Origin: Actinoplanes sp. L3-i22
GTDB taxonomy: Bacteria; Actinomycetota; Actinomycetes; Mycobacteriales; Micromonosporaceae
DNA: 64,000 bases
Direction of reading: 5' to 3'
Assembly: GCF_019704555.1 (NCBI RefSeq)
Contig: NZ_AP024745.1
Coordinates: 8,750,501 to 8,814,500 of the forward strand
The notes under the pieces were generated by a model. The model made no database searches. It was given only the letters and a program-made list of their open reading frames with translations, and had not been told where the DNA came from. Positions 1-64,000 of the stretch are shown here, in pieces; within the stretch, counting starts at the first letter, position 1, and every line of letters starts with the position of its first letter. Position numbers and translations under genes: made by a program.

Positions 1-2
1 AC

Positions 3-761
3 ACGGTGACGCCAGCGCCACGCGGCGACCTCGAGTTCCGAAATGTCCTTTTCGACTACCCGGACGGCACCCCCGGGCTCAAGGGCTTGGACCTGCACAT
101 CCGCCCAGGTGAAACGGTGGCGCTGGTCGGCGCGACGGGAAGCGGCAAGTCCACGATCGGCCGGCTGGCCGCCCGCTTCTACGACGTGACCGGCGGCGAG
201 GTGACGCTCGACGGGGTCGACGTCCGCGACTACCCCCTGGAAACCCTGCGCGACCGGGTCGGCATCGTCCCCGACGAGCCGTTCCTGTTCTCGGTCTCGC
301 TGCACGACAACATCGCCTTCGGCCGCCCGGCGGCCACCCGGGACCAGGTCGTCGCCGCGGCGGTCGCGGCCGGCGCCGACGGGTTCATCCGGGAACTGCC
401 CGAGGGGTACGACACGGTGGTCGGCGAGCGCGGCTACACGCTCTCCGGCGGTCAGCGGCAGCGGGTCGCGATCGCCCGGGCGCTGCTGGTCAACCCGCCG
501 GTGCTGATCCTGGACGACGCGACCAGTGCGGTCGACGTCCGGGTCGAGCACGAGATCCACGAGTCGCTGCGCACGCTGATGGTCGGCCGCACCACGATCA
601 TGGTGGCGCACCGGCTCGCCACGATCGGCCTGGCCGACCGCGTGATCCTGATCGAGGACGGCCGGGTGGCCGCCGACGGCACGCACGCCGGGCTGCTGGC
701 CACCGAACCCCGATACGCCCAGGTCCTGGCCGCGGCCAGCGCGGCGGAGGTAAAAGCATGA
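3..761 (+). CDS. ABC exporter ATPase half, N-terminus beyond window
   Basis: Nucleotide-binding domain of an ABC exporter. The frame is open to the left edge, so the GTG at 6 is probably not the start and the membrane domain should lie upstream. Visible motifs are Walker A GATGSGKST, the canonical signature LSGGQ and Walker B followed by LDDATS. The catalytic Glu after Walker B is Asp here. The next gene overlaps by four bases (ATGA) and encodes a full exporter half with the complementary defect (intact Glu, altered signature). In known heterodimeric exporters one ATP site is degenerate in exactly this way, so the two proteins very likely form a heterodimer in the cell membrane. The substrate cannot be read from the sequence; drug, lipid or peptide export are all possible. 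Confidence 0.9.
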   Translation, partial: TVTPAPRGDLEFRNVLFDYPDGTPGLKGLDLHIRPGETVALVGATGSGKSTIGRLAARFYDVTGGEVTLDGVDVRDYPLETLRDRVGIVPDEPFLFSVSLHDNIAFGRPAATRDQVVAAAVAAGADGFIRELPEGYDTVVGERGYTLSGGQRQRVAIARALLVNPPVLILDDATSAVDVRVEHEIHESLRTLMVGRTTIMVAHRLATIGLADRVILIEDGRVAADGTHAGLLATEPRYAQVLAAASAAEVKA

Positions 762-2710
762 GCATGTTCGGAGGCGGCTTCGGCGGGCCTGGGGGCGGGC
801 CGGGCTCGGGGCCGATCGGTGGCATGGGCGGCGTCGGCGCCGGCCGCCGCGACCGTCAGCAGGGCGGCAGCCCGTTCGCCGGCATCCCACCGGAGCTCGC
901 CGCCGGCGTGGCCCGCCTGGAGTCCACCGAGCCGGCGCATCCTGCCCCGGACGAGCCGTTCCACCAGCAACCGGACAACCGCGAACTCACCCTCTGGGCG
1001 CTGCTGGTCAACCGGCCGGCGGTCCTGGCCACCGCCGCCGTCGCGGTGCTCGCCGAGGCATTGTTGCTGCAGGCCGGCCCGCTGCTGGTGCAGATCGGCA
1101 TCGACCACGGGATCGTCGCGCGGGACGTGCCGGTGCTGGTGATGGCCGCGGTCGCGTTCCTCGCCGCGGTCGTGCTGACCGCGGTCGCGTCCGGCGTGCG
1201 GATCCGGCAGAGCGGGCGGCTCGCCGCGTACGTCACCCGGGACCTGCGGGTTCGCGTCTTCAGTCACCTGCAGCGGCTCAGCCTGGACTTCTACACCCGG
1301 GAGAAGGCCGGGGTCACGATGACCCGGATGACCTCCGACGTCGAGGCGATCCAGCAGCTGCTCCAGGAGGGCTTCGCCCAGTTCCTGATCCAGGGGCTGA
1401 CCATGGTCGTGGTCACCGCGGTGCTCGTGCACTACAACGTGGAGCTGGCCGCGATCACGCTGCTGCTGGTGATCCCGCCGCTCGCGGCGCTGTCGATCTG
1501 GTTCCGCAAGGCCGCCGACCACGGCTACAACCGGCAGCGCGACGCGATCGCGGGGCTCTTCTCGCACCTGTCCGAGAGCCTCTACGGCGTCCGCGTGATC
1601 ACCGCCCACAACCAGCAGCAACGCAGTGTCGTCGAGCATCGCGAGGTGGTCGGCGCGTACCGGGACGCCAACGACCACACCGGCCGGATCAACGCCGTCT
1701 ACGGCCCCGGCAGCTCGGTGATCGGCCTGCTCGGGCTGGCCGCGCTGCTGCTCATCGGCGGGCGGATGGTGCTGCGCGGCGAGCTGACCATCGGCGAGCT
1801 GACCGCGTTCGTGCTCTACCTCAACGCGTTCTTCCAGCCGGTCCAGCAACTCGTGCAGCTCTACACGAACTATCAGCAGGCCCGGGCGGCTCTCGGCAAG
1901 CTGCGCGGATTGCTGGGGACGGCTCCCGGCGTACCGGAAGCAATTGATGCTCTTGATCTTCCGCCGGCGAACGGCGGCATCGAACTGCGGAACGTCTCCT
2001 TCGGGTACGACCCGGACCGGCCGGTGCTGCGCGACGTCACGCTGCGCATCTCCCCCGGCGAGACGATCGCGTGCGTCGGGCCGACCGGCGCCGGCAAGTC
2101 GACGCTGGCCAAGCTGGTCGCCCGGCTCTACGACCCGGACCGCGGCGCGGTGCTGATCGACGGCCACGACCTGCGCGACGTCACGCTCGACTCGCTGCAC
2201 CGGCAGGTCGGCGTGGTGCCGCAGGAGCCGTTCCTGTTCGCCGGGACGCTGCGCGAGAACATCGCCTTCGCCCGCCCGGACGCGTCCGACGACGAGGTGA
2301 ACGCCGCGGTCGACGCCGTCGGGCTCCGCGATCTCGTCGACCGCTCCCCCGACGGCCTCGACACCGTCCTGCACGAACGCGGCCAGTCCGTCTCCTCCGG
2401 CGAACGCCAGCTCGTCGCCCTGGCCCGGGTGTTCGTCGCCGCGCCGCGCGTGGTCGTGCTCGACGAAGCCACGTCGAGCCTCGATCTGCGCTCGGAGCTG
2501 CGGGTGGAGGCGGCCGTCCAGCGCCTGCTGGAGGGCCGGACCGCGATCCTGGTCGCGCATCGCCTGTCCACCGCCCGGCGCGCCGACCGGGTGATCGTCG
2601 TCGACAACGGCGGCATCCTCGAATCCGGCACGCACGACGAGCTCATCGCGGCCTCCGGCCGCTACGCGACGATGTTCGCCACCTGGGAATCGCACGCGGC
2701 GCCGGCTTAA
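758..2710 (+). CDS. ABC exporter, membrane domain plus ATPase (second half of heterodimer)
   Basis: 650-residue half-transporter. A Gly-rich N-terminal tail of about 30 residues is followed by a membrane domain at about 75-360 with several hydrophobic helices, then an ATPase domain from about 405. Walker A is GPTGAGKST near 444 and Walker B is VVVLDEATS near 566 with the catalytic Glu. The signature is altered (SSGERQ near 545 instead of LSGGQ). Together with the Asp-for-Glu change in the preceding gene this predicts one canonical and one degenerate ATP site. The ATG overlaps the stop of the preceding gene, so the two are translated together. No substrate is indicated by the neighbours. Confidence 0.93.
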   Translation: MSMFGGGFGGPGGGPGSGPIGGMGGVGAGRRDRQQGGSPFAGIPPELAAGVARLESTEPAHPAPDEPFHQQPDNRELTLWALLVNRPAVLATAAVAVLAEALLLQAGPLLVQIGIDHGIVARDVPVLVMAAVAFLAAVVLTAVASGVRIRQSGRLAAYVTRDLRVRVFSHLQRLSLDFYTREKAGVTMTRMTSDVEAIQQLLQEGFAQFLIQGLTMVVVTAVLVHYNVELAAITLLLVIPPLAALSIWFRKAADHGYNRQRDAIAGLFSHLSESLYGVRVITAHNQQQRSVVEHREVVGAYRDANDHTGRINAVYGPGSSVIGLLGLAALLLIGGRMVLRGELTIGELTAFVLYLNAFFQPVQQLVQLYTNYQQARAALGKLRGLLGTAPGVPEAIDALDLPPANGGIELRNVSFGYDPDRPVLRDVTLRISPGETIACVGPTGAGKSTLAKLVARLYDPDRGAVLIDGHDLRDVTLDSLHRQVGVVPQEPFLFAGTLRENIAFARPDASDDEVNAAVDAVGLRDLVDRSPDGLDTVLHERGQSVSSGERQLVALARVFVAAPRVVVLDEATSSLDLRSELRVEAAVQRLLEGRTAILVAHRLSTARRADRVIVVDNGGILESGTHDELIAASGRYATMFATWESHAAPA

Positions 2711-2772
2711 ACCAATTATTCGGTACGGCGTGAGCCGCGTCCCGTGCGCACGTCACGGGACGCGGCCGCGCC

Positions 2773-3675
2773 TCACAGGCGCTGCAGGATCAGCTCGTCG
2801 ATCGCCTTGAGCAGGGCGGTGTCGTCGGGGCTGTGCGCGGTGACGGTCACCGTGACCCGGCGCCGCGGATCCACGATCGAGTACTGCCCGTACCGGCCGT
2901 CCATCCGGAACGTCCCGTCGCCGCCGAGCCAGACGCCGAGGCCGTAGCCGTGCCCGAACGCCGAGCCGTGGCCGGCCGCCGTCGCGGTGTCCACCGACTC
3001 GGCCGGCATCCGGCGCACGAACTCCGCCGGAACCAGCTGCCGGCCCTGCCACTCGCCCTCCCGCAGCAGCAGCTGAGCGAACCGGGACAGCTCCTCGGTG
3101 CGCAGGAACAGGTCACTCTCCGCGAACGGGAAGCCGAGCGGGCACGTGTGCCAGGCCGGATTGTGCAGGTCCAGCGGCCGGAAGAGGCGGGGCTCCAGGT
3201 AGGCGCGGACATCGGCGCCGGTGGTCCGGGCGAGAAGACGACCGATCGCGTACGGCCCGGACCCGGTGTACGCGAAGCGGGTCCCGGGCTCGGCGTCCAG
3301 CGGCGTCGCGACGAACTCGTGGAGCAGGTCGGCGGCGTCGATCCGCTCGTCCGCGAACCACTTGTGGGTGGAGCCGCTGGTCATCGTGATCAGGTGCCGC
3401 GGGGTGACCCGCTCGAAGCCGTCCGCGGCGATCCCGCGCAGCTCCGGGAAGTGGTCGAGGAACGGGGCGTCCAGGTCGAACCGGCCCTCGGCGACGGCCA
3501 GGCCGGCCGCCACCGCGGTGAACGTCTTGGACACCGAGTAGAGGTTGACCCGGTCGTCGGAGCGGAACCGGTGGGTCAGCGGGTCGGCGTCCGCCCGGTA
3601 TACGTGGATCCCGTAACTGCCGAGGCCCTGTTCCTGGTCAGCACGCACGAAATCGGCGAGTAGATCGTCAGCCAT
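2773..3675 (-). CDS. Serine hydrolase, beta-lactamase / class C PBP family
   Basis: 300-residue protein of the beta-lactamase-related serine hydrolase family. The nucleophile motif SVSK lies at residues 47-50, a YTGS motif replaces the usual YxN near 135, and a C-terminal HGYGLGVWLG stretch sits where the family has H/KxG. No signal peptide is visible, so it is probably cytoplasmic and more likely an esterase or peptidase than a secreted beta-lactamase. It is convergent with the ABC exporter genes and stands alone; its upstream region carries short tandem repeats. Substrate unknown. Confidence 0.85.
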   Translation of the reverse strand: MADDLLADFVRADQEQGLGSYGIHVYRADADPLTHRFRSDDRVNLYSVSKTFTAVAAGLAVAEGRFDLDAPFLDHFPELRGIAADGFERVTPRHLITMTSGSTHKWFADERIDAADLLHEFVATPLDAEPGTRFAYTGSGPYAIGRLLARTTGADVRAYLEPRLFRPLDLHNPAWHTCPLGFPFAESDLFLRTEELSRFAQLLLREGEWQGRQLVPAEFVRRMPAESVDTATAAGHGSAFGHGYGLGVWLGGDGTFRMDGRYGQYSIVDPRRRVTVTVTAHSPDDTALLKAIDELILQRL

Positions 3676-3726
3676 GTCCGGAAGCTACCCGTTCGGGGCG
3701 CTCACCGCCGTACCGTAATCGGGTCC

Positions 3727-3762
3727 TGATCTGGTTTTTGATCTAGTTTTTGATCGGGTTTT
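3727..3762. repeat. Three 12-bp AT-rich tandem units
   Basis: Three direct units with consensus TGATCTGGTTTT (second TGATCTAGTTTT, third TGATCGGGTTTT). This is an unusually AT-rich patch, immediately upstream of the serine hydrolase gene and directly followed by a 16-bp repeat array. No protein is encoded. Confidence 0.85.
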
Positions 3763-3764
3763 AT

Positions 3765-3885
3765 TCGACCGGGGCGCTAGTCGACCGGGGCGCTAGTCGA
3801 CCGGGGCGCTAGTCGACCGGGGCGCTAGTCGACCGGGGCGCTAGTCGACCGGGGCGCTGATCGACCGGGGCGCTAGTCGACCGGG
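3765..3885. repeat. 16-bp minisatellite, seven units plus a partial
   Basis: Seven full copies of TCGACCGGGGCGCTAG run from 3765 to 3876, the sixth with CTGA in place of CTAG, followed by nine bases of an eighth. The last units run into the 3' end of the leftward gene at 3873-4940. That gene's stop codon (TAG, from CTA at 3873-3875) and its last codons are part of the repeat, so the array looks like serial duplication of the gene's tail. Each unit holds a GTCGAC or near-GTCGAC palindrome and the otherwise rare CTAG. Confidence 0.95.
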
Positions 3886-4940
3886 ACCAGGAAGGCGAAG
3901 ACTCGGACGCCGACCGGGCCGGTGGGCAGCGGTGCCGGGGCGGCTGCGGAAACTTTCATCCCGGTCTCCCAGGGCTCGCCGTCCAGGAAGACCTCGTTCG
4001 TCAGCATCTGCCCGTCCTGGTGGGCGGTGAAGAACCGCAGCGCGTGCACCGCCCGGCTCAGCGGCACATCCTTGAGCTGCGCCAGCAGCCGGTCGAAGAG
4101 CGGCTCCGCGGACGGCACCGGCTCGGTCGCGAACAGATCCACCTGCGCGCCCAGCAGCAGCTCGAACTCGCCGGCCGGGTGGCTGTACCGCTCGACGTGC
4201 ACGTTCTCACCGGCGGCGGAGCGGTCCAGCAGGGCGGCGATCATCGGGTACGCCACCGCCCGCTCGAACATCGCGAGGGTCTGGAAGATCGCCTCCTTCC
4301 AGGTCGGCGCCACGCCCACGCAGCTCTCCACCATCCACGGCCGGGCCAGCGCCGGATGGTTCACCGCGAAGTTCACCTGCGCCACCACCAGCTCCGGAGT
4401 CGGCCGCGGATGCGCCGCGAGGGTCGCCTGGAACTCGGCGTCACCCAGCCGCAGATCGTCACCGATGGTCACGCCGTAGGCCGCCATCCAGTGCGCGAAC
4501 ACCGACGCCGGCGACGGCACGCCCCCGCTGCCGGTCCCGACCGGCGGCAACGGCTCGTCCAGCGCGACCGGCCCGAGCCGGAGCTTCGCCAGCTCGGCCC
4601 CGCTCTGCAGGGCCTGGCTGACCGCGGCGACCTCACTGCTGTACCCGGCGATCCGGGCGATCTCGGCCTCGTCGGCGATCAGCGCCCGCTCCGCGGCGGC
4701 GCGATACACCGGATCCCGGTCCAGCCGCCGGCGGGTCTCCCCGTCCAGGAACGTCTCGTCGACCTCCACACCGCCGAGCACCCGGCGGCCGAAAGCGAGC
4801 GGCAGGAAGTAGGTCAGACGACTCGCCAGCCACGGCTCCAGACCACCGTTGACCAGCTTCTCCTTGACCTCGGCCCCGGACGGCGCCGCCGCGCCCTCAC
4901 AAAAAGCCGTGACACCCACCACAACCGCCTCGTCGAACAT
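3873..4940 (-). CDS. Conserved-looking protein of unknown function
   Basis: About 355 residues. I chose the ATG at 4940 (MFDEAVVVGV) because the upstream extension to 5183 is translated from the 56-bp repeats and has low-complexity Arg/Gly/Cys composition. The protein is acidic and soluble, with no signal peptide or membrane segment. A conserved-looking C-terminal part (about 230-355) contains HPAGEFELLLG and RFFTAHQDGQMLTNEVFLDG. It may belong to the DUF6348 group of actinobacterial proteins, but I am not sure of that. Its 3' end has been amplified into the downstream 16-bp array. Confidence 0.7.
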   Translation of the reverse strand: MFDEAVVVGVTAFCEGAAAPSGAEVKEKLVNGGLEPWLASRLTYFLPLAFGRRVLGGVEVDETFLDGETRRRLDRDPVYRAAAERALIADEAEIARIAGYSSEVAAVSQALQSGAELAKLRLGPVALDEPLPPVGTGSGGVPSPASVFAHWMAAYGVTIGDDLRLGDAEFQATLAAHPRPTPELVVAQVNFAVNHPALARPWMVESCVGVAPTWKEAIFQTLAMFERAVAYPMIAALLDRSAAGENVHVERYSHPAGEFELLLGAQVDLFATEPVPSAEPLFDRLLAQLKDVPLSRAVHALRFFTAHQDGQMLTNEVFLDGEPWETGMKVSAAAPAPLPTGPVGVRVFAFLVPVD

Positions 4941-5059
4941 CGCGTGAGCGTACCGTCCCGCCGATCTCCCGCAACTGTTCCCGGCCAGTGCCCCAAACGT
5001 CCCGTACACCGGACCTGTCCCGAACGATGCCGGACAGGCTGATCGCCCGTTGTCGCCGC

Positions 5060-5261
5060 CTCGGCGGCCATACCGAATCATCGCCGGGCCGAAGCCGAAT
5101 CGGCATAGGCGGCAGTGCGGCGCGCATTCCGGATCACCGCCACGTCGAGGCCGAATCGGCATAGGCGGCAGTGCGGCGCGCATTCCGGATCACCGCCAGG
5201 TCCAGGCCGAATCGGCATAGGCGGCGGTGCGGCGGGCGTTCCGGATCACCGCGAGGTCGAC
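5060..5261. repeat. 56-bp tandem repeat derived from the lyase gene 3' end
   Basis: Three 56-bp units lie at 5094-5149, 5150-5205 and 5206-5261, with a decayed fourth at roughly 5060-5093. The rightmost unit is inside the lyase gene and encodes its C-terminal DLAVIRNARRTAAYADSA; the others are non-coding copies beyond the stop. The decayed copy still reads as AMIRYGRRGGDN on the same strand. The increasing divergence away from the gene suggests stepwise duplication. Confidence 0.92.
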
Positions 5262-6065
5262 CATGCGGCCGCGGGCGTCGAGGCAGACGCCGCCGCCGGC
5301 CGCCTCGAAGCGGGCGATCAGGTCTCGGGCGGCGGCGATCTCCGAGTCGGCGGGGGTGAAGACCTCGTGGACGATCGGGATCTGGGCCGGATGGATGCAC
5401 GCGCGACCCCGGAACCCCAGTCGCTTCAGCGCCTCGGTGGACCGCCGCAGCGCGTCCAGATCGCGGAAGTCCGTGGTGACCGCGGCGGCCGGCGGCTCGA
5501 TCCCGGCGGCGGCCGAGGCCAGCACCACGGCGGACCGCGCGAAGAGCAGTTCCCGCTCGTCCTCACCGGGGCTCACGCCCAGCTCAGCCGCGAGATCGGC
5601 TTCGCCGATCTGCATCCGGTTCACCCGGGGCGCGGCGGCGATCCCGGCTGCGGCAAGGATGGCCTGCGGGGTTTCCAGCAACGGTACGACCCCCACCCCG
5701 CCCGCCGGATCCAGCTCGTCCAACAGCCGGCCCAGCGCCGTGACCTGCTCGAGCGAAGCCTTCGCCACCACCAGCCCACGCACCACCGCGCCGGCGGGGA
5801 GACGCCCGGACCCGGCGCCATCGGGCTCGCGGGCCAGCAGGGCCTGGGTGTCGTCGAGGCCGGCCGGGCCCGCGTTCACCCGGACCCACACCGGGGCGCC
5901 GGGTGGCAGGGTGCGCAACCACTCGGCGACGGCCGCGCGGGCCGCGGCTTTCTCGGTCGGCGGGACCGCGTCCTCCAGGTCCACGATCAGCGCGTCCGCG
6001 CCCCGGCCCAGCGCCGAGGCCAGCATCGACGGGCGGTTCCCCGGCACGTAGAGAAATGACCTCAT
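5190..6065 (-). CDS. HpcH/HpaI - CitE-like CoA-ester lyase
   Basis: 291 residues, start ATG at 6065 overlapping the stop of the acyl-CoA dehydrogenase gene (ATGA). The CitE-type start MRSFLYVPGNRP, the metal/CoA region VDLEDAVPPTEK (about 28-39), VPLLETPQAI and the late RACIHPAQIPIV are all typical. The family cleaves malyl-, citramalyl- or citryl-type CoA esters with Mg2+ in the cytoplasm. As last gene of a twelve-gene operon with hydratases and CoA transferase it is a natural C-C cleaving step for a hydroxylated CoA intermediate. Its 3' end has been duplicated in tandem; the terminal residues after ADSA come from the repeat junction. Confidence 0.88.
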   Translation of the reverse strand: MRSFLYVPGNRPSMLASALGRGADALIVDLEDAVPPTEKAAARAAVAEWLRTLPPGAPVWVRVNAGPAGLDDTQALLAREPDGAGSGRLPAGAVVRGLVVAKASLEQVTALGRLLDELDPAGGVGVVPLLETPQAILAAAGIAAAPRVNRMQIGEADLAAELGVSPGEDERELLFARSAVVLASAAAGIEPPAAAVTTDFRDLDALRRSTEALKRLGFRGRACIHPAQIPIVHEVFTPADSEIAAARDLIARFEAAGGGVCLDARGRMVDLAVIRNARRTAAYADSAWTWR

Positions 6066-7225
6066 CCGATCGACGCCTTGCCGGCCAGGAGGGCGCGGGC
6101 GATGACCACGCGCTGGATGTCGTTGGTGCCCTCGCCGATCATCATCAGCGGGGCGTCCCGGTAGAGGCGTTCGACGACGAACTCCTTCGAGTAGCCGTAC
6201 CCGCCGTGGATCTGCATCGCGTTCAGGGCGCAACTGACCGCCGCCTCCGAGGCGAACGCCTTGGCCATACCGGCCTCCATGTCCACCCGGTGGCCGCCGT
6301 CGGAGCGGGCCGCGGCCCAGTAGACCAGCAGCCGCGCGGCCTGGACCTGGGACGCCATCTCGGCGAGCTTGAGCTGGACGGCCTGGAACTCCCCGATCGG
6401 CTGGCCGAACGCGTGCCGCGACCGGGCATACCGCAACGCCTCGTCGTAGGCCGCCTGGGCGATCCCGAGCGCGCGGGCCGCGACGTTGATCCGGCCCGTC
6501 TCCAGGCCGGACAGGACCTGCTGCATGCCGCGCCCCTCGACGCCGCCGAGCAGCTGAGCCGCCGGGACGCGGACGTCCTCCAGGAGCACCTCGCACGACT
6601 CGGTGCCCTTGTAGCCGAGTTTCGGCAGGTCCCGCTCCACGGTGAAGCCGGGCGTGCCGGCCTCGACCAGGAGCACCGACATGCCCCGGTGCGCGGGGTC
6701 CGCGGACGGATCGGTCTTGCACAGCACCGGGAGCGGATCGGCGTGCCGGGCGTTGGTGATCCAGGTCTTGCGCCCGTTGAGCACGTAGTGGTCGCCGTCG
6801 CGGACCGCGGTCGTGCCGATGCCCTGCAGGTCCGTCCCGGCGTCCGGCTCGGTCAGGGCGATGCCGGTGCGGCGCTTACCGGTGGCCAGGTCCGGCAGGT
6901 ACCGCGACTTCTGCTCGTCGGTGCCGTGCCGGGCGAGCAGCCAGCAGGACAGCGAGTGGCTGCCGAGGATGCCGGCGATGCCCATCCAGCCCTTGGCGAT
7001 CTCCTCGAAGACCAGCGCGAAGCTGATCATGTCGGCGCCCAGTCCGCCGTACTCCTCGGGCACCGTGAGACCGAAAAGGCCCATCTCCCGCATGGTCTCG
7101 ACGATCTCGGTCGGATAGCGGCCGGCGGCCTCCCACTCGGTGGCGACCGGGCGGATCTCCCGATCCACGAAGTCGCGCAGCACGTCGCGGAACATCCGCT
7201 GCTCGTCGCTGAGCTCGAAGTCCAT
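6062..7225 (-). CDS. Acyl-CoA dehydrogenase
   Basis: 387 residues, full length for the family. Two ATGs are adjacent (7228 and 7225); I prefer 7225 (MDFELSDEQRMF) because AGGAG then sits about six bases upstream. It shows LTVPEEYGGLG (about 49), the FAD-binding TEPDAGTD region and NGRKTWITNA, the C-terminal catalytic-base region and the closing motif QIHGGYGYSKEF followed by YRDAPLMMIGEGTNDIQ. It oxidises an acyl-CoA to the enoyl-CoA, passing electrons to ETF. It sits between the DUF35 gene and the lyase gene, coupled by overlaps. Confidence 0.93.
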   Translation of the reverse strand: MDFELSDEQRMFRDVLRDFVDREIRPVATEWEAAGRYPTEIVETMREMGLFGLTVPEEYGGLGADMISFALVFEEIAKGWMGIAGILGSHSLSCWLLARHGTDEQKSRYLPDLATGKRRTGIALTEPDAGTDLQGIGTTAVRDGDHYVLNGRKTWITNARHADPLPVLCKTDPSADPAHRGMSVLLVEAGTPGFTVERDLPKLGYKGTESCEVLLEDVRVPAAQLLGGVEGRGMQQVLSGLETGRINVAARALGIAQAAYDEALRYARSRHAFGQPIGEFQAVQLKLAEMASQVQAARLLVYWAAARSDGGHRVDMEAGMAKAFASEAAVSCALNAMQIHGGYGYSKEFVVERLYRDAPLMMIGEGTNDIQRVVIARALLAGKASIG

Positions 7226-7701
7226 CATTCGCTCCTGCGGGTTCGCGGGACATGGTGGCCGGGAATCCAGACCGGCAGCGGGTCCCGGGGGACGAACCGC
7301 ACCGGCTGGTCGCAGCGGGGCTCGGGGTTGTCGGCCAGGTGGCCGAGCACGACCGGGCCCTCGACGAGCCGGACCCGGGCGACGATGTACGGCGTCTCCG
7401 CCCGGTGCACGACCGTGAAGCTGTCCACGTGGCCGTTCCCGGAGGTGACCGTGTCCGCCAGGAGCTCGGCGTCGCCGCAGGTCAGGCAGATCGGCCGCGC
7501 CGGGTGCTGCAGGCGCCGGCAGCGCCGGCACTGCTGAACGACGTGCATTCCCGGTCCACCCGGCTGAACGTCGCCCGTCACCGGTCCACCCGGTGGAACG
7601 TCGTGCGCCACCGGTCCACCCCACTGGACGTCGCGCGTCACCGGTCCACCCCGCTGGACGTCGCCCGCCGCCGATCCACCCCGCTGGACGTCGTGCGTCA
7701 T
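7225..7701 (-). CDS. DUF35 OB-fold / zinc-ribbon acyl-CoA-binding protein with decapeptide repeats
   Basis: 158 residues from the ATG at 7701, which overlaps the thiolase stop. Residues 1-50 are five decapeptides of the type VTxDVQxGGP, absent from ordinary family members. From about 52 comes the rubredoxin-like zinc ribbon (QCRRC ... CLTC) and then the OB fold (SFTVVHRAETPYIVARVRL). A second plausible start is the ATG at 7548, which removes the repeats and gives a normal-length protein. In actinobacterial steroid degradation DUF35 proteins bind the acyl-CoA for an SCP2-type thiolase homologue (Ltp2-ChsH2 aldolase), and the same adjacency is seen here. Confidence 0.85.
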   Translation of the reverse strand: MTHDVQRGGSAAGDVQRGGPVTRDVQWGGPVAHDVPPGGPVTGDVQPGGPGMHVVQQCRRCRRLQHPARPICLTCGDAELLADTVTSGNGHVDSFTVVHRAETPYIVARVRLVEGPVVLGHLADNPEPRCDQPVRFVPRDPLPVWIPGHHVPRTRRSE

Positions 7702-7711
7702 CGGTCCACCC
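7551..7711. repeat. 30-bp repeat array across the thiolase/DUF35 junction
   Basis: Five 30-bp units (7551-7700) plus a partial one. Each unit contains GGTGGACCG followed by RTGACG on the minus strand. The founder appears to be the thiolase stop / DUF35 start overlap itself, so copies of a start-like codon (GTG) are repeated in frame. The array adds 50 residues to the front of the DUF35 protein. Confidence 0.93.
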
Positions 7712-8810
7712 CCAGGATCACGGTCGCGTGGCTGGAGAGGATGCCGCCGGTGCCGTGGACCAGGGCGGTGGCCGCGGATGGGACCTGGCGCTCGCCGCAC
7801 TCGCCGCGCAGCTGCCGCACCGCCTCGACCAGCAGCAGCACCCCGAGCTGGCCGGGGTGGCAGTACGCCAGCCCGCCCCCGCCCGTGTTGTGCGCGACGG
7901 TCGCGCCCAGCCCCTCGCCCGGCGCCGCGAACCCGAGCTGCTCCAGCCCGAGCGGCACCGAGATCGTGAATGAGTCGTAGAGCTGCACCACGTCGATGTC
8001 GGCCGGCGCGAGCCCCGCCCGTGCGAACGCGCGCTGTCCGGAATCGATCGCACCGGTCCGCAGCAGGTCGGGGGCGCCGAACATCGACGAGTGGGTCAAC
8101 GCCTCGCCGTATCCCAGCACGGCCACGGGCGGGCGTGGCAGGTCCCGCGCCCGGTCGAGCGAGGTCATCACGATGGCCCCGCCGCCGTCGGTGACCAGGC
8201 AACAGTCCAGCGCGCCGAGCGGCGACGAGATCATCTCGGCGGTGCGGACGTCGTCGACGGTGAGCGGGCCCTTGCCGTACGTCCAAGCCTGGGGATTGCG
8301 CAGTGCCCGCGCCCGCGCCGCAACCGCGACCCCGGCAAGGTCTTCCCTGGTCAGGCCGTGCACGTGCAGGTACCGCTGGGCGACCATGGCGTAGTACGAG
8401 ATCGGGTACAGCGGGTGGAACGGCTCCTCGCCCAGGGCCTCGGGCGTGCCCTCGGCATAGGTCGCGGTCAGGCTGCGGCTGCGGGCGGAGCGCTGATTGC
8501 TCGCGTACGAGATGACGACCGTCCCGCACTGACCGGCGGCGATCGCCTGCGCCGCGCGGGCCACGTACATCTCGAAGACCGCGCCGCCCTCGAACGTCGA
8601 GTCGCACCAGGTCGGCTGGATCCCCAGGTATTCGGCCAGCTGGGTGGCGGAGAACCGGGAGATGCCGTTGGTCGCGATCCCGTCCACGTCCGCGAGCGTC
8701 AGCCCGGCGTCGGCCAGCGCCCTGGACACCGCCTGCGTCTGCAGCTCCAGAACCGTCTTCCGGGTCTTGCCGAGATCACACTCCGCCGCCCCGGCGATCG
8801 CCACCCTCAT
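7698..8810 (-). CDS. SCP2-type thiolase-like protein (possible aldolase subunit)
   Basis: 370 residues with ATG at 8810 overlapping the upstream stop. It has thiolase-fold features: QCGTVVISYASNQRS in the first half, DVVQLYDSFTI, and HNTGGGGLAYCHPGQLG near 305. The classical N-terminal CxS nucleophile context of acetyltransferases is not obvious, as in the non-thiolytic SCP2-like branch. These proteins pair with DUF35 partners and may act as thiolases or as retro-aldolases. The adjacent DUF35 gene argues for a two-subunit enzyme releasing a short acyl-CoA from a beta-keto or beta-hydroxy intermediate. Confidence 0.87.
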   Translation of the reverse strand: MRVAIAGAAECDLGKTRKTVLELQTQAVSRALADAGLTLADVDGIATNGISRFSATQLAEYLGIQPTWCDSTFEGGAVFEMYVARAAQAIAAGQCGTVVISYASNQRSARSRSLTATYAEGTPEALGEEPFHPLYPISYYAMVAQRYLHVHGLTREDLAGVAVAARARALRNPQAWTYGKGPLTVDDVRTAEMISSPLGALDCCLVTDGGGAIVMTSLDRARDLPRPPVAVLGYGEALTHSSMFGAPDLLRTGAIDSGQRAFARAGLAPADIDVVQLYDSFTISVPLGLEQLGFAAPGEGLGATVAHNTGGGGLAYCHPGQLGVLLLVEAVRQLRGECGERQVPSAATALVHGTGGILSSHATVILGVDR

Positions 8811-9184
8811 GACGGCTCCGGTGGCTTTAGCGTCGCCGAGGCCGGCGCGACCGCGACCCGACCGTCCTCGACCACCTCGACACGCAGGTCGACATGGAGG
8901 AGACCGCCCGTCTCGGCGGCGACCGAGCCGACGCAGCGGATCGTCTCCCCGGCGAAGACCAGGCTCTTGAACCGGAACGTCAACTCGGAGATCACCGCGC
9001 CCGGGAACCACTCGGCCAGCGCCATCGCCAGGTAGGCCCCGAACACCTGGCCGTCGACGACCGGCTTGGTCAGCCCGCGCCCGGCCAGATAGTCCGCGTC
9101 GTAGTGCAGCCGGTGCCAGTCCCAGGTCGCCCCGGCGTAGGCGACCATGTCCGGCAGCTCGATCGTCCGCTCACGCTGATACAT
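8807..9184 (-). CDS. MaoC-like hot-dog dehydratase, small subunit
   Basis: 125-residue single hot-dog domain. The hydratase motif region WDWHRLHYDADYL (about 22-34) holds the expected Asp/His pair, followed by PVVDGQVFGAYLA and RFKSLVFAGETI. It probably hydrates an enoyl-CoA, possibly as a heterodimer with the product of the adjacent gene, whose 3' end overlaps it by 14 bases. Two-subunit MaoC hydratases of this kind occur in actinobacterial side-chain degradation. Confidence 0.87.
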   Translation of the reverse strand: MYQRERTIELPDMVAYAGATWDWHRLHYDADYLAGRGLTKPVVDGQVFGAYLAMALAEWFPGAVISELTFRFKSLVFAGETIRCVGSVAAETGGLLHVDLRVEVVEDGRVAVAPASATLKPPEPS

Positions 9185-9629
9185 AGATCAGGGTCTCCTC
9201 GTTCACGGCGAGCAACCGTCGCTCCTGGTCGGTGTACTCGGCGATCGAGGTGACCACGAGCATCCGCTTCCCACCCCCGGTGACCCGCTCGGTGATGTCG
9301 TCGAGCCGCCACCTCGCGGTGATCACCGTGGTCGGCTCGACCGGCCGCACGAACCGGTACGAGTTGCCCCCGCGCACCAGCCGCGTGCCCGGCACGGAGA
9401 GGCGCCAGCCGTGCCCGGCGTAGCCGTCCGCGTCCCGGGGCAGTCCCGTGTACTGATTGGTCTCGCAGATCATCGTCGGCGGCGCGACGTCCCCGGCGAG
9501 GTGCGCCGGATCGGTGTCGCCGGTGGCCAGGGCGAAGTAGCGGATCGACGCGCGGCCCAGCGGCTCCGGCGCGGTGTAGGTGACCTCCTCGCCGATCCGG
9601 GCGGCGAGCTCCGGCGTCAGCAGGCTCAT
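9171..9629 (-). CDS. MaoC N-terminal (FAS1-like) dehydratase subunit
   Basis: 152 residues, start ATG at 9629 overlapping the previous stop. It matches the N-terminal MaoC dehydratase domain: EEVTYTAPEPLGRASIRYFALATGDTD near the start, APPTMICETNQY near 58 and FVRPVEPTTVITARWRL around 100. Such halves usually lack the catalytic pair and bind the acyl-CoA while the partner does catalysis. The downstream overlapping gene supplies the partner. Confidence 0.85.
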   Translation of the reverse strand: MSLLTPELAARIGEEVTYTAPEPLGRASIRYFALATGDTDPAHLAGDVAPPTMICETNQYTGLPRDADGYAGHGWRLSVPGTRLVRGGNSYRFVRPVEPTTVITARWRLDDITERVTGGGKRMLVVTSIAEYTDQERRLLAVNEETLIYVSA

Positions 9630-10627
9630 CGGAGCACCGCCGTCGGCACGGTCTCGATCAGGAACTCCGGCCGCAGCAGCGCGGAGCAGACCACGGCGTC
9701 GACCACCGCGTTCGGGAAGTGCTGTTTCCGCAGCACCACGGTCGCCGGATAGTCCGCGACGGCGGCGGGCGTCACGAACTCCACCAGGTGGGTGACGTGC
9801 TCGCCGGTCGCCCCGGCCTCGGCCAGGACGGTCTCGACGCTGCGGTAGACATATGCCGCCTGCGCCGCGAGGTCGCCGGCGTGCAGGGCCTGCTGGCTGA
9901 CCGGGTCGAGGGCGCCGAAGCCGGCCAGGAAGATCCGGCCCCCGCCCCGGACCGCGGGCTTGTAGGTGAGCGTGTCGTACCTCGCCCACCCCGGGTTGAG
10001 CACCTGCAACCCGCCGTCGAAGGCCAGCGCGTCCAGGGACACCAGGGCGCCCGGCGCGACCGGGACGTCGACCAGGATGCCGGCGGCGCCGGGATGGACC
10101 GGCCCGGTGCCCAGCACCTCTTTCCGCGGCCGGCCGCACTGCGGATACTCCGCCCGGGTCGCGGTCGTGGTGTAGTCCACGGTCCGGACCAGCGATCCGG
10201 TGCCCAGCCCGGCGACGGCGAGCAGCGCGGCGATCCGGTCCAGGCACCATCGATACTGCTCCCGGAAATCGCCCTCGGCGGTGTGCACGCTCGGCAGGTG
10301 GACCACCCCGCCGGCGACCCGGAGCACGTCGTCCCCGTCGGTCAGCATCTCGCCACCGCCCGCGTGCGCGGTGACGCCGAGCGCGTAGGAAGCGGTGGAG
10401 ATCAGTGCGTCCGGCCCGAGGACGGCCTCGACCGGGACACGCGAGACCGGCACCGGGTGACCCCCGAGCGCCGCCACGCGGGCGCGGTCCAGAGCAGCCG
10501 GATCGCCGAGCGCGGCGGCCGTCGCGTATTCGGTCACGTGCACCACGTCGACAGTGGTCAGACCGGCGGCGGCGAGCGCGGACGCGAGCTGCGCGTAACC
10601 GGGCACGGCCGGCAGGTGGACGGTCAT
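9626..10627 (-). CDS. Double RidA/YjgF-like protein
   Basis: 333 residues, ATG at 10627 overlapping the MmgE/PrpD stop. Two RidA-type halves are visible: the second (about 195-330) has GGRIFLAGFGALD, QAAYVYRSVETVLAEAGATGEHV and a C-terminal AVVCSALLRPEFLIETVPTAVL, the usual RidA ending; the first half is more divergent. RidA proteins hydrolyse reactive imines or enamines to keto compounds and ammonia, and some relatives are dehydratases or deaminases in catabolic clusters. Its presence suggests that an imine or nitrogen-bearing intermediate is handled. Confidence 0.8.
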   Translation of the reverse strand: MTVHLPAVPGYAQLASALAAAGLTTVDVVHVTEYATAAALGDPAALDRARVAALGGHPVPVSRVPVEAVLGPDALISTASYALGVTAHAGGGEMLTDGDDVLRVAGGVVHLPSVHTAEGDFREQYRWCLDRIAALLAVAGLGTGSLVRTVDYTTTATRAEYPQCGRPRKEVLGTGPVHPGAAGILVDVPVAPGALVSLDALAFDGGLQVLNPGWARYDTLTYKPAVRGGGRIFLAGFGALDPVSQQALHAGDLAAQAAYVYRSVETVLAEAGATGEHVTHLVEFVTPAAVADYPATVVLRKQHFPNAVVDAVVCSALLRPEFLIETVPTAVLR

Positions 10628-11979
10628 TGCAGGCACCCTTCGATCGCATCGAGCAGGTCGGCCGCGCTCGCCCCGGAGTCGATCGCGGCGAGCACCTCGC
10701 CCGCCCCCGAACCGAGGTTGGCGATGGCCTTGGCACGAATATCCCGCTCCGGCGCGGCGTCCACACCGGCCGAAAGAAGGGGGTACCCGGCCGGAAGAAC
10801 GGAGCGGAGAGCTCGGGGAATCGGGAAGATGGACTGGCGCCCGGAGGCAACGACGATGCCGGGAGCAGACGCGGCCGGCCCGTCACCCGCACCGGTCCGC
10901 ACCACGATCCGGCCGGCCAGGGCGAGCACGTCCGGCCGGTCCAGCCGCTCGAACGTGTCCAAACCGACCTGGCCGTCCACGATCGCCGACGCCACACACC
11001 AGTACACGCTGAACTTCGCCTCGTAAGAGCTGCGCGGCCGCCGTTTGTCGGCGCCCGCGATGATCGGAATGGAGTCCGGATGCAACGTCACCGTCACCCT
11101 CTCCGGCAGGCTTCCGTTCCCCGCGAAAGCCCTGGCCGCCTCGATGGACGTGTGGGCGAGCTGGCACGCCGGAAACAGCTTCACCGCGATCCGGGTCGTC
11201 TCCCACCGCTCACCGAGCTCGCCCAGCAGCACCGGCAGGTCCGGTTCGCGGCCGGCCAGCGCGCGGAACAATCCGAACGGTCCGTCGAGGGCGCCGGCCG
11301 GCCCGGTGGCACCGGCCGCGGCGAGCCGGGCGGCGAGAATGCCGTTCGCCACCGCCGTTCCCGGGTGCAGCTGCTTGGTGCTCGCCGGGCCGTGCAGGAA
11401 TTCGAGCAGCCCGCTCGCGCCACTCGCCGCGATCCCGATCGCGTGCGCCATCTCCGTGCTCGACAGCCCGAGCAGGCGGCCGGCGGTGACGGCCGCGGCC
11501 ACCGGCCCGCACATCGAGGTGGCATGCAGCCCGCGCGCGTGAAACCCGTGCGGCGCCGCCGCCCCGAGCCGGCAGACCACCTCAAGACCCGCGACCAGCG
11601 CGGCGATCAGCTCACTGCCGCGACTTCCGGTCTGCTCCGCGAGGGCCAGAGCCGGGGGTACGACCACCGCGCTCGCGTGGACCAGCCCGCCCGGATGGGT
11701 GTCGTCGTAATCGAGGGCGTGCACCGCGACCGCGTTACCGAACCCGGCGGCGACCGCGCCCACCCGTTCCCCGGTGAACAGGCGCGCCTCGGGCGGCCCG
11801 CCGAGTCCCGCCGCCACCGTGAGCGCCGGGCCCACGGCCTCCCGCCGGATCCCGGCGACCGCACACCCCACCGCGTCGGCGAGATGCCGCCGAGCCGCTG
11901 CGACGACCGGCTCCGGCAGCGCCGCGAATTCCAGCCCCACCGCCCACCGGGCCAGCACCAGCGCCGCCGGCTCAGTCAC
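10624..11979 (-). CDS. MmgE/PrpD family protein
   Basis: 451 residues, close to the family's normal length. Typical signatures are ADAVGCAVAG, HALDYDDTHPGGLVHASAVVVPPALALAEQTG (key residues DYDD and H), SMCGPVAAAVTAGRLLGL and KRRPRSSYEAKFSVYWCVA. The family includes 2-methylcitrate dehydratase and cis-aconitate decarboxylase; many members act on branched tricarboxylates or dicarboxylates. A second, different paralogue lies at 45059-46429 in the same presumed regulon. The reaction is not certain; dehydration of an alkylated malate/citrate-like acid would fit the neighbours. Confidence 0.88.
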   Translation of the reverse strand: MTEPAALVLARWAVGLEFAALPEPVVAAARRHLADAVGCAVAGIRREAVGPALTVAAGLGGPPEARLFTGERVGAVAAGFGNAVAVHALDYDDTHPGGLVHASAVVVPPALALAEQTGSRGSELIAALVAGLEVVCRLGAAAPHGFHARGLHATSMCGPVAAAVTAGRLLGLSSTEMAHAIGIAASGASGLLEFLHGPASTKQLHPGTAVANGILAARLAAAGATGPAGALDGPFGLFRALAGREPDLPVLLGELGERWETTRIAVKLFPACQLAHTSIEAARAFAGNGSLPERVTVTLHPDSIPIIAGADKRRPRSSYEAKFSVYWCVASAIVDGQVGLDTFERLDRPDVLALAGRIVVRTGAGDGPAASAPGIVVASGRQSIFPIPRALRSVLPAGYPLLSAGVDAAPERDIRAKAIANLGSGAGEVLAAIDSGASAADLLDAIEGCLQ

Positions 11980-13445
11980 TCCGCCACCTCGCCACCCGGT
12001 TCCGGCGGCACCGCCGCGCCGGCTCCACGAAGTCCGCCGGCCTGCTGCGCGCCCTCGACACCCGGCCCCGGGGTGCTGGGCCGGTCAGGGCCGCGGGGGT
12101 GAAGGCGGTTCGGGATCGCCTCGCCACCCGGCTCCGGGACCGGCTCGCCAGCCGGCTCTGGCGTGGCCTCGCCAGCCGGTTCCGGGGGCGGCTCGCCAGC
12201 CGGCTCCGGCGTGGCCTCGCCAGCCGGTTCCGGGGGCGGCTCGGCACTCCGGTCCGGGGCGCCGAAGGCGCCTGACTTGCGAAGCACGGCCAGTTGTTCG
12301 GCCGAGTAGCCGAGCAGGTCGGCGACGTAGTCCAGGTCCTCGCCCCGGCGTGGGGCCCGGCGGTAGGCCGGCGCCTGGTCGCCTACCCGGACCGGTGAGG
12401 CGACCTGGCGGAGCGTCCCGTAGTGCGGGTGTTCCGTCTCCACGACCAGGCCGCGGGCGATGGTGTGCGGGTCCCGCAACGCCGCGGCCACGTCGTTGAC
12501 CGGGCCGCACGGCACGCCCGCCGGTTCGAGGCGGGCCAGCCAGTCCGCGACGGCACGGGTTTTGAAGATCGATTCGAGTAGGGAAAGGAGGTCACCGGCA
12601 TGGGTACGACGGTCGGCGAACGTGGCGAAGCGGGGGTCCAGCAGGGCCGGGTCGTCGAGCACCGCGACCAGACGCTGCCAGAACTTCTCCTTGGCGCAGC
12701 CGACCACGATCCACCCGTCGGCGGCCGGGAAGAGCTGGAACGGCACCAGCGACGGGTGCGCGGAATGTCTCGTCCGGGCCGGCTCGAAACCGGCGTTGAG
12801 ATGCCAGGCCGCGGGGTAGGTGAGCATCCCGATCGCGGTGTCGAACAGGCTCAGGTCGCAGTCCATGCCGTAACCGTCGCGCCGGGCCGCGTGCACCCCG
12901 GCGAGCAGCGAGATCGCCGCGACGAAGCCTCCGGAGTAGTCCACGATCGACAGTCCGGACTTGGTGGGCGGGCCGCCGGGCTCGCCGGTCAGGTCCATCC
13001 AGCCGGCCAGGCCCTGCAGGATGTAGTCGTACCCGGGTTGGCGGGCGCGCGGCCCGGTCATCCCGAAACCGGTCAGCGAGCAGCAGACGATGCTCGGGTT
13101 GACCTGCTTGAGCTGCTGATACGTGATCCCCATCTTGGCCGGGACGTCGCCGCGCAGATTGGACCAGACGGCGTCGGAGTGGCGTACCAGATCCTCGAAG
13201 ACCTCGCGGCCGGCGGCGCTGGCGAGATCCAGCGACAGCGAGCGTTTGCCGCGGTTGAAGGTCTCGAAGAAGAGCGAGTCCTCGCCGTGCTGGTAGGGCG
13301 GCACGTAACGGCCGACGTCGCCGCCGGTGGCCGGTTCCTCGATCTTGATGACGTCGGCGCCGAGGTCGGCCAGGTGCACCGAGCCGAACGGGCCGGCGCC
13401 GTACTGCTCGACGGCGATGATCCGGATGTCCTCCAACGGCCTCAT
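11976..13445 (-). CDS. Class III (CaiB/BaiF) CoA transferase with repeat-rich tail
   Basis: 489 residues, ATG at 13445 overlapping the LLM stop. The first 400 residues are a standard CaiB/BaiF enzyme: LADLGADVIKIEEP (about 26-39) with the catalytic Asp expected near 163 in LSIVDYSGGF, plus GYDYILQGLAGWMDLTGEP. The last 85 or so residues are extra: a proline/glutamate repeat of the octapeptide PEPAGEAT or PEPAGEPP, then a low-complexity end. It transfers CoA from a donor to a carboxylate, activating the pathway acid. One of three such transferases in the window. Confidence 0.92.
   Translation of the reverse strand: MRPLEDIRIIAVEQYGAGPFGSVHLADLGADVIKIEEPATGGDVGRYVPPYQHGEDSLFFETFNRGKRSLSLDLASAAGREVFEDLVRHSDAVWSNLRGDVPAKMGITYQQLKQVNPSIVCCSLTGFGMTGPRARQPGYDYILQGLAGWMDLTGEPGGPPTKSGLSIVDYSGGFVAAISLLAGVHAARRDGYGMDCDLSLFDTAIGMLTYPAAWHLNAGFEPARTRHSAHPSLVPFQLFPAADGWIVVGCAKEKFWQRLVAVLDDPALLDPRFATFADRRTHAGDLLSLLESIFKTRAVADWLARLEPAGVPCGPVNDVAAALRDPHTIARGLVVETEHPHYGTLRQVASPVRVGDQAPAYRRAPRRGEDLDYVADLLGYSAEQLAVLRKSGAFGAPDRSAEPPPEPAGEATPEPAGEPPPEPAGEATPEPAGEPVPEPGGEAIPNRLHPRGPDRPSTPGPGVEGAQQAGGLRGAGAAVPPEPGGEVAE
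12123..12242. repeat. 24-bp in-frame repeat in CoA transferase C-terminus
   Basis: Five 24-bp units encode alternating octapeptides of the PEPAGE type. They lie after the conserved CaiB domain, so they extend the protein without touching the catalytic part. Alternation of two unit types suggests a 48-bp higher-order duplication. Confidence 0.92.
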
Positions 13446-14410
13446 GTGACGTCTCCCAGCAGTTCGAGCAGGCTTTTCTGGGCGGCCCGGGTCTCCTCGG
13501 CCGGCAGACCGTAGGAGGGCGGGGAGAGTTTGAGCGCATCCGCTTTGCCGGAGAAATCAGACAACCGGGCCGCGCACCGGGCCGGCGTGCCGGCGATCGT
13601 GTAGTGGTCGATCATCTCGTCCGGGACCAGGTCGCCGAGATCGTCGGCGGCCCGGCCGGCTCGCAGGGCCGCGACCGCGGCGTCGGCCACGGCGCCGAAC
13701 CCGGCGCGGGCGAAGCCGCCGGCGTAAGACTTGACCGAGGCGTAGAAGCCGACGACGTTCGCCGCCCGGCGGCGGGCGACGGCCGGATCCGGATCGACCG
13801 AGCAGCAGGCCGCGGCGACCACGTCGAAGCCGGGGCGGCGCAGGGGCGGGATCTCGCCGGGCGGGCACAGTTCGTGCGCGATCCAGCCGTCCGCGACCTC
13901 GCCGGCCAGGGCGATCATCGCCGGGCCGACGCCGGCCAGGTAGATCGGGAGGTACGGGCGAGTCGGTGGGTACGGGCGGCGCCAGCCGCGCACCCGGATT
14001 GATCGGACGCCTTTGTGGAGGATCGGGTCACCGCCGGCCAGGACGGCGCGGACGATCGCCACGGTGTCGCGCAGCCGCGGGACCGGGCGTTCGAACGGGA
14101 CGCCGTGCCAGTCCTCGTTGAGCCGCGCCACGCCGGTGCCGAGACCGAGGCGGAACCGTCCGCTGGAGAGCTCGTCCAGGTCGGCGGCGGCGAGCGCGGT
14201 CAGCATCGGACTGCGCGCGAAGGCCAGCGCGATCCCGGTCGCCACTCCGGCCGTGGACGTCGCGGTGGCCAGCGCCGCCGCCGTCACGAACGCGCTGCGG
14301 TGCAGTTCCGGCGCCCAGACCACGCCCGCGCCGGCGTCCTCGGCGTCCTTCGCGGCAACGAGCAGCTCGGCCATCGTCTCGCCCCACGGCTGCACATCGA
14401 GGCGAATCAC
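13442..14410 (-). CDS. LLM-class (F420- or FMN-dependent) oxidoreductase
   Basis: 322 residues starting with GTG at 14410, whose GTG overlaps the stop of the small ORF before it. Luciferase-like TIM barrel: AEDAGAGVVWAPELHRSAFVTAAALATATS (about 23-52), LDELSSGRFRLGLGTG (about 80) and PIYLAGVGPAMIALAGEVADGW are typical of F420-dependent members. It probably transfers hydride to or from a pathway intermediate in the cytoplasm; F420 dependence is inferred from the family and the actinobacterial setting. Confidence 0.88.
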   Translation of the reverse strand: MIRLDVQPWGETMAELLVAAKDAEDAGAGVVWAPELHRSAFVTAAALATATSTAGVATGIALAFARSPMLTALAAADLDELSSGRFRLGLGTGVARLNEDWHGVPFERPVPRLRDTVAIVRAVLAGGDPILHKGVRSIRVRGWRRPYPPTRPYLPIYLAGVGPAMIALAGEVADGWIAHELCPPGEIPPLRRPGFDVVAAACCSVDPDPAVARRRAANVVGFYASVKSYAGGFARAGFGAVADAAVAALRAGRAADDLGDLVPDEMIDHYTIAGTPARCAARLSDFSGKADALKLSPPSYGLPAEETRAAQKSLLELLGDVT

Positions 14411-14649
14411 GCGACCACCGACGGCCGCACGCCGGGACTGAGCGCAGCAAGCCGCTGCCGCGCGCCAGGACCGAGCGGGGCGAACTGGTGGCGCACGCCG
14501 CGGCCAGGCGGAGTGGCGCGGCGGCGAGCGACTGGGCTGGGCGGAGTGGCGCGGCGGCGAGCGACTGAGTTGGGCGGAGTCGGGCGGCGGCGAGCGACGG
14601 GGCCGAGCCGGGCGAACCAGTGGTGGTGGCGGGGGTTGGGGGTGGTCAT
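14407..14649 (-). CDS. Small very basic repeat protein bridging two genes
   Basis: 80 residues, beginning MTTPNPRHHHWFARLG. Both ends are coupled: the ATG overlaps the MaoC stop (ATGA) and its TGA overlaps the GTG of the LLM gene. Composition is dominated by Arg, Pro and Ala, with an 11-residue repeat VARRRATPPSP. No family is recognised. It could be a genuine small protein, or a linker reading frame kept open only to couple translation across a repeat expansion. Sequence length and overlaps are certain; function is not. Confidence 0.55.
   Translation of the reverse strand: MTTPNPRHHHWFARLGPVARRRPTPPNSVARRRATPPSPVARRRATPPGRGVRHQFAPLGPGARQRLAALSPGVRPSVVA
14507..14602. repeat. 33-bp repeat inside the small bridging ORF
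   Basis: Two full 33-bp units (14507-14539, 14540-14572) and a shorter third (14573-14602). They encode the 11-residue VARRRATPPSP unit in the 80-residue ORF. The unit length is a multiple of three, so the frame is preserved. Confidence 0.9.
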
Positions 14650-15110
14650 GGGGTGGCCGGGCCGTGGCCGCGTTTGTACACCAGCATTGCGCGGGTCCAG
14701 GTGATCACGTCGACGCTGTCCTGGTTAAAGCCGGTCGTGAACACCTTGACGATGCCGGCGTACGGGCGGGACTTCGACTCCCGCAGCTCCAGCACGGTCG
14801 ACCGGGCATAGATGGTGTCGCCGACGAAGACCGGGCTGGGCATCCGGATCTGTTCCCAGCCCAGGTTGGCGAAGGCGTGCTGGCTGACGTCGGGCACCGA
14901 CAACCCGGTCACGATGGCGACCGTGAGAGTCGAGTTGACCAGGAGTTTCTTGTACGGCGTCCCGGCCGCGTAGTCCGCGTTGAAGTGTGACTGATTGGTG
15001 TTCAGCGTCAGCAGCGTGAACCACGTGTTGTCGGCCTCGGAGATGGTGCGGCCGAGCGGGTGGCGGTACGTGTCACCGACGGTGAAGTCTTCGTAATAAC
15101 GGCCGAGCAT
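14646..15110 (-). CDS. MaoC-family hydratase, first gene of the leftward operon
   Basis: 154 residues, start ATG at 15110. It begins MLGRYYEDFTVGDTYRHPLGRTISEADN and contains LNTNQSHFNADYAAGTPYKKLLVNSTLTVAIV, the pattern of mesaconyl-CoA-hydratase-like MaoC proteins. This type hydrates branched unsaturated CoA esters of dicarboxylates. A -10-like TAGCTT lies only seven bases upstream, so the message may be leaderless. It opens a twelve-gene operon (15110 to 5190) in which every junction overlaps, and a half-site array at 15129-15155 overlaps the presumed -35 region. Confidence 0.88.
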   Translation of the reverse strand: MLGRYYEDFTVGDTYRHPLGRTISEADNTWFTLLTLNTNQSHFNADYAAGTPYKKLLVNSTLTVAIVTGLSVPDVSQHAFANLGWEQIRMPSPVFVGDTIYARSTVLELRESKSRPYAGIVKVFTTGFNQDSVDVITWTRAMLVYKRGHGPATP

Positions 15111-15128
15111 GCCGCGAAGCTAGCACTT

Positions 15129-15155
15129 GTTTCGCACAGCGGAAAGATGTTTCCA
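15129..15155. promoter_or_regulatory. Operator array O1 in divergent promoter
   Basis: Three 7-base half-sites in alternating orientation at exact 10-base spacing: 15129 GTTTCGC, 15139 GCGGAAA, 15149 GTTTCCA. The last two also form a palindrome (GGAAA, four bases, TTTCC). The array lies between the start codons of the leftward MaoC operon and the rightward membrane protein gene. By comparison with the other arrays in the window it is a probable binding site of the local IclR regulator. Confidence 0.7.
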
Positions 15156-15162
15156 TCTAGCG

Positions 15163-15858
15163 ATGCTGGCTGCGTTCCTCTTCCTGCACATCGTGCTCAT
15201 GGTCTTCTGGCTCGGCGGCGACCTCGGCGTCTTCTACTCCAGCCGGTATGTGATCAACCCGTCCCTCACGCCCGCGGCGCGCCTGACCGCCCTGAAGATC
15301 ATGTCCGGTTTGGATCTGGGCCCGAAGATCTGCCTGATCCTCTTCCTGCCCAGCGGCCTGACGCTGATCTCGCTCGACGAGCACGGCGGCTCGCTCCTCG
15401 GCATCAAGCTGTTGCCGTGGTGGCTGCTCGTGCCGGTCTGGATCGGCGCGCTCGTCTGGCTGCGCCTGATGCATCTCGATCATCACGAGCCCGGAAGACA
15501 CCCGCTGGTCCGGCGGATCGACTGGACGATCCGGATCACGGTGATCGCCGGGATGACGGCGACCGGCGTGTACACCCTGGTCGCCGCGCACCCGTTCGGC
15601 GTCGACACCAACCCGAAGTGGCTGGGCGGGAAAGTGCTGCTCTACTCGCTCGCCATCGCGGCGGGCCTGGGCATCCGGCGGACGCTGCGCCCGTTCGGCC
15701 CGGCCTTCGGCGCGATCATGGCCGGGAACTCCGACGACACGACCGAGGCAGCGGTCCAGAGCAGCGTGAACGGCTGCCTCCCGTACGTATGGCTGATTTG
15801 GATCTCGGTTTTGATCGCCGGTCTTCTCGGCGTCGCCAAGCCGTTCGCCAACCTCTGA
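15163..15858 (+). CDS. Integral membrane protein, function unknown
   Basis: 231 residues from the ATG at 15163; the open frame extends to a TTG at 15127 but that part covers the operator. Five to six hydrophobic segments are seen, e.g. residues 1-16, 55-75, 88-105, 125-145, 165-180 and 210-228. A short cytoplasmic or external loop contains HLDHHEPGRHP. It resembles small CopD/DUF2269-like membrane proteins, but I do not recognise a specific family. It is divergent from the hydratase operon, shares its operator, and is convergent with iclR. It could be a transporter component or a membrane heme/redox protein. Confidence 0.75.
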   Translation: MLAAFLFLHIVLMVFWLGGDLGVFYSSRYVINPSLTPAARLTALKIMSGLDLGPKICLILFLPSGLTLISLDEHGGSLLGIKLLPWWLLVPVWIGALVWLRLMHLDHHEPGRHPLVRRIDWTIRITVIAGMTATGVYTLVAAHPFGVDTNPKWLGGKVLLYSLAIAAGLGIRRTLRPFGPAFGAIMAGNSDDTTEAAVQSSVNGCLPYVWLIWISVLIAGLLGVAKPFANL

Positions 15859-15909
15859 GCAAGCGGGAAAACCCCGACGAGCAAAACCGAAATAAGCAAA
15901 ACCGCAGGC

Positions 15910-16779
15910 CTACGGTACGTAACCAAGCTGCGCGCTGATCCGACCGGCGCACCCGAGCAGGTCGGCGATGACTGTCGCGTCCGCGTCCGGTTTGAAGCGC
16001 AGCGCCGGCCCGGCCACGCTGATCACGGCGACCACCCGGCCGTCATGGTCGAACACCGGGGCGGCGATCGACGCGGCGCCGGCCTGCCGCTCCCCGTTCG
16101 AGGTGGAGTAGCCGCGTTTCCGTACCGAAGCAAGGTCTTTGCGCAGTTTGACCGGATCAGTAATGGTCTTGTCGGTCACGGCCGCGAGCGGGTGCCGGGT
16201 CAGGTAGGTCTCCAGCTCGAACTCGGGCAGGAACGCCAGGAACGCCTTGGACGAGGCGCCGGCGTTCAGCGCGAACGGGATGCCGAGGCTGACCTCGAGG
16301 CGCAGCTCCTGGTCGGGGACGACCTGGTCGACGTAGAGCCGGGTGTCGCCGCGGCGCAGCGAGAGGGTCGCGGTCTCGCTGGTGCGCTCGGAGAGGAACT
16401 TGAGCTCCGGCGCGGCCATCGCGCGCACGTCGGTGCGGGCCAGGTAGGCGCGACCGAGCGCGACGGCGGCGTGGCCGAGCGCGTACCGCCGGGTGGACGG
16501 GTCGACGGTGATCAGCTCGCGGCTGCGCAGCGCGGTGAGGATGCGGTGCACGGCGGCCTTGGTCAGGCCGAGCGCGGTGGCGATCTCGGTCACCCCGAGG
16601 TCGGGCTGCTCGGCGCGGCCGAAGTAGAGCAGCACGTCCATGGCCCGCTCGACCGCGGCGATCGACCGGGACTGCCCCTCGTCCTCGGAGGCCGGCGAGG
16701 TGGCCGGCGAGGCGGCCGGCGCGGTGCCCGGCGCGGCGGCGGGTGCGGACGGGGACGTCGAAGCGGTTCGGCCTGGCAT
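15910..16779 (-). CDS. IclR-family transcriptional regulator
   Basis: 289 residues. A low-complexity Ala/Pro/Ser N-terminal tail (about 1-35) precedes a winged helix: RSIAAVERAMDVLLYFG, then LGVTEIATALGLTKAAVHRILTALRSRELI (about 60-90). The C-terminal effector domain shows ETATLSLRRGDTRLYVDQVV and the ligand-pocket end GAASIAAPVFDHDGRVVAVISVAGPA. GGGGGAG seven bases before the ATG is a good ribosome site. A half-site array at 16835-16861 overlaps its presumed promoter, which suggests autoregulation. It is the only specific DNA-binding regulator in the window, so it is the best candidate for the arrays found at the other operons. Confidence 0.93.
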   Translation of the reverse strand: MPGRTASTSPSAPAAAPGTAPAASPATSPASEDEGQSRSIAAVERAMDVLLYFGRAEQPDLGVTEIATALGLTKAAVHRILTALRSRELITVDPSTRRYALGHAAVALGRAYLARTDVRAMAAPELKFLSERTSETATLSLRRGDTRLYVDQVVPDQELRLEVSLGIPFALNAGASSKAFLAFLPEFELETYLTRHPLAAVTDKTITDPVKLRKDLASVRKRGYSTSNGERQAGAASIAAPVFDHDGRVVAVISVAGPALRFKPDADATVIADLLGCAGRISAQLGYVP

Positions 16780-16834
16780 CGCGAAACTCCCCCGGAACAG
16801 GAACGGAACAAACCTTGCCGAAGCCTAGCCTGCC

Positions 16835-16851
16835 ATTTCGCACCGCGAAAC
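16835..16851. promoter_or_regulatory. Operator O2 upstream of iclR
   Basis: Half-sites at 16835 (ATTTCGC) and 16845 (GCGAAAC), spaced by ACC. The core TTTCGC / GCGAAA is a perfect inverted repeat. On the minus strand TTTCGC at 16850-16845 could serve as -35 for a TAGGCT -10 at 16829-16824, so binding here would block iclR transcription. Confidence 0.72.
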
Positions 16852-16868
16852 GCTGTACCGATCCGGCG

Positions 16869-16927
16869 TTGACAGACCCCCGGCCACCTCGTTACCTTCG
16901 CGGTAACGCTGTTTCCCAAGGCGAAAC
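16869..16927 (+). promoter_or_regulatory. Promoter and operator array O3 of the flavin reductase operon
   Basis: A -35 TTGACA (16869-16874) is followed after 17 bases by TTACCT (16892-16897). Four half-sites then lie at 10-base steps: 16891 GTTACCT, 16901 CGGTAAC, 16911 GTTTCCC, 16921 GCGAAAC, in alternating orientation. The first two form the palindrome GTTACC / GGTAAC over the -10, the last two match the window-wide operator. Binding would cover the -10 and the transcription start. Confidence 0.7.
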
Positions 16928-16955
16928 GGCCAGACCTGAAAGCGGAGTGCGACAG

Positions 16956-17900
16956 GTGCCGGTCGACAGCACGACGTTCCGATCCGTGCTCGGTCAGTGG
17001 CCGAGCGGCGTGTGCGTGGTGACCACGATCGGTCCCCACGGGGTGCACGGCATGACCGCCAGTTCATTCTCCTCGGTCAGCCTCGATCCGCCGATGGTCT
17101 CCGTCTGCCTCGGCAATCACCTGCCCAGTCACGCCCTGCTCGGCGCGGCCGGCAAGTTCGCGATCAGCTTCCTCGGCAAGGACCAGGCGCACATCGGGCG
17201 CCGCTTCGCCGGCCAGGAGCGCGACATCACCGACCGGTTCGCCGGGCTGGACTGGGTCACCACGCCGAACGGCTGCCCGGTGCTCGCCGACGCGGTCGCG
17301 TGGCTGGACTGCCGGATCGCGCACGCGTACCCGGGCGGCGACCACACCATCTTCGTCGGCGAGGTGACCGAGGCCGCCACGCCGCGGTTGATCTCCCCGT
17401 TGCTGTTCCACTCGCGCAGCTGGGTCCAGCTCGCCGACCCGCTGCCGGCGACCATCCACGTGTCCGAGGCTCCGGCGGGCGCGCACCTCGTGCCGGACGC
17501 GTTCGACCCGGCCCGGGAGGACGAGGTGCTCGACACCATCGGCCGGCTCGCGGCGCTGGGCGCGGAGGAGATCGTCTGCGCCGAGTCGGCGACCACGCCG
17601 GCCTCGCCGTTGCAGGTGCGCCGGGTGCTGCAGGACGCGGTGGTCCGGGCCCGGCCGGCCACTCTCCGGGTGCGTCTCGCCGACCACCGGCTCGCCCTGG
17701 TGAACGCCCTGGTGGCGATGAAGAGCGGGGTCGCGCACTTCGACCTGACCAGCACCGGGCTGCCCCTCGACGACCTGCTGCACCTGGCCCACCAGCTGGA
17801 CGTGGGCCACCGCCGCGACGACCTCACGCAACCCCGAACCGACCTCGCGCAGCCGAAAGCCGCGCAGCCGAGAACCGATCTCGCCCAGCTCAGGGAGTGA
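16956..17900 (+). CDS. Flavin reductase domain fused to an HMGL-like fragment
   Basis: I chose the GTG at 16956 (VPVDSTTFRSVLGQWPSG), with GGAG eight bases upstream; the frame is open further up but across the promoter. Residues 1-165 are a DIM6/HpaC-type flavin reductase: PSGVCVVTTIG, HGMTASSFSSVSLDPPMVSVCL, and WLDCRIAHAYPGGDHTIFVGEV. Residues 175-290 resemble a piece of an HMG-CoA-lyase/isopropylmalate-synthase barrel, ending in NALVAMKSGVAHFDLTSTGLPLDDL. The last 25 residues are a short repeat (DLxQPRT). The reductase part would supply reduced flavin, presumably to the acyl-CoA-dehydrogenase-fold enzyme encoded next or to another monooxygenase. Confidence 0.82.
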   Translation: MPVDSTTFRSVLGQWPSGVCVVTTIGPHGVHGMTASSFSSVSLDPPMVSVCLGNHLPSHALLGAAGKFAISFLGKDQAHIGRRFAGQERDITDRFAGLDWVTTPNGCPVLADAVAWLDCRIAHAYPGGDHTIFVGEVTEAATPRLISPLLFHSRSWVQLADPLPATIHVSEAPAGAHLVPDAFDPAREDEVLDTIGRLAALGAEEIVCAESATTPASPLQVRRVLQDAVVRARPATLRVRLADHRLALVNALVAMKSGVAHFDLTSTGLPLDDLLHLAHQLDVGHRRDDLTQPRTDLAQPKAAQPRTDLAQLRE

Positions 17901-17905
17901 CACCG

Positions 17906-19180
17906 ATGGCCGACCGACTCACCGGCGAGCGACTCGTCGACGACATGACCGTCGAGGAGAAGGCCCGCGCCGCCCTCGTCGAGCAGGTGCTGCCGGCCCT
18001 GCGCGCCAAGGCCGAGCAGGCCGACCGCGACGGCGCGTTCCCCCGCGAGCACCTCGGCACGCTGCGGGAGGCCGGCCTGCTCGGGCTGATCGTCCCGGAG
18101 GAGTACGGCGGCCTCGGCGGCACCCTGCGTGACCTGGCCGCCGCCACGTACGCGATGGGCACCGCCTGCCCGTCCACCGCGCTGGCCTTCTTCTTCCACA
18201 ACACCTCCGCCTCCCGTGGCCTGCTGCCGCTGGAGGCGATCGAGTCCGGCCTCTTCGCCGACGACGAGGTCCCGGTCGTGACGGCGTTCGCCGAGAAGGT
18301 GCTGCGGCTGATGTCCGGCGGCACGTGGCTGGCGAACTTCGCCAGCGAGTCGGTGAAGTCGAGCAGCGCCAACATCGCGATCGCCACCACCGCCGTCGAG
18401 GTCGAAGGGGGCTGGGAGCTGACCGGCGAGAAGTCGTTCGGCTGCGCCACCGGCATCGCCGACTACTACCTGGTCACGGCCCGGCTGGACGGCACCGAAA
18501 CGGCCGACGGGCTGGCCATGTTCCTGGTCCCGCGGGACGCGGACGGCGTCACCGAGCGCCCGTTCTGGGACGGCATCGGCATGCGCGGCAGCGCCAACCA
18601 CGGCATCAAGCTGGACCGGGTCTTCATCCCGCACGCGGAGGCGCTGACCGTGCCGGGCGCGTTCGTGAAGATGCTGCAGTGCAGCCGGGGCAGCTTCGTC
18701 GGCAACCAGCTGGCGATCACCGCCGTCTACGTCGGCGCCGCGCAGGGCGTCTACGACGACACGCTGGACCGGCTCACCCGCAAGACGTTCGCGGACACCG
18801 GCCGGTCCATCGCGGAATCGCCGATGCACCAGGTGATCATCGGGAACATGACCGAGAACCTGGAGACGGCGTACCTGTGGCTGCGCCGCCAGCTGCTGAT
18901 CGAGACGTGCGAGCCGCCGATCGCGACGAAGTCCGAGGTGTACGCCCAGTGGCGGATCGCCAAGGGCTCGATCTGCCAGGCCGCGTTCGACGTGGCGGTG
19001 AACGCGCTCAAGGCGTCCGGCACGTCGAGCGCGACGATGAACGGCGTCGTCGGCCGGGCGCTGCGGGACCTGTCGATGGGCCTGGTGATGACGTTCCCGC
19101 CGGAGCGCGGACGCCTGGAGGCCGCCTCGGTGATCACCTCGAACAAGGCGAACGAGCTGTTCGCGAGCGTCCCGAAGTGA
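17906..19180 (+). CDS. Acyl-CoA dehydrogenase-fold enzyme, possibly group D flavin monooxygenase
   Basis: 424 residues, ATG at 17906 after AGGGAG. It has LIVPEEYGGLGG (about 65), SSANIAIATTAVEVEGGWELTGEKSFGCATGIADYYLVTA and GIGMRGSANHGIKLDRVFIP. The closing QIHGGYGY-type motif of true acyl-CoA dehydrogenases is missing; instead it ends AASVITSNKANELF. The same fold is used by two-component monooxygenases (DszC, HsaA type) which need a separate flavin reductase, and such a reductase gene sits just upstream. A monooxygenase role is therefore a serious alternative to dehydrogenation. Confidence 0.82.
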   Translation: MADRLTGERLVDDMTVEEKARAALVEQVLPALRAKAEQADRDGAFPREHLGTLREAGLLGLIVPEEYGGLGGTLRDLAAATYAMGTACPSTALAFFFHNTSASRGLLPLEAIESGLFADDEVPVVTAFAEKVLRLMSGGTWLANFASESVKSSSANIAIATTAVEVEGGWELTGEKSFGCATGIADYYLVTARLDGTETADGLAMFLVPRDADGVTERPFWDGIGMRGSANHGIKLDRVFIPHAEALTVPGAFVKMLQCSRGSFVGNQLAITAVYVGAAQGVYDDTLDRLTRKTFADTGRSIAESPMHQVIIGNMTENLETAYLWLRRQLLIETCEPPIATKSEVYAQWRIAKGSICQAAFDVAVNALKASGTSSATMNGVVGRALRDLSMGLVMTFPPERGRLEAASVITSNKANELFASVPK

Positions 19181-20670
19181 ACGACCTGGTCAACGGCGTG
19201 TGGTCGGCGTGCGGCACACCGGTCGGCGTCGAGCTGGAGGATCCCGCGACCGGGCGTGTCCTCGGGCCGGCGCTGGGCTCCTCGGTCGAGAACGTTTCGG
19301 CGGCGATCGCGGCGGCCGACGATCTCGGCTCTTGGGACCTCCCTGCCGCCGACCGAGCGGACATTTTGGACAGCATAGCCGCCGAAGTCCAGGCCGCCGC
19401 CGGGGAAATCGTGCTGCTGGAGGCCAGGTCGACCGGCGTCCCGATCCGGCAGACCACCCCGCTCGGCATGATCCTCTCCGGCGCGTTCGCCCTGGCCGCC
19501 GCCCAGCTCCGCACCGGCGTGCTGACCAGCACGACCACCCGCGAGGACGGCAACCAGGTCCTGGTCGAACGGCTCCCCTGGGGCCCCGTCGCCTGCCTGG
19601 TCCCGTGGAACGCGCCCGCGCCGATGGCGGCCCACAAGGTCGCCAACGCGCTCGCGGCCGGTTGCCCCACGATCCTCAAGCCGTCCGAGTACGCGTCGTC
19701 CGGCACCGAACGCCTGGCCGTCGCGATCGACACCGCGCTGCGCGCCGCCGGCGCCCCGCCCGCCCTGTTCCAGCTGCTGCACGGCGGCGCGGCGACCGGC
19801 GCGCACCTGGTCGGCGACGCCCGGATCCGGGCGGTCTCGTTCACCGGCGGCCTGGCCGGCGGTCGCGCGGTCGCGTCGGCCTGCGCCTACGACATCAAGC
19901 CGGTGCAGCTGGAGCTCGGCGGCAACAACCCGCTGATCGTGCTCCCGGACGCGGACGAGGCGGTCGCCGTCCGGGCCGCCGCCGACCTGCTCACCACGCT
20001 GAACGGCCAGTGGTGCCGGGCGTTGGGCCGGTTGATCGTGCCGGCCGGCCGCGAGCAGGCGATCGTCGACGGCGTCCTGGACCGGATCGCCGGGCTGCGC
20101 GCCGGGGACCCCGCGGACCCGGCCACCGATTACGGCCCGCTGATCCATTCCGGCCACCGGGCCGCGGTGGAGAAGGCCCGCGACGGGCTCGGCGGCACGG
20201 TTCACACCGCGAAGCTGGCCGTCCACACCGCGACGCTGGCCGGGCACACCGCGACGCTGGCCGGGCACACCGCGGAGCTGGCCGGCGCCGGGAACTTCCT
20301 GGCCCCCGCGCTGGTCACCGGCGCCGACCCGGCGCGGACCACCGAGGAGATCTTCGGGCCGGTCGCCGCGGTGCACGGCTACCGCACGGTCGGCGAGGCG
20401 ATCGCGCTGGCCAACGGCACCCGCTACGGCCTGGAGGGCTACGTGATCGGCGCCGACGAGGCGGCCGCGGTGCGGGTCGCCCGGCGGGTCCGGGCCGGCG
20501 AGGTCAAGGTCAACGGCTCCTCGATCATGAGCCTGCACCTGTTCACCCCGCGCCCGGCCTGGGGCATCTCCGGCTACTCGACGGAGGGGACCGCGGAAAC
20601 GTTGCTGTTCTTCACCAACCCGCGCGTGGTCGGTGTCGAAAACGGATTCGCGTTGCACAATCGCTCATGA
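19177..20670 (+). CDS. Aldehyde dehydrogenase with a 7-residue repeat insert
   Basis: 497 residues; GTG at 19177 overlaps the preceding stop. NAD(P)-dependent aldehyde dehydrogenase motifs: PWNAPAPMAAHKVANALAAGCPTILKPSE, FTGGLAGGRAVA, the base in LELGGNNP and the nucleophile Cys in NGQWCRALGR. An insert of four heptapeptides (HTATLAG type) lies near residue 343-370, before EEIFGPV. The family usually has a short loop there, so the repeat is probably tolerated on the surface. It would oxidise an aldehyde released in the pathway to the acid. Confidence 0.9.
   Translation: MNDLVNGVWSACGTPVGVELEDPATGRVLGPALGSSVENVSAAIAAADDLGSWDLPAADRADILDSIAAEVQAAAGEIVLLEARSTGVPIRQTTPLGMILSGAFALAAAQLRTGVLTSTTTREDGNQVLVERLPWGPVACLVPWNAPAPMAAHKVANALAAGCPTILKPSEYASSGTERLAVAIDTALRAAGAPPALFQLLHGGAATGAHLVGDARIRAVSFTGGLAGGRAVASACAYDIKPVQLELGGNNPLIVLPDADEAVAVRAAADLLTTLNGQWCRALGRLIVPAGREQAIVDGVLDRIAGLRAGDPADPATDYGPLIHSGHRAAVEKARDGLGGTVHTAKLAVHTATLAGHTATLAGHTAELAGAGNFLAPALVTGADPARTTEEIFGPVAAVHGYRTVGEAIALANGTRYGLEGYVIGADEAAAVRVARRVRAGEVKVNGSSIMSLHLFTPRPAWGISGYSTEGTAETLLFFTNPRVVGVENGFALHNRS
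20203..20286. repeat. 21-bp in-frame repeat in aldehyde dehydrogenase
   Basis: Four 21-bp units (20203-20223, 20224-20244, 20245-20265, 20266-20286) encode HTAKLAV, HTATLAG, HTATLAG and HTAELAG. Units two and three are identical at the nucleotide level, which points to recent duplication. Confidence 0.95.
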
Positions 20671-21539
20671 CCGCTTCCGCGCTGCGCGCGCTCCTCACCT
20701 CCGGCCGGGTCACCCACGTGCCCGGCGTCTACGACCCGGTGACCGCCGCGCTCGCGGTCGCGGCCGGCCATCGGGCCGTGCACCTCTCCGGCGCGGCCGT
20801 CTCGGCGACCATGCTGGGCCGCCCCGACCTCGGTTTCGTGCACGCCACGCAGATCGCCGACCGGGCGGCCACGCTGGTCCCGGCGCTGCAGGGGGTGCCG
20901 CTGCTGGCCGACGCGGACACCGGGTACGGCAACCCGGTGCACGCGGTGTGGACCGGGCTCGCCTACAGCCGCGCCGGGATCTCCGGGCTGCACCTGGAGG
21001 ACCAGGTGAGCCCGAAGCGCTGCGGGCACCTGGCCGGCAAAGAGGTGATCGAGGTCGGACTGGCGGCCGCCAAGATCCAGGCGCTGGCCGATCAGGTGCC
21101 GGAGCTCGCGGTGATCGCCCGGACCGACGCGTACGCCGTCAACGGCCTGGCCGACACGATCGAGCGGTGCGTGGCCTACGCCGAGGCGGGCGCGGACGCG
21201 GTCTTCCCGGAGGGCGTCCGGACGATCACCGAACTCGCCGAGATCCAGCGCGCGCTCCCCGGCGTACCCCTGGTGGTCAATCGCAGCGAAGCTGCCGGCG
21301 CGCCGCCCGCCTGGACCGACGCGGACCTCGCGGAGGTCGGTGTCCGCTTGGTCCTGCACCCGGTCGCCGCTCTGCTCGCCGCCATGCGCGCGGCGTCGGT
21401 GACCTATCGCGCCATCGCCGAGACCGGCAGCGCCGACGACGTCGAACGGATGCCGTGGGCGGCCTTCACCGCGCTGGTCGGCCAGGACGAGGCCCTCGAC
21501 CTGGACGCCCGCTATGTCCCACGGAGGTTGGAGACGTGA
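20667..21539 (+). CDS. PEP mutase / isocitrate lyase family enzyme
   Basis: 290 residues, ATG overlapping the preceding stop. A PEP-mutase/ICL-type barrel: VPGVYDPVTAALAVAAGHRAVHLSGAAVSA, ADADTGYGNP (metal ligands), SGLHLEDQVSPKRCGHLAGKEVI with the mobile-loop KRCGH catalytic Cys, and VIARTDAYAVNGL. KRCGH marks the lyase branch (methylisocitrate lyase, 2,3-dimethylmalate lyase, oxaloacetase) rather than the mutase. Cleavage of an alkylated malate or isocitrate to a keto acid plus succinate or propionate would suit the neighbouring CoA and MmgE/PrpD enzymes. Confidence 0.9.
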   Translation: MTASALRALLTSGRVTHVPGVYDPVTAALAVAAGHRAVHLSGAAVSATMLGRPDLGFVHATQIADRAATLVPALQGVPLLADADTGYGNPVHAVWTGLAYSRAGISGLHLEDQVSPKRCGHLAGKEVIEVGLAAAKIQALADQVPELAVIARTDAYAVNGLADTIERCVAYAEAGADAVFPEGVRTITELAEIQRALPGVPLVVNRSEAAGAPPAWTDADLAEVGVRLVLHPVAALLAAMRAASVTYRAIAETGSADDVERMPWAAFTALVGQDEALDLDARYVPRRLET

Positions 21540-22690
21540 GTCGTGTCGTCGTCGCCGGCGCCGGGCCGGTCGGTCTGACCGCCGCCCTGGCGCTGGCCCG
21601 GAAGGGCGTCCCGGTCACCGTGCTGGAGTCCGGCGGGGACCTGGCCGCCGAGTCCCGCGCGTCGACGTTCCACCCGCCGACCCTGGAGATGCTCGACGAC
21701 CTGGGCATCGGCGCCGAGCTGCACGACCGCGGCCTGCTCGCGCCGACCTTCGCCTACCGCGACCGCGCCGCGGGGCTGATCGCCCGGCTGGACCTGGCGG
21801 TGCTGGCCGGCGACACCCGGTTCCCCTACCGGCTGCAGTGCGAGCAGTCCAAGCTCACCCCGATCCTGCGCGCTCACCTGCTGCGGCACGACGGCTGCGA
21901 GATCCGGTACGACTGGCATCTCGCTGCGGTCACCCAGACCGGCGACACGGTGACCGCGCGGTCCGCGGACGGCCGGACCGCCGAGGGCTCCTGGCTGATC
22001 GGCGCGGACGGCGCGCACTCCGCCACCCGCCGCGCGACCGGCACCGGGTTCGACGGCATCACCTATCCCGAGCGTTTCCTGGTCGCCTCGGCCGACGAGG
22101 ACCTCACCGCCTGGCTGCCCGATCTGGCCGCGGTCAACTACGTCTTCGACCCGGTCGAATGGTGTGTCCTGCTCCGCACCCCGGACCACTGGCGAGTCCT
22201 GCTCCCCACGCCGGCCGAGACCCCGGACGAGGTGGAGTACGCCCGCCTGGACGAGCGCCTGCGCGGCGTCTTCGACCCGGGCCGCCCGTGGCGGATCGCG
22301 CACGCCTCGATGTACCGGGTCCACCAGCGGGTGGCCGCCGCCTTCCGGGTCGGCCGGGTGCTGCTGGCCGGGGACGCCGCGCACGTCAACAACCCGCTCG
22401 GCGGCCTGGGCATGAACTCCGGCATCCACGACGCCGTCGCCTACGCGGACGCGCTGGCCACCGGCGATCCGGCGGTGGTCGACGCCGCCGCGGCCCACCG
22501 CCGCCGGATCGCGCTCGAATACGTGCAGAGCGTCTCGCACCAGAACTACGAGCGCCTGCGCGCCACCGACCCGGCGGCCCGCGCCACCTACCTGGACTCG
22601 CTGCGGGCCACCGCGGCCGACCCGGTCAAGGCCCGCGCGTCCCTGCTGCGCAGCTCGATGATCGCCTCGCTGCGCCCGGTGACCGCATGA
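21536..22690 (+). CDS. FAD-dependent aromatic-type monooxygenase
   Basis: 384 residues, GTG at 21536 overlapping the previous stop. Class A flavoprotein monooxygenase: VVVAGAGPVGLTAALALARKG (GxGxxG, residues 4-24), the DG motif in WLIGADGAHSATRR (about 155) and the second FAD motif VLLAGDAAHVNNPLGGLGMNSGIHDA (about 282). It hydroxylates an aromatic or enol substrate with NAD(P)H and O2. The 6-hydroxynicotinate and salicylate hydroxylases belong to this class, but the substrate here is not determinable. Confidence 0.9.
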   Translation: MSRVVVAGAGPVGLTAALALARKGVPVTVLESGGDLAAESRASTFHPPTLEMLDDLGIGAELHDRGLLAPTFAYRDRAAGLIARLDLAVLAGDTRFPYRLQCEQSKLTPILRAHLLRHDGCEIRYDWHLAAVTQTGDTVTARSADGRTAEGSWLIGADGAHSATRRATGTGFDGITYPERFLVASADEDLTAWLPDLAAVNYVFDPVEWCVLLRTPDHWRVLLPTPAETPDEVEYARLDERLRGVFDPGRPWRIAHASMYRVHQRVAAAFRVGRVLLAGDAAHVNNPLGGLGMNSGIHDAVAYADALATGDPAVVDAAAAHRRRIALEYVQSVSHQNYERLRATDPAARATYLDSLRATAADPVKARASLLRSSMIASLRPVTA

Positions 22691-24105
22691 CCGACCTGAT
22701 CGAGCGGGAGAATCCGGCCCGGTTCGCCGAGATCGTCGGCGCGGTCGCGGTGACGTCACCGGCCGAAGTGGACGCGATCGTCCGCCGGGCCGACGCGGAA
22801 CAGCGCCGCTGGGCGGCCACCCCGCTGCCGGACCGGCTCGCCGCGCTGACCGGCGCCGCGACCGCGCTCGAGAACGCCGTCGAGGAGCTGGCCACGCTGC
22901 TGGCCAGGGAATCCGGCAAGGTCCTCGCGGACTGCCGCGGCGAGCTGGGCTTCGCGGTTCGCTTCCTGCGCTGGGTGGTCTCAAGAGCGATTTCGGCGTA
23001 CGCCGACAGCACCGTCGACGACGATCTGGGCCGTCTCGTCCTGCTCCGCAAGCCGTACGGCGTCATCGCCGCGATCACGCCCTGGAACGCCCCGGTGATC
23101 CTGGCGATGCTGAAGATCGCCCCGGCCCTGGCCGCCGGCAACGCCGTGGTGCTCAAACCGTCCCCGCTGGCCCCGCTCACCATCTCCCGGGTGGCCGCGC
23201 TGTTCGAGGCCCCGCTGACCGTGGTGCACGGCGACGGCGCGACCGGCGCCGCCCTGGTCGGTCACGACCTGATCCGCAAGGTCGCGTTCACCGGCGGCGC
23301 GACCGGTGGCCGGGCGGTGGCCGCGCTGGCCGGCGACCGGCTCACCCCGTCGGTGCTGGAGCTGGGCGGCAACGATCCCGCGGTCTTCCTGGCCGACGCC
23401 AGTTTTACCGACGCGGCGATGGATCGCCTGGTGATGGCCACGTTCGCGACGAGTGGTCAGGTCTGCATGGCGGCCAAGCGCCTGTACGTCCCGGAGTCCC
23501 GTCTCGACGACTTCGTCGCGGCGTACCGGGCCGCCGCCGACCGGGTCCTGGTCACCAGCGACCCGCTGGCCCCCGGCGCGACGATGGGCCCGGTCATCTC
23601 GGCGGACGCCCAGCGGTCCGCCGCCGCGTTCCGGGACGACGGCGCCCTGGTCGATCTCGGTCGTTTCGACGCCGACCCGGCGACCGGCTACTTCGTGCGC
23701 CCGGGCCTGGTGGTGGCCCCGGATCCGGATTCCCGGCTGGTCCGCACCGAGCAGTTCGCCCCGGTCGTCCCGGTCCTCGGCTACCGCGACGAGGAGTCGG
23801 TCCTGGCCGCGGCGAACGCGGGTGACCTGGGGCTGGGCGCCTCGGTGTGGAGCGCCGACGAGGAGCGGGCGTTCGCGTTCGCCCGGCGGTTCGAGGCCGG
23901 GTTCGCGTTCGTCAACACCCACAACCGGACCGGGATGTCGCTGCGGGCGCCGTTCGGCGGGGTGAAGCGTTCCGGCTGGGGTCGCGAGTACGCCGAGGAG
24001 GGCCTGCTCGAATACGTCCAGACCTGCGTGATCCACGCGCCGGCGGCGTTCCGGCCGGGCGCGGAGATCCCCGCCGCCGGTCCCTCGGCGTACCCGGCCG
24101 GCTGA
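22687..24105 (+). CDS. Aldehyde dehydrogenase (second paralogue)
   Basis: 472 residues, ATG overlapping the FAD monooxygenase stop. ITPWNAPVILAMLKIAPALAAGNAVVLKPSP, FTGGATGGRAVA, LELGGNDPAVFLADA and the nucleophile in TSGQVCMAAKRLYVP are all present; the C-terminus has AGFAFVNTHNRTGMSLRAPFGGVKRSGWGREYAEEGL. Similar to benzaldehyde/salicylaldehyde or semialdehyde dehydrogenases. Last gene of the rightward operon that begins at 16956. Confidence 0.92.
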   Translation: MTDLIERENPARFAEIVGAVAVTSPAEVDAIVRRADAEQRRWAATPLPDRLAALTGAATALENAVEELATLLARESGKVLADCRGELGFAVRFLRWVVSRAISAYADSTVDDDLGRLVLLRKPYGVIAAITPWNAPVILAMLKIAPALAAGNAVVLKPSPLAPLTISRVAALFEAPLTVVHGDGATGAALVGHDLIRKVAFTGGATGGRAVAALAGDRLTPSVLELGGNDPAVFLADASFTDAAMDRLVMATFATSGQVCMAAKRLYVPESRLDDFVAAYRAAADRVLVTSDPLAPGATMGPVISADAQRSAAAFRDDGALVDLGRFDADPATGYFVRPGLVVAPDPDSRLVRTEQFAPVVPVLGYRDEESVLAAANAGDLGLGASVWSADEERAFAFARRFEAGFAFVNTHNRTGMSLRAPFGGVKRSGWGREYAEEGLLEYVQTCVIHAPAAFRPGAEIPAAGPSAYPAG

Positions 24106-24183
24106 ATCCAGCGTTTCCGGCCGCCCGGCGGGGCCACGTGGTCAGCTGAGGACCTATCACCTTGTCAAGGGGAAAGGTCCGAC

Positions 24184-24576
24184 ATGCCGAACATCGGCCG
24201 CATCACCATGATCGGAGCCGGCCTGCTGGCGGGCGCCGTTCTCGCCGGCACCCCGGTCCAGGCCGCGCCGCCGCACCGGGCGGGCGTCGTCGAGAAGCGC
24301 GAGTCGTTCTGGAACTTCAACTCCTGCATGCGCGCGATCCGCGAGCACGTCCGCAACGGCGACTTCGCCCACGCCACCTGCGAGGAGTTCCAGGACGACA
24401 GCGGCCGCACCCGCTTCCTGCTGGTCCCCCAGGCCGCCCCGCCCGCCGACACTCAAGGCGGCAATCAAGGCGGCGGCAACCAGGGCGGCGGCAATCAGGG
24501 CGGTCCGTGGGACGGCAGCCAGGGCGGCGGCGACCAGGACTGGGGCGGGCAGGAACCGCCGGGACGACGCGGGTAG
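24184..24576 (+). CDS. Small secreted Gly/Gln-rich protein
   Basis: 130 residues. Signal peptide of about 27 residues (ITMIGAGLLAGAVLAGTPVQAAP). The mature part has two Cys (NFNSCMRAIREHVRNGDFAHATCEEFQDDSGRTRFLLVP), suggesting one disulfide, followed by a QGGGN repeat tail. The family is not recognised; similar short secreted proteins with this CMxxIREHVxxGxFxxATC arrangement are plausible in actinomycetes. AAGGGGAAAGG before the ATG is a strong ribosome site. Not obviously linked to the catabolic genes. Confidence 0.75.
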   Translation: MPNIGRITMIGAGLLAGAVLAGTPVQAAPPHRAGVVEKRESFWNFNSCMRAIREHVRNGDFAHATCEEFQDDSGRTRFLLVPQAAPPADTQGGNQGGGNQGGGNQGGPWDGSQGGGDQDWGGQEPPGRRG

Positions 24577-24589
24577 CACCACGAACGGA

Positions 24590-24615
24590 GCCCGGGACCA
24601 CGAACGGTCCCGGGC
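24590..24615. terminator. Bidirectional hairpin terminator
   Basis: Perfect 10-bp inverted repeat GCCCGGGACC / GGTCCCGGGC with a six-base loop, between the convergent genes ending at 24576 and 24626. There is no T-tract, as is common in actinomycetes. Confidence 0.8.
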
Positions 24616-24625
24616 CGAACGCCGT

Positions 24626-24907
24626 TCAGGCGGTGTAATCCACGACCGCGCGGGAAACCAGTAGCGGGCGCACCCAGGCACCGAATTCGTGGTGCGCCGG
24701 ATGTGCCTGATAGGACCGCAGGTCGTCGGCGTCCCGGTGGGTGGTGCGCAGGAACAGATGCCAGGAGACTTCGGTGGCGAGCTCGTCCACCGCCACCTCG
24801 ATCGAGCGGATCGCGGGAACGACACCGGCGAGTTCTTCCAACCGCAACCTGGCCTTGGCAGCATCGCCCGCGTCGGCGAACTTCATCAGCACCACATGGA
24901 CCAGCAC
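24626..24907 (-). CDS. Dabb (stress-responsive A/B barrel) domain protein
   Basis: 93 residues from the GTG at 24907 (VLVHVVLMKFADAGDA), with GGGAGG just upstream. One dimeric alpha-beta barrel domain: HVVLMKF at the start, ELAGVVPAIRSIEVAVDEL in the middle, SWHLFLRTTHRDADDLRSYQAHPAHHEFGAWVRPLL with the conserved His pair. Dabb proteins include small cyclases and decarboxylase-like enzymes (olivetolic acid cyclase type). It is divergent from the nitrilase-to-maleate-isomerase operon and shares its intergenic region. Two direct ACGAAAC repeats lie at 24938 and 24950 in front of it. Confidence 0.85.
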   Translation of the reverse strand: MLVHVVLMKFADAGDAAKARLRLEELAGVVPAIRSIEVAVDELATEVSWHLFLRTTHRDADDLRSYQAHPAHHEFGAWVRPLLVSRAVVDYTA

Positions 24908-24961
24908 GAGGCCTCCCGACGACAACTCAAGAACGTGACGAAACCGCAGACGAAACCTCTG

Positions 24962-25017
24962 TTGCGAATGTGGCACCCAAGTGTAGTTTTGGGAAACGCC
25001 GTTTCGCTAGGGGGAAC
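24962..25017 (+). promoter_or_regulatory. Promoter and operator array O4 of the RCCR/Rieske operon
   Basis: A -35 TTGCGA (24962-24967) and -10 TAGTTT (24984-24989) are 16 bases apart. Directly downstream are half-sites at 24991 (GGGAAAC), 25001 (GTTTCGC) and 25011 (GGGGAAC), alternating and 10 bases apart. The last one doubles as the ribosome site of the gene starting at 25021. Bound protein would sit over the transcription start, the position of a repressor. Confidence 0.72.
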
Positions 25018-25020
25018 CGG

Positions 25021-26604
25021 ATGCCCGGTGTCGCACGTGTCGCCGCCGCCCAGATCGAAGCCGGTCAGGACGTCGCCGCCAACCTCGCCGCCTGCCTGCG
25101 CGTCATCGACGCCGCCGCGGCCCAACAGGCCCAGCTGATCGTCCTGCCCGAGTTCTGCAACCACCTGTCCTGGTACCCGTCCCGCGCGCGGGCCCGCGAG
25201 CTGGCCACCCGCCCCGGCGACCCGTTCCTCACCGCGATCGCCGACCGCGCGAGGCGACACCAGATCTGGATCAAGATCAACGTCACTTTCGCGTACGCGG
25301 GTGGCCGCACCGGCGGCACGAACCTGCTCCTCGACCCGTACGGCGAGATCGTCGCCCGGTGCGACAAGCAGACCCTGATGGGCGCCGAGAACGACTTCCT
25401 CGACCCGGCGGTCACCGAGGGCCCGATCGTGGACACCCCGCTCGGCCGCCTCGGGATGTACGCGTGCATGGAGGGCGTGATCAGCGAGGTCACCCGCGGT
25501 CTCGCGCTGCGCGGCGCCCAGGTCCTGCTGAACAGCCTGAACAGTTTCGCCCTGGACGAGGCCGACCTGCACATCCCGGTCCGCGCCGCGGAGAACAAGG
25601 TGTGGGTGGTCGCCGCGAACAAGGTCGGCCCGCTGCTCCCCCGCGACGAGCTGCCGGCGATCGCCGAGCGGCTGGGCGTCCCGCCGGAGTGGCTGCACGG
25701 CGCCGGCGAGTCGCAGATCGTCGCCCCGGACGGCACGGTCGTCGCGAAGGCCCCGCGCACCGGCGAGCACGTGATCGTCGCCGACATCGAGCCGGCCCGG
25801 GCCGACGACAAGCGCCGCCCGGACGGCACGGACCTGCTGGCCACCCGCCGCCCCGAGCTGTACACGCCGATCGCCGACCCGCCGGTCGGGCGCCGCCGGC
25901 CGCCGGGCGCCGCCGAGCTGGCGGTCGCGGTGGTCCGCGGTCCCGGCCTGGTCCGCGCCGCGGCGGACCAGGGCGCACGGCTGATCGTCCTGCCGGAACG
26001 CACCGGCGATCCCACGACGATCGCGGAGGCCCTGAACGGGACCGAGAGTCGGGTCGTCACCACGGTCGTGGACAACGACGTACACCAGGGGATCTTGATC
26101 TCGGCGGACGGCATCGTGGCGCGGCAGCCACAGCTCCACGCGGGCGGCCGCGCCGGGAAGGTGATCGTGCCGATCGACCTGGCGTGGGGCCGGCTGGCGA
26201 TCGTGGTCGGCGACGACGCGCTCTATCCGGAGACGTTCCGGCTGGCCGCGCTCGCCGACGTGGACGTGGTCGCGGTCCCCTGCCGGGCGCAGGAGCCGTG
26301 GGAGCTGGCGCTCGGGCTGCCCGAGCGGGCCGCCGAGAACCGGCTGAACGTGGTGGTCAGCACCCCGCTCGACCAGCCGGCCGCGATCCTCGCGATGAGC
26401 CCGGACTTCACGCTCTGGACCGCGTGGCAGGGCCCGTTCACCGGCCGGATCTCCACCCCGGTCCGCACCGACGTCCCGGCCGGCGTGCCGCTCGGCACGG
26501 CGACCGTCGCTCCCGCCCAGGCCGCGAACCGGATGGTGTCGCGGCAGACCGATCTCGTCGACGGCCGCCCCTGGCGGCTGGCCGGCGCGCTCATCGACAG
26601 ATAA
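25021..26604 (+). CDS. Two-domain nitrilase-superfamily hydrolase, second domain degenerate
   Basis: 527 residues. The first half is a complete carbon-nitrogen hydrolase: Glu in LIVLPEFCN (about 39-47), Lys in RCDKQTLM (about 115-122) and Cys in GMYACMEGVISEV (about 145-157). The second half (about 298-520) repeats the fold with LIVLPERTGDP but has no Lys and reads VVGDDALYPETF where the Cys should be, so it is probably non-catalytic. The family hydrolyses amides, N-carbamoyl compounds or nitriles. It is first in the operon with the tetrapyrrole-type enzymes, so an amide or lactam nitrogen of the substrate may be the target. Confidence 0.88.
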   Translation: MPGVARVAAAQIEAGQDVAANLAACLRVIDAAAAQQAQLIVLPEFCNHLSWYPSRARARELATRPGDPFLTAIADRARRHQIWIKINVTFAYAGGRTGGTNLLLDPYGEIVARCDKQTLMGAENDFLDPAVTEGPIVDTPLGRLGMYACMEGVISEVTRGLALRGAQVLLNSLNSFALDEADLHIPVRAAENKVWVVAANKVGPLLPRDELPAIAERLGVPPEWLHGAGESQIVAPDGTVVAKAPRTGEHVIVADIEPARADDKRRPDGTDLLATRRPELYTPIADPPVGRRRPPGAAELAVAVVRGPGLVRAAADQGARLIVLPERTGDPTTIAEALNGTESRVVTTVVDNDVHQGILISADGIVARQPQLHAGGRAGKVIVPIDLAWGRLAIVVGDDALYPETFRLAALADVDVVAVPCRAQEPWELALGLPERAAENRLNVVVSTPLDQPAAILAMSPDFTLWTAWQGPFTGRISTPVRTDVPAGVPLGTATVAPAQAANRMVSRQTDLVDGRPWRLAGALIDR

Positions 26605-26613
26605 GGGAATCCG

Positions 26614-27426
26614 ATGGCGGAGACACTTCAGCACGTCGAGGACATGGTCGACAGCTCCCCGGTGGTCGACGTGCACGACACGTTCAGCTTCTACCGGCAA
26701 CTGCTCGCCGACCTGAAGGCGAAGATCGACGCCCGGTTCACCACCACCCGCGATCCGTCCTCGCTGGAGCTGCAGACCTACGGCGGCTACCCGGACGGGC
26801 CGGGCGGCTCGCTGGAGGCCTACTCCGGGCCGGAGGTCGACTGGATGGTGCACTCCTGGCTCGGCAACCCCGGCGCCAGCTTCGCGAACCTGCATCTGAC
26901 CTGCTGGCTGGGCCCGCAGGTGAAGGTGCCGCACCTGGGGATCGCGCTGCTGGTCTGGCCGGGCGGCTGGTTCTACCTGGACTCGGTGCCGCGGACGAAC
27001 ATGGTCGAGGACGGGGCGTACTTCGACAAGTACTACGCCGAGCTCGACGAGGAGTGGCTGGAGCTGCGCGGCGACCCGCAGTTCGAGTACTTCGTGAGCC
27101 GGGCCGGGTTCATCCGGGCCAGCCTGTCGCCGACGGCCTACTGCTACTCGTTCGAGCGCAGCGAGCGCAACCTGGCGATCGTCTCGGCCCGGGCGCACGC
27201 GCACGTGGACCGGTGGCTGCGCTGGGTCGACGAGGCCGAGCCGGTCCCGGCGGACGAGCGGGCCGCGCTCGCCGAGACCGACCTGCGGATCCGCCGGAAC
27301 ATCGCCGAGCGGGACCCGGCGAACGTGATGGGCGTCCGGTTCTTCGGCGAGGAGACGACGAACAAGCTGGTCCGGGCGTTGTGGGGCGGGGACCGGGAGC
27401 TGCCGCGGCCCGGGGTGACCGGATGA
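26614..27426 (+). CDS. Red chlorophyll catabolite reductase (RCCR) homologue
   Basis: 270 residues. The sequence aligns from memory with plant RCCR across its length: VDWMVHSWLGNPGASFANL (about 75-93) matches the VDFVIGSW segment, then YLDSVPR, DGAYFDKYY (about 137) matches the NPDYLKEYY segment, RASLSPTA (about 168) matches RSAFSPTA, and RFFGEETTNKLVRAL near 246 matches RMFGEEVSSRVVHAI. RCCR is a ferredoxin-dependent bilin-reductase-fold protein that reduces the open-chain product of pheophorbide a oxygenase. A catalytic Glu equivalent to plant Glu154 is not evident, so substrate or mechanism may differ. Nine bases separate it from the nitrilase gene; a Rieske oxygenase gene follows two genes later. 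Confidence 0.83.
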   Translation: MAETLQHVEDMVDSSPVVDVHDTFSFYRQLLADLKAKIDARFTTTRDPSSLELQTYGGYPDGPGGSLEAYSGPEVDWMVHSWLGNPGASFANLHLTCWLGPQVKVPHLGIALLVWPGGWFYLDSVPRTNMVEDGAYFDKYYAELDEEWLELRGDPQFEYFVSRAGFIRASLSPTAYCYSFERSERNLAIVSARAHAHVDRWLRWVDEAEPVPADERAALAETDLRIRRNIAERDPANVMGVRFFGEETTNKLVRALWGGDRELPRPGVTG

Positions 27427-28373
27427 TCCGCTCGATCTGGTGGGCCGCGACGATCCCGGGCGCCGACAAGCCGTTCGACACCGCGCACCTGCGGATCTAC
27501 TACCCCGCCGTGGCGACCGGTTCGGATCAGGAGCGGCTCACCGGGGTGTTCCCGGCCGACCCGGCGCAGGCGCCCTATCCGGTGGCGCTGATCGTCTCCG
27601 GCGTCAACGTCGGCCAGGAGGCCTACCGCTGGCTGGCGACCGAACTGGCCGGTCGCGGGTTCATCGCGGTGACCTACGACTGGGTCGGTGAGCTGTTCGG
27701 CGGACTGAAAGGGATCACTCCGGGGGTCATCCTCGACGCCGCCAGGCCCGACTCCTACGGCACCCAGCCAACCACGCCTTCGGTTCCCGCGGTTCTGGAA
27801 GCCCTCGCCGAATCGCCGCTGGCCGAGGTGATGGATCTCGATAAAGTCGGACTTGTCGGTCACTCCGCCGGCGGGACGGTCGTGTTGCAGAGCGCGCGTT
27901 TCTTCCCCAGCGTGAAGGCGGTGGCGGCCTACGGGACGCACACCATGGTCGCGACGATGCTCGGCTGGCCGGCCGGGACGGTCGTGCCGGCCCAGGTCGC
28001 CTCGCCGGTCCTGCTGATGGCCGGCTCGCAGGACGGCGTGATCAACGGATCCGCCGACCGTTACGGCGAAGAAGCAACCTCAAGACAAGACCCGATCTCC
28101 CGTACGTTCGACGAGGCGCTGCCCGACCGCAACGGCGCGAACCTGCAGGTCACCTTCGCCGGGGCGAACCACTTCGGGATCGTGCACCCGGTCGACGAGA
28201 CCGCGGCGCGCGCGTTCCTCGACCTGCCGGCCACCACCGATCCGGCCGTGACCCGGGCGGCGCTGGCCGACGTGCTCGCCGCGTTCCTCGACGTGCACCT
28301 GCGCTCGCTGCCGGGCGACGCGCTGGACAAGGCACTCCAGTCATCCGACATCGCCGCGATCCGGCGGAGGTAA
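27423..28373 (+). CDS. Alpha/beta hydrolase, chlorophyllase/dienelactone-hydrolase-like
   Basis: 316 residues, ATG overlapping the RCCR-like stop. The opening YPVALIVSGVNVGQEAYRWLATELAGRGFIAVTYDW and the nucleophile elbow GLVGHSAGG (Ser near 151) resemble the chlorophyllase/PAF-acetylhydrolase group (plant chlorophyllase has GHSRGG). An acid residue is likely in GSQDGVINGS and the His in GANHFGIVHP. No signal peptide, so cytoplasmic. In this operon a carboxylic ester (for example phytyl or methyl ester of a tetrapyrrole) is a plausible substrate, but that is inference. Confidence 0.82.
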   Translation: MIRSIWWAATIPGADKPFDTAHLRIYYPAVATGSDQERLTGVFPADPAQAPYPVALIVSGVNVGQEAYRWLATELAGRGFIAVTYDWVGELFGGLKGITPGVILDAARPDSYGTQPTTPSVPAVLEALAESPLAEVMDLDKVGLVGHSAGGTVVLQSARFFPSVKAVAAYGTHTMVATMLGWPAGTVVPAQVASPVLLMAGSQDGVINGSADRYGEEATSRQDPISRTFDEALPDRNGANLQVTFAGANHFGIVHPVDETAARAFLDLPATTDPAVTRAALADVLAAFLDVHLRSLPGDALDKALQSSDIAAIRRR

Positions 28374-28378
28374 CAGCC

Positions 28379-29581
28379 ATGCTCAAGAACTTCTGGTACG
28401 CGGTGGAGTTCTCCGACCGGGTCACCACGAAACCGGCGCGGATCACCGTGCTCGGGCAGTACCTGGCCATCTACCGCACCCCCAAGCAGGGCCGCGTGGT
28501 CGTGCTCAGCGACCTCTGCGTGCACCGGGGCGCCGCGCTCTCCGGCGGCCACCTCAAGGACGACAAGATCGTCTGCCCGTATCACGGCTGGGAGTACGAG
28601 CCGGACGGTCAGTGCACGCGCATCCCGGCGAACCTGCCGGGGCGGGCGATTCCGCGCAAGGCTCGGGTGGACTCCTATCCCGTACGGGAAAAATATGGTT
28701 TTGTCTGGGTTTTTCTCGGTGATCTGCCCGAGGAGGAGCGGCCGCCGATGCCGGTCTGGCCGGAGTTCGACGACCTGGTCGAGAACGGCGGCAAGTTCCG
28801 CGTGGTGACCGGCGAGTTCCTGTGGAACGCCAACTACGAGCGGATCCTGGAGAACGGCTGCGACATCGCGCACGCGCCGTTCGTGCACGCCGGGCGGTTC
28901 GGCAACCCGGAGATGCCCGAGGTGCCGGAGTACGAGGTGGAGAGCCCGGACGAGTGGTCCGCGTTCGCCACCGTCGACCTGCACCCGCCGAAGCCGTCCG
29001 GGATCTGGGGCAGGTTCGGCCGGCTGGTCGGCAACGACCTGAAGAAGCGGCCGCCGGTCACCACGTCGGCCGGCTGGATGCTGCCCAACATGATCAAGCT
29101 GCACGTGCGGCTACCGATCGGCGACATGGTCATCTACGACACCAACATCCCGATCGACGAGACGCACACGCTGGTCAAATGGGTCGCGCTGCGGACGTTC
29201 TTCACCGGCAGGTGGGCCGACAAGGACGCGATCAACCGGACCATGCGGATCTTCTACGAGGACGCCGCGGTGGTCGACAAGGTGCGGCCCGAGCTGCTGC
29301 CGTTCGATCTCGGGGCGGAGCTGCACATCAAGAGCGACATGATCGCGGTGCACTACCGGCGGCGGCGTCAGGAGCTGGCCGAGAAGGGGTGGCTGCTCAA
29401 TGAGGAGGACTTCATCACCGGGGACGTCCCGAAGCGGACGGCGACCGTGATCCCCTCGCCGGCGCGGCGGGAGAACCCGGAGCTGAGCCGGGCCTGGGTG
29501 CACAAGGCCCGCGGCGAGCACCCCAGTGTGGCCGCCGCCCAGATGATCGACCCGCCCGCGTCTTCGGAGGACGAGAAGTGA
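28379..29581 (+). CDS. Rieske non-heme iron oxygenase, PaO-like by context
   Basis: 400 residues. Rieske cluster ligands CVH (about 43) and CPYH (about 64); mononuclear iron site ENGCDIAHAPFVH (about 158-170) giving the Asp/His/His triad; C-terminal substrate domain to 400. Architecture fits the single-subunit group of Rieske oxygenases that includes vanillate demethylase, phthalate dioxygenase and the plant PaO/CAO/Tic55 group. No dedicated ferredoxin or reductase gene is seen nearby. Its position between two RCCR-type reductase genes suggests it opens a macrocycle as PaO does; the alternative is ordinary aromatic oxygenation or demethylation. Confidence 0.9.
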   Translation: MLKNFWYAVEFSDRVTTKPARITVLGQYLAIYRTPKQGRVVVLSDLCVHRGAALSGGHLKDDKIVCPYHGWEYEPDGQCTRIPANLPGRAIPRKARVDSYPVREKYGFVWVFLGDLPEEERPPMPVWPEFDDLVENGGKFRVVTGEFLWNANYERILENGCDIAHAPFVHAGRFGNPEMPEVPEYEVESPDEWSAFATVDLHPPKPSGIWGRFGRLVGNDLKKRPPVTTSAGWMLPNMIKLHVRLPIGDMVIYDTNIPIDETHTLVKWVALRTFFTGRWADKDAINRTMRIFYEDAAVVDKVRPELLPFDLGAELHIKSDMIAVHYRRRRQELAEKGWLLNEEDFITGDVPKRTATVIPSPARRENPELSRAWVHKARGEHPSVAAAQMIDPPASSEDEK

Positions 29582-30267
29582 GCCTGCCCGCCGAGCTGTC
29601 CGACACGACTCTTTCCAAGATCCTCGACCGCTTCCCGGTCGTGCTCGACTCGGACCGCGAGCTGACCTCGCCGATGAGTCCCGCGCCGGTCGGGCGGATC
29701 CGGGTCTGGCGCGGCGACGGGCCGGTCGTCAAGGTGGTCAACGTGTCGCTGGTCGTGCCGCCGATCGGGCTGGACAGCCACATGATCTTCGCGTTCACCG
29801 CGCCGTCGTCGGGCGTCCCGCACTTCACCGTCGACTCGGTGGCCAACGGGGAGAGCTACGCGTTCCACCTGGATCTGATCCCGCGGATCGACCTGGCCAC
29901 CTCGCTGTCCTATCTGGACCAGGTCTACGAGCCGCTCACGCCGCTCTACCAGGAGGTACGCGGTCGCGAAGGCCTTACCCCAGCACACCTGACGCCGCGC
30001 CAATATGCTCTTATGTCGCCTTGGATGCTGGTGAATCGGGCAACGGCTGAGGCCTTTGTCGGCATCGGCGAAGCCGTGGACGCCTACGTCACGCACTGGG
30101 CCGGGCTGGTCGAGGCCGGGATCAAGGCGGACGGCACCGCCGAGCGCGACGCCGAACACCGCGCGCTGCTGTTCAGCCCGGAGATCGACCCGGTCTGGAA
30201 GCAGACCGTGCGGCTGCTCGGCGAGGAGCAGAGCGAATCGGTCCGCGCCGAGCTGGTGGCCAACTGA
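29578..30267 (+). CDS. Divergent RCCR / bilin-reductase-like protein
   Basis: 229 residues, GTG at 29578 overlapping the Rieske stop. The layout parallels RCCR: a beta-rich first half (VVKVVNVSLVVPPIGLDSHMIFAFTAPSSGVPHFTVDSV), then FHLDLIPRIDLATSLSYLDQVYEPL (compare LDLPHRKDL), YALMSPWMLVNRATAEAF, a helix VDAYVTHWAGLV and an end PVWKQTVRLLGEEQSESVRAEL (compare FGEEVSSRVV). I read it as a second, more distant member of the ferredoxin-dependent bilin reductase fold, perhaps a subunit partner or a second reduction step. The homology call is weaker than for the gene at 26614. Confidence 0.6.
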   Translation: MSLPAELSDTTLSKILDRFPVVLDSDRELTSPMSPAPVGRIRVWRGDGPVVKVVNVSLVVPPIGLDSHMIFAFTAPSSGVPHFTVDSVANGESYAFHLDLIPRIDLATSLSYLDQVYEPLTPLYQEVRGREGLTPAHLTPRQYALMSPWMLVNRATAEAFVGIGEAVDAYVTHWAGLVEAGIKADGTAERDAEHRALLFSPEIDPVWKQTVRLLGEEQSESVRAELVAN

Positions 30268-31187
30268 TGACCGCGCCGAGCGTCTGGCAGCAGCGGATCG
30301 CCGGGGAGTGGCACGGCCGGCCGTCGCTGTTCGACCACGCCGGCACGTGGTGCGGCTACGAGGAGATCCACCGGTCGTCGGAGTTCGCGGACGGGGTCAC
30401 GACGTACAAAATGGATGGTGGTTTGATCGGGGGTGGGCCGCTGGCCGGGCAGTTCCGGCTCGGCGCGCCGTTCTCGTTCGGCGTGCTCGACTCGGACGCC
30501 AACCGGGTCTACACCGGGCCGGACTTCTTCGGCACCGGGCAGCCCTACGGCGGGTTCGTCGACTCGCACTACTACGGGCCGGGCTGGCAGGTCGACCTGA
30601 ACACCTGGAACCAGGTGCTGCCGGACGGCGAGACCCAGGTCTACTCGTCCGTGCTCTACCAGGGCTGGGCGGTCGTGGGCTGCTTCAACGGGCTCTACAC
30701 CCGGGTGCCCGGGCGGGTCGACCCGCTGATCGACGCGGAGACGCGCAACGGGCCGGTGCCGTACATCCTGCCGACCAAGCGGGCCGGGCGCTTCACCGGT
30801 GCCCTCGAACACTGGGGCGCCGATCAGAAGCTCCGCGGTTCGGTCACGGTCGCTCTCGCCTTGGAACCCATCAACCTCTTGCGTACGAAACGGGTCGTCA
30901 CCTGGCATGGCCCGAGCCTCGACCGCGCGTTCACCGTGGAGACCCGCCGCGACGGGAACCGGCTCTTCTTCGAGGGGCCGGACGCCTACGGCAACGCGAT
31001 CGGATTCGGACGCGCCTCGTTCTCGTCCCTGCATCTGAACGACGTCTGGAAGGTCAAGGGGCGGGAGTTCACGCTCGACGCCTCGCCCGGAATGTCCGCC
31101 GGGGGCCGGCTGTCGGTCGTCTACGAGCTGTTCGAAGGCGGGAACCTGGACTCGGTGCTGCACGGCGTGCTGGAGTGGGAATCGTGA
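30267..31187 (+). CDS. Beta-rich protein of unknown function in tetrapyrrole-type operon
   Basis: 306 residues, ATG overlapping the previous stop by one base. Rich in Gly, Trp, Tyr and Phe in alternating patterns, e.g. GEWHGRPSLFDHAGTWCGYEEIHRS at the start, GGFVDSHYYGPGWQVDLNTWNQVL near 93 and a second half with RKTVVTWHG-like strands ending LDSVLHGVLEWES. This looks like two calycin-type barrels (lipocalin or DUF3598-like), a fold often used to bind pigments or hemes. No signal peptide. I do not recognise a characterised family; a chromophore-binding or lyase-like role is suggested only by fold impression and neighbours. Confidence 0.65.
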   Translation: MTAPSVWQQRIAGEWHGRPSLFDHAGTWCGYEEIHRSSEFADGVTTYKMDGGLIGGGPLAGQFRLGAPFSFGVLDSDANRVYTGPDFFGTGQPYGGFVDSHYYGPGWQVDLNTWNQVLPDGETQVYSSVLYQGWAVVGCFNGLYTRVPGRVDPLIDAETRNGPVPYILPTKRAGRFTGALEHWGADQKLRGSVTVALALEPINLLRTKRVVTWHGPSLDRAFTVETRRDGNRLFFEGPDAYGNAIGFGRASFSSLHLNDVWKVKGREFTLDASPGMSAGGRLSVVYELFEGGNLDSVLHGVLEWES

Positions 31188-31957
31188 CCGGGCCGGTCGT
31201 GGTGGTCACCGGGGGGACGCGCGGAATCGGTCAAGGGCTGGTCCGGGCGTTCGCTGCTCAGGGCGCTTCGGTAGCCTTCTGCGGTCGCTCGGACGCGTCC
31301 GTGCAGGGGGCCGGCGCGCCCGGCGACGTGCTCGGTGTGGTGGCCGACGTGACCAGTCGTCACGACGTACGCAAGCTCTGGGATGCCACGGCGGACCGGT
31401 TCGGGCGGGTCGACATCTGGGTCAACAACGCCGGCCTCTCCACCTCCCGGCGGAAACTCTGGGAACTCGACGCGGACGAGATCGACGCCGTCGTCGACGT
31501 GAACCTGCGCGGCACGCTGCACGCCAGCGCGGTGGTCCTGGACGCGATGCTGGCGCAGGGGCACGGCGCGCTGTGGAACATGGAGGGCCTCGGGTCGAAC
31601 GGGCAGATCGTGGCCGGGCTGACGCCGTACGGGGCGACCAAGCGCGGGCTGACCTACGCGACCATGGCGATGGCGAAGGAGCTTTCCGGCACGCCGGTGA
31701 CGGTGGGACTGCTCTCCCCCGGGATGGTGGTGACCGACCTGCTCACCCGGGACTACTCGCCCGAGGAGTTCGAGAAGGCGAAGAAGATCTTCAACATCCT
31801 GGCCGACCGGGTCGAGACCGTGACGCCCTGGCTGGCCGCGAAAGTGCTGGCCGGGGTCAAGAACGGGGGCCGGGTCGCCTGGCTCACCAACCGCAAGGCG
31901 GCGTACCGGTTCGCGACCGCGGCGTTCACCAGGCGCGACCTGTTCCCGGGGGCGTGA
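31184..31957 (+). CDS. Short-chain dehydrogenase, chlorophyll b reductase (NOL/NYC1)-like
   Basis: 257 residues, GTG at 31184. Standard SDR parts: TGGTRGIGQG (about 8-17), NNAG (about 80), YGATKR catalytic Tyr/Lys (about 147-152). Beyond these, WNMEGLGSNG, LLSPGMVVTDLL, KKIFNILADRVETV and LTNRKAAYRFATAAFTRRDLF follow the order and spacing of plant NOL (NIDGAGSDG, LSPGMVTTDLL, FINVLAEPAEVV, LTGLKAYSQIFSRF). NOL/NYC1 reduce the 7-formyl group of chlorophyll b. Comparison is from memory; the C-terminal agreement is what makes it more than a generic SDR. Confidence 0.8.
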   Translation: MTGPVVVVTGGTRGIGQGLVRAFAAQGASVAFCGRSDASVQGAGAPGDVLGVVADVTSRHDVRKLWDATADRFGRVDIWVNNAGLSTSRRKLWELDADEIDAVVDVNLRGTLHASAVVLDAMLAQGHGALWNMEGLGSNGQIVAGLTPYGATKRGLTYATMAMAKELSGTPVTVGLLSPGMVVTDLLTRDYSPEEFEKAKKIFNILADRVETVTPWLAAKVLAGVKNGGRVAWLTNRKAAYRFATAAFTRRDLFPGA

Positions 31958-32688
31958 CCGTGGCGTACCCGGTGGTTCTCGCGCTCGAAGATTTTGTCCC
32001 GACATTTCTCGGTTCAGTGGGATTCGGGCTGCTCGGCCGCCTCGCGCCCACCTCGCCGGCGCGGCGGGCCGGGCTGGCCGGGGCCGTGCTGATCGGGCTC
32101 GGCGGCGGCGCCAAGTGCCTGTGGAAGCTGCTGGTCGCGGCCGGCGCGGGCGACTTCCCGGTGCTCGAACAAGCGCTGTTTCCGCTGATGGCGGCCGGGG
32201 CCTGCCTGCTCGCCTGGTCGCTGGCCGTGACGATCCGGCGCGGGCGGCGTACCCAGGTGTGGGGTTTTGTCGTGGTTTATCTGGTGGGTGTCGGGGGCTC
32301 GATCGCGGCCGGCAGCCTGCACCCGATGTTCGTGGTCGCGACGTTCGGGGTGACCGCCGTCAGCGTGCTCGGGGCGATCGTGGCCGGGCGGTACCGGCAG
32401 TGGTGGGCGGTGTCGCTGTTCGTGCTCGGGCTGGTGCTGGTCACCTCGCTGGTGCCGCTGCGGCAGTCGCCGAAGCACGAGACGCTCGCCTATCAGTGGC
32501 TGGAGCAGTCCCTCAACACGTCCGCGCAGTTGGCGCTGCTGGTGGCGGCTCTGCTGACCGTGCGCGCCCTGCGCCTTTCCCCCGTCTTTTCCCCCACCGC
32601 CTCTTCCCCCGCTGGTCCTTTTTCCAGCGCCACATCCAGCACGCCGGATTCGGCCGTTGCGTCCGGCACGCTTGAGGAGACCGCATGA
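31954..32688 (+). CDS. Multi-pass membrane protein of unknown function
   Basis: 244 residues; GTG at 31954 overlaps the SDR stop. Six or seven hydrophobic segments fill residues 5-205 (e.g. ALFPLMAAGACLLAWSLAV, VWGFVVVYLVGVGGSIAAG, WWAVSLFVLGLVLVTSLVP); the C-terminal 35 residues are Ser/Pro/Thr-rich and polar. Charged residues between segments are few. No family recognised. Being inside the Rieske/RCCR operon it may move a substrate or product across the membrane or anchor the enzymes. Confidence 0.75.
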   Translation: MTVAYPVVLALEDFVPTFLGSVGFGLLGRLAPTSPARRAGLAGAVLIGLGGGAKCLWKLLVAAGAGDFPVLEQALFPLMAAGACLLAWSLAVTIRRGRRTQVWGFVVVYLVGVGGSIAAGSLHPMFVVATFGVTAVSVLGAIVAGRYRQWWAVSLFVLGLVLVTSLVPLRQSPKHETLAYQWLEQSLNTSAQLALLVAALLTVRALRLSPVFSPTASSPAGPFSSATSSTPDSAVASGTLEETA

Positions 32689-33428
32689 CCGACGCCCTCG
32701 GGTGGCGCCGCAAGTTCGGCGTGATCGCCCCGTCGACCAACACCATCGTCGAACCGGACTTCTACCGGATGACCGTGCCCGGGGTGACCGCGCACTTCTC
32801 CCGGATCCACATCCGCAACCAGGACCTCTCCGACGACGCCAACTTCGAGAACCTGCTGGTCCAGATCCGGGCCGAGATCGGGTTCGCCTGCGAGCGGGTG
32901 CTGACCTGCGAGCCGGACTACATGGTGATGGGCATGTCCGCGGAGACGTTCTGGGGCGGGGTCGAGGGGAACCGCGAGTTCGTCGGCCAGATCAAGGCGA
33001 TCACCGGGCTGGAGGTGGCGACCGGGGCGGAGGCGTGCGAGCGGGCGCTCAAGCTCTACGGCGCCCGCAAGATCGGCGTGGTCACCCCCTACCAGCCGGT
33101 CGGCGACGCGAACGTGGTCCGCTTCTTCGGCGAGATCGGCTTCGAGGTGACCGCGATCGAGGGTCTGAAATGCCCGACCGCGGTCTCCATCGCCCACGTC
33201 ACCGAGGACGAACTGCGCGCCGCGATCCGCTCCGTCAACGGCCCGGACGTCGACGCGATCGTCCAGTGCGGCACCAACCTGTCCATGATCAGCCTGGCCG
33301 ACGAGGCCGAACGCTGGCTGGGCAAACCGGTCATCGCCATCAACGCCGCAACCTGGTGGATGGCCCTCCGCGACAACGGAATCACCGAAAAACTCCACGG
33401 CGCCGGCAGCCTCCTCCGCAACCACTAA
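32685..33428 (+). CDS. Maleate isomerase / arylmalonate decarboxylase family enzyme
   Basis: 247 residues, ATG overlapping the previous stop. Asp/Glu-racemase-superfamily protein: KFGVIAPSTNTIVEPDFYRM at the start, ARKIGVVTPYQPVGDANVVRFFGEIGF near 124, and the second catalytic Cys in IVQCGTNLSM near 190. At the first Cys position the sequence reads VMGMSAETFWGG, so the two-Cys pair of true maleate isomerases seems reduced to one, as in arylmalonate decarboxylases. Candidate reactions are cis-trans isomerisation of an alkyl-maleate or decarboxylation of a malonate. Last gene of the operon starting at 25021. Confidence 0.85.
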   Translation: MTDALGWRRKFGVIAPSTNTIVEPDFYRMTVPGVTAHFSRIHIRNQDLSDDANFENLLVQIRAEIGFACERVLTCEPDYMVMGMSAETFWGGVEGNREFVGQIKAITGLEVATGAEACERALKLYGARKIGVVTPYQPVGDANVVRFFGEIGFEVTAIEGLKCPTAVSIAHVTEDELRAAIRSVNGPDVDAIVQCGTNLSMISLADEAERWLGKPVIAINAATWWMALRDNGITEKLHGAGSLLRNH

Positions 33429-33470
33429 CCCCAACCCAGCCCGCCAACCTCCGTCACCCAACAGCAGCGA

Positions 33471-34028
33471 TCATCGGGCTTCCGGCAGGTCGTAGACGAC
33501 GGTGGGGATGTCGTGGGCGCACAGCGTCGCCAGGATCAGCGGCTCGATCTTGTCCCAGGTGCCGCCGGCGAGCCCGCTGCCGATCCGTGGCATGTGGACG
33601 GACGCCTGATGCGCCCGAGCATGCGTGACCAGGGTGGTCAGGCACTCGTGGATCGCCTCATACCGCACCGGCGGGCCGGCGCCGAGCTCGTAGCCGGAGC
33701 TGGTGCGCAGCCCCTGCTTCGTCACGATGCCGTGCTGGCCGACCATGTTCGCCACCCAGAGCTCAGCCTCGACCGGCACCAACTGAACCGCCCCCAGCCG
33801 GAAAGCCGGAACCGCCCCACCCAGCTCAGGCCGCGGGCTTTGCTGGTCGGCGGCGGACTCGCGGTGCCAGCGGCGGAACTCCCGCTCCGGCTCGGGCCAG
33901 CGACGCGAGATCGCCTGGACGATCCCCTTGCCCCAGGCCCCGATGTCGTTGCAGACGTGAGCGATGATCCGGCGCCCCTCGCCGGCCGGAGCGGTGGCGT
34001 CGCCCTCGACGTAGCTCAACTTCTGCAT
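33471..34028 (-). CDS. Macro-domain protein (ADP-ribose-1''-phosphatase-like)
   Basis: 185 residues. Macro domain of the Poa1p type: EGDATAPAGEGRRIIAHVCNDIGAWGKGIVQAISRRWPEPE (ADP-ribose loop), NMVGQHGI and MPRIGSGLAGGTWDKIEPLI. It would bind or hydrolyse ADP-ribose derivatives in the cytoplasm. It is convergent with the preceding operon and not obviously part of the catabolic system. Confidence 0.9.
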   Translation of the reverse strand: MQKLSYVEGDATAPAGEGRRIIAHVCNDIGAWGKGIVQAISRRWPEPEREFRRWHRESAADQQSPRPELGGAVPAFRLGAVQLVPVEAELWVANMVGQHGIVTKQGLRTSSGYELGAGPPVRYEAIHECLTTLVTHARAHQASVHMPRIGSGLAGGTWDKIEPLILATLCAHDIPTVVYDLPEAR

Positions 34029-34160
34029 GCCACGACCCTAAACACCACCCCCGACAAGAACGCCGCCTTTTTGACCCGCAGCGATACTTTCTAGTGAGCC
34101 GTTGCCAAGTCGAGATGTCCCGGAGCAGAGGTTGATCATGACTGTTGTTAACGTCCCAGC

Positions 34161-35618
34161 GTGAGCGAGCAGCTGCCACCCCCGCCGAGTCACGGAACGC
34201 CGCATGGCGACCCGGCTCCGTCGCCCCATACACCCGATTCGTCCGCCTCGGCCGACGCAACGATCGCCCACCCGGCCCCGAGCGACGCAACCGTCGCCCA
34301 GCCGACCGCGAGCGACCCAGCTCCGAGCGAGCCGACCTGGAGCGAGCCGGCCCCGGCCGATGCGACGATCGCCGACGTGAACGCGGCCGACACCCCGGCC
34401 CACCCCGAGTTCCCCGCCGGGCCGACATCCGCGGACGAGTCCGGGCCCGCCCCCGCGGACGAGACCTACGCCTACCGCGTCCCGGACCCGACCTCCACCT
34501 ACCCGGCCCCGGAGCCCACCGCCCCCTACGCGGCCCCGGCCTTCCCCCCACCCCCGGACGCCGCCCCGAGCCCGCCCGTCCAGGCCTACCAGCCGCCGGC
34601 CTCCCCGGCTCCGGCCCCGACCTTCCCGGCCCCCGGCCAGGCTTTCCCGGCCCCCGGCTTCCCGCCCCCGGGCCAGGCGTATCCGGGCTACCCGCCCCCC
34701 GGCGGCGGCCAGGCCTACCCCGGCCAGGCCTACCCCGGCCAGGCATATCCCGGGCAGGCATATCCCGGGCAGGCATATCCCGGGCAGGCGTACCCCGGGC
34801 AGGCATACCCCGCCCCCGGCTACCCGCCGACGGCCTACCCCGCCCCGGGCCAGCCCACCTATCCCCCGGCCGCCGCCTACCCGGCCCCGGGCTATCCCCC
34901 GGCCGCCGCCTACCCGGCCCCCGGCTACCCGCCGACCGGCTACCCGGGCCAGTTCCCGCCCGCCGGCTACTACCAGCAGGCCCCGGGATTCCCCGCGCCC
35001 CCGAACCCGTACCAGAGCCAGGAGACCAACCGCCTGGCGATCATCTCCCTGGTCACCGGCTTGATCGGCCTGATCCCGTTCGGCCTGATCTTCGGCATCC
35101 TGGCGATCCGGCAGATCAACCGCACCGGCGAGCGCGGCCGCGGCCAGGCCGTCGGCGGCCTCATCGCGGCCGGCGTCTGGATGTACATCGTCTACTCGAT
35201 CATCATCGGCGTGCGGGGCGCCAACGCCTACGAGGACGCGATCAACAACAGGTACGCGAGTCCGACCAGCAACTCGCGGGGGATGGCCGGCCTCTACCCG
35301 GGTATCTGCATCGACAAGATGTTCGGCAGTAACGCCGAGGCGCTGACCATCGTGCCGTGCACCTCGCCGCACGAGGCCGAGGTCTACTCGGTGTTCACCC
35401 TGCCCGAGGCGGACGGTTTCGAGGGCGCCACGGCGACCCGGGACCGGGTCCGGGAGAGCTGCGAGGGCGACTTCCAGCGTTACCGGGTCGGCAAGGACGC
35501 GACCATGCGGGTCGAGTTCCTCTATCCGGCCACCGAGACGGACTGGTACGACGACCGCAGTGTGGTCTGTGTCGCGGTCGATCCGAGCGGCCCACGCACC
35601 GGTTCACTGCAGGACTGA
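34161..35618 (+). CDS. Proline-rich DUF4190-type membrane protein with septum-formation-like domain
   Basis: 485 residues from a GTG at 34161. Residues 1-285 are Pro/Ala-rich and include seven QAYPG repeats. Two membrane segments follow at about 292-315 (LAIISLVTGLIGLIPFGLIFGILAI) and 330-352. The external C-terminal part (about 370-480) has CIDKMFGSNAEALTIVPCTSPHEAEVYSVF and ESCEGDF, the septum formation-type domain with paired Cys. Typical of actinobacterial envelope proteins that interact with the wall or signalling; exact role unknown. Confidence 0.85.
   Translation: MSEQLPPPPSHGTPHGDPAPSPHTPDSSASADATIAHPAPSDATVAQPTASDPAPSEPTWSEPAPADATIADVNAADTPAHPEFPAGPTSADESGPAPADETYAYRVPDPTSTYPAPEPTAPYAAPAFPPPPDAAPSPPVQAYQPPASPAPAPTFPAPGQAFPAPGFPPPGQAYPGYPPPGGGQAYPGQAYPGQAYPGQAYPGQAYPGQAYPGQAYPAPGYPPTAYPAPGQPTYPPAAAYPAPGYPPAAAYPAPGYPPTGYPGQFPPAGYYQQAPGFPAPPNPYQSQETNRLAIISLVTGLIGLIPFGLIFGILAIRQINRTGERGRGQAVGGLIAAGVWMYIVYSIIIGVRGANAYEDAINNRYASPTSNSRGMAGLYPGICIDKMFGSNAEALTIVPCTSPHEAEVYSVFTLPEADGFEGATATRDRVRESCEGDFQRYRVGKDATMRVEFLYPATETDWYDDRSVVCVAVDPSGPRTGSLQD
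34707..34812. repeat. 15-bp QAYPG repeat
   Basis: About seven 15-bp units encode QAYPG within the proline-rich region. Several neighbouring units are identical (ggcaggcatatcccg type), showing recent expansion. The frame is kept. Confidence 0.9.
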
Positions 35619-35633
35619 GGCACCGCCGGATCG

Positions 35634-35675
35634 GGGTCGTGGGGGCTGCCCCGCGCAAAGCCGCCCCCACGACCC
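35634..35675. terminator. Bidirectional hairpin terminator
   Basis: 13-bp arms GGGTCGTGGGGGC (35634-35646) and its complement (35663-35675) with a 16-base loop, between the convergent genes ending at 35618 and 35690. No T-tract. Confidence 0.85.
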
Positions 35676-35689
35676 TGAACCGGCCCCGG

Positions 35690-36325
35690 TCAGAGCAGCA
35701 TCCGCCGCCGCCGGGCGGGCAGCATCGCGAGCAGTCCGAGCCCGGGCAGCAGCAGCGCCGTCCCGATCAGCCCCATGGTCGCCCACTCCAGGCCGGGCCC
35801 GGTCTTGGGCAGCGAGTCGGTGTCGGTCGCGGCGGCCGCCGACGAGGACGAGGCCGAGGTCGGCGACGTGGTCGCCGTCCCGCTGGTGAACGTGATCGGC
35901 ACCTCCACCTTGTTGGCCGCGACCACGTCGGCCGGGTTGCTCGACGGCAGCAGCTGGGCCGCGATCACGCAGCCGCTGGTCCCGCACTTGTGCCCGCCGA
36001 ACGTGGTGGCCAGTTTCAGCGTCACGGTCTTCGTCTTGCCGCCGGCGTCGGAGGAGACGAACTCGGCGCCGCCGGACAGGTTGCAGTCGGTCGACGTGCC
36101 CGGGTTCTTGATGCACTGGCCGAGCGCGATGTTCTCCAGGTTCTTGGTGAACCCGGTGCCGTAGACGGTGATCGTGTCACCGCTCTTCAGCCCGCTGGTC
36201 TTGGAGACGTGCAGCGTGGGCTTGGCGGCGGCCGGCGAGACATCCAGGACGACCACGGCGGCGGCGCACACGAACCCGGCCGCGAGCGCCGCGGCGTACC
36301 GTAGCAAGGTTTTTGATCGAACCAT
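35690..36325 (-). CDS. Sortase-anchored neocarzinostatin-family surface protein
   Basis: 211 residues, ATG at 36325 overlapping the stop of the ABC fusion. Signal peptide LLRYAAALAAGFVCAAAVVVLDVSPAAA (about 7-34). The core (about 36-140) is an Ig-like domain with four Cys (GQCIK, STDCNL, GGHKC, SGCVIAA), the pattern of the neocarzinostatin family, whose founding member binds an enediyne chromophore. A Ser/Thr linker leads to LPKTG, a membrane helix and RRRR, so it should be sortase-linked to the cell wall. Last gene of the uptake operon; a role in holding a hydrophobic or pigment substrate at the surface is inference. Confidence 0.85.
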   Translation of the reverse strand: MVRSKTLLRYAAALAAGFVCAAAVVVLDVSPAAAKPTLHVSKTSGLKSGDTITVYGTGFTKNLENIALGQCIKNPGTSTDCNLSGGAEFVSSDAGGKTKTVTLKLATTFGGHKCGTSGCVIAAQLLPSSNPADVVAANKVEVPITFTSGTATTSPTSASSSSAAAATDTDSLPKTGPGLEWATMGLIGTALLLPGLGLLAMLPARRRRMLL

Positions 36326-39033
36326 CAGAAGCCTCCAGATCGAGAGACGGCAGCCTCGTCGGTGCCGAGGTAGGACAGGACGACGGCGGGGTGCGCGCGG
36401 ACCTCGTCGGGGGTGCCGGCCGCGATCACCCGGCCGGCGTCCATCGCGATCAGCCGGTCCGCGACGCGGGACAGCAGCGGCAGGTCGTGTTCGATGACCA
36501 GCACGGTGGTGCCGAGCTCGGCGCGGACGCGGAGCATCAGTTCGCCGAGGGCGACGCCGTCGGACTGGGTGAGCCCGGACGACGGCTCGTCGAGCAGCAG
36601 CAGTCGCGGGCGCAGCGTGAGCAGGCAGCAGAGTTCGACGATCCGGCGGGTTCCGGTGGAGAGCTCGCCCACCGGCCGCTCGGCGATCCCGTCCAGACCC
36701 ATCGCCGCCAGCGCGGCTTGGGCCCGTTCGGCCTTTCCGGCCTCCGGCCGGGCATCGCCGAGGAGATCTTCGATCAGATGCGCCGGGTTGCGGCCCTCCG
36801 CGGCGATCATGACATTTTCCCGTACGGACATGGCCGGGAACAGCCGAGCGTCCTGAAAGGAGCGCACCAGCCCGGCCCGCGCCCGCCGTTCCGGGGTCCA
36901 GCCGGTCACCGCCCGCCCCCGGTACCGCACGGTCCCGCCGTCCGCCCGGGTGAAGCCGGCGAGGATCTCGAAGAGCGTGGTCTTCCCGGCCCCGTTCGGC
37001 CCGATGATCCCGACGATCTCCCCTTCGGCCACCGCGAACGTCGCGTCCCGCACGGCCCGCACCCCGCCGAACGCCCGCCGGATCCCGGCCACCTCCAGCA
37101 GCAGCCCGGCCCCGCCCGGCTCCAGCCGCCCCACCGGCAACTCCCGCACCTGCCACCGCCCACCCCCACCGGCTGGTCCCGAGGGCTGGGTCCCGGGGTC
37201 CGGAACAGCCCTGCGGACCAGCCGGGACCGCAGGCTGTGCGGGAGGCCGCTGAGGCCGTCGGGTAGGAAGATCACGATGAGCAGCCACCCGAGGGTGAGC
37301 AGCGCCTGGCCGGGGATGCCCATCGGGATCAGGGCCGGCAGCCCGACGATCACCAGCGCGCCGAGGAGCGCGCCGCCCGGGCGGGACAGCCCGCCGACCA
37401 CGGCCAGGGCGACCACGTCGATGCTGGCGGAGGCCGGGAACGTGTTGATGCTCAGCTGCGACTGTCCGAAGCCGATCACCACGCCGCCGAGGCCGGCCAG
37501 GGCGCCGGCCACGCCGTACACCTGCAATTTGCGCATCGGCGCCGGGACCGTGAGGGCCCGGCTCGCCTCTTCGTTGTCGCGGATCGCGATGAGCAGGCGG
37601 CCGAAGCCGCCGCGGCGCAGCCGCGCGGTGACCCACCAGCCGAGCGCGAGCAGCATCAGGGCGAACAGGTAGTAGTCGGTGGCGACGCTGACGACGTAGT
37701 CGTGCCAGACCGGGTACGGCGTGGTCAGACCATCCCCGAGCAGCCAGTCCCGGCGCAGCAGCCAGCCGCTGGTGGCGAGCGCGAAGGCGAGCGTGGTGAC
37801 GCCGAGCGCCACGCCGCGCAGCCGGAGCGCCGGGATCCCGACGAGGATCGACGCGACCGCGCCGGCCGCGCAGCCGGCGAGCGTGCCGAGGAACATGTTG
37901 CCGCTGACCCCGGCGACGTGGACGGCGACCGCCGCGCCGATGCCGGCGAAGCCGAACTGGCCCAGCGAGAGCTCGCCGGCGATCCCGGTGACCAGCACCA
38001 CGGACATGCCGACCAGCGCGTATCCGCAGATCGTGGTGAGGATCGAGGCGGTCGCGTTGCTCACCACGTAGGCGAGGCCGATCCCGAGCCCGGCCAGCAG
38101 GACCAGGACGATCCTCGGCGGGCCTGCGGTGCTCAGCCGCGGCCAGGTCGACTGCTCGGAACGGCGCCCGGCCTGCCCCTGCCGGAGCAGCGAGATCAGG
38201 ATCGCGACGCCGAGCACCACGTCGACGAACCCGGCCGTCTCCCGGGAGAGCAGCACCTGTTCCAGGACGCCGACCGCGACGGACGCGGTGAACGCGATCG
38301 GCAGCGAGGTCATCCGGGCGATCACCGCGCCGGCCAGACCGCGCAGCAGCAGCTCCGGCCCGAGCGACTCGATCGACTGCACGCCCTGGGTCGGGGTGAG
38401 CAGGATCGACGAGAACGCCGCGACCGCCCCGGCGACGGCCCAGGCCAGGCTGGTCATCCGCGGCGCCGGGACGCCGTTGACGGTCGCCGCGTCGGGGTGG
38501 TCGGCGGCGGCCCGGATCGCGATGCCGTACCGGGTGCGCCGGAGGAAGAAGGCCAGGGCCGCCAGCAGTACCGGCGTGAGCAGCAGCATCGCGGTCAGCG
38601 ACGACCCCACCGTGGTGGTGCCGATGGTGAACGCCGGCAGCCCCGGCGGCTTCGGGTAGGTGCTGCCGGAGAAGCTGTCCCGGTCCACGAGCAGCGCCAG
38701 GACCAGGATGAACTGGGCCAGGCCGAGCGTGGCGATCATGCCGATCACCCGGGGCCGGCCGCTGAGCCGCCGGACCACGGCGACCTCGGTGCCGGCGGCC
38801 AGCGCGCCGGCGATCCCGATGGCGATCGGGAACGCGATCCAGAAGTTCAGCCCGTCGGTGAGCCGGGCGAGGACGGCCGCGCCGAAGACGCCGATCGCGC
38901 CGTGCGCGAAGTTGACGAAGCGGCTGGATCGGTAGACCAGGACCAGGCCGATCGCGAGCAGGCCGTAGGTCAGCCCGGTGAACAGCCCGACGGCGAGCCG
39001 GTCGAACCCGAAGTCGAAACCCCAGAGCGTCAT
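36325..39033 (-). CDS. LivH-LivM-LivG fusion: branched-chain amino-acid-type ABC transporter
   Basis: 902 residues, three normally separate proteins in one. Residues 1-290 are a LivH permease (GLTYGLLAIGLVLVYRSSRFVNFAHGAIG), about 310-600 a LivM permease (GYALVGMSVVLVTGIAGELSLGQFGFAGIGA), and about 650-900 a LivG ATPase with GPNGAGKTT Walker A, LSTGTRR signature and LLLLDEPSSGL Walker B. The family imports branched amino acids but also aromatic acids, urea and steroids-like acids in catabolic clusters. The overlapping LivF and solute-binding protein genes complete the transporter. Confidence 0.95.
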   Translation of the reverse strand: MTLWGFDFGFDRLAVGLFTGLTYGLLAIGLVLVYRSSRFVNFAHGAIGVFGAAVLARLTDGLNFWIAFPIAIGIAGALAAGTEVAVVRRLSGRPRVIGMIATLGLAQFILVLALLVDRDSFSGSTYPKPPGLPAFTIGTTTVGSSLTAMLLLTPVLLAALAFFLRRTRYGIAIRAAADHPDAATVNGVPAPRMTSLAWAVAGAVAAFSSILLTPTQGVQSIESLGPELLLRGLAGAVIARMTSLPIAFTASVAVGVLEQVLLSRETAGFVDVVLGVAILISLLRQGQAGRRSEQSTWPRLSTAGPPRIVLVLLAGLGIGLAYVVSNATASILTTICGYALVGMSVVLVTGIAGELSLGQFGFAGIGAAVAVHVAGVSGNMFLGTLAGCAAGAVASILVGIPALRLRGVALGVTTLAFALATSGWLLRRDWLLGDGLTTPYPVWHDYVVSVATDYYLFALMLLALGWWVTARLRRGGFGRLLIAIRDNEEASRALTVPAPMRKLQVYGVAGALAGLGGVVIGFGQSQLSINTFPASASIDVVALAVVGGLSRPGGALLGALVIVGLPALIPMGIPGQALLTLGWLLIVIFLPDGLSGLPHSLRSRLVRRAVPDPGTQPSGPAGGGGRWQVRELPVGRLEPGGAGLLLEVAGIRRAFGGVRAVRDATFAVAEGEIVGIIGPNGAGKTTLFEILAGFTRADGGTVRYRGRAVTGWTPERRARAGLVRSFQDARLFPAMSVRENVMIAAEGRNPAHLIEDLLGDARPEAGKAERAQAALAAMGLDGIAERPVGELSTGTRRIVELCCLLTLRPRLLLLDEPSSGLTQSDGVALGELMLRVRAELGTTVLVIEHDLPLLSRVADRLIAMDAGRVIAAGTPDEVRAHPAVVLSYLGTDEAAVSRSGGF

Positions 39034-39755
39034 GCGTGCCCTCCGAGCACCAGGCGGCGGGCCAGGTCCGGGGCGGCGCGCAGCTCGTCCGGCGTGTGCT
39101 CGGCGATGATCGTGCCGTGCTCCATGAAGAGCAGCCGGTCGGCGACCGCCATCGCGACGTTCACCGACTGCTCGATCAGCAGCGTGGCGACGCCGGCCGC
39201 GGCCAGCCGCCGGACCAGTTCGAGCAGCCCGCCGACCACGACCGGGGCGAGCCCCAGCGAGAACTCGTCGATCAGCAGCACGACCGGCCGCTGGATCAGG
39301 GTCTTCGCGAGCACCAGCATCTGCCGTTCGCCGCCGGAGAGGGTGGACGCCGGCTGGTCGGCGCGGGCGGCCAGCCGGGGGAAGACCGCGAGCGCGCCGT
39401 CCACCACGGTCTCCACCCGGTCGTCGTCGCGGCCGTTCGGGTACGCGTGCACGCGCAGGTTGTCCCGGACCGAAAGTGATCCGAACGCCTGCTGCCCGAT
39501 GACCGTGGACATGCCGAGCCGGACCCGCTTCGCCCCGGGGACCGCGGTGATGTCGGTGCCGCGCAGCCGGACCGTGCCGGTGTCCGGCCTGGTCAGCCCG
39601 GCGAGCATGCGGACCAGGGTGGACTTGCCGACGCCGTTCGGGCCGCAGAGGGCGACGGTCTCGCCGCGGCGGACGGTCAGGTCGATCCCGAACAGCACCT
39701 GGATCGCGCCGTATCCACCGGTCAGGCCGGTCACCTCGAGGATGTCATTCGCCAA
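39030..39755 (-). CDS. livF: LivF-type ABC transporter ATPase
   Basis: 241 residues. The frame starts at a TTG (39755) that overlaps the end of the solute-binding protein gene by 11 bases. GPNGVGKST Walker A (about 39-47), STLSGGERQ signature (about 137), VLLIDEFSLGLAP Walker B (Glu present) and SVNVAMAVADRLLFMEHG, the LivF ending. Its 3' end overlaps the fusion gene, giving a two-ATPase transporter with the LivG part of the fusion. Confidence 0.93.
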   Translation of the reverse strand: MANDILEVTGLTGGYGAIQVLFGIDLTVRRGETVALCGPNGVGKSTLVRMLAGLTRPDTGTVRLRGTDITAVPGAKRVRLGMSTVIGQQAFGSLSVRDNLRVHAYPNGRDDDRVETVVDGALAVFPRLAARADQPASTLSGGERQMLVLAKTLIQRPVVLLIDEFSLGLAPVVVGGLLELVRRLAAAGVATLLIEQSVNVAMAVADRLLFMEHGTIIAEHTPDELRAAPDLARRLVLGGHA

Positions 39756-41088
39756 GGCGGGTCACCGGGCCCTGGTAGGTGAAGCAGGCGCACGTGGTGT
39801 CGTACCGAAGCACGCGGTAACCGGTGCCGGCCGCATGGCCGGACGTCTCCAGCCCACCGAAACCCACCGCGGTCTTGAATTTCGCCTGCTGGGCCGCCAG
39901 GCCCCAGGCGGCGGCGTTGAGATCTTTCCCGGTCGCGACACCGGCAGCGGCACCGGCACCGCCGCCGGCCTGGAGCAGCAGCGCCGCGTCGCAGTAGCCG
40001 AACGCGACCCGCGCGTTCTGCCGCTCGGCGAACGTGATCCCGGCGTCCGCGTAGATCTTCTGGCAGTTCTTCTCCGCGTCGGTGTCCGGAAACGACAACT
40101 GGCTGTCCGGCACGTCGTAGCCCGGGGCGAAGCCGATCCCGACCATGTCCTCGAGCGCCGCGGCCGGGATCAGGGCCGGGTTGGCGACCATGAACGCGGG
40201 ACTGTCGAACGTGGAGACGCCGTAGCGGGCGGTGAAGCTCTGCGCGATCGCGGCGGTCATGAAGAACGGCGCGATCCGGGCCCCGCCGAGGAAGAACACC
40301 CGGTCGATCTTCCTACCGCGGAAGTTCACCGCGGCCTGGCTGAGCCCGGTGTTCAGACTGCTCAGCGACGTGGTGTCGATCCACGAGACGGTGACCGCGA
40401 CGCCGTCCTGCTGCAGTGCCGGCACCACGACGCTGTCGTAGACGGCGTGGTTCGCGGGCGTGTCCGCGGCGACCAGTCCGGCCTTGTCGCGTCCCTCGAA
40501 GAACTTTTCCTTCCGCAGCACCCCGAGGAACGAGGTGGCGAACGCGTCGTACTCCGGGAACGAGGCGGTCCAGAGGAACGGCGCGAGCCGGGTGAACGTC
40601 GCCCGGTCGTCGGCGATCAGGGTGGCGTCCAGCATCAGCGTCTGCCGCTGGGCGTAGCACGGGCGGGCGTTCGGTTGCAGCTGCCCGGTCAGGACCACCG
40701 CGAACGCCCGGTCGTCCTGGGTGATCTGGCTGCACAGGGTGGTCTCGGCGGCCGGCGAGTCGTTGCTCGCCTCGTACTCCCGGTAGACCGCGTGCAGCGT
40801 GCGCCCGCCGATCCCGCCGTGCGCGTTCACCCAGCTCTCCAGGGCTTTCACCTGGTCGGCGGGCTTGCCGACGTCGGGCTGTTTGAAGCCGGTCATCGAC
40901 GCGGTCTTGCCCAGGTCGGTGCCGATGAAGACCACCTTGACGCTGTCCGCGGTGACGCCCGGCCCGTCCCCGCCGGTCGCGAGCGGCGCGTTCTGTCCCG
41001 GCATCAGCGCGCCGCAGCTGGTGTAGGCCAGGGTGATCGCGAGCGCCACCGCGCCGATCCGGAACGTCAGCGGCCAGTCCGGTCTCAT
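39745..41088 (-). CDS. LivJ-type solute-binding lipoprotein or secreted protein
   Basis: 447 residues, ATG at 41088 overlapping the previous stop. N-terminal hydrophobic segment followed by TSCGALMPG, a possible lipobox-like Cys (about 25). The rest is a type I periplasmic-binding fold: VKVVFIGTDLGKTASMTG, WVNAHGGIGGRTLHAVYREYEASNDSPAAETTLCSQITQDDRAFAV and DLNAAAWGLAAQQAKFKTAVG. Extra Cys pairs are present. It should deliver the substrate to the Liv-type transporter. Unlike amino-acid binders its region around residue 130-150 is Cys-containing and long, so a non-amino-acid ligand is likely. Confidence 0.88.
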   Translation of the reverse strand: MRPDWPLTFRIGAVALAITLAYTSCGALMPGQNAPLATGGDGPGVTADSVKVVFIGTDLGKTASMTGFKQPDVGKPADQVKALESWVNAHGGIGGRTLHAVYREYEASNDSPAAETTLCSQITQDDRAFAVVLTGQLQPNARPCYAQRQTLMLDATLIADDRATFTRLAPFLWTASFPEYDAFATSFLGVLRKEKFFEGRDKAGLVAADTPANHAVYDSVVVPALQQDGVAVTVSWIDTTSLSSLNTGLSQAAVNFRGRKIDRVFFLGGARIAPFFMTAAIAQSFTARYGVSTFDSPAFMVANPALIPAAALEDMVGIGFAPGYDVPDSQLSFPDTDAEKNCQKIYADAGITFAERQNARVAFGYCDAALLLQAGGGAGAAAGVATGKDLNAAAWGLAAQQAKFKTAVGFGGLETSGHAAGTGYRVLRYDTTCACFTYQGPVTRLGE

Positions 41089-42179
41089 CCGTTGCCCTCT
41101 TCTTCCATTACCGAGATGCCCCTGGGGAATCGCCGCGCCAGCACGTGACCGAGCGCGTCGACGTCCAGCACCGAGTCGCCACGCTGTTGCTGGCCCTGCC
41201 CGGAACCGATCAGGTGGCGCAGGCCGTCGAGACTGAGTTGCGCGCCGGCCCGGCCGTGCAGCCAGCGGGCGCCCGGCGCGTCGTCGAAGACCAGGTAGGC
41301 GCCCAGCCCACCGAGGCGCACCACCGCCGGCAGCATCGCGTCGGCCGGGTCGACGTGCCGCAACTCCCGCCGCCGCAGCAGGCGTCGGAGCACCCCCCAG
41401 GCGATCAGCAGCACGCCGACGACATTTATCAAGATCAGGCCCCAGGGGTACGCGTTGTAGCGCAGCCGCACCCCGGCAAGTCCACTGACGTCGGCCGTGA
41501 CGACGTACCGTCCGAAAGCGAACAGCGGAATGTCGACCGGGACATCGAACGTCCGGCTCTGCCCGGGCGCCAGATCGGTGACCTTCTCCTGGTAGAAGAC
41601 GTTGTCGCTGCCGCCCCCGCCGAGCCGCGCCTGCACGGTCGCGTCGACCAGCGTGGACGCGGTCGGGTTCCGCACCGTGAAGGTCAGCGTCAGATGTTCC
41701 GGCGCGCCGAACCAGGCCGCCGCGGTCCGCCCGCTCAGGTGGTAGTCCTGCAGCTCCAGCTGGTGCACCACGGTCGCGGCGGCCGGCAGCGCGCCGGTGC
41801 CGTGCCCGGTGACGGTCAGCGGCAGGTCGACCGGGTCCTCGTTCCCGCCCTGCACCCCGGCGATGTGCACCACGCACGGGCAGGCCTTGGGCGGGTCGCC
41901 GACCTGCAGGTTCACCACGAACGTGCCGTCGGCGCGGACCGGGGTGGCGACCGCGGCGCGCATGTCGCAGGCGGCCGAGCCGGTCAGCCCGCCCTCGCCG
42001 CACGTGACGAACTGCAGCAGCTTCCCGGCTGCCCAGCCCTCGCCGGTCACGCGTACGACGTCGCCGGGCTTGGCGCTCGTCGCTGAGAGTCGCGCAACCG
42101 GGCCGCTTGCCTCGGCTCTGGCAGGGACAAGAATCAACGCCAAGATCAAGAGGGTTATTTTCGGATATGTCCGACTCAT
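41085..42179 (-). CDS. Secreted membrane-anchored beta-sandwich protein (neocarzinostatin-like)
   Basis: 364 residues, ATG at 42179 overlapping the upstream stop. Signal peptide about 1-24. An N-terminal Ig-like domain (about 28-125) has GDVVRVTGEGWAAGKLLQFVTCGEGGLTGSAACDM and PCPCVVHIAG, resembling neocarzinostatin-type domains. A second domain (about 145-255) has TLTFTVRNPTAS, then a membrane helix (WGLILINVVGVLLIAWGV, about 265-283) and a cytoplasmic tail of about 80 residues. It probably works at the cell surface with the other secreted proteins of this operon. Confidence 0.8.
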   Translation of the reverse strand: MSRTYPKITLLILALILVPARAEASGPVARLSATSAKPGDVVRVTGEGWAAGKLLQFVTCGEGGLTGSAACDMRAAVATPVRADGTFVVNLQVGDPPKACPCVVHIAGVQGGNEDPVDLPLTVTGHGTGALPAAATVVHQLELQDYHLSGRTAAAWFGAPEHLTLTFTVRNPTASTLVDATVQARLGGGGSDNVFYQEKVTDLAPGQSRTFDVPVDIPLFAFGRYVVTADVSGLAGVRLRYNAYPWGLILINVVGVLLIAWGVLRRLLRRRELRHVDPADAMLPAVVRLGGLGAYLVFDDAPGARWLHGRAGAQLSLDGLRHLIGSGQGQQQRGDSVLDVDALGHVLARRFPRGISVMEEEGNG

Positions 42180-43150
42180 CCGGCAGCCACCAGCCCCCGC
42201 GGCCTGGCGACCCGGCTGCGGAGACGGCGGCGCAGCCGCCACCAGATCAAGAGAATCAGACCCGCCAGTACGGCCAGAGCAGTCCACGACACCACCACGG
42301 TCCGCGCCGCCCGAGCGGCGTAGACGTCGCCCTCGGCGCGCACGGCCACCCGCGTGGTGACCAGGTCGATCGGCCAGATCCCGCTGGTCCGCGCGGTGAA
42401 CGTGCCGCCCGCCCCGGGCACCATGTCGCTCGACGGTCCGGAGCCGGCCGCCGTGATCCGGTGCCCGAACAGCCCGGTCACCGTGACCGTGGCGCTCGGC
42501 ACCAGGTGCACGTTGCCGATGTTGCTGACCCGGTACGTCATCACCCCGCCGGTCCCGACCGGCAGCAGCGGCGCGTCGACGTCCACATCGAGGTCCGGCA
42601 CGCTGAGCCCGGGCAGGATCGTGCCGGCCACCCGCAGGTAGATCCGGGCGGCGACGGCCCGCTGCACCCGGACCGCGGCTCCGGCCGCCTCGGTGGTCGC
42701 GCTCGGCTCGGCCTCCATCGCGACGATCCCGCCGACGTGGTCCCCGGGGGTGGCGTTGGCCGGCACGGTGATCGTGAACGGGATGTCGGCGCTGGTCCGC
42801 GCGGGCACCTCGACCGAGGTGACCGGCGAGACGATCCAGGTGCCGAGGCCGGTCTGCGGCTCGTCGCGGGACCGGAAGGCGAACCCGCCGTTGTGCGGGG
42901 TGTTGTACGCGTCCGCGCCGTAGACCAGGAACGACCTGGGCCTGGTGGTGAGGTTGCTGACCCGGACCGACTCCTTGACCGTCTGACCGGCCGGGGCGTC
43001 CAGGAAGAACATCAGCCGTGGCGTGGGTCCCGGATTCCTGGCCGGGGTCGGCGTGACCGACCACTCGCCGTTCCCGGCGGCCGCGGCGGGCGTGGCCGGG
43101 ACCAGCACGGCGATGATCGAGAGGGCGAGCACGCTCGCGCGGATTCGCAT
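42176..43150 (-). CDS. DUF916-like (WxL-associated) cell-surface protein
   Basis: 324 residues from the ATG at 43150. Signal peptide about 1-24 (ASVLALSIIAVLVPATPAAAA). Domain with RNPGPTPRLMFFLDAPAGQTVKESVRVSNLTTRPRSFLVYGADAYNT and VPANATPGDHVGGIVAM, the pattern of DUF916/peptidoglycan-binding WxL-type proteins; a membrane helix near 285-305 and an Arg-rich cytoplasmic end. Likely binds the cell wall and supports surface capture of substrate together with the products of the adjacent genes. Confidence 0.83.
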   Translation of the reverse strand: MRIRASVLALSIIAVLVPATPAAAAGNGEWSVTPTPARNPGPTPRLMFFLDAPAGQTVKESVRVSNLTTRPRSFLVYGADAYNTPHNGGFAFRSRDEPQTGLGTWIVSPVTSVEVPARTSADIPFTITVPANATPGDHVGGIVAMEAEPSATTEAAGAAVRVQRAVAARIYLRVAGTILPGLSVPDLDVDVDAPLLPVGTGGVMTYRVSNIGNVHLVPSATVTVTGLFGHRITAAGSGPSSDMVPGAGGTFTARTSGIWPIDLVTTRVAVRAEGDVYAARAARTVVVSWTALAVLAGLILLIWWRLRRRLRSRVARPRGLVAAG

Positions 43151-43205
43151 GGCCGTCCTTCCCAAGTGGAAGGTGGGGGCGGTGGCGGCCGCCCCCACCC
43201 GGCGC

Positions 43206-44849
43206 TCAGCCCAGGGTGAGGGTGAGCGTTGCCGCGTACGTACCGGCGAAGACGTTCGCCGGCACCGCGAGGGACAGGTCCCCGGCCGCGTCGAACGACC
43301 CGCCGGTCAGGGCGGTCTTGCCGTCCGGACCGGAGCAGATCGTCGCGCCGTCGCCGCCGAGCGAGACCCCGGCGTCACCGGCCACCGCCGTGACCGCGTT
43401 GGTCGCCCCGGCGTGGGCACCGCAGGACGGCGTCACGGTGAGCGCGCTCCCCGCGATGGTGCCGCCCGGGACACCGGTGAAGTCGGTGACCTTCGCGGTG
43501 AGACTCCACGGCAGGGTGCTGCCGCGGAAGTCGGTCACGTTGATCGCCGGCAGGGCCGCCGTGGCGGTCTGCGCCGAGCCGTTCAGCGTGATCCCGGAGA
43601 ACGTGATGGTGCTGCCGCCGCTGCCACGGGACATCGACAGCGAGCCGGCGTTCACGGTCTGCGAGAGCTGGAACGTCAGGTTGCAGGTGGTGCCGGTGGC
43701 CGCCGTGCAGGCGTCCGCGGACATGCTCCACGCCGACAGGGCGTAGAGGCTGCCGGACAGGGCGCCGAGGTACGCGGTCGCCTTGTCGTTCACCGTGTAC
43801 GCCGCGGCGAACGACCCGTCCGTCCCGGCCGTGGCGGAGACCGCCGCGTCCGAGGTGGCCGGGGGCGGCGGCGCCCCGGTCAGGGCCTGGTAGCCCCGTA
43901 CCGTGATGCTGCTGCCCGGGTTGAAGTCGGTGCCCTTGACGGTCGTCGTCGTGCCGGCGCCGCCCGCCGCGGGCGAGAGGGTGATCTTCGGGGTGCCGAG
44001 GATCGTGATCGGCACCGACAGCGCGTCGGTGCCGTCCGTGACGACCAGGGTCCGCTTGCCGGCGGTGGCCCCGGTCGGCACGGCCAGGGTTCCGGTGCCG
44101 GCGCCGGTGGCGTCGGTGGTCCCGGTGCCGGCCCCCTCCCCCGTGCCGCCGCCGCTGCTGTCCTTCAGCTGCGCCGTCAGCGTGGCGGAGGCGGCCAGGC
44201 CGGACACCTTCCAGCTGATCGTGTTGCCGGCCCGGGCCGAGTCGGTCACGGTCTGGCCGGAGATCCCGGTGACCGCGATGCCCGAGTCCACGACCGGCAC
44301 CGCCTGGACGATCGTGGTGTCGGCCGGGGCCGCCTTGTGGTCCCGGTCCCCCTCCGCCGAGCAGTAGGTGGACGCCGTGGTGTTGGCGAACTTGACCTGC
44401 TTGACGGTGAGGGTCAGGTCGCCCGCGGCGCCGGCGGTGAACGAGCCGGTCGCGGTGAACCCGCCGAGCTTGGCGTAGGCCGCGGTGGCCGCCGCCGGAT
44501 AGGTGGGCTGGTTGAGGGTGACCGTGCCGGTCTGCGACCCGGCGATCCCGACGGTCACGATCACCGGCACCGAGCCCGCGTCGAGCGGGACCGGGCCGTT
44601 GGTGGTCCCCGCGGCCGCGGTGAGCGACACGGTCACCTTGGCGCCCGGTGCCGGCTTGGCCGGCGACTGGGTCAGGGTGAACGTGTCGGCCCAGGTGCTC
44701 GGCGACGAGCCGGCGCCGGTGTCGCTGAAGTAGATCCGGCAGCCCAGGGAGTTGGCGGTCGGCCCGTACGCGGAGGCCGGCGCCTGGACGACCAGGACGG
44801 CCCCCAGTCCGACCGTGGCGATCAGAGCCGTGCGAGCAATGCGTTTCAT
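43206..44849 (-). CDS. Large secreted IPT/Ig-like repeat protein, first gene of uptake operon
   Basis: 547 residues. Signal peptide about 1-27 (ATVGLGAVLVVQAPASA). The mature part is Thr/Ala/Gly-rich beta-sandwich repeats: CRIYFSDTGAGSSPSTWADTFTL, a middle Ig-like stretch with ITLSPAAGGAGTTTTVKGTDFNPGSSITVRGYQ (IPT-like) and a C-terminal repeat of the first module (CNLTFQLSQTVNAGSLSM). No membrane or sortase signal, so probably released or bound to the other surface proteins. The operator cluster upstream ties it to the catabolic regulon. Function: probable surface binding protein, ligand unknown. Confidence 0.8.
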   Translation of the reverse strand: MKRIARTALIATVGLGAVLVVQAPASAYGPTANSLGCRIYFSDTGAGSSPSTWADTFTLTQSPAKPAPGAKVTVSLTAAAGTTNGPVPLDAGSVPVIVTVGIAGSQTGTVTLNQPTYPAAATAAYAKLGGFTATGSFTAGAAGDLTLTVKQVKFANTTASTYCSAEGDRDHKAAPADTTIVQAVPVVDSGIAVTGISGQTVTDSARAGNTISWKVSGLAASATLTAQLKDSSGGGTGEGAGTGTTDATGAGTGTLAVPTGATAGKRTLVVTDGTDALSVPITILGTPKITLSPAAGGAGTTTTVKGTDFNPGSSITVRGYQALTGAPPPPATSDAAVSATAGTDGSFAAAYTVNDKATAYLGALSGSLYALSAWSMSADACTAATGTTCNLTFQLSQTVNAGSLSMSRGSGGSTITFSGITLNGSAQTATAALPAINVTDFRGSTLPWSLTAKVTDFTGVPGGTIAGSALTVTPSCGAHAGATNAVTAVAGDAGVSLGGDGATICSGPDGKTALTGGSFDAAGDLSLAVPANVFAGTYAATLTLTLG

Positions 44850-44934
44850 CGTGGTGCCGCGTCCCCTCTCTCGGGTGGGTGCACCGCCGCTGTCCCCAGT
44901 GGCGGCGCCTGGCGCGCGGTACGCATCCGATCGT

Positions 44935-44961
44935 GTTTCCCATCGGGAAACGGCGTTTTAC
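44935..44961. promoter_or_regulatory. Operator array O5 upstream of the uptake operon
   Basis: Half-sites at 44935 (GTTTCCC), 44945 (GGGAAAC) and 44955 (GTTTTAC), 10 bases apart and alternating. The first two form a perfect 7-bp inverted repeat with ATC between. It lies 86 bases upstream of the leftward gene starting at 44849. Confidence 0.75.
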
Positions 44962-45022
44962 TTCTGCGTGGGATCTATAAACTCAGTCGCGGGCCGGTGG
45001 TGTCAAGCCTCCGGCCAGCCAT

Positions 45023-45056
45023 ATTTCGCCAGGCGATACACCGTTTCCCGAAACGG
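45023..45056. promoter_or_regulatory. Second operator array O6 before the uptake operon
   Basis: Half-sites at 45023 (ATTTCGC), 45033 (GCGATAC) and 45043 (GTTTCCC) in the same alternating 10-base pattern. The right end also makes the tight palindrome CCGTTTC / GAAACGG at 45041-45056, which could act as a small hairpin after the stop of the rightmost neighbouring gene. The 210-base gap 44850-45058 holds only these sites. Confidence 0.65.
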
Positions 45057-45058
45057 GG

Positions 45059-46429
45059 TCAGAGCGGAAACAACGCGGAAACCGGGCCACCGTCGCGCAG
45101 GGCCCGGACCGCGTCGGCGAGCTGGTCCGGCCGGTCCAGCGCCCGGCCCGCGTTGTCGGTGAACTTCGCCCGCACCTCGGCCTCGCTCAGCGGATGCCCG
45201 GGGCCGCCGCGGGAGCTGCCGACGCGATGCTCCAGGACCGCGCCGCGCTTCGTCCGTACTCTCAGGACACCGGCGAACGCCCGGGGGAACGCGGCGGTCG
45301 CGGCCGGGTCCGCGCAGACCGTCACCCTGGCGGCCAGTGCCAGGCGCTCCGGGGTCAGCGCGGTGAAGTCGTCCAGGCCCACGCCCAGTCCACCTCCGCC
45401 GGTCAGGGCCACGGCCAGGGTGTACGGCCCGGAGAACTTCGCGTGGTACCCGCTGCGCGGCCGCGCCTTCTCCGCGGGCGGCTCCGCGATCGTCCGCAGC
45501 ACCGGCTCGGCCACGCCCAGCTCGAGCGCCGCGATGTCCCGTGGATCCAGGCCGCCCGCACGCAGCGCCAGCGCACAGTCGATCCCGGCGTGCGTGAAGT
45601 GGTTCGACGGATACGGCTTGAACACCGTCCGCAGCAGCTCCCAGTCCGCGCCGAGCCCGTCCAGGGCGCGCGGGTCGAAGCGGCCGGTGTGCGCCGTGAA
45701 GAACCCGAACCGTCCCTCGAGGACGGTCGGCGGCCCGGTCAGTCCCTCCGCGGCCAGGGTCGCCGCGACCACGCCGGCGTGCGCGGCCCAGCCGCAGTGC
45801 GTGCGTTTCACCGAGCCGCCGGTGCGGTTCGCCTCCAGCACGCCCGCGCCCATCGAGGCGGCGATGCCGATCGCGTCCGCGATTTTTGTCGGACCCAGTT
45901 CGTAGAGTCGGGACACCGCGACGGCCGCGCCGATCGTGCCGCAGATGGAGGTGGCGTGCTGACCACGGTCGAAATACAGGTTCGCGCCGGTCTCCGGGTC
46001 ACAGCCGGCCATCCCGAGCCGGTTGGTGACCTCGATGCCGGCCGCGATCGCGGCGATCAGGTCGCCGGGCGCGCCGGCCTGCGCCGCGGCGAGCGCGGCC
46101 GGCACCACCGAGGCGCTCGGGTGCAGCACCGACGGCAGGTGCGTGTCGTCGAAGTCCAGCGAGTGCGCGAGGACCCCGTTGACAAACGCGGCGGAGGGCG
46201 CGGGGAGACGTTCGCCGGAACCGATCACGGTCGCTTCGGGGACGCCACCCCAGCGTTTCATCACGGCGAGCGCGGCGGGCGCGGCGTCCTTCCCGATTTC
46301 GGCGTACGCCGCCAGGGCGTTCCCGAGCACATCGAGCACGCGCGCCGGGACATCTGCCCGGACCCGTTCCGGCGGATCGACGCTCGCCGCGAACTCCCCG
46401 AGCAGGTGCGCCAGCGGCGGCGCCGTCAC
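45059..46429 (-). CDS. MmgE/PrpD family protein (second paralogue)
   Basis: 456 residues, GTG at 46429 overlapping the cyclase stop. SVDPPERVRADVPARVLDVLGNALAAYAE, HSLDFDDTHLPSVLHPSASVVPAALAAAQ (key DFDD and H), TSICGTIGAAVAVSRLYEL and KARPRSGYHAKFSGPYTLAVALTGG are family hallmarks. It is only moderately like the paralogue at 10624-11979, so they likely act on different dicarboxylic or tricarboxylic intermediates. Last gene of the leftward three-gene operon from 48377. Confidence 0.88.
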   Translation of the reverse strand: MTAPPLAHLLGEFAASVDPPERVRADVPARVLDVLGNALAAYAEIGKDAAPAALAVMKRWGGVPEATVIGSGERLPAPSAAFVNGVLAHSLDFDDTHLPSVLHPSASVVPAALAAAQAGAPGDLIAAIAAGIEVTNRLGMAGCDPETGANLYFDRGQHATSICGTIGAAVAVSRLYELGPTKIADAIGIAASMGAGVLEANRTGGSVKRTHCGWAAHAGVVAATLAAEGLTGPPTVLEGRFGFFTAHTGRFDPRALDGLGADWELLRTVFKPYPSNHFTHAGIDCALALRAGGLDPRDIAALELGVAEPVLRTIAEPPAEKARPRSGYHAKFSGPYTLAVALTGGGGLGVGLDDFTALTPERLALAARVTVCADPAATAAFPRAFAGVLRVRTKRGAVLEHRVGSSRGGPGHPLSEAEVRAKFTDNAGRALDRPDQLADAVRALRDGGPVSALFPL

Positions 46430-47193
46430 GGCACCACCGCCAGCGGCCGCACCGGCGAACCGGTCGCACCGATGAGCCGCAGCGGCGCCAGGATCAGCTG
46501 GAACTCCTTGACCCCGGCGTCGGCAAGCCCGCTGAGCAGCATCGTCTCGACGATGTTGATCCCGGCCTCGACCAGCAGGATCCGGTGCACGGGCAGGCTC
46601 GCGTGGCCGGCCGCCGGCGCGATCCGCTCGTAGGCGATGGTCTCCGCCCCGGTGACCGTCACGCCCTTGGCCACCAGCCAGCGGGCGGCTTCCGGGCCGG
46701 GGCCGGGGACTCCTTCCGCCGTACCGAGGAAGGAAATCGGATCGCCGAAGCGCCGGGACCAGCCGGTGCCCACCAGGATCGCGTCTCCGGGGTTGATCTT
46801 GAGGTCGCCGGCGGCGGCCGCGAGATCGCCCGCCGTCACCTCGTAGCCCGGCGGCAGGATCTCGACCCCGTGCAGGGCCGCGACATCGAGAAACACACCC
46901 CGGCCGACGTACGGCGGGAACTCGTCGATGCCGAGTCGGGCGAACCCGGCGTCGGACTGCACGTCGGCGGCGACCACCCCGCCGTGCAGCAGCCCGTCCT
47001 GGGAGACGTGCGCCAGCGCGTCGACGTGCGTGCCCACGTGCGTGCCCAGCACCAGGATGTCGTTGGCGGCCGAGCCACCGCCGGCCCGGATCACGTCGCC
47101 GTGCCGCCGGACCAGCGCGTGCTGGTAGATCGGATGGTTCGGGGACTGTGGCATGCCCCGCCGCATGGGCTGGGCGAGATCGAAGACTTTCAC
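46426..47193 (-). CDS. Cyclase-family metal amidohydrolase (kynurenine formamidase / isatin hydrolase-like)
   Basis: 255 residues, GTG at 47193 overlapping the CoA transferase stop. The metal site HVGTHVDALAHV (about 51-62) is clear, followed by VFLDVAALHGVEILPPGYEVTAGDL and GDAILVGTGWSRRFG. The family hydrolyses N-formyl or cyclic amides (kynurenine formamidase, isatin hydrolase). A pyrrolinone, lactam or N-acyl amide from a nitrogen heterocycle is a likely substrate, matching the other nitrogen-releasing enzymes of the region. Confidence 0.87.
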   Translation of the reverse strand: MKVFDLAQPMRRGMPQSPNHPIYQHALVRRHGDVIRAGGGSAANDILVLGTHVGTHVDALAHVSQDGLLHGGVVAADVQSDAGFARLGIDEFPPYVGRGVFLDVAALHGVEILPPGYEVTAGDLAAAAGDLKINPGDAILVGTGWSRRFGDPISFLGTAEGVPGPGPEAARWLVAKGVTVTGAETIAYERIAPAAGHASLPVHRILLVEAGINIVETMLLSGLADAGVKEFQLILAPLRLIGATGSPVRPLAVVP

Positions 47194-48377
47194 AGGACTC
47201 CTTCGGAGCGCAGCGCGTCCAACTCGTGCTGGGGGTAACCGAGGCCGGTGAGCACCTCGTCGGTGTCGGCGCCACGCTCGCGGCCGGTCCAGCGGATCCG
47301 GCCGGGCGTCGCCGACATGCGGTAGAGCGGGGCGGGCATCCGCACCGGCCCGAGCACCGGGTCGTGCGCGGTGGTCACCGAGTCGCGCGCCTGGAACTGC
47401 GGGTCGGCGAAGACGTCCGCGATGTCGTAGACCGGGGCGACGGCGGCCTGCGCGGCCTCGAACGCCGCCGCCACCGCCGCCAGGTCGTGGGCTTTGATGT
47501 ACGCGCCGACCGCCTCGTCCAGGACGTCGGCGTGCGCGGCCCGCCCGGCGCCGGTGGCGAACCACGGCTCGTCGATCAGCTCGGGCCGCCCGACCAGCCG
47601 CATCACCCGCTCGGCGACCGCCTGCGCGCTGGTCGAGACGGCGACCCACCGGCCGTCGGCGGTCCGGTAGGTGTTGCGCGGGGCGTTGTTGACCGAGCGG
47701 TTCCCGGTCCGGGTCTGCACGATGCCGAGCTGGTCGTAGACCATCGCCTGCATGCCGAGCACGGTCAGCATCGGCTCGACGATCGCCAGGTCGATCACCT
47801 GCCCGGGCTGCCCGTGCACGTCCCGGTGGTAGAGCGCGGTCATGATCGCCTGGGCGCAGGTCAGCGCGCTGATCCCGTCCGCCAGGCCGAACGGCGGCAG
47901 CGTCGGCGGGCCGTCCGGCTCCCCGGTGATGGCCGCGAAGCCGCTCATCGCCTCGGCCAGGGTCCCGAAGCCGGGGCGGCTCGCATACGGCCCGAACTGG
48001 CCGTAGGTCGTCACCCGGGCGATGACCAGCCTCGGGTTGATCGCGTGCAGCGTCGCCGGGCCGAGCCCCCAGCGCTCCAGCGTGCCCGGCCGGAAGTTCT
48101 CGATCAGCACGTCCGCGTCCGCCAGCAGCTTCCGGGCGATCGCCGCGCCCCGGGCATCGCCGAGATTCAGCGTGATCGTGCGCTTGTTGCGGCCGAGCAT
48201 GGTCCACCAGAGCGGGACGCCGTCCTTGGCCGGGCCGTGGCCGCGGGCCGGGTCGCCCTTGGCCGGATGCTCGATCTTCAGCACGTCGGCGCCGTAGTCC
48301 CCGAGGATCGTCGCGGCCAGCGGACCAGCGAAAAGGGTGGACGCGTCGACGACGGTCAGGTCGGTCAGGGCGGTCAT
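47190..48377 (-). CDS. Class III (CaiB/BaiF) CoA transferase (second paralogue)
   Basis: 395 residues from the ATG at 48377. Family features: STLFAGPLAATILGDYGADVLKIEHPAKGDPARGHGP, LIENFRPGTLERWGLGPATLHAINPRLV and the catalytic Asp region PPFGLADGISALTCAQAIM. Divergent from the imidase-type amidohydrolase gene; their shared 78-base gap holds an operator array. It should activate the acid made by the hydrolases of this cluster. Confidence 0.93.
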   Translation of the reverse strand: MTALTDLTVVDASTLFAGPLAATILGDYGADVLKIEHPAKGDPARGHGPAKDGVPLWWTMLGRNKRTITLNLGDARGAAIARKLLADADVLIENFRPGTLERWGLGPATLHAINPRLVIARVTTYGQFGPYASRPGFGTLAEAMSGFAAITGEPDGPPTLPPFGLADGISALTCAQAIMTALYHRDVHGQPGQVIDLAIVEPMLTVLGMQAMVYDQLGIVQTRTGNRSVNNAPRNTYRTADGRWVAVSTSAQAVAERVMRLVGRPELIDEPWFATGAGRAAHADVLDEAVGAYIKAHDLAAVAAAFEAAQAAVAPVYDIADVFADPQFQARDSVTTAHDPVLGPVRMPAPLYRMSATPGRIRWTGRERGADTDEVLTGLGYPQHELDALRSEGVL

Positions 48378-48396
48378 GCCACACACTAACCGCTCT

Positions 48397-48433
48397 GTTC
48401 CGATGAAGGAAACCCCGTTACTGTGTGCGAAAC
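48397..48433. promoter_or_regulatory. Operator array O8 between CoA transferase and imidase genes
   Basis: Four half-sites at 10-base steps and alternating orientation: 48397 GTTCCGA, 48407 AGGAAAC, 48417 GTTACTG, 48427 GCGAAAC. The individual matches are weaker than at other promoters, but the phase is exact. CGGAGG at 48445-48450 just beyond is the ribosome site of the gene at 48456. Confidence 0.6.
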
Positions 48434-48455
48434 GCAGCTCTCCCCGGAGGTTCCG

Positions 48456-49877
48456 ATGAGCCGGTATGACCTGTTGGTACGCGGCGGCACGCTGGTCGTC
48501 CCCTACGTCGGCACCATGCGCGCCGACCTGGCGGTGACGGACGGCCGGGTCGCCGCGATCGCCACCTCGATCCCCACGTCCGAGGCCGGCCAGGTGGTCG
48601 ACGCCACCGGCCGGCTGGTCTTCCCCGGCGCCGTCGACGCCCACTTCCACCTGGGCATCTACCGCCCGCTCGCGGTCGACGCGGCCGAGGAGACCCGCTC
48701 CTCACTGGTCGGCGGGGCGACGACCGTGCTCTCGTACTTCCGCACCGGGCAGCACTACCTGAACAAGACCGGGCCGTACGCGACGATCCTGCCCGAGGTG
48801 CTGGACGCGGTCGCCGGGCACGCGTGGACCGACTACGGCTTCCACCTGGCGCCGATGGACACCACCCAGGTGCGGGAGATCCCCGCGCTGGTCGAGGCCG
48901 GGATCAGCTCGTTCAAGTACTACATGTTCTACAAGGGCTTCAACCTCGCCGCGGACTCCCGGGACGCCAAGGCGTTCACCATGAGCGACGAGTACGACCT
49001 CGGCCACCTCTACCAGCTGATGGAGGCGGTGTCCGCGGCCGGCGCCGCCGCCGACCGCCGGATCTCGCTCTCCCTGCACTGCGAGCAGGCCGAGCTCATG
49101 CGCCTGTTCATCGACCGGATCCGGGAGGCCGGCGACCCGCAGACCCTGAAGGCCTACTCGGACGCCCGGCCGCCACTCACCGAACGGGTCGCCATCGGCG
49201 AGGCCACCACCCTGGCCCGGGCCACCAACTGCTCGGTGAACCTGCTGCACCTGTCCTCCGGCGAAGCCCTGGCCGCGGCCCGCGAGGCCCGCCTGGCGAT
49301 GCCGTCGGTGGACATGCGCTTCGAGGTGACCCTGCACCACCTGTGCCTGTCCTACGACGACCTGTCCGGCCTGGGCGGCAAGGTCAACCCGCCGATCCGT
49401 AGCCGGGCCGACACCGAGGCACTCTGGGCCGGCGTCCTGGACGGCACGGTCAACTGGGTGGCGTCGGACCACGCCTGCTGCCAGGAGTCGTCGAAGGGCG
49501 AGGAGCTGTGGCCCGCCCTGCCGGGCTTCGGCGGCACCGCCCTGCTCTACCCGATCCTGCTGAGCGAGGGCATGCACAAACGCGGCCTCACCCCGGCCCG
49601 GGTCGCCGAACTGGCCTCGGCGAACCCGGCCCGCGCGTACGGCCTGGACGGCCGCAAGGGCAACCTGCTGGTCGGCTACGACGCCGACCTGACCATCGTC
49701 GACCCGGACCTGGAACAGGAGGTCACCACCGACCTGCTGCTGTCCGGCCAGGACCACTGCCCGTTCGAGGGCCGCAAGGTCCGCGGCTGGCCGGTCGCCA
49801 CCATCGTCCGCGGCCACCTCGCCTACGAGAACGGCAAACCCCTCGGCACCCCCCAGGGCCACTTCCTGGCCCGCTGA
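48456..49877 (+). CDS. Cyclic amidohydrolase (hydantoinase / dihydropyrimidinase / imidase type)
   Basis: 473 residues, ATG at 48456. Binuclear metal-site features: GAVDAHFHLG (about 60), the Lys expected to be carbamylated in SSFKYYMFYKG (about 150-160), SLHCEQAEL (His near 207), LLHLSSGEAL (His near 266) and ASDHACC (Asp near 339). Known members open hydantoin, dihydropyrimidine, maleimide or succinimide rings. In the proposed scheme it would open an alkyl-maleimide to the maleamate. Its promoter carries the shared operator. Confidence 0.9.
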   Translation: MSRYDLLVRGGTLVVPYVGTMRADLAVTDGRVAAIATSIPTSEAGQVVDATGRLVFPGAVDAHFHLGIYRPLAVDAAEETRSSLVGGATTVLSYFRTGQHYLNKTGPYATILPEVLDAVAGHAWTDYGFHLAPMDTTQVREIPALVEAGISSFKYYMFYKGFNLAADSRDAKAFTMSDEYDLGHLYQLMEAVSAAGAAADRRISLSLHCEQAELMRLFIDRIREAGDPQTLKAYSDARPPLTERVAIGEATTLARATNCSVNLLHLSSGEALAAAREARLAMPSVDMRFEVTLHHLCLSYDDLSGLGGKVNPPIRSRADTEALWAGVLDGTVNWVASDHACCQESSKGEELWPALPGFGGTALLYPILLSEGMHKRGLTPARVAELASANPARAYGLDGRKGNLLVGYDADLTIVDPDLEQEVTTDLLLSGQDHCPFEGRKVRGWPVATIVRGHLAYENGKPLGTPQGHFLAR

Positions 49878-50287
49878 CCCACCGCCCGGACGGAATCGCC
49901 AACCTCCGCCCAGCGGCCGCTCATCGAAGACCGAGGCGCCGGAGGGCGCGATTCAGCCACCAGGTCGACGCCGAGTTCCCGCAGGCGGGGCCGGATTTCG
50001 GCGAGCTGGTTCTCGATCTGGCCCTCGGCCATCTCCTCGCCGTCAACGAAGAACCAGTCGTAGCCCGGATCCTCCGAGGCGGAATCGAACGGATAACCGC
50101 CCTCGGCGACGCTTCGCTGGGCGGCGTCCGCTTCCGTCCCGGACACCTGCCGCCACATTCCGAGAGCCCGCATCGTCCGCGCCAGTTCGGCCCGTCGCTG
50201 GTCCACATGCTCATCATGGAGAAACTTGTCCGCGGTCGAGGCCGATATCCCGAGAAAGCGGCGACGTGAGGCGCGCGTCCCGCTCAC
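49823..50287 (-). CDS. Hypothetical protein with antisense-overlapping tail
   Basis: 154 residues from a GTG at 50287. The middle looks like real protein: KFLHDEHVDQRRAELARTMRALG and YDWFFVDGEEMAEGQIENQLAEIRPRLRELGVDLV. The last 18 or so residues are read antisense through the 3' end of the imidase gene (overlap of 55 bases), which suggests that the original stop was lost. Start region is 18 bases from the divergent gene at 50305. No family recognised. Confidence 0.5.
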   Translation of the reverse strand: MSGTRASRRRFLGISASTADKFLHDEHVDQRRAELARTMRALGMWRQVSGTEADAAQRSVAEGGYPFDSASEDPGYDWFFVDGEEMAEGQIENQLAEIRPRLRELGVDLVAESRPPAPRSSMSGRWAEVGDSVRAVGQRARKWPWGVPRGLPFS

Positions 50288-50304
50288 CGATATCGTCTCC
50301 GCTC

Positions 50305-50883
50305 ATGTCGGTGGATGTAGAGGTCGAGCTGCCGCGCCCGGTCTCGCTCGGCGCGGTCGCGCGGGAGACCGGGCTGGTGCTCGGTGAGCTGCTGGGCGGG
50401 ACGGTCGTTCCTGGATTCGACGTCCTGGACGGGGACGGCCGCCCGCTCTCCGGTGCGCGTCTGGACCGGACCCTGATCGGGGAGCGGCTGCCGCCCGCGC
50501 CGGACGGGAACCGCCCCGCGATCTTCTTCGACCTCGTGATGCCGGCCACCGGGGACGGTGTGCAGCTCATGGTCATCGACCATCGGCCGGACAACGTGTT
50601 CGCCATCATCAGCCCCTATCGGACCTGCGTCGGCGTCACCTTCGCGGTCGGGCTCGGGCTGGCGACGGCCCGGCTCACCGGCGGCCCGTACACCGACGAG
50701 ATCCGGCTGGCCGAGGACGACGAGACCGATCCCGAGGCGGTCATCGCCCGGACCCGGCTGACCGCGGCCGGGGTGGACTTCGCCGAGGAGTGCGAACGCT
50801 ACCTGCGCCGGGCACCGGCCATGACGGCCTGGCCGACGCTCCGGTCAGCGGCCGGCCTGCCTGCCTGGAAGTCCCGCGTCTGA
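50305..50883 (+). CDS. Hypothetical cytoplasmic protein
   Basis: 192 residues, ATG at 50305. Acidic soluble protein with VSLGAVARETGLVLGELLGGTVVPGFDVLDGDG and RPDNVFAIISPYRTCVGVTFAVGLGLATARLTGGPYTDEIRL. Resembles small actinobacterial proteins often found beside toxin or immunity genes, but no specific family can be named. Convergent with the acyl-CoA oxidase gene, with five bases between stops. Confidence 0.7.
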   Translation: MSVDVEVELPRPVSLGAVARETGLVLGELLGGTVVPGFDVLDGDGRPLSGARLDRTLIGERLPPAPDGNRPAIFFDLVMPATGDGVQLMVIDHRPDNVFAIISPYRTCVGVTFAVGLGLATARLTGGPYTDEIRLAEDDETDPEAVIARTRLTAAGVDFAEECERYLRRAPAMTAWPTLRSAAGLPAWKSRV

Positions 50884-50888
50884 GGCGA

Positions 50889-52862
50889 TCACGAGGCGGC
50901 GTGCCGCGCGTCCTCCTCGGCCATCGCCTCCTGGCGGGCGGGCTCCTCGCGCAGGATCGCCGCGTTCAGCCACTCGTCCGGGATCGCGAACGCCTCCACC
51001 AGCGTCGACAGGTGCGGGCGCAGCTCGCCGAGCAGGTCGTTGACGACCCCGGTGACCGCCTTGGAGCGGGCCGGGGTCAGGCGCCCGTGCTCCAGGAACC
51101 AGCCCTTGTCGGCCTCGATCACGGTCAGGGCGTACAGGTCGCAGACCCGGTTGAGCAGGGCTTTCGCGCCCGGGTCGGCGGCCCGTTCGATGCCGGCGAC
51201 GAAGGCTTCCAAGGTGATCCGGTCGATGTGCGCGGTGGCCGTCTTCAGGACGTGGTCCTGGACGTCGTTGAAGATGTCGAACGGGCGGTCCTTCTTGGTC
51301 GCGGCGCCGTTGCGCAGGCGGCGGATCGCGCCCTCCAGGACGTGCTTCTCGCGGTCCTCGAACATGGTCAGGTGCCAGCCGCGGTCGGTCACCGCGACCT
51401 CCTCGTCGCGGCCCGGGACCGCGCTGACCAGGCGCTGGATCAGGCCGCGGGCGGCGGTGCGCTCCAGGACCATCTCGCGGACCTGCTCGGCGACGAACGT
51501 GGCCCGGCCCCAGCCGTCGAGCGAGCCGAACGCGTCCCGGTAGCCGGTGAGCAGGCCCTTCGCGACCAGTTGCAGCAGGACCGTGTTGTCGCCCTCGAAC
51601 GTGGTGAACACGTCGGTGTCGGCCTTCAGCGCGGGCAGCCGGTTCTCCGACAGGTAGCCGGCGCCGCCGCACGCCTCCCGGCACATCTGGATCGTGTGCG
51701 TGGCGTGCCAGGTCTGCATGGCTTTCAGGCCGGCGGCGCGGGACTCCAGCTCACGCTGGCGGTGCTCGTCGACCGGGCCGGGGCCGGACTGCACGTCGGC
51801 GAGGGTGCCGACCAACTCCTCCTGGGCGAACACGTACGCGTACGACGTGGCCAGCGCCGGCAACAGTTTGCGCTGGTGGGCGAGGTAGTCGTTGAGCACC
51901 ACCTCCCGGTCGTCGCCGGGCACACCGAACTGGCGGCGGCTGTCGCCGTACCGAATCGCGATTGTCAATGCTTCTCTGGTCGCGGCGGAAGCCGCGCCGC
52001 CCACCGTGACCCGGCCGCGGACCAGCGTCCCCAGCATGGTGAAGAAGCGGCGGGTGTCGTTCTCGATCGGGCTGGTGTAGGTGCCGTCCGCGGCGACCTG
52101 GCCGTAGCGGTCGAGCAGCATCTCGCGCGGCACGGTCACGTGGTCGAAGCTGATCCGCCCGTTGTCGACGCCGAGCAGGCCGGCCTTGTGGCCGGCGTCG
52201 CCCAGCGTGACGCCCGGCATCGGGTTGCCGTCGGCGTCGCGGATCGGGACCAGCCAGGCGTGCACGCCACGGCTGCGGCCCTCGGTGACCAGCTGGGCGA
52301 AGACGACCGCCATCCGGCCGTCCCGCGCCGCGTTGCCGATGTAGTCCTTGCGGGCCGCCTGGTGCGGGGTGTGCAGGTCGAACGTGCCGGTGGCCGGGTC
52401 GTACACACAGGTGGTGCGCAGTTTCTGCACGTCGGAGCCGTGACCGGTCTCGGTCATCGCGAAGCAGCCCATGACCTCGGTGGAGATGATGCCGGGCAGA
52501 AACTCGGCGTGGTGACGCTCGGTGCCGAGCGCGACGACGGCCCCGCCGAACAGGCCCCACTGCACGCCGGCCTTCACCATCAGGGACAGGTCCGCGTACG
52601 CCAGCATCTCGGCCGCCACCACGGAGCCGCCCGGGTCGTCCGACCCGCCGTAGGCCTTCGGGAACGCCGACGCGACGCCGATGTCGGACGGGATCTGCCG
52701 GATCAGCGCGGAGATCCGCTCCCGGGCCTGCTCGCCGGTCTCGCCGTGCACCACGGCGAAGCCGGCCTTGCCGAGTTCGTCACGGACCGCTTGCCGGATG
52801 TGCGCCCACCGCCCGTCGAGGACGTCCTGCAGGTGGGCCGGGTCGATGGAGTCGCCGATCAT
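50889..52862 (-). CDS. Acyl-CoA oxidase / long acyl-CoA dehydrogenase
   Basis: 657 residues, the length of peroxisomal-type acyl-CoA oxidases. The central part has GCFAMTETGHGSDVQKLRTTCVYD (FAD region), RDGRMAVVFAQL, GVHAWLVPIRD and THTIQMCREACGGAGYLSENRLPALKADTDVFTTFEGDNTVLLQLVAKGLL, characteristic of the oxidase branch. C-terminal 200 residues are the acyl-CoA oxidase C-terminal domain. It would introduce the trans-2 double bond with H2O2 formation or via ETF. The start sits at a CTAAGC/GCTCAG palindrome, not at the GTTTCSC operator, so it is likely regulated separately. Confidence 0.92.
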   Translation of the reverse strand: MIGDSIDPAHLQDVLDGRWAHIRQAVRDELGKAGFAVVHGETGEQARERISALIRQIPSDIGVASAFPKAYGGSDDPGGSVVAAEMLAYADLSLMVKAGVQWGLFGGAVVALGTERHHAEFLPGIISTEVMGCFAMTETGHGSDVQKLRTTCVYDPATGTFDLHTPHQAARKDYIGNAARDGRMAVVFAQLVTEGRSRGVHAWLVPIRDADGNPMPGVTLGDAGHKAGLLGVDNGRISFDHVTVPREMLLDRYGQVAADGTYTSPIENDTRRFFTMLGTLVRGRVTVGGAASAATREALTIAIRYGDSRRQFGVPGDDREVVLNDYLAHQRKLLPALATSYAYVFAQEELVGTLADVQSGPGPVDEHRQRELESRAAGLKAMQTWHATHTIQMCREACGGAGYLSENRLPALKADTDVFTTFEGDNTVLLQLVAKGLLTGYRDAFGSLDGWGRATFVAEQVREMVLERTAARGLIQRLVSAVPGRDEEVAVTDRGWHLTMFEDREKHVLEGAIRRLRNGAATKKDRPFDIFNDVQDHVLKTATAHIDRITLEAFVAGIERAADPGAKALLNRVCDLYALTVIEADKGWFLEHGRLTPARSKAVTGVVNDLLGELRPHLSTLVEAFAIPDEWLNAAILREEPARQEAMAEEDARHAAS

Positions 52863-52871
52863 GATTTCCAG

Positions 52872-52887
52872 CTAAGCACGCGCTCAG
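52872..52887. promoter_or_regulatory. Imperfect palindrome between acyl-CoA oxidase and chemoreceptor genes
   Basis: CTAAGCACGCGCTCAG, of which 12 of 16 positions are symmetric. Sits 10 bases upstream of the acyl-CoA oxidase start. TetR-type regulators of fatty-acid genes bind sites of this kind; the assignment is tentative. Confidence 0.4.
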
Positions 52888-52917
52888 CTTCTCCGCTGCG
52901 TGGCCGATTGGTGGATC

Positions 52918-54477
52918 ATGCGGAATTGGTCGGTTCGCTGGAAGCTCAGCAGTCTCATCCTGATGAGCGTGCTGCTCGCGGTGGCGCTGGGCGTCACCGC
53001 CCTGGTCAACATCACCCGGCTGGCCACCGCCTCGACCGCGCAGGACGAGCTCCGCCAGACCAGTCTGCTGCTGTCCCGGCTGGACACCACCGCCACGATG
53101 GTGCGCAGCATCGTGAACGGCAACATCGGCTTCCCCGAGGACACCGCCAACTTCATCGCCCTCAACAAGCCGTTCCTGGCCGAGGGCGACGACCTGATCA
53201 GCCAGTTGACCGCCCGCGAGCTCGCCGCGGCCGGCTCGCTGGGCACGTCCTGGCAGGCCTACTCGACGACCGCGTCCGGGGTGCAGACCCAGCTGGGCGA
53301 CGGGGCGACGAAGGCCGAGCGGTATGCCGCCGGCGAGTCGCTGTTCACCGCGAACAAGGCGTTCTCCGCCGACCTGACGACCGTGATCGACTCGATCGCG
53401 AAGCAGGCCACGGCGTCCGACGCGGCACAGAAGAGCCTGGTCAGCCGGGTTCGCTGGACGGTCGGCCTGGTGCTCGCGATCGGCCTGGCGCTGCTGGTCG
53501 GCGCGGGTTTCCTGATCGGCCGGTCGATCCTGCGGCCGCTCGCCGTGTCGGTCGCCGCGCTGCGCCGGGTCGCCCAGCGCGACTACACCGCCGACGTGCC
53601 GGTGACCAGCCGCGACGAGATCGGCCAGATGTCCGCGGCGGTGAACGAGGCGGTCGGCGACATCCGCCGGGCGATCGGCACGATCGCCGAGAACGCCCAC
53701 TCGCTCCGCGCGGCCTCCGAGCGCCTCACCCTGATCAGCGGCGACGTCGACGCGTCGTCCGAGCAGGCCGCCGGCCAGGTCAGCACGGTCTCCGACTCCA
53801 GCACCCTGGTGACCGAGCGGGTCCGGGAGGCCGCGCAGGGCGCCGAGCAGATGACCGCCGCGATCCGGGAGATCGCCGGGAACACCACGACGGTCGCGCA
53901 GATCGCGCAGGGCGCGGTGGAGACCGCGCAGCAGACCACCGCCGCGATGTCGAAGCTGTCGGCGTCCACCGACGAGATCGGCAACGTGATCAAGCTGATC
54001 ACCAGCATCGCCGAGCAGACGAACCTGCTCGCCCTGAACGCGACGATCGAGGCGGCTCGGGCCGGCGAGTCCGGCAAGGGCTTCGCGGTGGTCGCGAGCG
54101 AGGTCAAGGACCTGGCGCAGAGCACGGCCCGGGCCACCGAGGACATCGGCCAGCGGATCGAGGCGATCCAGGGCGACACCAGCCACGCGATCGAGGCGAT
54201 CGGCCGGATCGCCGACGTGATCAACGAGATCAACCAGTACCAGGCCAGCATCGCCGGCGCTGTCGAGGAGCAGACCGCCACCACGAACGAGCTCAGCCGC
54301 CTCTTCGACGACGCCGCCCACGGCGCGGACGCGATCCACCGCTCGATCGACCAGGTCGCCACGACCGCCTCCCAGACCGCCAACGGCGCCACCTCCACCC
54401 GCCAGGCCGCCACCGACCTGGCCGGCCTCGCCACCAGCCTCAACGACGTGGTCTCCCGCTTCCGCATCCACGCATGA
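52918..54477 (+). CDS. Methyl-accepting chemotaxis protein
   Basis: 519 residues from the ATG at 52918 (a GTG at 52900 is in frame). Membrane helix about 9-33, extracellular helical domain of about 145 residues, second helix near 186-208 ([20 protein letters not shown]), HAMP linker ([24 protein letters not shown]) and a cytoplasmic signalling domain with the hairpin tip [36 protein letters not shown]. Not linked to the catabolic operons by overlap or operator. Confidence 0.95.
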
Positions 54478-54642
54478 GCAAACCCCCAAGATCAAAATCC
54501 GATTAGGGTACGGCCACAGCCCCGCACCTTCGCTTCGTCCGCTCCACTCCAGACGTCGCGGCTGTTCGACGCCACGGCCCGGGTGGGAGCGATTCCATCG
54601 CGGCGTGACCGCCATGCGAGCCCACCGATAGATACGGGTCGA

Positions 54643-54672
54643 TTGTTGTTGAAAAACGCCGGGGCCTATCCT
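54643..54672 (+). promoter_or_regulatory. Probable promoter, leaderless gene
   Basis: TTGTTG (54643-54648) and TATCCT (54667-54672) are 18 bases apart. The predicted start point falls at or next to the GTG at 54680, with no ribosome site between, so the transcript is probably leaderless. The rest of the 200-base gap 54478-54679 shows no gene. Confidence 0.5.
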
Positions 54673-54679
54673 CGGCAGC

Positions 54680-54973
54680 GTGGATCTCGAGTTCCGTGGT
54701 GAGCTGTGGTTCTGGAAGGGGCCGGCGCCCTGGCACTTCGTGACCGTGCCGGCGGAGCAGTGCGACGAGCTGGAGGCGGCGTCGTCGCTGGTCAGCTACG
54801 GGTGGGGAATGATCCCGGTAGCGGCGCGGATCGGGGGCACCGACTGGACGACGTCGCTGTGGCCCAAGGACGGGCGCTACATCGTGCCGGTCAAGGCGCG
54901 GGTGCGGGCCGCGGAACGGATCGACGTCGGTGACACCGTGTCGATACGGCTGTCGCTGGACGGCGTCGGATGA
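54680..54973 (+). CDS. DUF1905-domain protein
   Basis: 97 residues, GTG start. The DUF1905 pattern LEFRGELWFWKGPAPWHFVTVPAEQCDEL ... GWGMIPVAARIGGTDWTTSLWPKDGRYIVPVKARVRAAERI is clear and full length. A small beta-barrel protein of unknown function. Overlaps the next gene by four bases. Confidence 0.88.
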   Translation: MDLEFRGELWFWKGPAPWHFVTVPAEQCDELEAASSLVSYGWGMIPVAARIGGTDWTTSLWPKDGRYIVPVKARVRAAERIDVGDTVSIRLSLDGVG

Positions 54974-55548
54974 GCGTGCGCGGCGCCGACCTGCTGAGCG
55001 TCGACGACTACGGGACGCCGCGCTGGCGGGTGCCGGCCGGCGGCGTGGTCTTCGAGGTGGACGCGGGCGAGGTCGTCGCGCTGGACGCCGCGGTGCGGTC
55101 GGCGACGAACGTCCCGGTGGTGGTGGCCGAGGATCAGGAGACGGTGCGGTTGCCGCTCGGGGAGCTGGCTTCCTTCGTACGGGAACGGCTGATTCTTTTC
55201 GGTCTTGATCTTGATTTGTCGGAGTGGATGCCGGACCCGGCCGAGGTCGCGTCGCGGGTCGATCTCGAGCACTGGCCGCTGGACCCGCCGGTGGCCGACG
55301 CCGACGTGACCGATCTCGTGCTGCTCGCGGCGATGTGCGCGATCGGTCCGGAGGCGACCGCGGTGGACGCCACGGGCCGGTGGCGCGGCCTGGGCGGATT
55401 CGGCGAGGAGCAGCCGGAGCACGAGCTCGGGCCGCTGCCGGAGGGGGCGATCGCGGTGACCGCCGCGGTGCACGACGAGCGCGTGGAGCGCCTGGCGTTC
55501 GCCCTGCTCGGGCCGGGCCGGGCGCTCCTCGCGATCACGCTCGCCTAG
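54970..55548 (+). CDS. Hypothetical protein downstream of DUF1905 gene
   Basis: 192 residues, ATG overlapping the DUF1905 stop. Acidic soluble protein, PRWRVPAGGVVFEVDAGEVVALDAAVRSATNVPVVVAEDQETVRLPL near the start. No known family. Co-translated with the DUF1905 protein, so a common role is likely. Confidence 0.75.
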   Translation: MSVRGADLLSVDDYGTPRWRVPAGGVVFEVDAGEVVALDAAVRSATNVPVVVAEDQETVRLPLGELASFVRERLILFGLDLDLSEWMPDPAEVASRVDLEHWPLDPPVADADVTDLVLLAAMCAIGPEATAVDATGRWRGLGGFGEEQPEHELGPLPEGAIAVTAAVHDERVERLAFALLGPGRALLAITLA

Positions 55549-55557
55549 TGCCTTTCC

Positions 55558-55589
55558 GCGCGCGGATCGGCAGGCGCGCGGATCGGCAG
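55558..55589. repeat. Two identical 16-bp units
   Basis: GCGCGCGGATCGGCAG twice in tandem, between the convergent genes that end at 55548 and 55598. It resembles the 16-bp array at 3765 in unit length and in lying at gene 3' ends, but not in sequence. Confidence 0.85.
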
Positions 55590-55597
55590 GTGAGACC

Positions 55598-56206
55598 CTA
55601 GAACGCGGCGTCGAACAGGCCCTGCAGGCCGGGCGCGTCCGCCTCGCCGCTGTAGCCGCAGGTGATGATCTGCCCCTGCGACGCCGCGACCAGGTACTTC
55701 TTGCCGGCCTCGAAGGAACCGCTGCCCATCAGCCCCTCGGACGCGCCGGGCGCCTGCGGGACGTGGACCAGATCGACCGCCGCGCCCTTGTAGACGTTCG
55801 TGACCTGCAGCGTCACCGTGTCACCGGCGACGTCGCGGACGGTCGCGGCGAACGCCAGGTCGGCGCGCGACGCCAGCACCTCCGCCGTCGGCTCCACGCA
55901 CTTGGCCGCGATTCCCGCGCCGGTCAGAGTGATGGCCGTGGGCGCGGCCGTGCTGACCTGATCATCACCGGACGGCGGGCGGAGCTGAAGCCAGGCGAGG
56001 CCGGCGCCGACGACCAGGACGAGGGCCGCGGCGGCGAGCAGGGCGGTCCGGCGCCACCGGGACGGCGGCGTGACGGTGGGGGCGTCGGCGAACGGGGTGG
56101 CCATGGTCTGCTCCAGGAGGTGGTCGACGCGGGCGGGAGGCAGCGGTGGCAGCGACGCCGCCGGGTCGGCACGGCGCAGGGTGGTACGCAGATCGTCGTC
56201 GGTCAC
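55598..56206 (-). CDS. Membrane-anchored protein, probable ECF sigma-linked regulator
   Basis: 202 residues, ATG overlapping the sigma-factor stop. Cytoplasmic N-terminus of about 50 residues, membrane helix about 52-75 (TALLAAAALVLVVGAGLAWL) and an extracellular domain with two Cys (AAKCVEPTAEV, ITCGYSGEA). The order sigma factor then membrane protein is the usual sigma / anti-sigma arrangement, though no zinc-binding anti-sigma motif is seen. It could sense a redox or surface signal through the Cys pair. Confidence 0.72.
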   Translation of the reverse strand: MTDDDLRTTLRRADPAASLPPLPPARVDHLLEQTMATPFADAPTVTPPSRWRRTALLAAAALVLVVGAGLAWLQLRPPSGDDQVSTAAPTAITLTGAGIAAKCVEPTAEVLASRADLAFAATVRDVAGDTVTLQVTNVYKGAAVDLVHVPQAPGASEGLMGSGSFEAGKKYLVAASQGQIITCGYSGEADAPGLQGLFDAAF

Positions 56207-56733
56207 GGCCGGCTCCCTTCTGTCGACTCCTCATGTCCGGCAGCCTCGATCAGCTTTCGCAGCTTCTGTTTGGCCCGGTGCAGCCGGATCGTCGCGGCGT
56301 TCGTGGAGATGCCCAGGACCAGGGCGATCTGGGGCGGCGTGAGGTCCTCCCAGGCCCACAGGCGCAGCAACTCGGCGTCCTCGGCACGCATCTCGGCGAG
56401 CACGGCGGTCAGATCGGTCTCGGTCACGGCCGGTTCGGCCACCGCCTCCGGCGGCGGATCGAGAACGGCGATCCGGGCGGCCAGCCGGGCTTGGCGGCGC
56501 CGCCCACGGTCCGCGTTGGCCAGGCAATTACGAGCTACGCCGTACGCCCAGGGCAGGTGCTCGCCGGGCATCTCGTCCAGTCGCCGCCAGCAGATCAGCA
56601 GCGTCTCGGAGAGCACGTCGTCGGCGGTCGCCGGGTCGGTGCGCCGCGCCAGGTAGCGGCGGACGGCGTCGATCACCGCCGGGGCGATCGCCTCGAACCG
56701 CTTCCGGCGGTCGTCCACGTTCACGGGGTCCAC
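56203..56733 (-). CDS. ECF-type RNA polymerase sigma factor
   Basis: 176 residues if the GTG at 56733 is used; a second GTG at 56724 is equally possible. Region 2: RFEAIAPAVIDAVRRYLARRTDPATADDVLSETLLICWRRLDEMP; region 4: LLRLWAWEDLTPPQIALVLGISTNAATIRLHRAKQKLRKLI with its helix-turn-helix. The gene stop overlaps the start of the membrane-protein gene. Target promoters cannot be told from the window. Confidence 0.88.
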   Translation of the reverse strand: MDPVNVDDRRKRFEAIAPAVIDAVRRYLARRTDPATADDVLSETLLICWRRLDEMPGEHLPWAYGVARNCLANADRGRRRQARLAARIAVLDPPPEAVAEPAVTETDLTAVLAEMRAEDAELLRLWAWEDLTPPQIALVLGISTNAATIRLHRAKQKLRKLIEAAGHEESTEGSRP

Positions 56734-56845
56734 CCTGCTCCATGTCCGGCACGGGGCCGGGGCTTTCACCCCGTACCGAATAATTTTGTGGCGAAGCGGA
56801 GAAGCGGGGCGGCGTCGCGTCGGCCGGTCGTGACATGGTCGGCGG

Positions 56846-57514
56846 ATGGAGCGGACCCTTTATCACCGGCTGGCCGGCGGCAGCGTCGATCGACTCGCGG
56901 CGATCAGCGACGGCATCTTCGCGGTGACCATGACGCTGCTGGTGCTGGACCTGCGCGTCCCGGTGATGGACGAGATGCGCCGGCAGCGGCCGCTGTGGAG
57001 CGATGGGGCGATGGAGCCGGAGCGGGCGCTGTTCAGTCTGCTGGCGCACGTCGGCCCGAGCGCGCTGGCGTTCGCCCTCAGTTTCCTGACGCTCGGGATG
57101 TTCTGGCTCGGGCAGCAGACCCAGCTGAACTTCTGCGCGCGCGGCGACCGGCAATTGAGCTGGCTGCACCTGACGTTCCTGCTGGGCGTGTCGTTCATGC
57201 CGTTCTCGACCGCGCTGCTGGCCGAGTTCATGACGGTCCGCCTGGCGCTGCTGGTCTACTGGCTGAACCTGCTGGTGCTGGGCCTGCTGCTGCTCGCCTG
57301 CCTGCGGTACGCGGACCGGGCCGGCCTGCTGCGCGAGGACCGGGAACCGGGCTTCCGGGCGAGCCTGCGCCGCCGGATCGTGGTGGCACAGGCTCTCTAC
57401 CTGGTCGGGGTGCTGCTGGCGGTGTGGAACACGTACGCCGGAGTGGGGTTGATCGTGCTCTTGCAGCTCAACTCGGCGTTCGCGCCGAAGATCCGCCCCT
57501 TCGACCGGTTCTGA
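56846..57514 (+). CDS. TMEM175-family (DUF1211) potassium channel-like protein
   Basis: 222 residues. The family's signature RLAAISDGIFAVTMTLLVLDL (helix 1 with the SDG motif) is at residues 17-37, followed by five more helices (e.g. LSFLTLGMFWLGQQTQL, FLLGVSFMPFSTALLAEF, LVYWLNLLVLGLLLLACL). TMEM175 proteins form K+-selective channels from repeats; prokaryotic ones have one repeat per chain and tetramerise. Convergent with the bicupin gene, no bases between stops. Confidence 0.88.
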   Translation: MERTLYHRLAGGSVDRLAAISDGIFAVTMTLLVLDLRVPVMDEMRRQRPLWSDGAMEPERALFSLLAHVGPSALAFALSFLTLGMFWLGQQTQLNFCARGDRQLSWLHLTFLLGVSFMPFSTALLAEFMTVRLALLVYWLNLLVLGLLLLACLRYADRAGLLREDREPGFRASLRRRIVVAQALYLVGVLLAVWNTYAGVGLIVLLQLNSAFAPKIRPFDRF

Positions 57515-58348
57515 TCACATGCCGTCGCCGGACCAGTCGCCCCGGCTGCGGGAGCGGACCGGCATCGTGGAGATCACCGGGGCGTGCTCGTGCGGGTAGT
57601 TCTCCGCGTGGCCGCCCCACTTGACCCATTCCTCGGTGGTGTACCAGTTGATCAGCTCGCCGTCCGAGCGGATGATCCAGTCGATGTCGGTCTCGGCGAC
57701 GAAATGCCCGTGTTTCACGCCCGCCGGCCGGAAGCAGTAGGTGCCCTCGTCGATGTCGCCGAAGTTGTACGCCATCCGCCCGCCGAGCGTGTAGAACTCC
57801 TCGTAGCAGGGGTGATGCGCGAGCCGGTGGTCGGTCCAGCCCTGCTTCGCCCGGATCAGCCGGGTGTAGAAGCCGGTCTTCGGGTCCCGGTGCAGCAGCT
57901 TGATGTAGAGCGGGGTGAGCGGCCCGACCGACGGCGCCTCCACCCAGTCCATGGTGTTCGCGTCGACGACGGTGGCGGTCAGCTCCGTTCCGCCGTCGAG
58001 CGGGTCGAAGCCGGCGTCGCCGTACTCCCGCCAGTGCAGGACGCGCGACCCCTCCCGGATCTTGATCCAGTCCATCGCCTCGCCCTGCGGCACCTGGACG
58101 TAGCCGCCCGGCCCGAGCTCCCGGCCGCCGTACAGCATCGAGCCCTCGACCACGTAGAACTCGGTGTCGGCGTGCGGGGTCCCGGGGCCGCGGCCCCAGT
58201 CCGCGGTCGCGTGCAGCGACAGCGACGACGACCCGTCCTCCTCGTCGGTGGACAGCCGTCGTTCCAGGATCTTGCCCTCGCCGAACGGCAGTTCCCCGGC
58301 GTGGAAGATGTAGTCGTCCTCGTGGATCAGTTCCACGTGTGCCCTCAC
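57515..58348 (-). CDS. Bicupin protein
   Basis: 277 residues, GTG at 58348 overlapping the acyl-CoA synthetase stop. Two cupin domains: the first with TPHADTEFYVVEGSMLYGGRELGPGGYVQVPQGEAMDW (about 57-95), the second with DHRLAHHPCYEEFYTLGGRMAYNFGDIDEGTYCFRPAGVKHGHFV (about 172-215), with enough His/Glu in each for a metal site. DUF4437 or acetophenone dioxygenase-like bicupins are related. As the second gene of an operator-controlled operon it could be an oxygenase for a ring or enol intermediate. Confidence 0.8.
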   Translation of the reverse strand: MRAHVELIHEDDYIFHAGELPFGEGKILERRLSTDEEDGSSSLSLHATADWGRGPGTPHADTEFYVVEGSMLYGGRELGPGGYVQVPQGEAMDWIKIREGSRVLHWREYGDAGFDPLDGGTELTATVVDANTMDWVEAPSVGPLTPLYIKLLHRDPKTGFYTRLIRAKQGWTDHRLAHHPCYEEFYTLGGRMAYNFGDIDEGTYCFRPAGVKHGHFVAETDIDWIIRSDGELINWYTTEEWVKWGGHAENYPHEHAPVISTMPVRSRSRGDWSGDGM

Positions 58349-59832
58349 GGCGTACTCCTCAGCTCGCGTTTCAGGATCTTTCCGGCGGCGTTGCGGGGCA
58401 GCGCCGGCACGGCTCGGTACTGCTTGGGGACTTTGAAACCGGCCAGCCGTTCGCGCAGAAACGCCTCGAGTACGTCGGGCTCCAGGGGGCCCTGACCGAC
58501 CAGATATGCGACCACCCGTTCACCCCAGCGGTCGTCGGGCTCGCCGACCACCGCACACTCGGTGACCGACGGATGGGTGAGCAGGACCTCCTCGACGTCA
58601 CGCGGGTACACGTTCACCCCGCCCGTGATGATCACGTCCTTGACCCGGTCCACGATGGAGAGGAAGCCCTCCTCGTCCCGGATCACGATGTCGCCGGACG
58701 TCAGGAAGCCGTCCGCGGTGGTGCAGGCCGCGGTCGCCGCCGGGTTCCGGTGATAGCCGTTCATCAGGTACGGCGATCGGCTGAACAGCTCGCCCGGAAC
58801 GCCCGTCCCGACCGGCTCCCCGTCCGGGCCGACCACCCGCACCTGCGTCGCGAACCACGGATGCCCGACCGAGCCGGCCTTGCGCCGCGCGTCCGGCGGG
58901 CGCAGATTCGTGACCACGCCGGCCTCGGTGGAGCCGTAGAGCTCGTGCACGCCCACGCCGGGGAACGCCTCGAACACCCACTCCTTGAGCACCTTCGGCA
59001 GCGCCGCGGCATTGAAGTAGAGCGTGTCCAGGGTCGTTGATCGGGGTGGTTCGGGCATCGCGGCGCGAATCAACTGGGCGTGCGTCGGGACCAGGAAGAC
59101 CGACTGCGCGCCGTCCCGATCGATCATGTCGAGCAGCCGGTGCGGATCGAACGAGCGCAGCATGCTGACCGTGCCGCCGCAGTAGACCGACGCGTAGGCG
59201 AACGCGAACCCGGCCCCGTGATACATCGGCGCGACCGCGATCGTGCGGCGCCCCGGCCCCAGCCCCCACTCCAGCGCGGTGGCATAGAACGTCAGGCAGC
59301 GGGACCGGTGCGAGATCAGCACGCCCTTCGGATCCCCGGTGGTCCCGGCGGTGTAGGCGATGCAGAACGGGTCCCGCTCGTCCACCGCGATCCACGGATC
59401 CACGCTGCTCGCCGCGCCGAGCCAGGCCTCATAGGAAGACCCGATCAAAACCCGATTGAGGGGTACGTCGTCAACCGCCCCGGCCAGCGCCTCGTCCACC
59501 AGCACCGCCCGTGCCCCGGAATGCTCCAGGATGAACGCCACCTCGGGCGCGGTCAGCCGCGGATTGACCGGCACCAGCACCAGCCCGGCCTTGGCGATCC
59601 CGGCCGCGATCTCCGGATACTCCAGCCGGTTGCCGCAGAGCAGGGCGACCCGGTCGCCGTACCGAAGACCCTGCTGGAGCAGCCCACAGGCGACCCGGTT
59701 GGAACGTTCGTCGAGCGCCGCGTAGGTGAGCGTGCGGTCGCCGTCGCGCACGGCGATCACGTCCGGGGTCGCCCGGCCGAACTCCCGAATCCCGCCGGCG
59801 ATCGTCAGATCCGCCCCACCAGCCCGCAACAT
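58345..59832 (-). CDS. Acyl-CoA synthetase (AMP-forming)
   Basis: 495 residues from the ATG at 59832. The open frame continues to a TTG at 59868, but that stretch is the operator. AMP-binding motif YTAGTTGDPKGVL (about 156), ELYGSTEAG (about 291), the ADP hinge TSGDIVIRDEEGFLSIVDRVKDVIITGGVNVYPRDVEEVL and the C-terminal Lys in NAAGKILKREL. It activates a carboxylic acid with ATP and CoA. Substrate unknown; a side-chain acid or aromatic acid released by the ester hydrolases is possible. Likely leaderless, since no ribosome site is visible before the ATG. Confidence 0.92.
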   Translation of the reverse strand: MLRAGGADLTIAGGIREFGRATPDVIAVRDGDRTLTYAALDERSNRVACGLLQQGLRYGDRVALLCGNRLEYPEIAAGIAKAGLVLVPVNPRLTAPEVAFILEHSGARAVLVDEALAGAVDDVPLNRVLIGSSYEAWLGAASSVDPWIAVDERDPFCIAYTAGTTGDPKGVLISHRSRCLTFYATALEWGLGPGRRTIAVAPMYHGAGFAFAYASVYCGGTVSMLRSFDPHRLLDMIDRDGAQSVFLVPTHAQLIRAAMPEPPRSTTLDTLYFNAAALPKVLKEWVFEAFPGVGVHELYGSTEAGVVTNLRPPDARRKAGSVGHPWFATQVRVVGPDGEPVGTGVPGELFSRSPYLMNGYHRNPAATAACTTADGFLTSGDIVIRDEEGFLSIVDRVKDVIITGGVNVYPRDVEEVLLTHPSVTECAVVGEPDDRWGERVVAYLVGQGPLEPDVLEAFLRERLAGFKVPKQYRAVPALPRNAAGKILKRELRSTP

Positions 59833-59836
59833 GCCA

Positions 59837-59859
59837 GAATGGAAACACCGTTTCCATTC
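59837..59859. promoter_or_regulatory. Operator O9, the best palindrome in the window
   Basis: Ten-base arms GAATGGAAAC and GTTTCCATTC, perfectly symmetric, with ACC between. It contains the standard half-sites at 59840 and 59850. It lies five bases upstream of the acyl-CoA synthetase ATG. The core TGGAAAC / GTTTCCA is similar to known IclR-family operators. Confidence 0.8.
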
Positions 59860-60005
59860 GGCGCGCAAGAGCCCCGAACGTTTTCCACACCAGCGACTTG
59901 TCCACAGCCCCCCAACCCGATCATGAATCCCCAGGCCACAATTACGGCAGTGGAGGTGGCCCCCCTTGGTGAGGGCGGGTCATGTTCAGTTGGGGGGCCA
60001 ATCCG

Positions 60006-61025
60006 TCAAATGGCCTTAGGCGGGAAATTTCCGGCTCGACCGATTTGGGCCGGCACCTCGATGCCCAACTCCGAGCCGATCCACGATCCGGCCTCCGCTG
60101 CCACCGGCACCGAGACCCCGGTCCGCAAACCCGACCGGTTCAGCAGATACGCCAGGTCCTCCGTCGCGATGTTCCCGGTGGCGGCCGGCGCGAACGGGCA
60201 CCCCCCGATCCCGCCGACGCTGCTGTCGAGCGCGGTGAATCCCGCCGCCACAGCCGCCATCGCGTTCGCATACCCGGTGTTGCGCGTGTTGTGAAAATGC
60301 GCCCGAAGAGGCAGGCCCCCGCGCACTTCCGGGGCGCCCACCGCAGACGAACCGCCGCCCGCCGTAGACGAACCGCCGCCCGGCGCGAACGAACCAGCGC
60401 CCGCCGCAGACGAAATCGCCCCGCCGGCGTGCGCCTTGAACGGCGTCGTCTCGCGGACCGCGGCGGCCAGCTCGGTGACCTGCGGCGGGACGCCCACCCC
60501 GATGGTGTCGGCGAGGCACAGTTCGTCGATCGGGCCGGCCTCGTCGACGATCGCCCGCACCCGGGCCACCGGCACCTCCCCGCTGAACGGACACCCGAAC
60601 GCCGCCGCCACCGTCAATGTCACGAAAAATCCGGCATCTCGGGCTCGCGACGCAACCTCGCGAAACGCCGCGAGCGACGCCATCGTCGCCACCCCTTGAT
60701 TCCTACGGGAGAATTCATCGCTGGCCACCACCACATAGTTGATCTCGTCCGGCCGAGCGTCCCCGAGCGCCAGCGCCCGCTCCAGTCCCCGCCCGTTCAA
60801 CACCAGAGCGACATACCGAACCCCCTCCACCCGCGGCACTCCCCGCAACACCTCGGCGGCGTCCGCCATCTGCGGCACGAGATCGGGACGGGCGAACGCC
60901 GCCACCTCGATCCGGCGCAGCCCGGCCGCGATCACCCGCCGTACCAAATCGATCTTGACTGCCGCAGGCAGGATCTTCTTCTCGTTCTGCAGCCCGTCCC
61001 GGGGACCGACCTCGACGATCTCCAC
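60006..61025 (-). CDS. Hydroxymethylglutaryl-CoA lyase-like enzyme with repeat insert
   Basis: 339 residues from GTG at 61025 (VEIVEVGPRDGLQNE) with GGGGGT about seven bases upstream. HMG-CoA lyase motifs: VGPRDGLQNE, CLADTIGVG (about 160), the metal motif HFHNTRNTGYANA (about 232) and GGCPFAPAATGNIATEDL with the catalytic Cys (about 263). About 40 residues of Gly/Ser repeat (GGGSSTA type) are inserted just before the HFHNTR strand, where the family has a tight loop. It would cleave HMG-CoA or another 3-hydroxy-3-alkyl acyl-CoA. Divergent CoA transferase gene shares the operator. Confidence 0.9.
   Translation of the reverse strand: MEIVEVGPRDGLQNEKKILPAAVKIDLVRRVIAAGLRRIEVAAFARPDLVPQMADAAEVLRGVPRVEGVRYVALVLNGRGLERALALGDARPDEINYVVVASDEFSRRNQGVATMASLAAFREVASRARDAGFFVTLTVAAAFGCPFSGEVPVARVRAIVDEAGPIDELCLADTIGVGVPPQVTELAAAVRETTPFKAHAGGAISSAAGAGSFAPGGGSSTAGGGSSAVGAPEVRGGLPLRAHFHNTRNTGYANAMAAVAAGFTALDSSVGGIGGCPFAPAATGNIATEDLAYLLNRSGLRTGVSVPVAAEAGSWIGSELGIEVPAQIGRAGNFPPKAI
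60339..60422. repeat. 21-bp in-frame repeat in the HMG-CoA-lyase-like gene
   Basis: Four 21-bp units (60339-60359, 60360-60380, 60381-60401, 60402-60422) encode 7-residue GGGSSTA-type units. Same unit length as the aldehyde dehydrogenase insert at 20203 but a different sequence. Confidence 0.9.
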
Positions 61026-61037
61026 CCGACACCCCCT

Positions 61038-61064
61038 GTTCCGTCTAGCGAAACATCGTTTCAC
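61038..61064. promoter_or_regulatory. Operator array O10 between lyase and CoA transferase genes
   Basis: Half-sites at 61038 (GTTCCGT), 61048 (GCGAAAC) and 61058 (GTTTCAC), alternating and 10 bases apart, in the 56-base gap between divergent start codons (61025 and 61082). GATAGG at 61068-61073 may be the -10 of the rightward, probably leaderless gene. Confidence 0.72.
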
Positions 61065-61081
61065 ACGGATAGGGTGCTGTC

Positions 61082-62275
61082 ATGACCGCGCCACTCGCCG
61101 ACATTCGAGTCCTGGAAACCGGAACCCTGCTCGCCGGCCCGTTCTGCGGCCAGCTCCTCGGGGATTTCGGCGCCGAGGTGATCAAGCTGGAGGATCCGGG
61201 CCGCGGCGACCCGATGCGCCAGTGGGGGCGGGAGAAGCCGCACGGCCAGTCGCTGTGGTGGCCGGTCGTCGCGCGGAACAAGAAATCGGTCACCTGCAAC
61301 CTGCGCGAGCCGGAGGGGCAGGCCCTGGTCCGCCGCCTGGTCGAGCACGCGGACGTGCTGCTGGAGAACTTCCGGCCCGGCACGCTGGAGCGCTGGGGGT
61401 TGTCGTACGACGAGCTCGCGAGGATCAATCCGCGGCTGATCCTGGTCCGGGTGACCGGTTACGGTCAGACCGGGCCGTATGCGCCGCGCGCCGGCTTCGG
61501 CTCGATCGGCGAGGCGATGGGCGGCCTGCGGCACGTCACCGGCGAGGCGGACCGGCCGCCGTCGCGCAGCGGCATCTCGATCGGCGACTCGCTCGCCGCG
61601 ACCTATGCCGCGTTCGGCACGCTGGCCGCCCTGCACGCCCGGGAGCGCACCGGCCGCGGGCAGGTCGTCGACTCGGCGATCTACGAGGCGGTCCTGGCCA
61701 TGATGGAGTCGCTGATCCCGGAGTGGGACGTGGCGGGCTACCGCCGCGAGCGCACCGGCCCGATCCTGCCGAACGTCGCGCCGAGCAACGTGTACCCGAC
61801 CGCCGACGGCTCGGACGTGCTGATCGCGGCGAACCAGGACACCGTGTTCCGCCGCCTGACCGACGTGATGGGCCGGCCCGAGCTGGCCACCGATCCGCGG
61901 TATGCGACGCACGGCTCGCGCGGGCAGCACCAGGCCGAGCTGGACCGGCTGATCAGCGACTGGACGGCGACCGTCCCGTCCGGGAAGCTGCTCGCCCTGC
62001 TGCACGAGTCGGGCGTGCCGGCCGGCGGCATCTACACCGCCGAGGACATCCTGGCCGACCCGCACGTGCGGGCCCGCGAGGCCGTGATCACCGTCGACCA
62101 CCCCGAGCTCGGGCCGCTGAAGATGCAGAACGTCGCCCCGCGGCTCTCCGGGACCCCGGGCGCGGTGAAGTGGCCGGGGCCGGCGCTCGGCGCCAGCAAC
62201 GACGAGGTCTACCAGGGCATTCTCGGTCTGACCGGCGATGAGATGGCCGGCCTGCGCGAGCGCGGCATCATCTGA
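61082..62275 (+). CDS. Class III (CaiB/BaiF) CoA transferase (third paralogue)
   Basis: 397 residues. GTLLAGPFCGQLLGDFGAEVIKLEDPGRGDPMRQWG at the start, LLENFRPGTLERWGLSYDELARINPRLIL, and the catalytic Asp region SGISIGDSLAATYAAFG. Full-length family member. It pairs with the HMG-lyase-like gene through a shared operator and with the amidase gene downstream (stop and start overlap by one base). Confidence 0.93.
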   Translation: MTAPLADIRVLETGTLLAGPFCGQLLGDFGAEVIKLEDPGRGDPMRQWGREKPHGQSLWWPVVARNKKSVTCNLREPEGQALVRRLVEHADVLLENFRPGTLERWGLSYDELARINPRLILVRVTGYGQTGPYAPRAGFGSIGEAMGGLRHVTGEADRPPSRSGISIGDSLAATYAAFGTLAALHARERTGRGQVVDSAIYEAVLAMMESLIPEWDVAGYRRERTGPILPNVAPSNVYPTADGSDVLIAANQDTVFRRLTDVMGRPELATDPRYATHGSRGQHQAELDRLISDWTATVPSGKLLALLHESGVPAGGIYTAEDILADPHVRAREAVITVDHPELGPLKMQNVAPRLSGTPGAVKWPGPALGASNDEVYQGILGLTGDEMAGLRERGII

Positions 62276-62943
62276 TGACCGGGCTCGGCGAGGACTACGC
62301 GACCGCCGGGTTCGCCCGCCGGCTCGGCTGGGGAGACCGGCCGGCGGTGCTGCTCGTGGACCCGGCGGTCGCGTACACCCGGCCCGGTTCGCCGCTCTAC
62401 CTGGGCACCGGGGAGATCGCGGCGCAGGCGATGGCCGCGCTGGCCGCGTCGGCGCGGGCGGCCGGTGTCCCGGTGGTCTGGACCCGGGTCCACTTCGCGG
62501 ACGCGTCGTGCGCCGAGGCGCCGCTGTTCGCCGCGAAGGTGCCCGCGCTGAAGGCGTTCGCCGAGGGCAGCGCGCTGGCCGGTTTCGCGCCGCCGCTCTC
62601 CCCCGCGCCCGGCGAGACGGTCGTGGTCAAGCACTACGCGAGCGCGTTCGCCGGCACGTCGCTGGCCGCCTGGCTGACCTCGCACCGGATCGACACGCTG
62701 GTCATCGGCGGTTTCTCGACCAGCGGGTGCGTGCGGGCGTCGGCGCTCGACGCGCTGCAGCACGGCTTCCGGCCGATGGTCGTGCGCGAGGCATGCGCCG
62801 ATCGCGCGCCCGGCCCGCACGAGGCCAACCTGTTCGACCTGGACGCCAAGTATGCCGACGTCATCGCCCTCGACGAGGCGCTCACCGAGATCCCGCGCCG
62901 AGGACCAGATCAAGATCAAGACCATTCCGCCGTACGGCGATAG
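62275..62943 (+). CDS. Isochorismatase-family amidohydrolase (maleamate / N-carbamoylsarcosine amidase-like)
   Basis: 222 residues, ATG overlapping the previous stop by one base. Catalytic triad Asp in VLLVDPAVAYT (about 24), Lys in VVVKHYASAF (about 120) and Cys in GGFSTSGCVRASALDA (about 152). The long N-terminal loop and FSTSGCVRAS resemble N-carbamoylsarcosine amidase and maleamate amidase (NicF) more than nicotinamidase. It would release ammonia from a half-amide, which in the proposed pathway is an alkyl-maleamate made by the imidase. Confidence 0.9.
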   Translation: MTGLGEDYATAGFARRLGWGDRPAVLLVDPAVAYTRPGSPLYLGTGEIAAQAMAALAASARAAGVPVVWTRVHFADASCAEAPLFAAKVPALKAFAEGSALAGFAPPLSPAPGETVVVKHYASAFAGTSLAAWLTSHRIDTLVIGGFSTSGCVRASALDALQHGFRPMVVREACADRAPGPHEANLFDLDAKYADVIALDEALTEIPRRGPDQDQDHSAVRR

Positions 62944-63049
62944 CCCGCGCTTCTCCGAGCCGGGCGCGGTGCTGCGGCCGTACGTCGCCATGGTCTTGAT
63001 GGAAGCCGGCGCCCACGGCGAACCGTGCCGTGAGCGCCGGGTCTTCAGC

Positions 63050-64000
63050 CTAGGGAAGCGTGACGATCGTGCCGGCGGTGAGCAGCGACTGGTAGTAGGT
63101 GCCGCCGGGGTAGTTCGTCGCGGTGGTGGTCCCGGCGACCGTGTCGTTCGCCCAGGCCACCGCGAGGGTCTGCAGCGCGGTGACGTTGGCGGCCTTCGAC
63201 GCCCCGGCGGTCAGCGTGCAGAGGAAGTTCGTGCTGGAACCCTCGGCGTCGCAGTGGCTGCCGGTGGTCAGCCGGACCCCGAGGAACGGCCGGTTCAGCG
63301 TCGTGGTCAGCTCGACCGTGCCGCTGGCGTTGCTGTTGGCGGTGTAGGGCGGCGACGAGATCGTGTAGATCGGCAGCGTCGTGCCGCCGATCGCGGCCAG
63401 CCCGGTCGCCATGTTGGTGCCGGACGGGGACTTCACCGGGTCGAGCAGCTGCAGGAACCTGAGGTTGGCGAAGGCCGCCGGATAGGTCGTCCTGAGGATC
63501 CCGGCGACGTAGGTGACCGCCTCACCGCCGGCCGAGTGCCCGGCCAGGACGAGCGGGGCGGGCAGCGTGCTGCCGGTTCGCCCGGCCGTCGCCGCCGCGG
63601 ACGCGTAGCTCACCGCGAGCGGGCCGGCCGGGTTGCCGAACCAGGCGGCGACGTTCTTCAGGAAGGCCGGGTTGCTGCCGGTGTTGTTGACCGTGCAGCC
63701 GGAGCCGTTGGTCGACGGCAGGGTCGGCACGAACACCAGGAAGCCCGCGGCCTGGTACTTGCCGGCCAGCGCGGCCATGTTGCCCTTCGAGCGGGAGAAG
63801 CCGTGCTGCAGGTAGACCAGCGCCTTCGGGCTGGTCGCCGCCGGGAAGTACCAGTCGGCGGCCTGGTGGTTCGTGCTGCTGCCGCAGGCGACGTCGACGG
63901 TGTTGCTGACCACGGTGGCCGCCGCGGACGCTGGTGCTGGGACGCCCAGCAGGGCCGCCGCGGTCACGACGATCGCGGCGAGAAGACGGGACAGGGACAC
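63050..64000 (-). CDS. Secreted alpha/beta hydrolase (possibly truncated at window edge)
   Basis: 316 residues read from a GTG that is the last codon of the window; the true start may lie further right. Signal peptide RLLAAIVVTAAALLGVPAPASA. LVYLQHGFSRSKGNMAALAGKYQAAGFLVFVPTLPS, nucleophile elbow LVLAGHSAGGEA and a possible disulfide set of Cys (VDVACGSS, GSGCTV, HCDAEG, FLCTL). A secreted esterase or lipase. It might act on phytyl or other plant esters outside the cell, but nothing ties it to the operator-controlled genes. Confidence 0.82.
   Translation of the reverse strand: MSLSRLLAAIVVTAAALLGVPAPASAAATVVSNTVDVACGSSTNHQAADWYFPAATSPKALVYLQHGFSRSKGNMAALAGKYQAAGFLVFVPTLPSTNGSGCTVNNTGSNPAFLKNVAAWFGNPAGPLAVSYASAAATAGRTGSTLPAPLVLAGHSAGGEAVTYVAGILRTTYPAAFANLRFLQLLDPVKSPSGTNMATGLAAIGGTTLPIYTISSPPYTANSNASGTVELTTTLNRPFLGVRLTTGSHCDAEGSSTNFLCTLTAGASKAANVTALQTLAVAWANDTVAGTTTATNYPGGTYYQSLLTAGTIVTLP

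Follow-up and report, generated by a model that had tools for sequence, protein, structure and literature searches.

The window analysed here, a 64,000-nucleotide stretch of Actinoplanes sp. L3-i22 DNA, carries a 29-gene cluster at 5193..33428 that is kept in 9–10 of 10 same-family loci; for the flanking genes tested, a copy of at least 50% identity was found in 0–3 of the 10 (39–40 kb examined per locus). The gene order is also kept in the distant loci L105 and L106. A preliminary description had placed a single operator-controlled transcription unit at 25021..33428. The operon is indeed conserved, but that range covers less than a third of a 28-kb unit: the conserved unit is 5193..33428, and an end at 25021–33428 is ruled out by the conservation tables. 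Since the narrower range omits the genes for the CoA-transferase, the hydratase, the lyase and additional oxygenases, it missed the look of full catabolism.

RCCR1 (26614..27426, plus strand) is, by its sequence, a true homologue of red chlorophyll catabolite reductase (RCCR), as previously proposed: it scores 59.2 bits against PF06405 (RCC reductase; gathering cut-off 24.9) and 22 bits, below the cut-off of 31, against PF05996 (ferredoxin-dependent bilin reductase, FDBR). A profile built from 24 RCCR1 sequences aligns with Arabidopsis RCCR across 229 positions (E 1.3e-19). Asp291 and Glu154 are both important residues of the Arabidopsis enzyme. The former aligns with D234 of RCCR1, within an RDPxN motif present in 81/81 RCCR1 sequences; at the position of the latter there is Ala in 74/81 and Glu in 2/81, both cyanobacterial (L079 and L080). 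A tree of 52 rows (with L103, a wrong ORF, left out and plant rows cut to the last 276 residues) is compatible with RCCR1 as sister of plant RCCR (p-AU 0.534) but does not single that placement out. The second RCCR-fold protein of the preliminary description, RCCR2 (29578..30267, plus strand), has the RCCR/FDBR fold in its predicted model, though its PF06405 score of 16.1 bits is below the cut-off of 24.9. Its orthologues carry PHF-x-x-D, with the Asp aligned to Glu154, and a DP motif in 69/69 cases. The adjoining gene (30267..31187, plus strand) encodes a double lipocalin-like barrel protein with a DUF3598/BFA1-like fold; a profile search for a PDB relative gave one chance-level row (E 0.95).

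The Rieske oxygenase (28379..29581, plus strand; PF00355, PF19112) is of the VanA/SxtT type, with SxtDIOX/SxtT as its nearest solved structures, and its 2Fe-2S and mononuclear iron motifs are present in 67/67 orthologues. It had been taken for a PaO-type enzyme. Searching the protein up to E 1, we found no match to the PaO domain PF08417, and its own genome and two same-genus genomes (G568, G534) gave none either; proteins with PF08417 were present in the three cyanobacterial genomes tested. For want of PF08417 we rejected membership of the PaO family. The alpha/beta hydrolase (27423..28373, plus strand; DLH family) has a GxSxG motif in 65/65 orthologues. Its described likeness to chlorophyllase is weak, amounting to 18.5 bits over 36 residues against PF07224, below the Pfam cut-off of 26. 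Upstream lies a nitrilase-superfamily carbon-nitrogen hydrolase (25021..26604, plus strand; PF00795, E 4.3e-42, residues 6–264 of 527), whose Cys motif is kept in 58/68 orthologues.

The SDR (31184..31957, plus strand) appears NYC1-like: against an approximate NYC1 sequence it scored 108.4 bits, aligned to residue 246, compared with 96.6 for the best PDB SDR. Against the same sequence, 60/64 cluster SDRs scored above 96.6 bits (range 81–142), and the motif SPGMV-x-T is present in 51/63 cluster SDRs. As a specific marker, the NYC1-like SDR was rejected: standalone copies exist, and six of the seven sampled genomes carrying one lack RCCR. In the five of these RCCR-less genomes that were examined (all but G147), four of them represented by contigs shorter than 12 kb, we saw no other cluster genes. 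Of the set of plant chlorophyll enzymes previously read into this operon, the RCCR homologue, the second RCCR fold, a Rieske protein and the NYC1-like SDR are supported, and PaO and chlorophyllase are not. The presence of these four in one conserved operon points, at the sequence level, to tetrapyrrole metabolism.

The minus-strand part of the unit opens with three genes kept in 9/10 same-family loci: a CitE-like lyase of the HpcH/HpaI aldolase/citrate lyase family (5193..6065; PF03328, E 7.8e-31), an acyl-CoA dehydrogenase (6062..7228, start read from sequence in an ORF extending to 7624; PF00441, E 9.4e-50) and a ChsH2-type OB-fold/zinc-ribbon protein (7228..7554; PF01796, PF12172). In Acidimicrobiia loci as well as in L106 the CitE-like gene adjoins RCCR1; in L105 about 5.5 kb separate the two. 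There follow, on the same strand and kept in 10/10 same-family loci, a thiolase/lipid-transfer-like protein (7698..8810, approximate start in an ORF extending to 9011; PF22691, E 4.5e-46), a MaoC-like protein (8807..9184; PF01575), a MaoC-like protein of the FAS1_DH region (9171..9632; PF13452), a protein with a C-terminal RidA (L-PSP) domain (9626..10636; PF01042, E 1.3e-15), MmgE/PrpD family protein 1 (10624..11979; PF03972, E 1.5e-62), the family III CoA-transferase CaiB1 (11976..13445; PF02515, E 2.9e-121) and a luciferase-like (LLM) flavin/F420 oxidoreductase (13442..14410; PF00296, E 7.2e-52). The two best NCBIfam matches of CaiB1 are both below cut-off: succinate--glutarate CoA-transferase (257.8 bits, cut-off 750) and succinyl-CoA:mesaconate CoA-transferase (231.6 bits, cut-off 700). 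A further MaoC hydratase (14646..15110, minus strand; PF19315, E 2.4e-19) is mesaconyl/itaconyl-CoA hydratase-like, with 205.5 bits against NCBIfam RipB/Ich, below the cut-off of 340.

The central and right-hand parts, again kept in 10/10 same-family loci where a count is given here, begin with a membrane protein, hydrophobic by sequence and in no Pfam family (15127..15858, plus strand; 10/10), and an IclR-family regulator (15910..16779, minus strand; PF01614, E 1.2e-43; 10/10). On the plus strand there follow a flavin reductase (16743..17900, its true start probably downstream of 16927; PF01613, E 9e-43; 10/10) and an acyl-CoA-dehydrogenase-fold protein (17906..19180; PF08028/PF02771; 10/10) that is perhaps a two-component monooxygenase, showing HsaA/DszC-like similarity among others with all NCBIfam scores below cut-off. 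Next come aldehyde dehydrogenase 1 (19177..20670; PF00171; 10/10), a methylisocitrate-lyase-like ICL/PEP-mutase lyase (20667..21539; PF13714; 10/10; 225.7 bits against NCBIfam PrpB, below the cut-off of 354), an FAD monooxygenase (21536..22690; PF01494, E 3.2e-54; 10/10) and aldehyde dehydrogenase 2 (22687..24105; PF00171, E 5.4e-116; 10/10), and then, on the minus strand, a Dabb (A/B barrel) protein (24626..24976; PF07876; 10/10). Beyond the SDR lie a second hydrophobic membrane protein in no Pfam family (31954..32688, plus strand; 10/10) and an AMDase/maleate-isomerase/EutA superfamily protein with a single catalytic-type Cys (32685..33428, plus strand; PF17645), the QCGT-type motif of which is present in 56/56 orthologues. 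Maleate cis-trans isomerase uses two catalytic Cys; here only the second is present and the first aligns with no Cys, and we rejected a maleate isomerase on that ground.

Operator-like palindromes lie at 16835..16851 (ATTTC-N7-GAAAC) and 16911..16927 (GTTTC-N7-GAAAC), before the RCCR operon at 25001..25017 (GTTTCGCTAGGGGGAAC), twice between the CaiB2 and amidohydrolase genes (48397..48433) and at 61038..61054 (GTTTCGCTAGACGGAAC). The palindrome occurs upstream of the IclR gene in 36/37 loci, compared with 22/740 random windows; these were taken out of the very loci under study and could themselves contain genuine sites. These relatives are a better test of the operator than the count in our window (18 matches at 11 places; expectation 4.43), where the pattern was derived from the window itself and is not independent. 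The proposed regulon has a second block: on the minus strand MmgE/PrpD family protein 2 (45059..46429; PF03972, E 8.4e-57), a cyclase-family hydrolase (46426..47193; PF04199, E 8.6e-27) and CaiB2, of CoA-transferase family III (47193..48377; PF02515, E 5.8e-115); on the plus strand an amidohydrolase (48450..49877; PF01979, E 1.4e-19); on the minus strand a DUF4437/cupin protein (57515..58348; PF14499), an AMP-binding acyl-CoA ligase-type protein (58345..59868; PF00501, E 2.1e-83) and an HMGL-like protein (60006..61064; PF00682, E 3e-30); and on the plus strand the family III CoA-transferase CaiB3 (61082..62275; PF02515, E 6.2e-132) and an isochorismatase-family hydrolase (62275..62943; PF00857, E 4.2e-34).

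Homologues of PrpD2 (49–55%) and of the cyclase-family hydrolase (52–55%) occur in Acidimicrobiia RCCR loci and in L105. In the compact Acidimicrobiia version, 10 of 13 loci have PrpD2-cyclase-CaiB2 to the left of IclR and the remaining three end there (L059–L067 and L069–L072; the titles of two say no more than ‘bacterium’, and a third is called ‘marine group bacterium Sva0996’). Ten of the loci searched have a DUF4437/cupin homologue close to the operon, and in 8 loci the ligase-type gene stands beside it; HMGL-like homologues were found in 18 loci and CaiB3 homologues (66–74%) in 12, and the isochorismatase gene adjoins CaiB3 in L046 and L053 and is also present in L054.

Counting as neighbours matches with >40% query coverage and >35% identity, we found the Rieske gene near RCCR1 in 70/81 RCCR1 loci (our own truncated locus L001 included), RCCR2 in 69/81, the barrel protein in 68/81 and the nitrilase in 70/81. 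The 11 loci without Rieske are nine cyanobacterial ones, L019 and L048. These thresholds exclude the RCCR2 matches in cyanobacterial loci (25–29%), where it is the RCCR1 gene itself that is hit. The ICL/PEP-mutase lyase gene is present in only 20/81 RCCR1 loci, compared with 10/10 same-family loci. The loci were gathered with peptide patterns of the window's RCCR1 (80/86 relatives kept), so that distant contexts are under-sampled. The MaoC hydratase at 14646..15110 tracks RCCR1: 20/29 RCCR1 genomes carry a homologue 11–27 kb from RCCR1, and of 20 same-genus genomes lacking RCCR1 none has a copy of at least 60%.

What we observe, then, is the family or fold of most of the proteins, their joint conservation and their shared operator-like sites. 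From here on the chemistry of the pathway, all of it, is what we infer. At close to an even chance, the 29-gene cluster is predicted to break down chlorophyll-type tetrapyrroles, with the fragments likely fed to central metabolism. Trimming of an ester (phytyl or methyl) would fall to the alpha/beta hydrolase and reduction of a formyl or keto group to the NYC1-like SDR; oxidation and opening of the ring, done by PaO in plants, would be the task of the VanA-type Rieske oxygenase. With electrons from ferredoxin, RCCR1 and RCCR2 may then reduce the methine bridges of the opened chain, each acting on a different one, and the double-barrel protein may hold or carry coloured intermediates. Flavin monooxygenases, aldehyde dehydrogenases and C-N/ring hydrolases (the nitrilase and the cyclase, amidohydrolase and isochorismatase types of the second block) would convert the reduced chain to pyrrole lactams and then to branched unsaturated diacids. 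CaiB CoA-transferase, the mesaconyl/itaconyl-CoA hydratase-like MaoC and the CitE-like lyase would take these to pyruvate- or acyl-CoA-level products, and the IclR protein would control the whole regulon from GTTTC-N7-GAAAC sites. More tentatively, we propose that non-photosynthetic actinobacteria from Actinoplanes to Acidimicrobiia may share IclR-controlled, RCCR-based chlorophyll mineralisation, with non-PaO Rieske ring opening and two RCCR-fold chain reductases, ending at CoA-level metabolites.

The same machinery could instead serve heme-derived bilins (biliverdin, bilirubin, phycobilins), the RCCR/FDBR pair reducing a ready-made linear bilin and the Rieske protein oxidising the reduced bilin further down. 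Two heme oxygenase genes were found, and we have therefore weighted bilins slightly up and chlorophyll slightly down. Heme oxygenase was not found among the cluster proteins scanned, RCCR1 fits RCCR better than FDBR models (59 versus 22 bits), and the NYC1-like SDR and ester hydrolase would suit chlorophyll better; we consider bilins rather unlikely as the substrate. Also unlikely, in our estimate, is the catabolism of a non-tetrapyrrole aromatic or N-heterocycle by an ordinary aerobic degradation cluster, in which the RCCR/FDBR fold would be reused as a ferredoxin-dependent reductase or a non-redox protein for another conjugated substrate. The PDB relatives of the Rieske protein, namely SxtT and the caffeine and dicamba demethylases, fit such a role; aromatic degradation typically involves IclR control together with flavin monooxygenases, aldehyde dehydrogenases and CoA enzymes; general families supply the AMDase-like, MmgE/PrpD and CaiB proteins; and the RCCR/FDBR fold is also found in coproporphyrinogen oxidase and in chains of a chloroplast motor complex. 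Against it speak the two RCCR/FDBR-fold paralogues, the lipocalin-like barrel and the NYC1-like SDR within one unit, and the characterised RCCR/FDBR-fold enzymes known to us all act on tetrapyrroles. The actinomycete setting, and the occurrence of reductase-oxygenase pairs in biosynthesis too, would be compatible with a bilin or pyrrole being turned into a specialised metabolite, by biosynthesis or modification. This we consider very improbable: synthase, carrier-protein and glycosyltransferase families were not found in the Pfam results for the 29 genes, and the CoA-transferase, hydratase, lyase, thiolase and acyl-CoA dehydrogenase genes suit breakdown.

To our knowledge, the fate of the chlorophyll ring in soil and sea after plant and algal death is poorly assigned to genes. 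An RCCR-centred bacterial gene set would open it to direct tests with knock-outs, labelled substrates and counts in metagenomes, and would bear on the origin of plant RCCR. If chlorophyll breakdown is the function, RCCR gains a bacterial family whose active site differs, and the bacterium would likely be able to use pigment pieces as food. According to PMC7318184, chlorophyll is made and destroyed at 10^12 kg a year. We found no description of such a cluster among the literature matches listed, several searches having matched far more and subscription papers lying outside their scope.

With the plant PaO/phyllobilin pathway (chlorophyllase, NYC1/NOL, SGR, PaO, RCCR) the cluster has in common an RCCR-family protein and an iron-sulfur oxygenase, here in one unit, as well as an NYC1-like SDR and an ester-hydrolase-fold protein. 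It differs in that its Rieske protein is outside the PaO family, no SGR was seen in it, it has two RCCR-fold paralogues and its RCCR1 lacks Glu154. Furthermore, it carries CoA-level breakdown genes, whereas in plants chlorophyll breakdown is regarded as ending with NCCs in the vacuole (according to PMC7318184). The parallel with plants lies in RCCR and NYC1-like proteins; the plant set as a whole is not reproduced here. Ferredoxin-dependent bilin reductases (PcyA, PebA/B, HY2) share the fold of the cluster's RCCR proteins and the conserved C-terminal Asp-Pro, an FDBR motif; RCCR2 has Asp at the Glu154 position. Bacterial pre-PcyA clusters, as PMC10151467 presents them, contain globins with heme oxygenase, an Fe-S protein and V4R proteins, or a B12-binding protein; the Actinoplanes cluster has Rieske, SDR, hydrolases and CoA enzymes instead. 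Cyanobacterial RCCR1 loci (Nostoc/Anabaena and kin, L073–L081) hold an RCCR1 relative at 42–47%, followed in L074 by nitrilase and aldehyde dehydrogenase genes, with nitrilase-like and aldehyde dehydrogenase matches in 5/9 loci each; Rieske, RCCR2 and barrel genes were not found on the stretches examined, and PaO-domain proteins lie elsewhere in the three genomes tested. Finally, itaconate/mesaconate degradation uses the CoA-transferase RipA/Ict, the hydratase RipB/Ich and the lyase RipC/Ccl. Here CaiB, RipB-like MaoC and CitE-like genes, of the fitting superfamilies, lie in one cluster; CaiB1 and MaoC are below NCBIfam cut-offs and CitE is matched by Pfam, and the whole set sits within an RCCR-Rieske cluster.

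The red-chlorophyll-catabolite-reductase homologue RCCR1 (26614..27426, forward strand) lies in a cluster that holds up as a real catabolic unit, conserved and unusual. When the window genes were compared by tblastn with ten same-family loci, every gene tested between 7698 and 33428 was kept in 10/10 loci with the exception of gene 24184 (0/10), gene 6062 was kept in 9/10 and four further genes, from 5193 to 9632, in 9–10 of the ten; the flanking genes tested reach at least 50% identity in only 0–3 of these loci within the 39–40 kb fetched. This conservation sets the unit at 29 genes in 28 kb, arranged in divergent blocks around the IclR gene (15910). ARAGORN calls a tRNA-Ser at 23816-23910, inside the ALDH2 coding sequence (22687), which is probably a false call. 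Tandem repeats are found at 7533-7712 (30 bp, six copies, between the OB-fold gene and the thiolase gene) and at 34706-34845, just beyond the cluster, where a 15-bp array gives a 485-aa protein its AYPGQ-type repeats.

All the open reading frames named in the preliminary description are present where it had placed them, and its assignment of RCCR1 is borne out: the protein scores 59.2 bits to PF06405 (cut-off 24.9), and a search with a profile built from 24 RCCR1 sequences hits Arabidopsis RCCR with an E-value of 1.3e-19 over 229 positions. The closest relatives of the window's RCCR1, at up to 93% identity, place our genome (12.0 Mb, a single contig) probably in Actinoplanes or near it. PF06405 matches occur in just 3/396 sampled genomes of the phylum, our own counted, and in 0/14 control genomes, so RCCR1 is a rare gene and not a housekeeping one. 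The second protein proposed to share the RCCR fold, RCCR2 (29578..30267), does have it in its predicted model, but falls outside the RCC_reductase family by the Pfam cut-off. The Rieske protein (28379), described earlier as of the PaO type, is not a PaO.

We take Glu154 and Asp291 to be important in plant RCCR (Arabidopsis numbering, anchored on the entry for the F218V mutant). RCCR1 retains the Asp at the Asp291 position (RDPxN in 81/81 sequences) and has Ala at the Glu154 position in 74/81; judged by its Pfam match, it is an RCC_reductase-family protein, but it lacks one of these two active-site residues. RCCR2 has Asp-Pro at about the Asp291 place and an invariant Asp at the Glu154 position, in the motif PHF-x-x-D (both 69/69). 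By this comparison, RCCR1 and RCCR2 probably protonate or reduce different bonds.

Neighbours were counted across 81 RCCR1 loci, with far genes under-counted because the stretches end 10 kb from RCCR1. The nitrilase-superfamily gene CNH (25021) and the Rieske gene are each found in 70 loci, RCCR2 in 69, the lipocalin-like barrel gene (30267) in 68, the NYC1-like SDR (31184) in 66, the alpha/beta hydrolase (27423) in 65 and the AMDase-superfamily gene (32685) in 56. Lower counts are those of ALDH2 (53), ALDH1 (19177; 50), FMO (21536; 49), Dabb (24626; 45), the ACAD-like gene (17906; 40), IclR (38), the flavin reductase (16743; 29) and ICL (20667; 20). The order RCCR1-Rieske-RCCR2-barrel is unchanged in two loci from distant families, L105 and L106, with CitE adjoining RCCR1 in L106 and about 5.5 kb away in L105; in most actinomycetes the hydrolase gene stands between RCCR1 and Rieske. 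Actinoplanes couchii (L019; RCCR1 75%) and Nonomuraea corallina (L048; 65%) have no Rieske, RCCR2 or barrel gene within 10 kb. In two Nocardia loci (L050 and L056) the operon is closely followed by a second AMDase-like gene (55–56%) and a CitE-like one. In L107-L111, stretches from five of six actinobacterial genomes, NYC1-like SDRs with 38–49% identity to the cluster SDRs occur with neither an RCCR nor any further gene of the cluster on the DNA covered, which in four cases is a contig of less than 12 kb.

RCCR1 is present in 29/200 genomes of the family. In 20 of the 29, MaoC (14646) is found at 61% identity or more on the same contig, 11–27 kb off; one has it on another contig, and eight have only a paralogue of 43–46%. 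Within the genus, all eight RCCR1 genomes hold a MaoC copy of at least 85%, and a copy of at least 60% was found in 0/20 genomes without RCCR1, three of which have one of 42–50%.

GTTTC-N7-GAAAC-like palindromes lie before IclR and the flavin reductase (16835, 16911) and at 25001, where 3 bp separate the palindrome from the start codon that opens the RCCR operon; others lie at 44935, 48397/48417 and 61038. The window holds 18 matches with at most one mismatch, at 11 places, against 4.43 matches expected (0/100 shuffles), the pattern having been derived from this same window. Upstream of IclR, a degenerate pattern occurs without mismatch in 26/27 actinomycete and 10/10 Acidimicrobiia loci; the frequency in random windows is 22/740 (53/740 with at most one mismatch). 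Before CNH in relatives the pattern is exact in 14/64 and within one mismatch in 53/64.

In Acidimicrobiia the genes run CaiB3-HMGL-amidohydrolase-PrpD2-cyclase-CaiB2-IclR-CNH-CitE-RCCR1-Rieske-RCCR2-barrel, with the hydrolase and SDR about 4 kb further on. PrpD2-cyclase-CaiB2 is found in 10/13 loci (the stretches of L064, L067 and L072 end there), CaiB3 in 8/13, HMGL and amidohydrolase in 9/13, and hydrolase with SDR in 10/13 (missing from L059, L061 and L071, whose stretch ends there). By Pfam, all genes of this run have homologues in the window, at 5–33, 45–50 and 60–63 kb; those of the second block (PrpD2 45059, cyclase 46426, CaiB2 47193, amidohydrolase 48450, HMGL 60006, CaiB3 61082) are accompanied by the operator-like sites at 48397/48417 and 61038. 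For two more genes at 57–60 kb, those of the AMP-ligase (58345) and the DUF4437 protein (57515), homologues lie close to the operon in other actinomycetes. On this count, about 38 genes in the window (29 + 9) may belong to one regulon; nine of them fall within the range 25021..33428, previously taken as the unit.

The tetrapyrrole reading of the cluster is the best one, with chlorophyll as the likeliest source. The upper part would combine ester trimming, carbonyl reduction, Rieske ring opening and two ferredoxin-type reductions. In the middle part, flavin monooxygenases, ALDHs and C-N or ring hydrolases would cut the chain to pyrrole lactams and then open these, and in the lower part CaiB, the RipB/mesaconyl-CoA hydratase-like MaoC and CitE (5193) would handle branched unsaturated diacids. 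Breakdown of chlorophyll and heme is reported to yield monopyrrolic products, among them hematinic acid and maleimides (PMC7318184); hydrolysis of these two would give such diacids. The same genome also encodes two heme oxygenases (PF01126) at C1:487537-488142 and 604234-604779 (0.49 and 0.60 Mb), which counts against the choice of chlorophyll; the window itself, at 8.75-8.81 Mb in record coordinates, is far from both.

The RCCR1 sequences group together in the tree (support 92/98), as do those of RCCR2 (100/99); the tree gives no firm branching order for these groups with plant RCCR and PcyA, nor a firm place for the cyanobacterial relatives inside the RCCR1 group. These relatives (42–47%; L073-L081, from Nostoc/Anabaena and kin) are not accompanied by the remaining cluster genes. 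In L074 (9947-13249) nitrilase and ALDH genes come after the RCCR1 relative, and nitrilase-like and ALDH matches are each found in 5/9 cyanobacterial loci, some of them short. Two of these loci, L079 and L080, carry a Glu where the plant enzyme has Glu154.

Among the matches listed from the open-access literature on the topic, no such cluster is described. The closest work among them places RCCRs and related sequences as the outgroup of bilin reductases (PMC10151467). In the pre-PcyA clusters that it describes, globins are accompanied by heme oxygenase, an Fe-S protein and V4R proteins, or by a B12-binding protein, depending on the cluster type.
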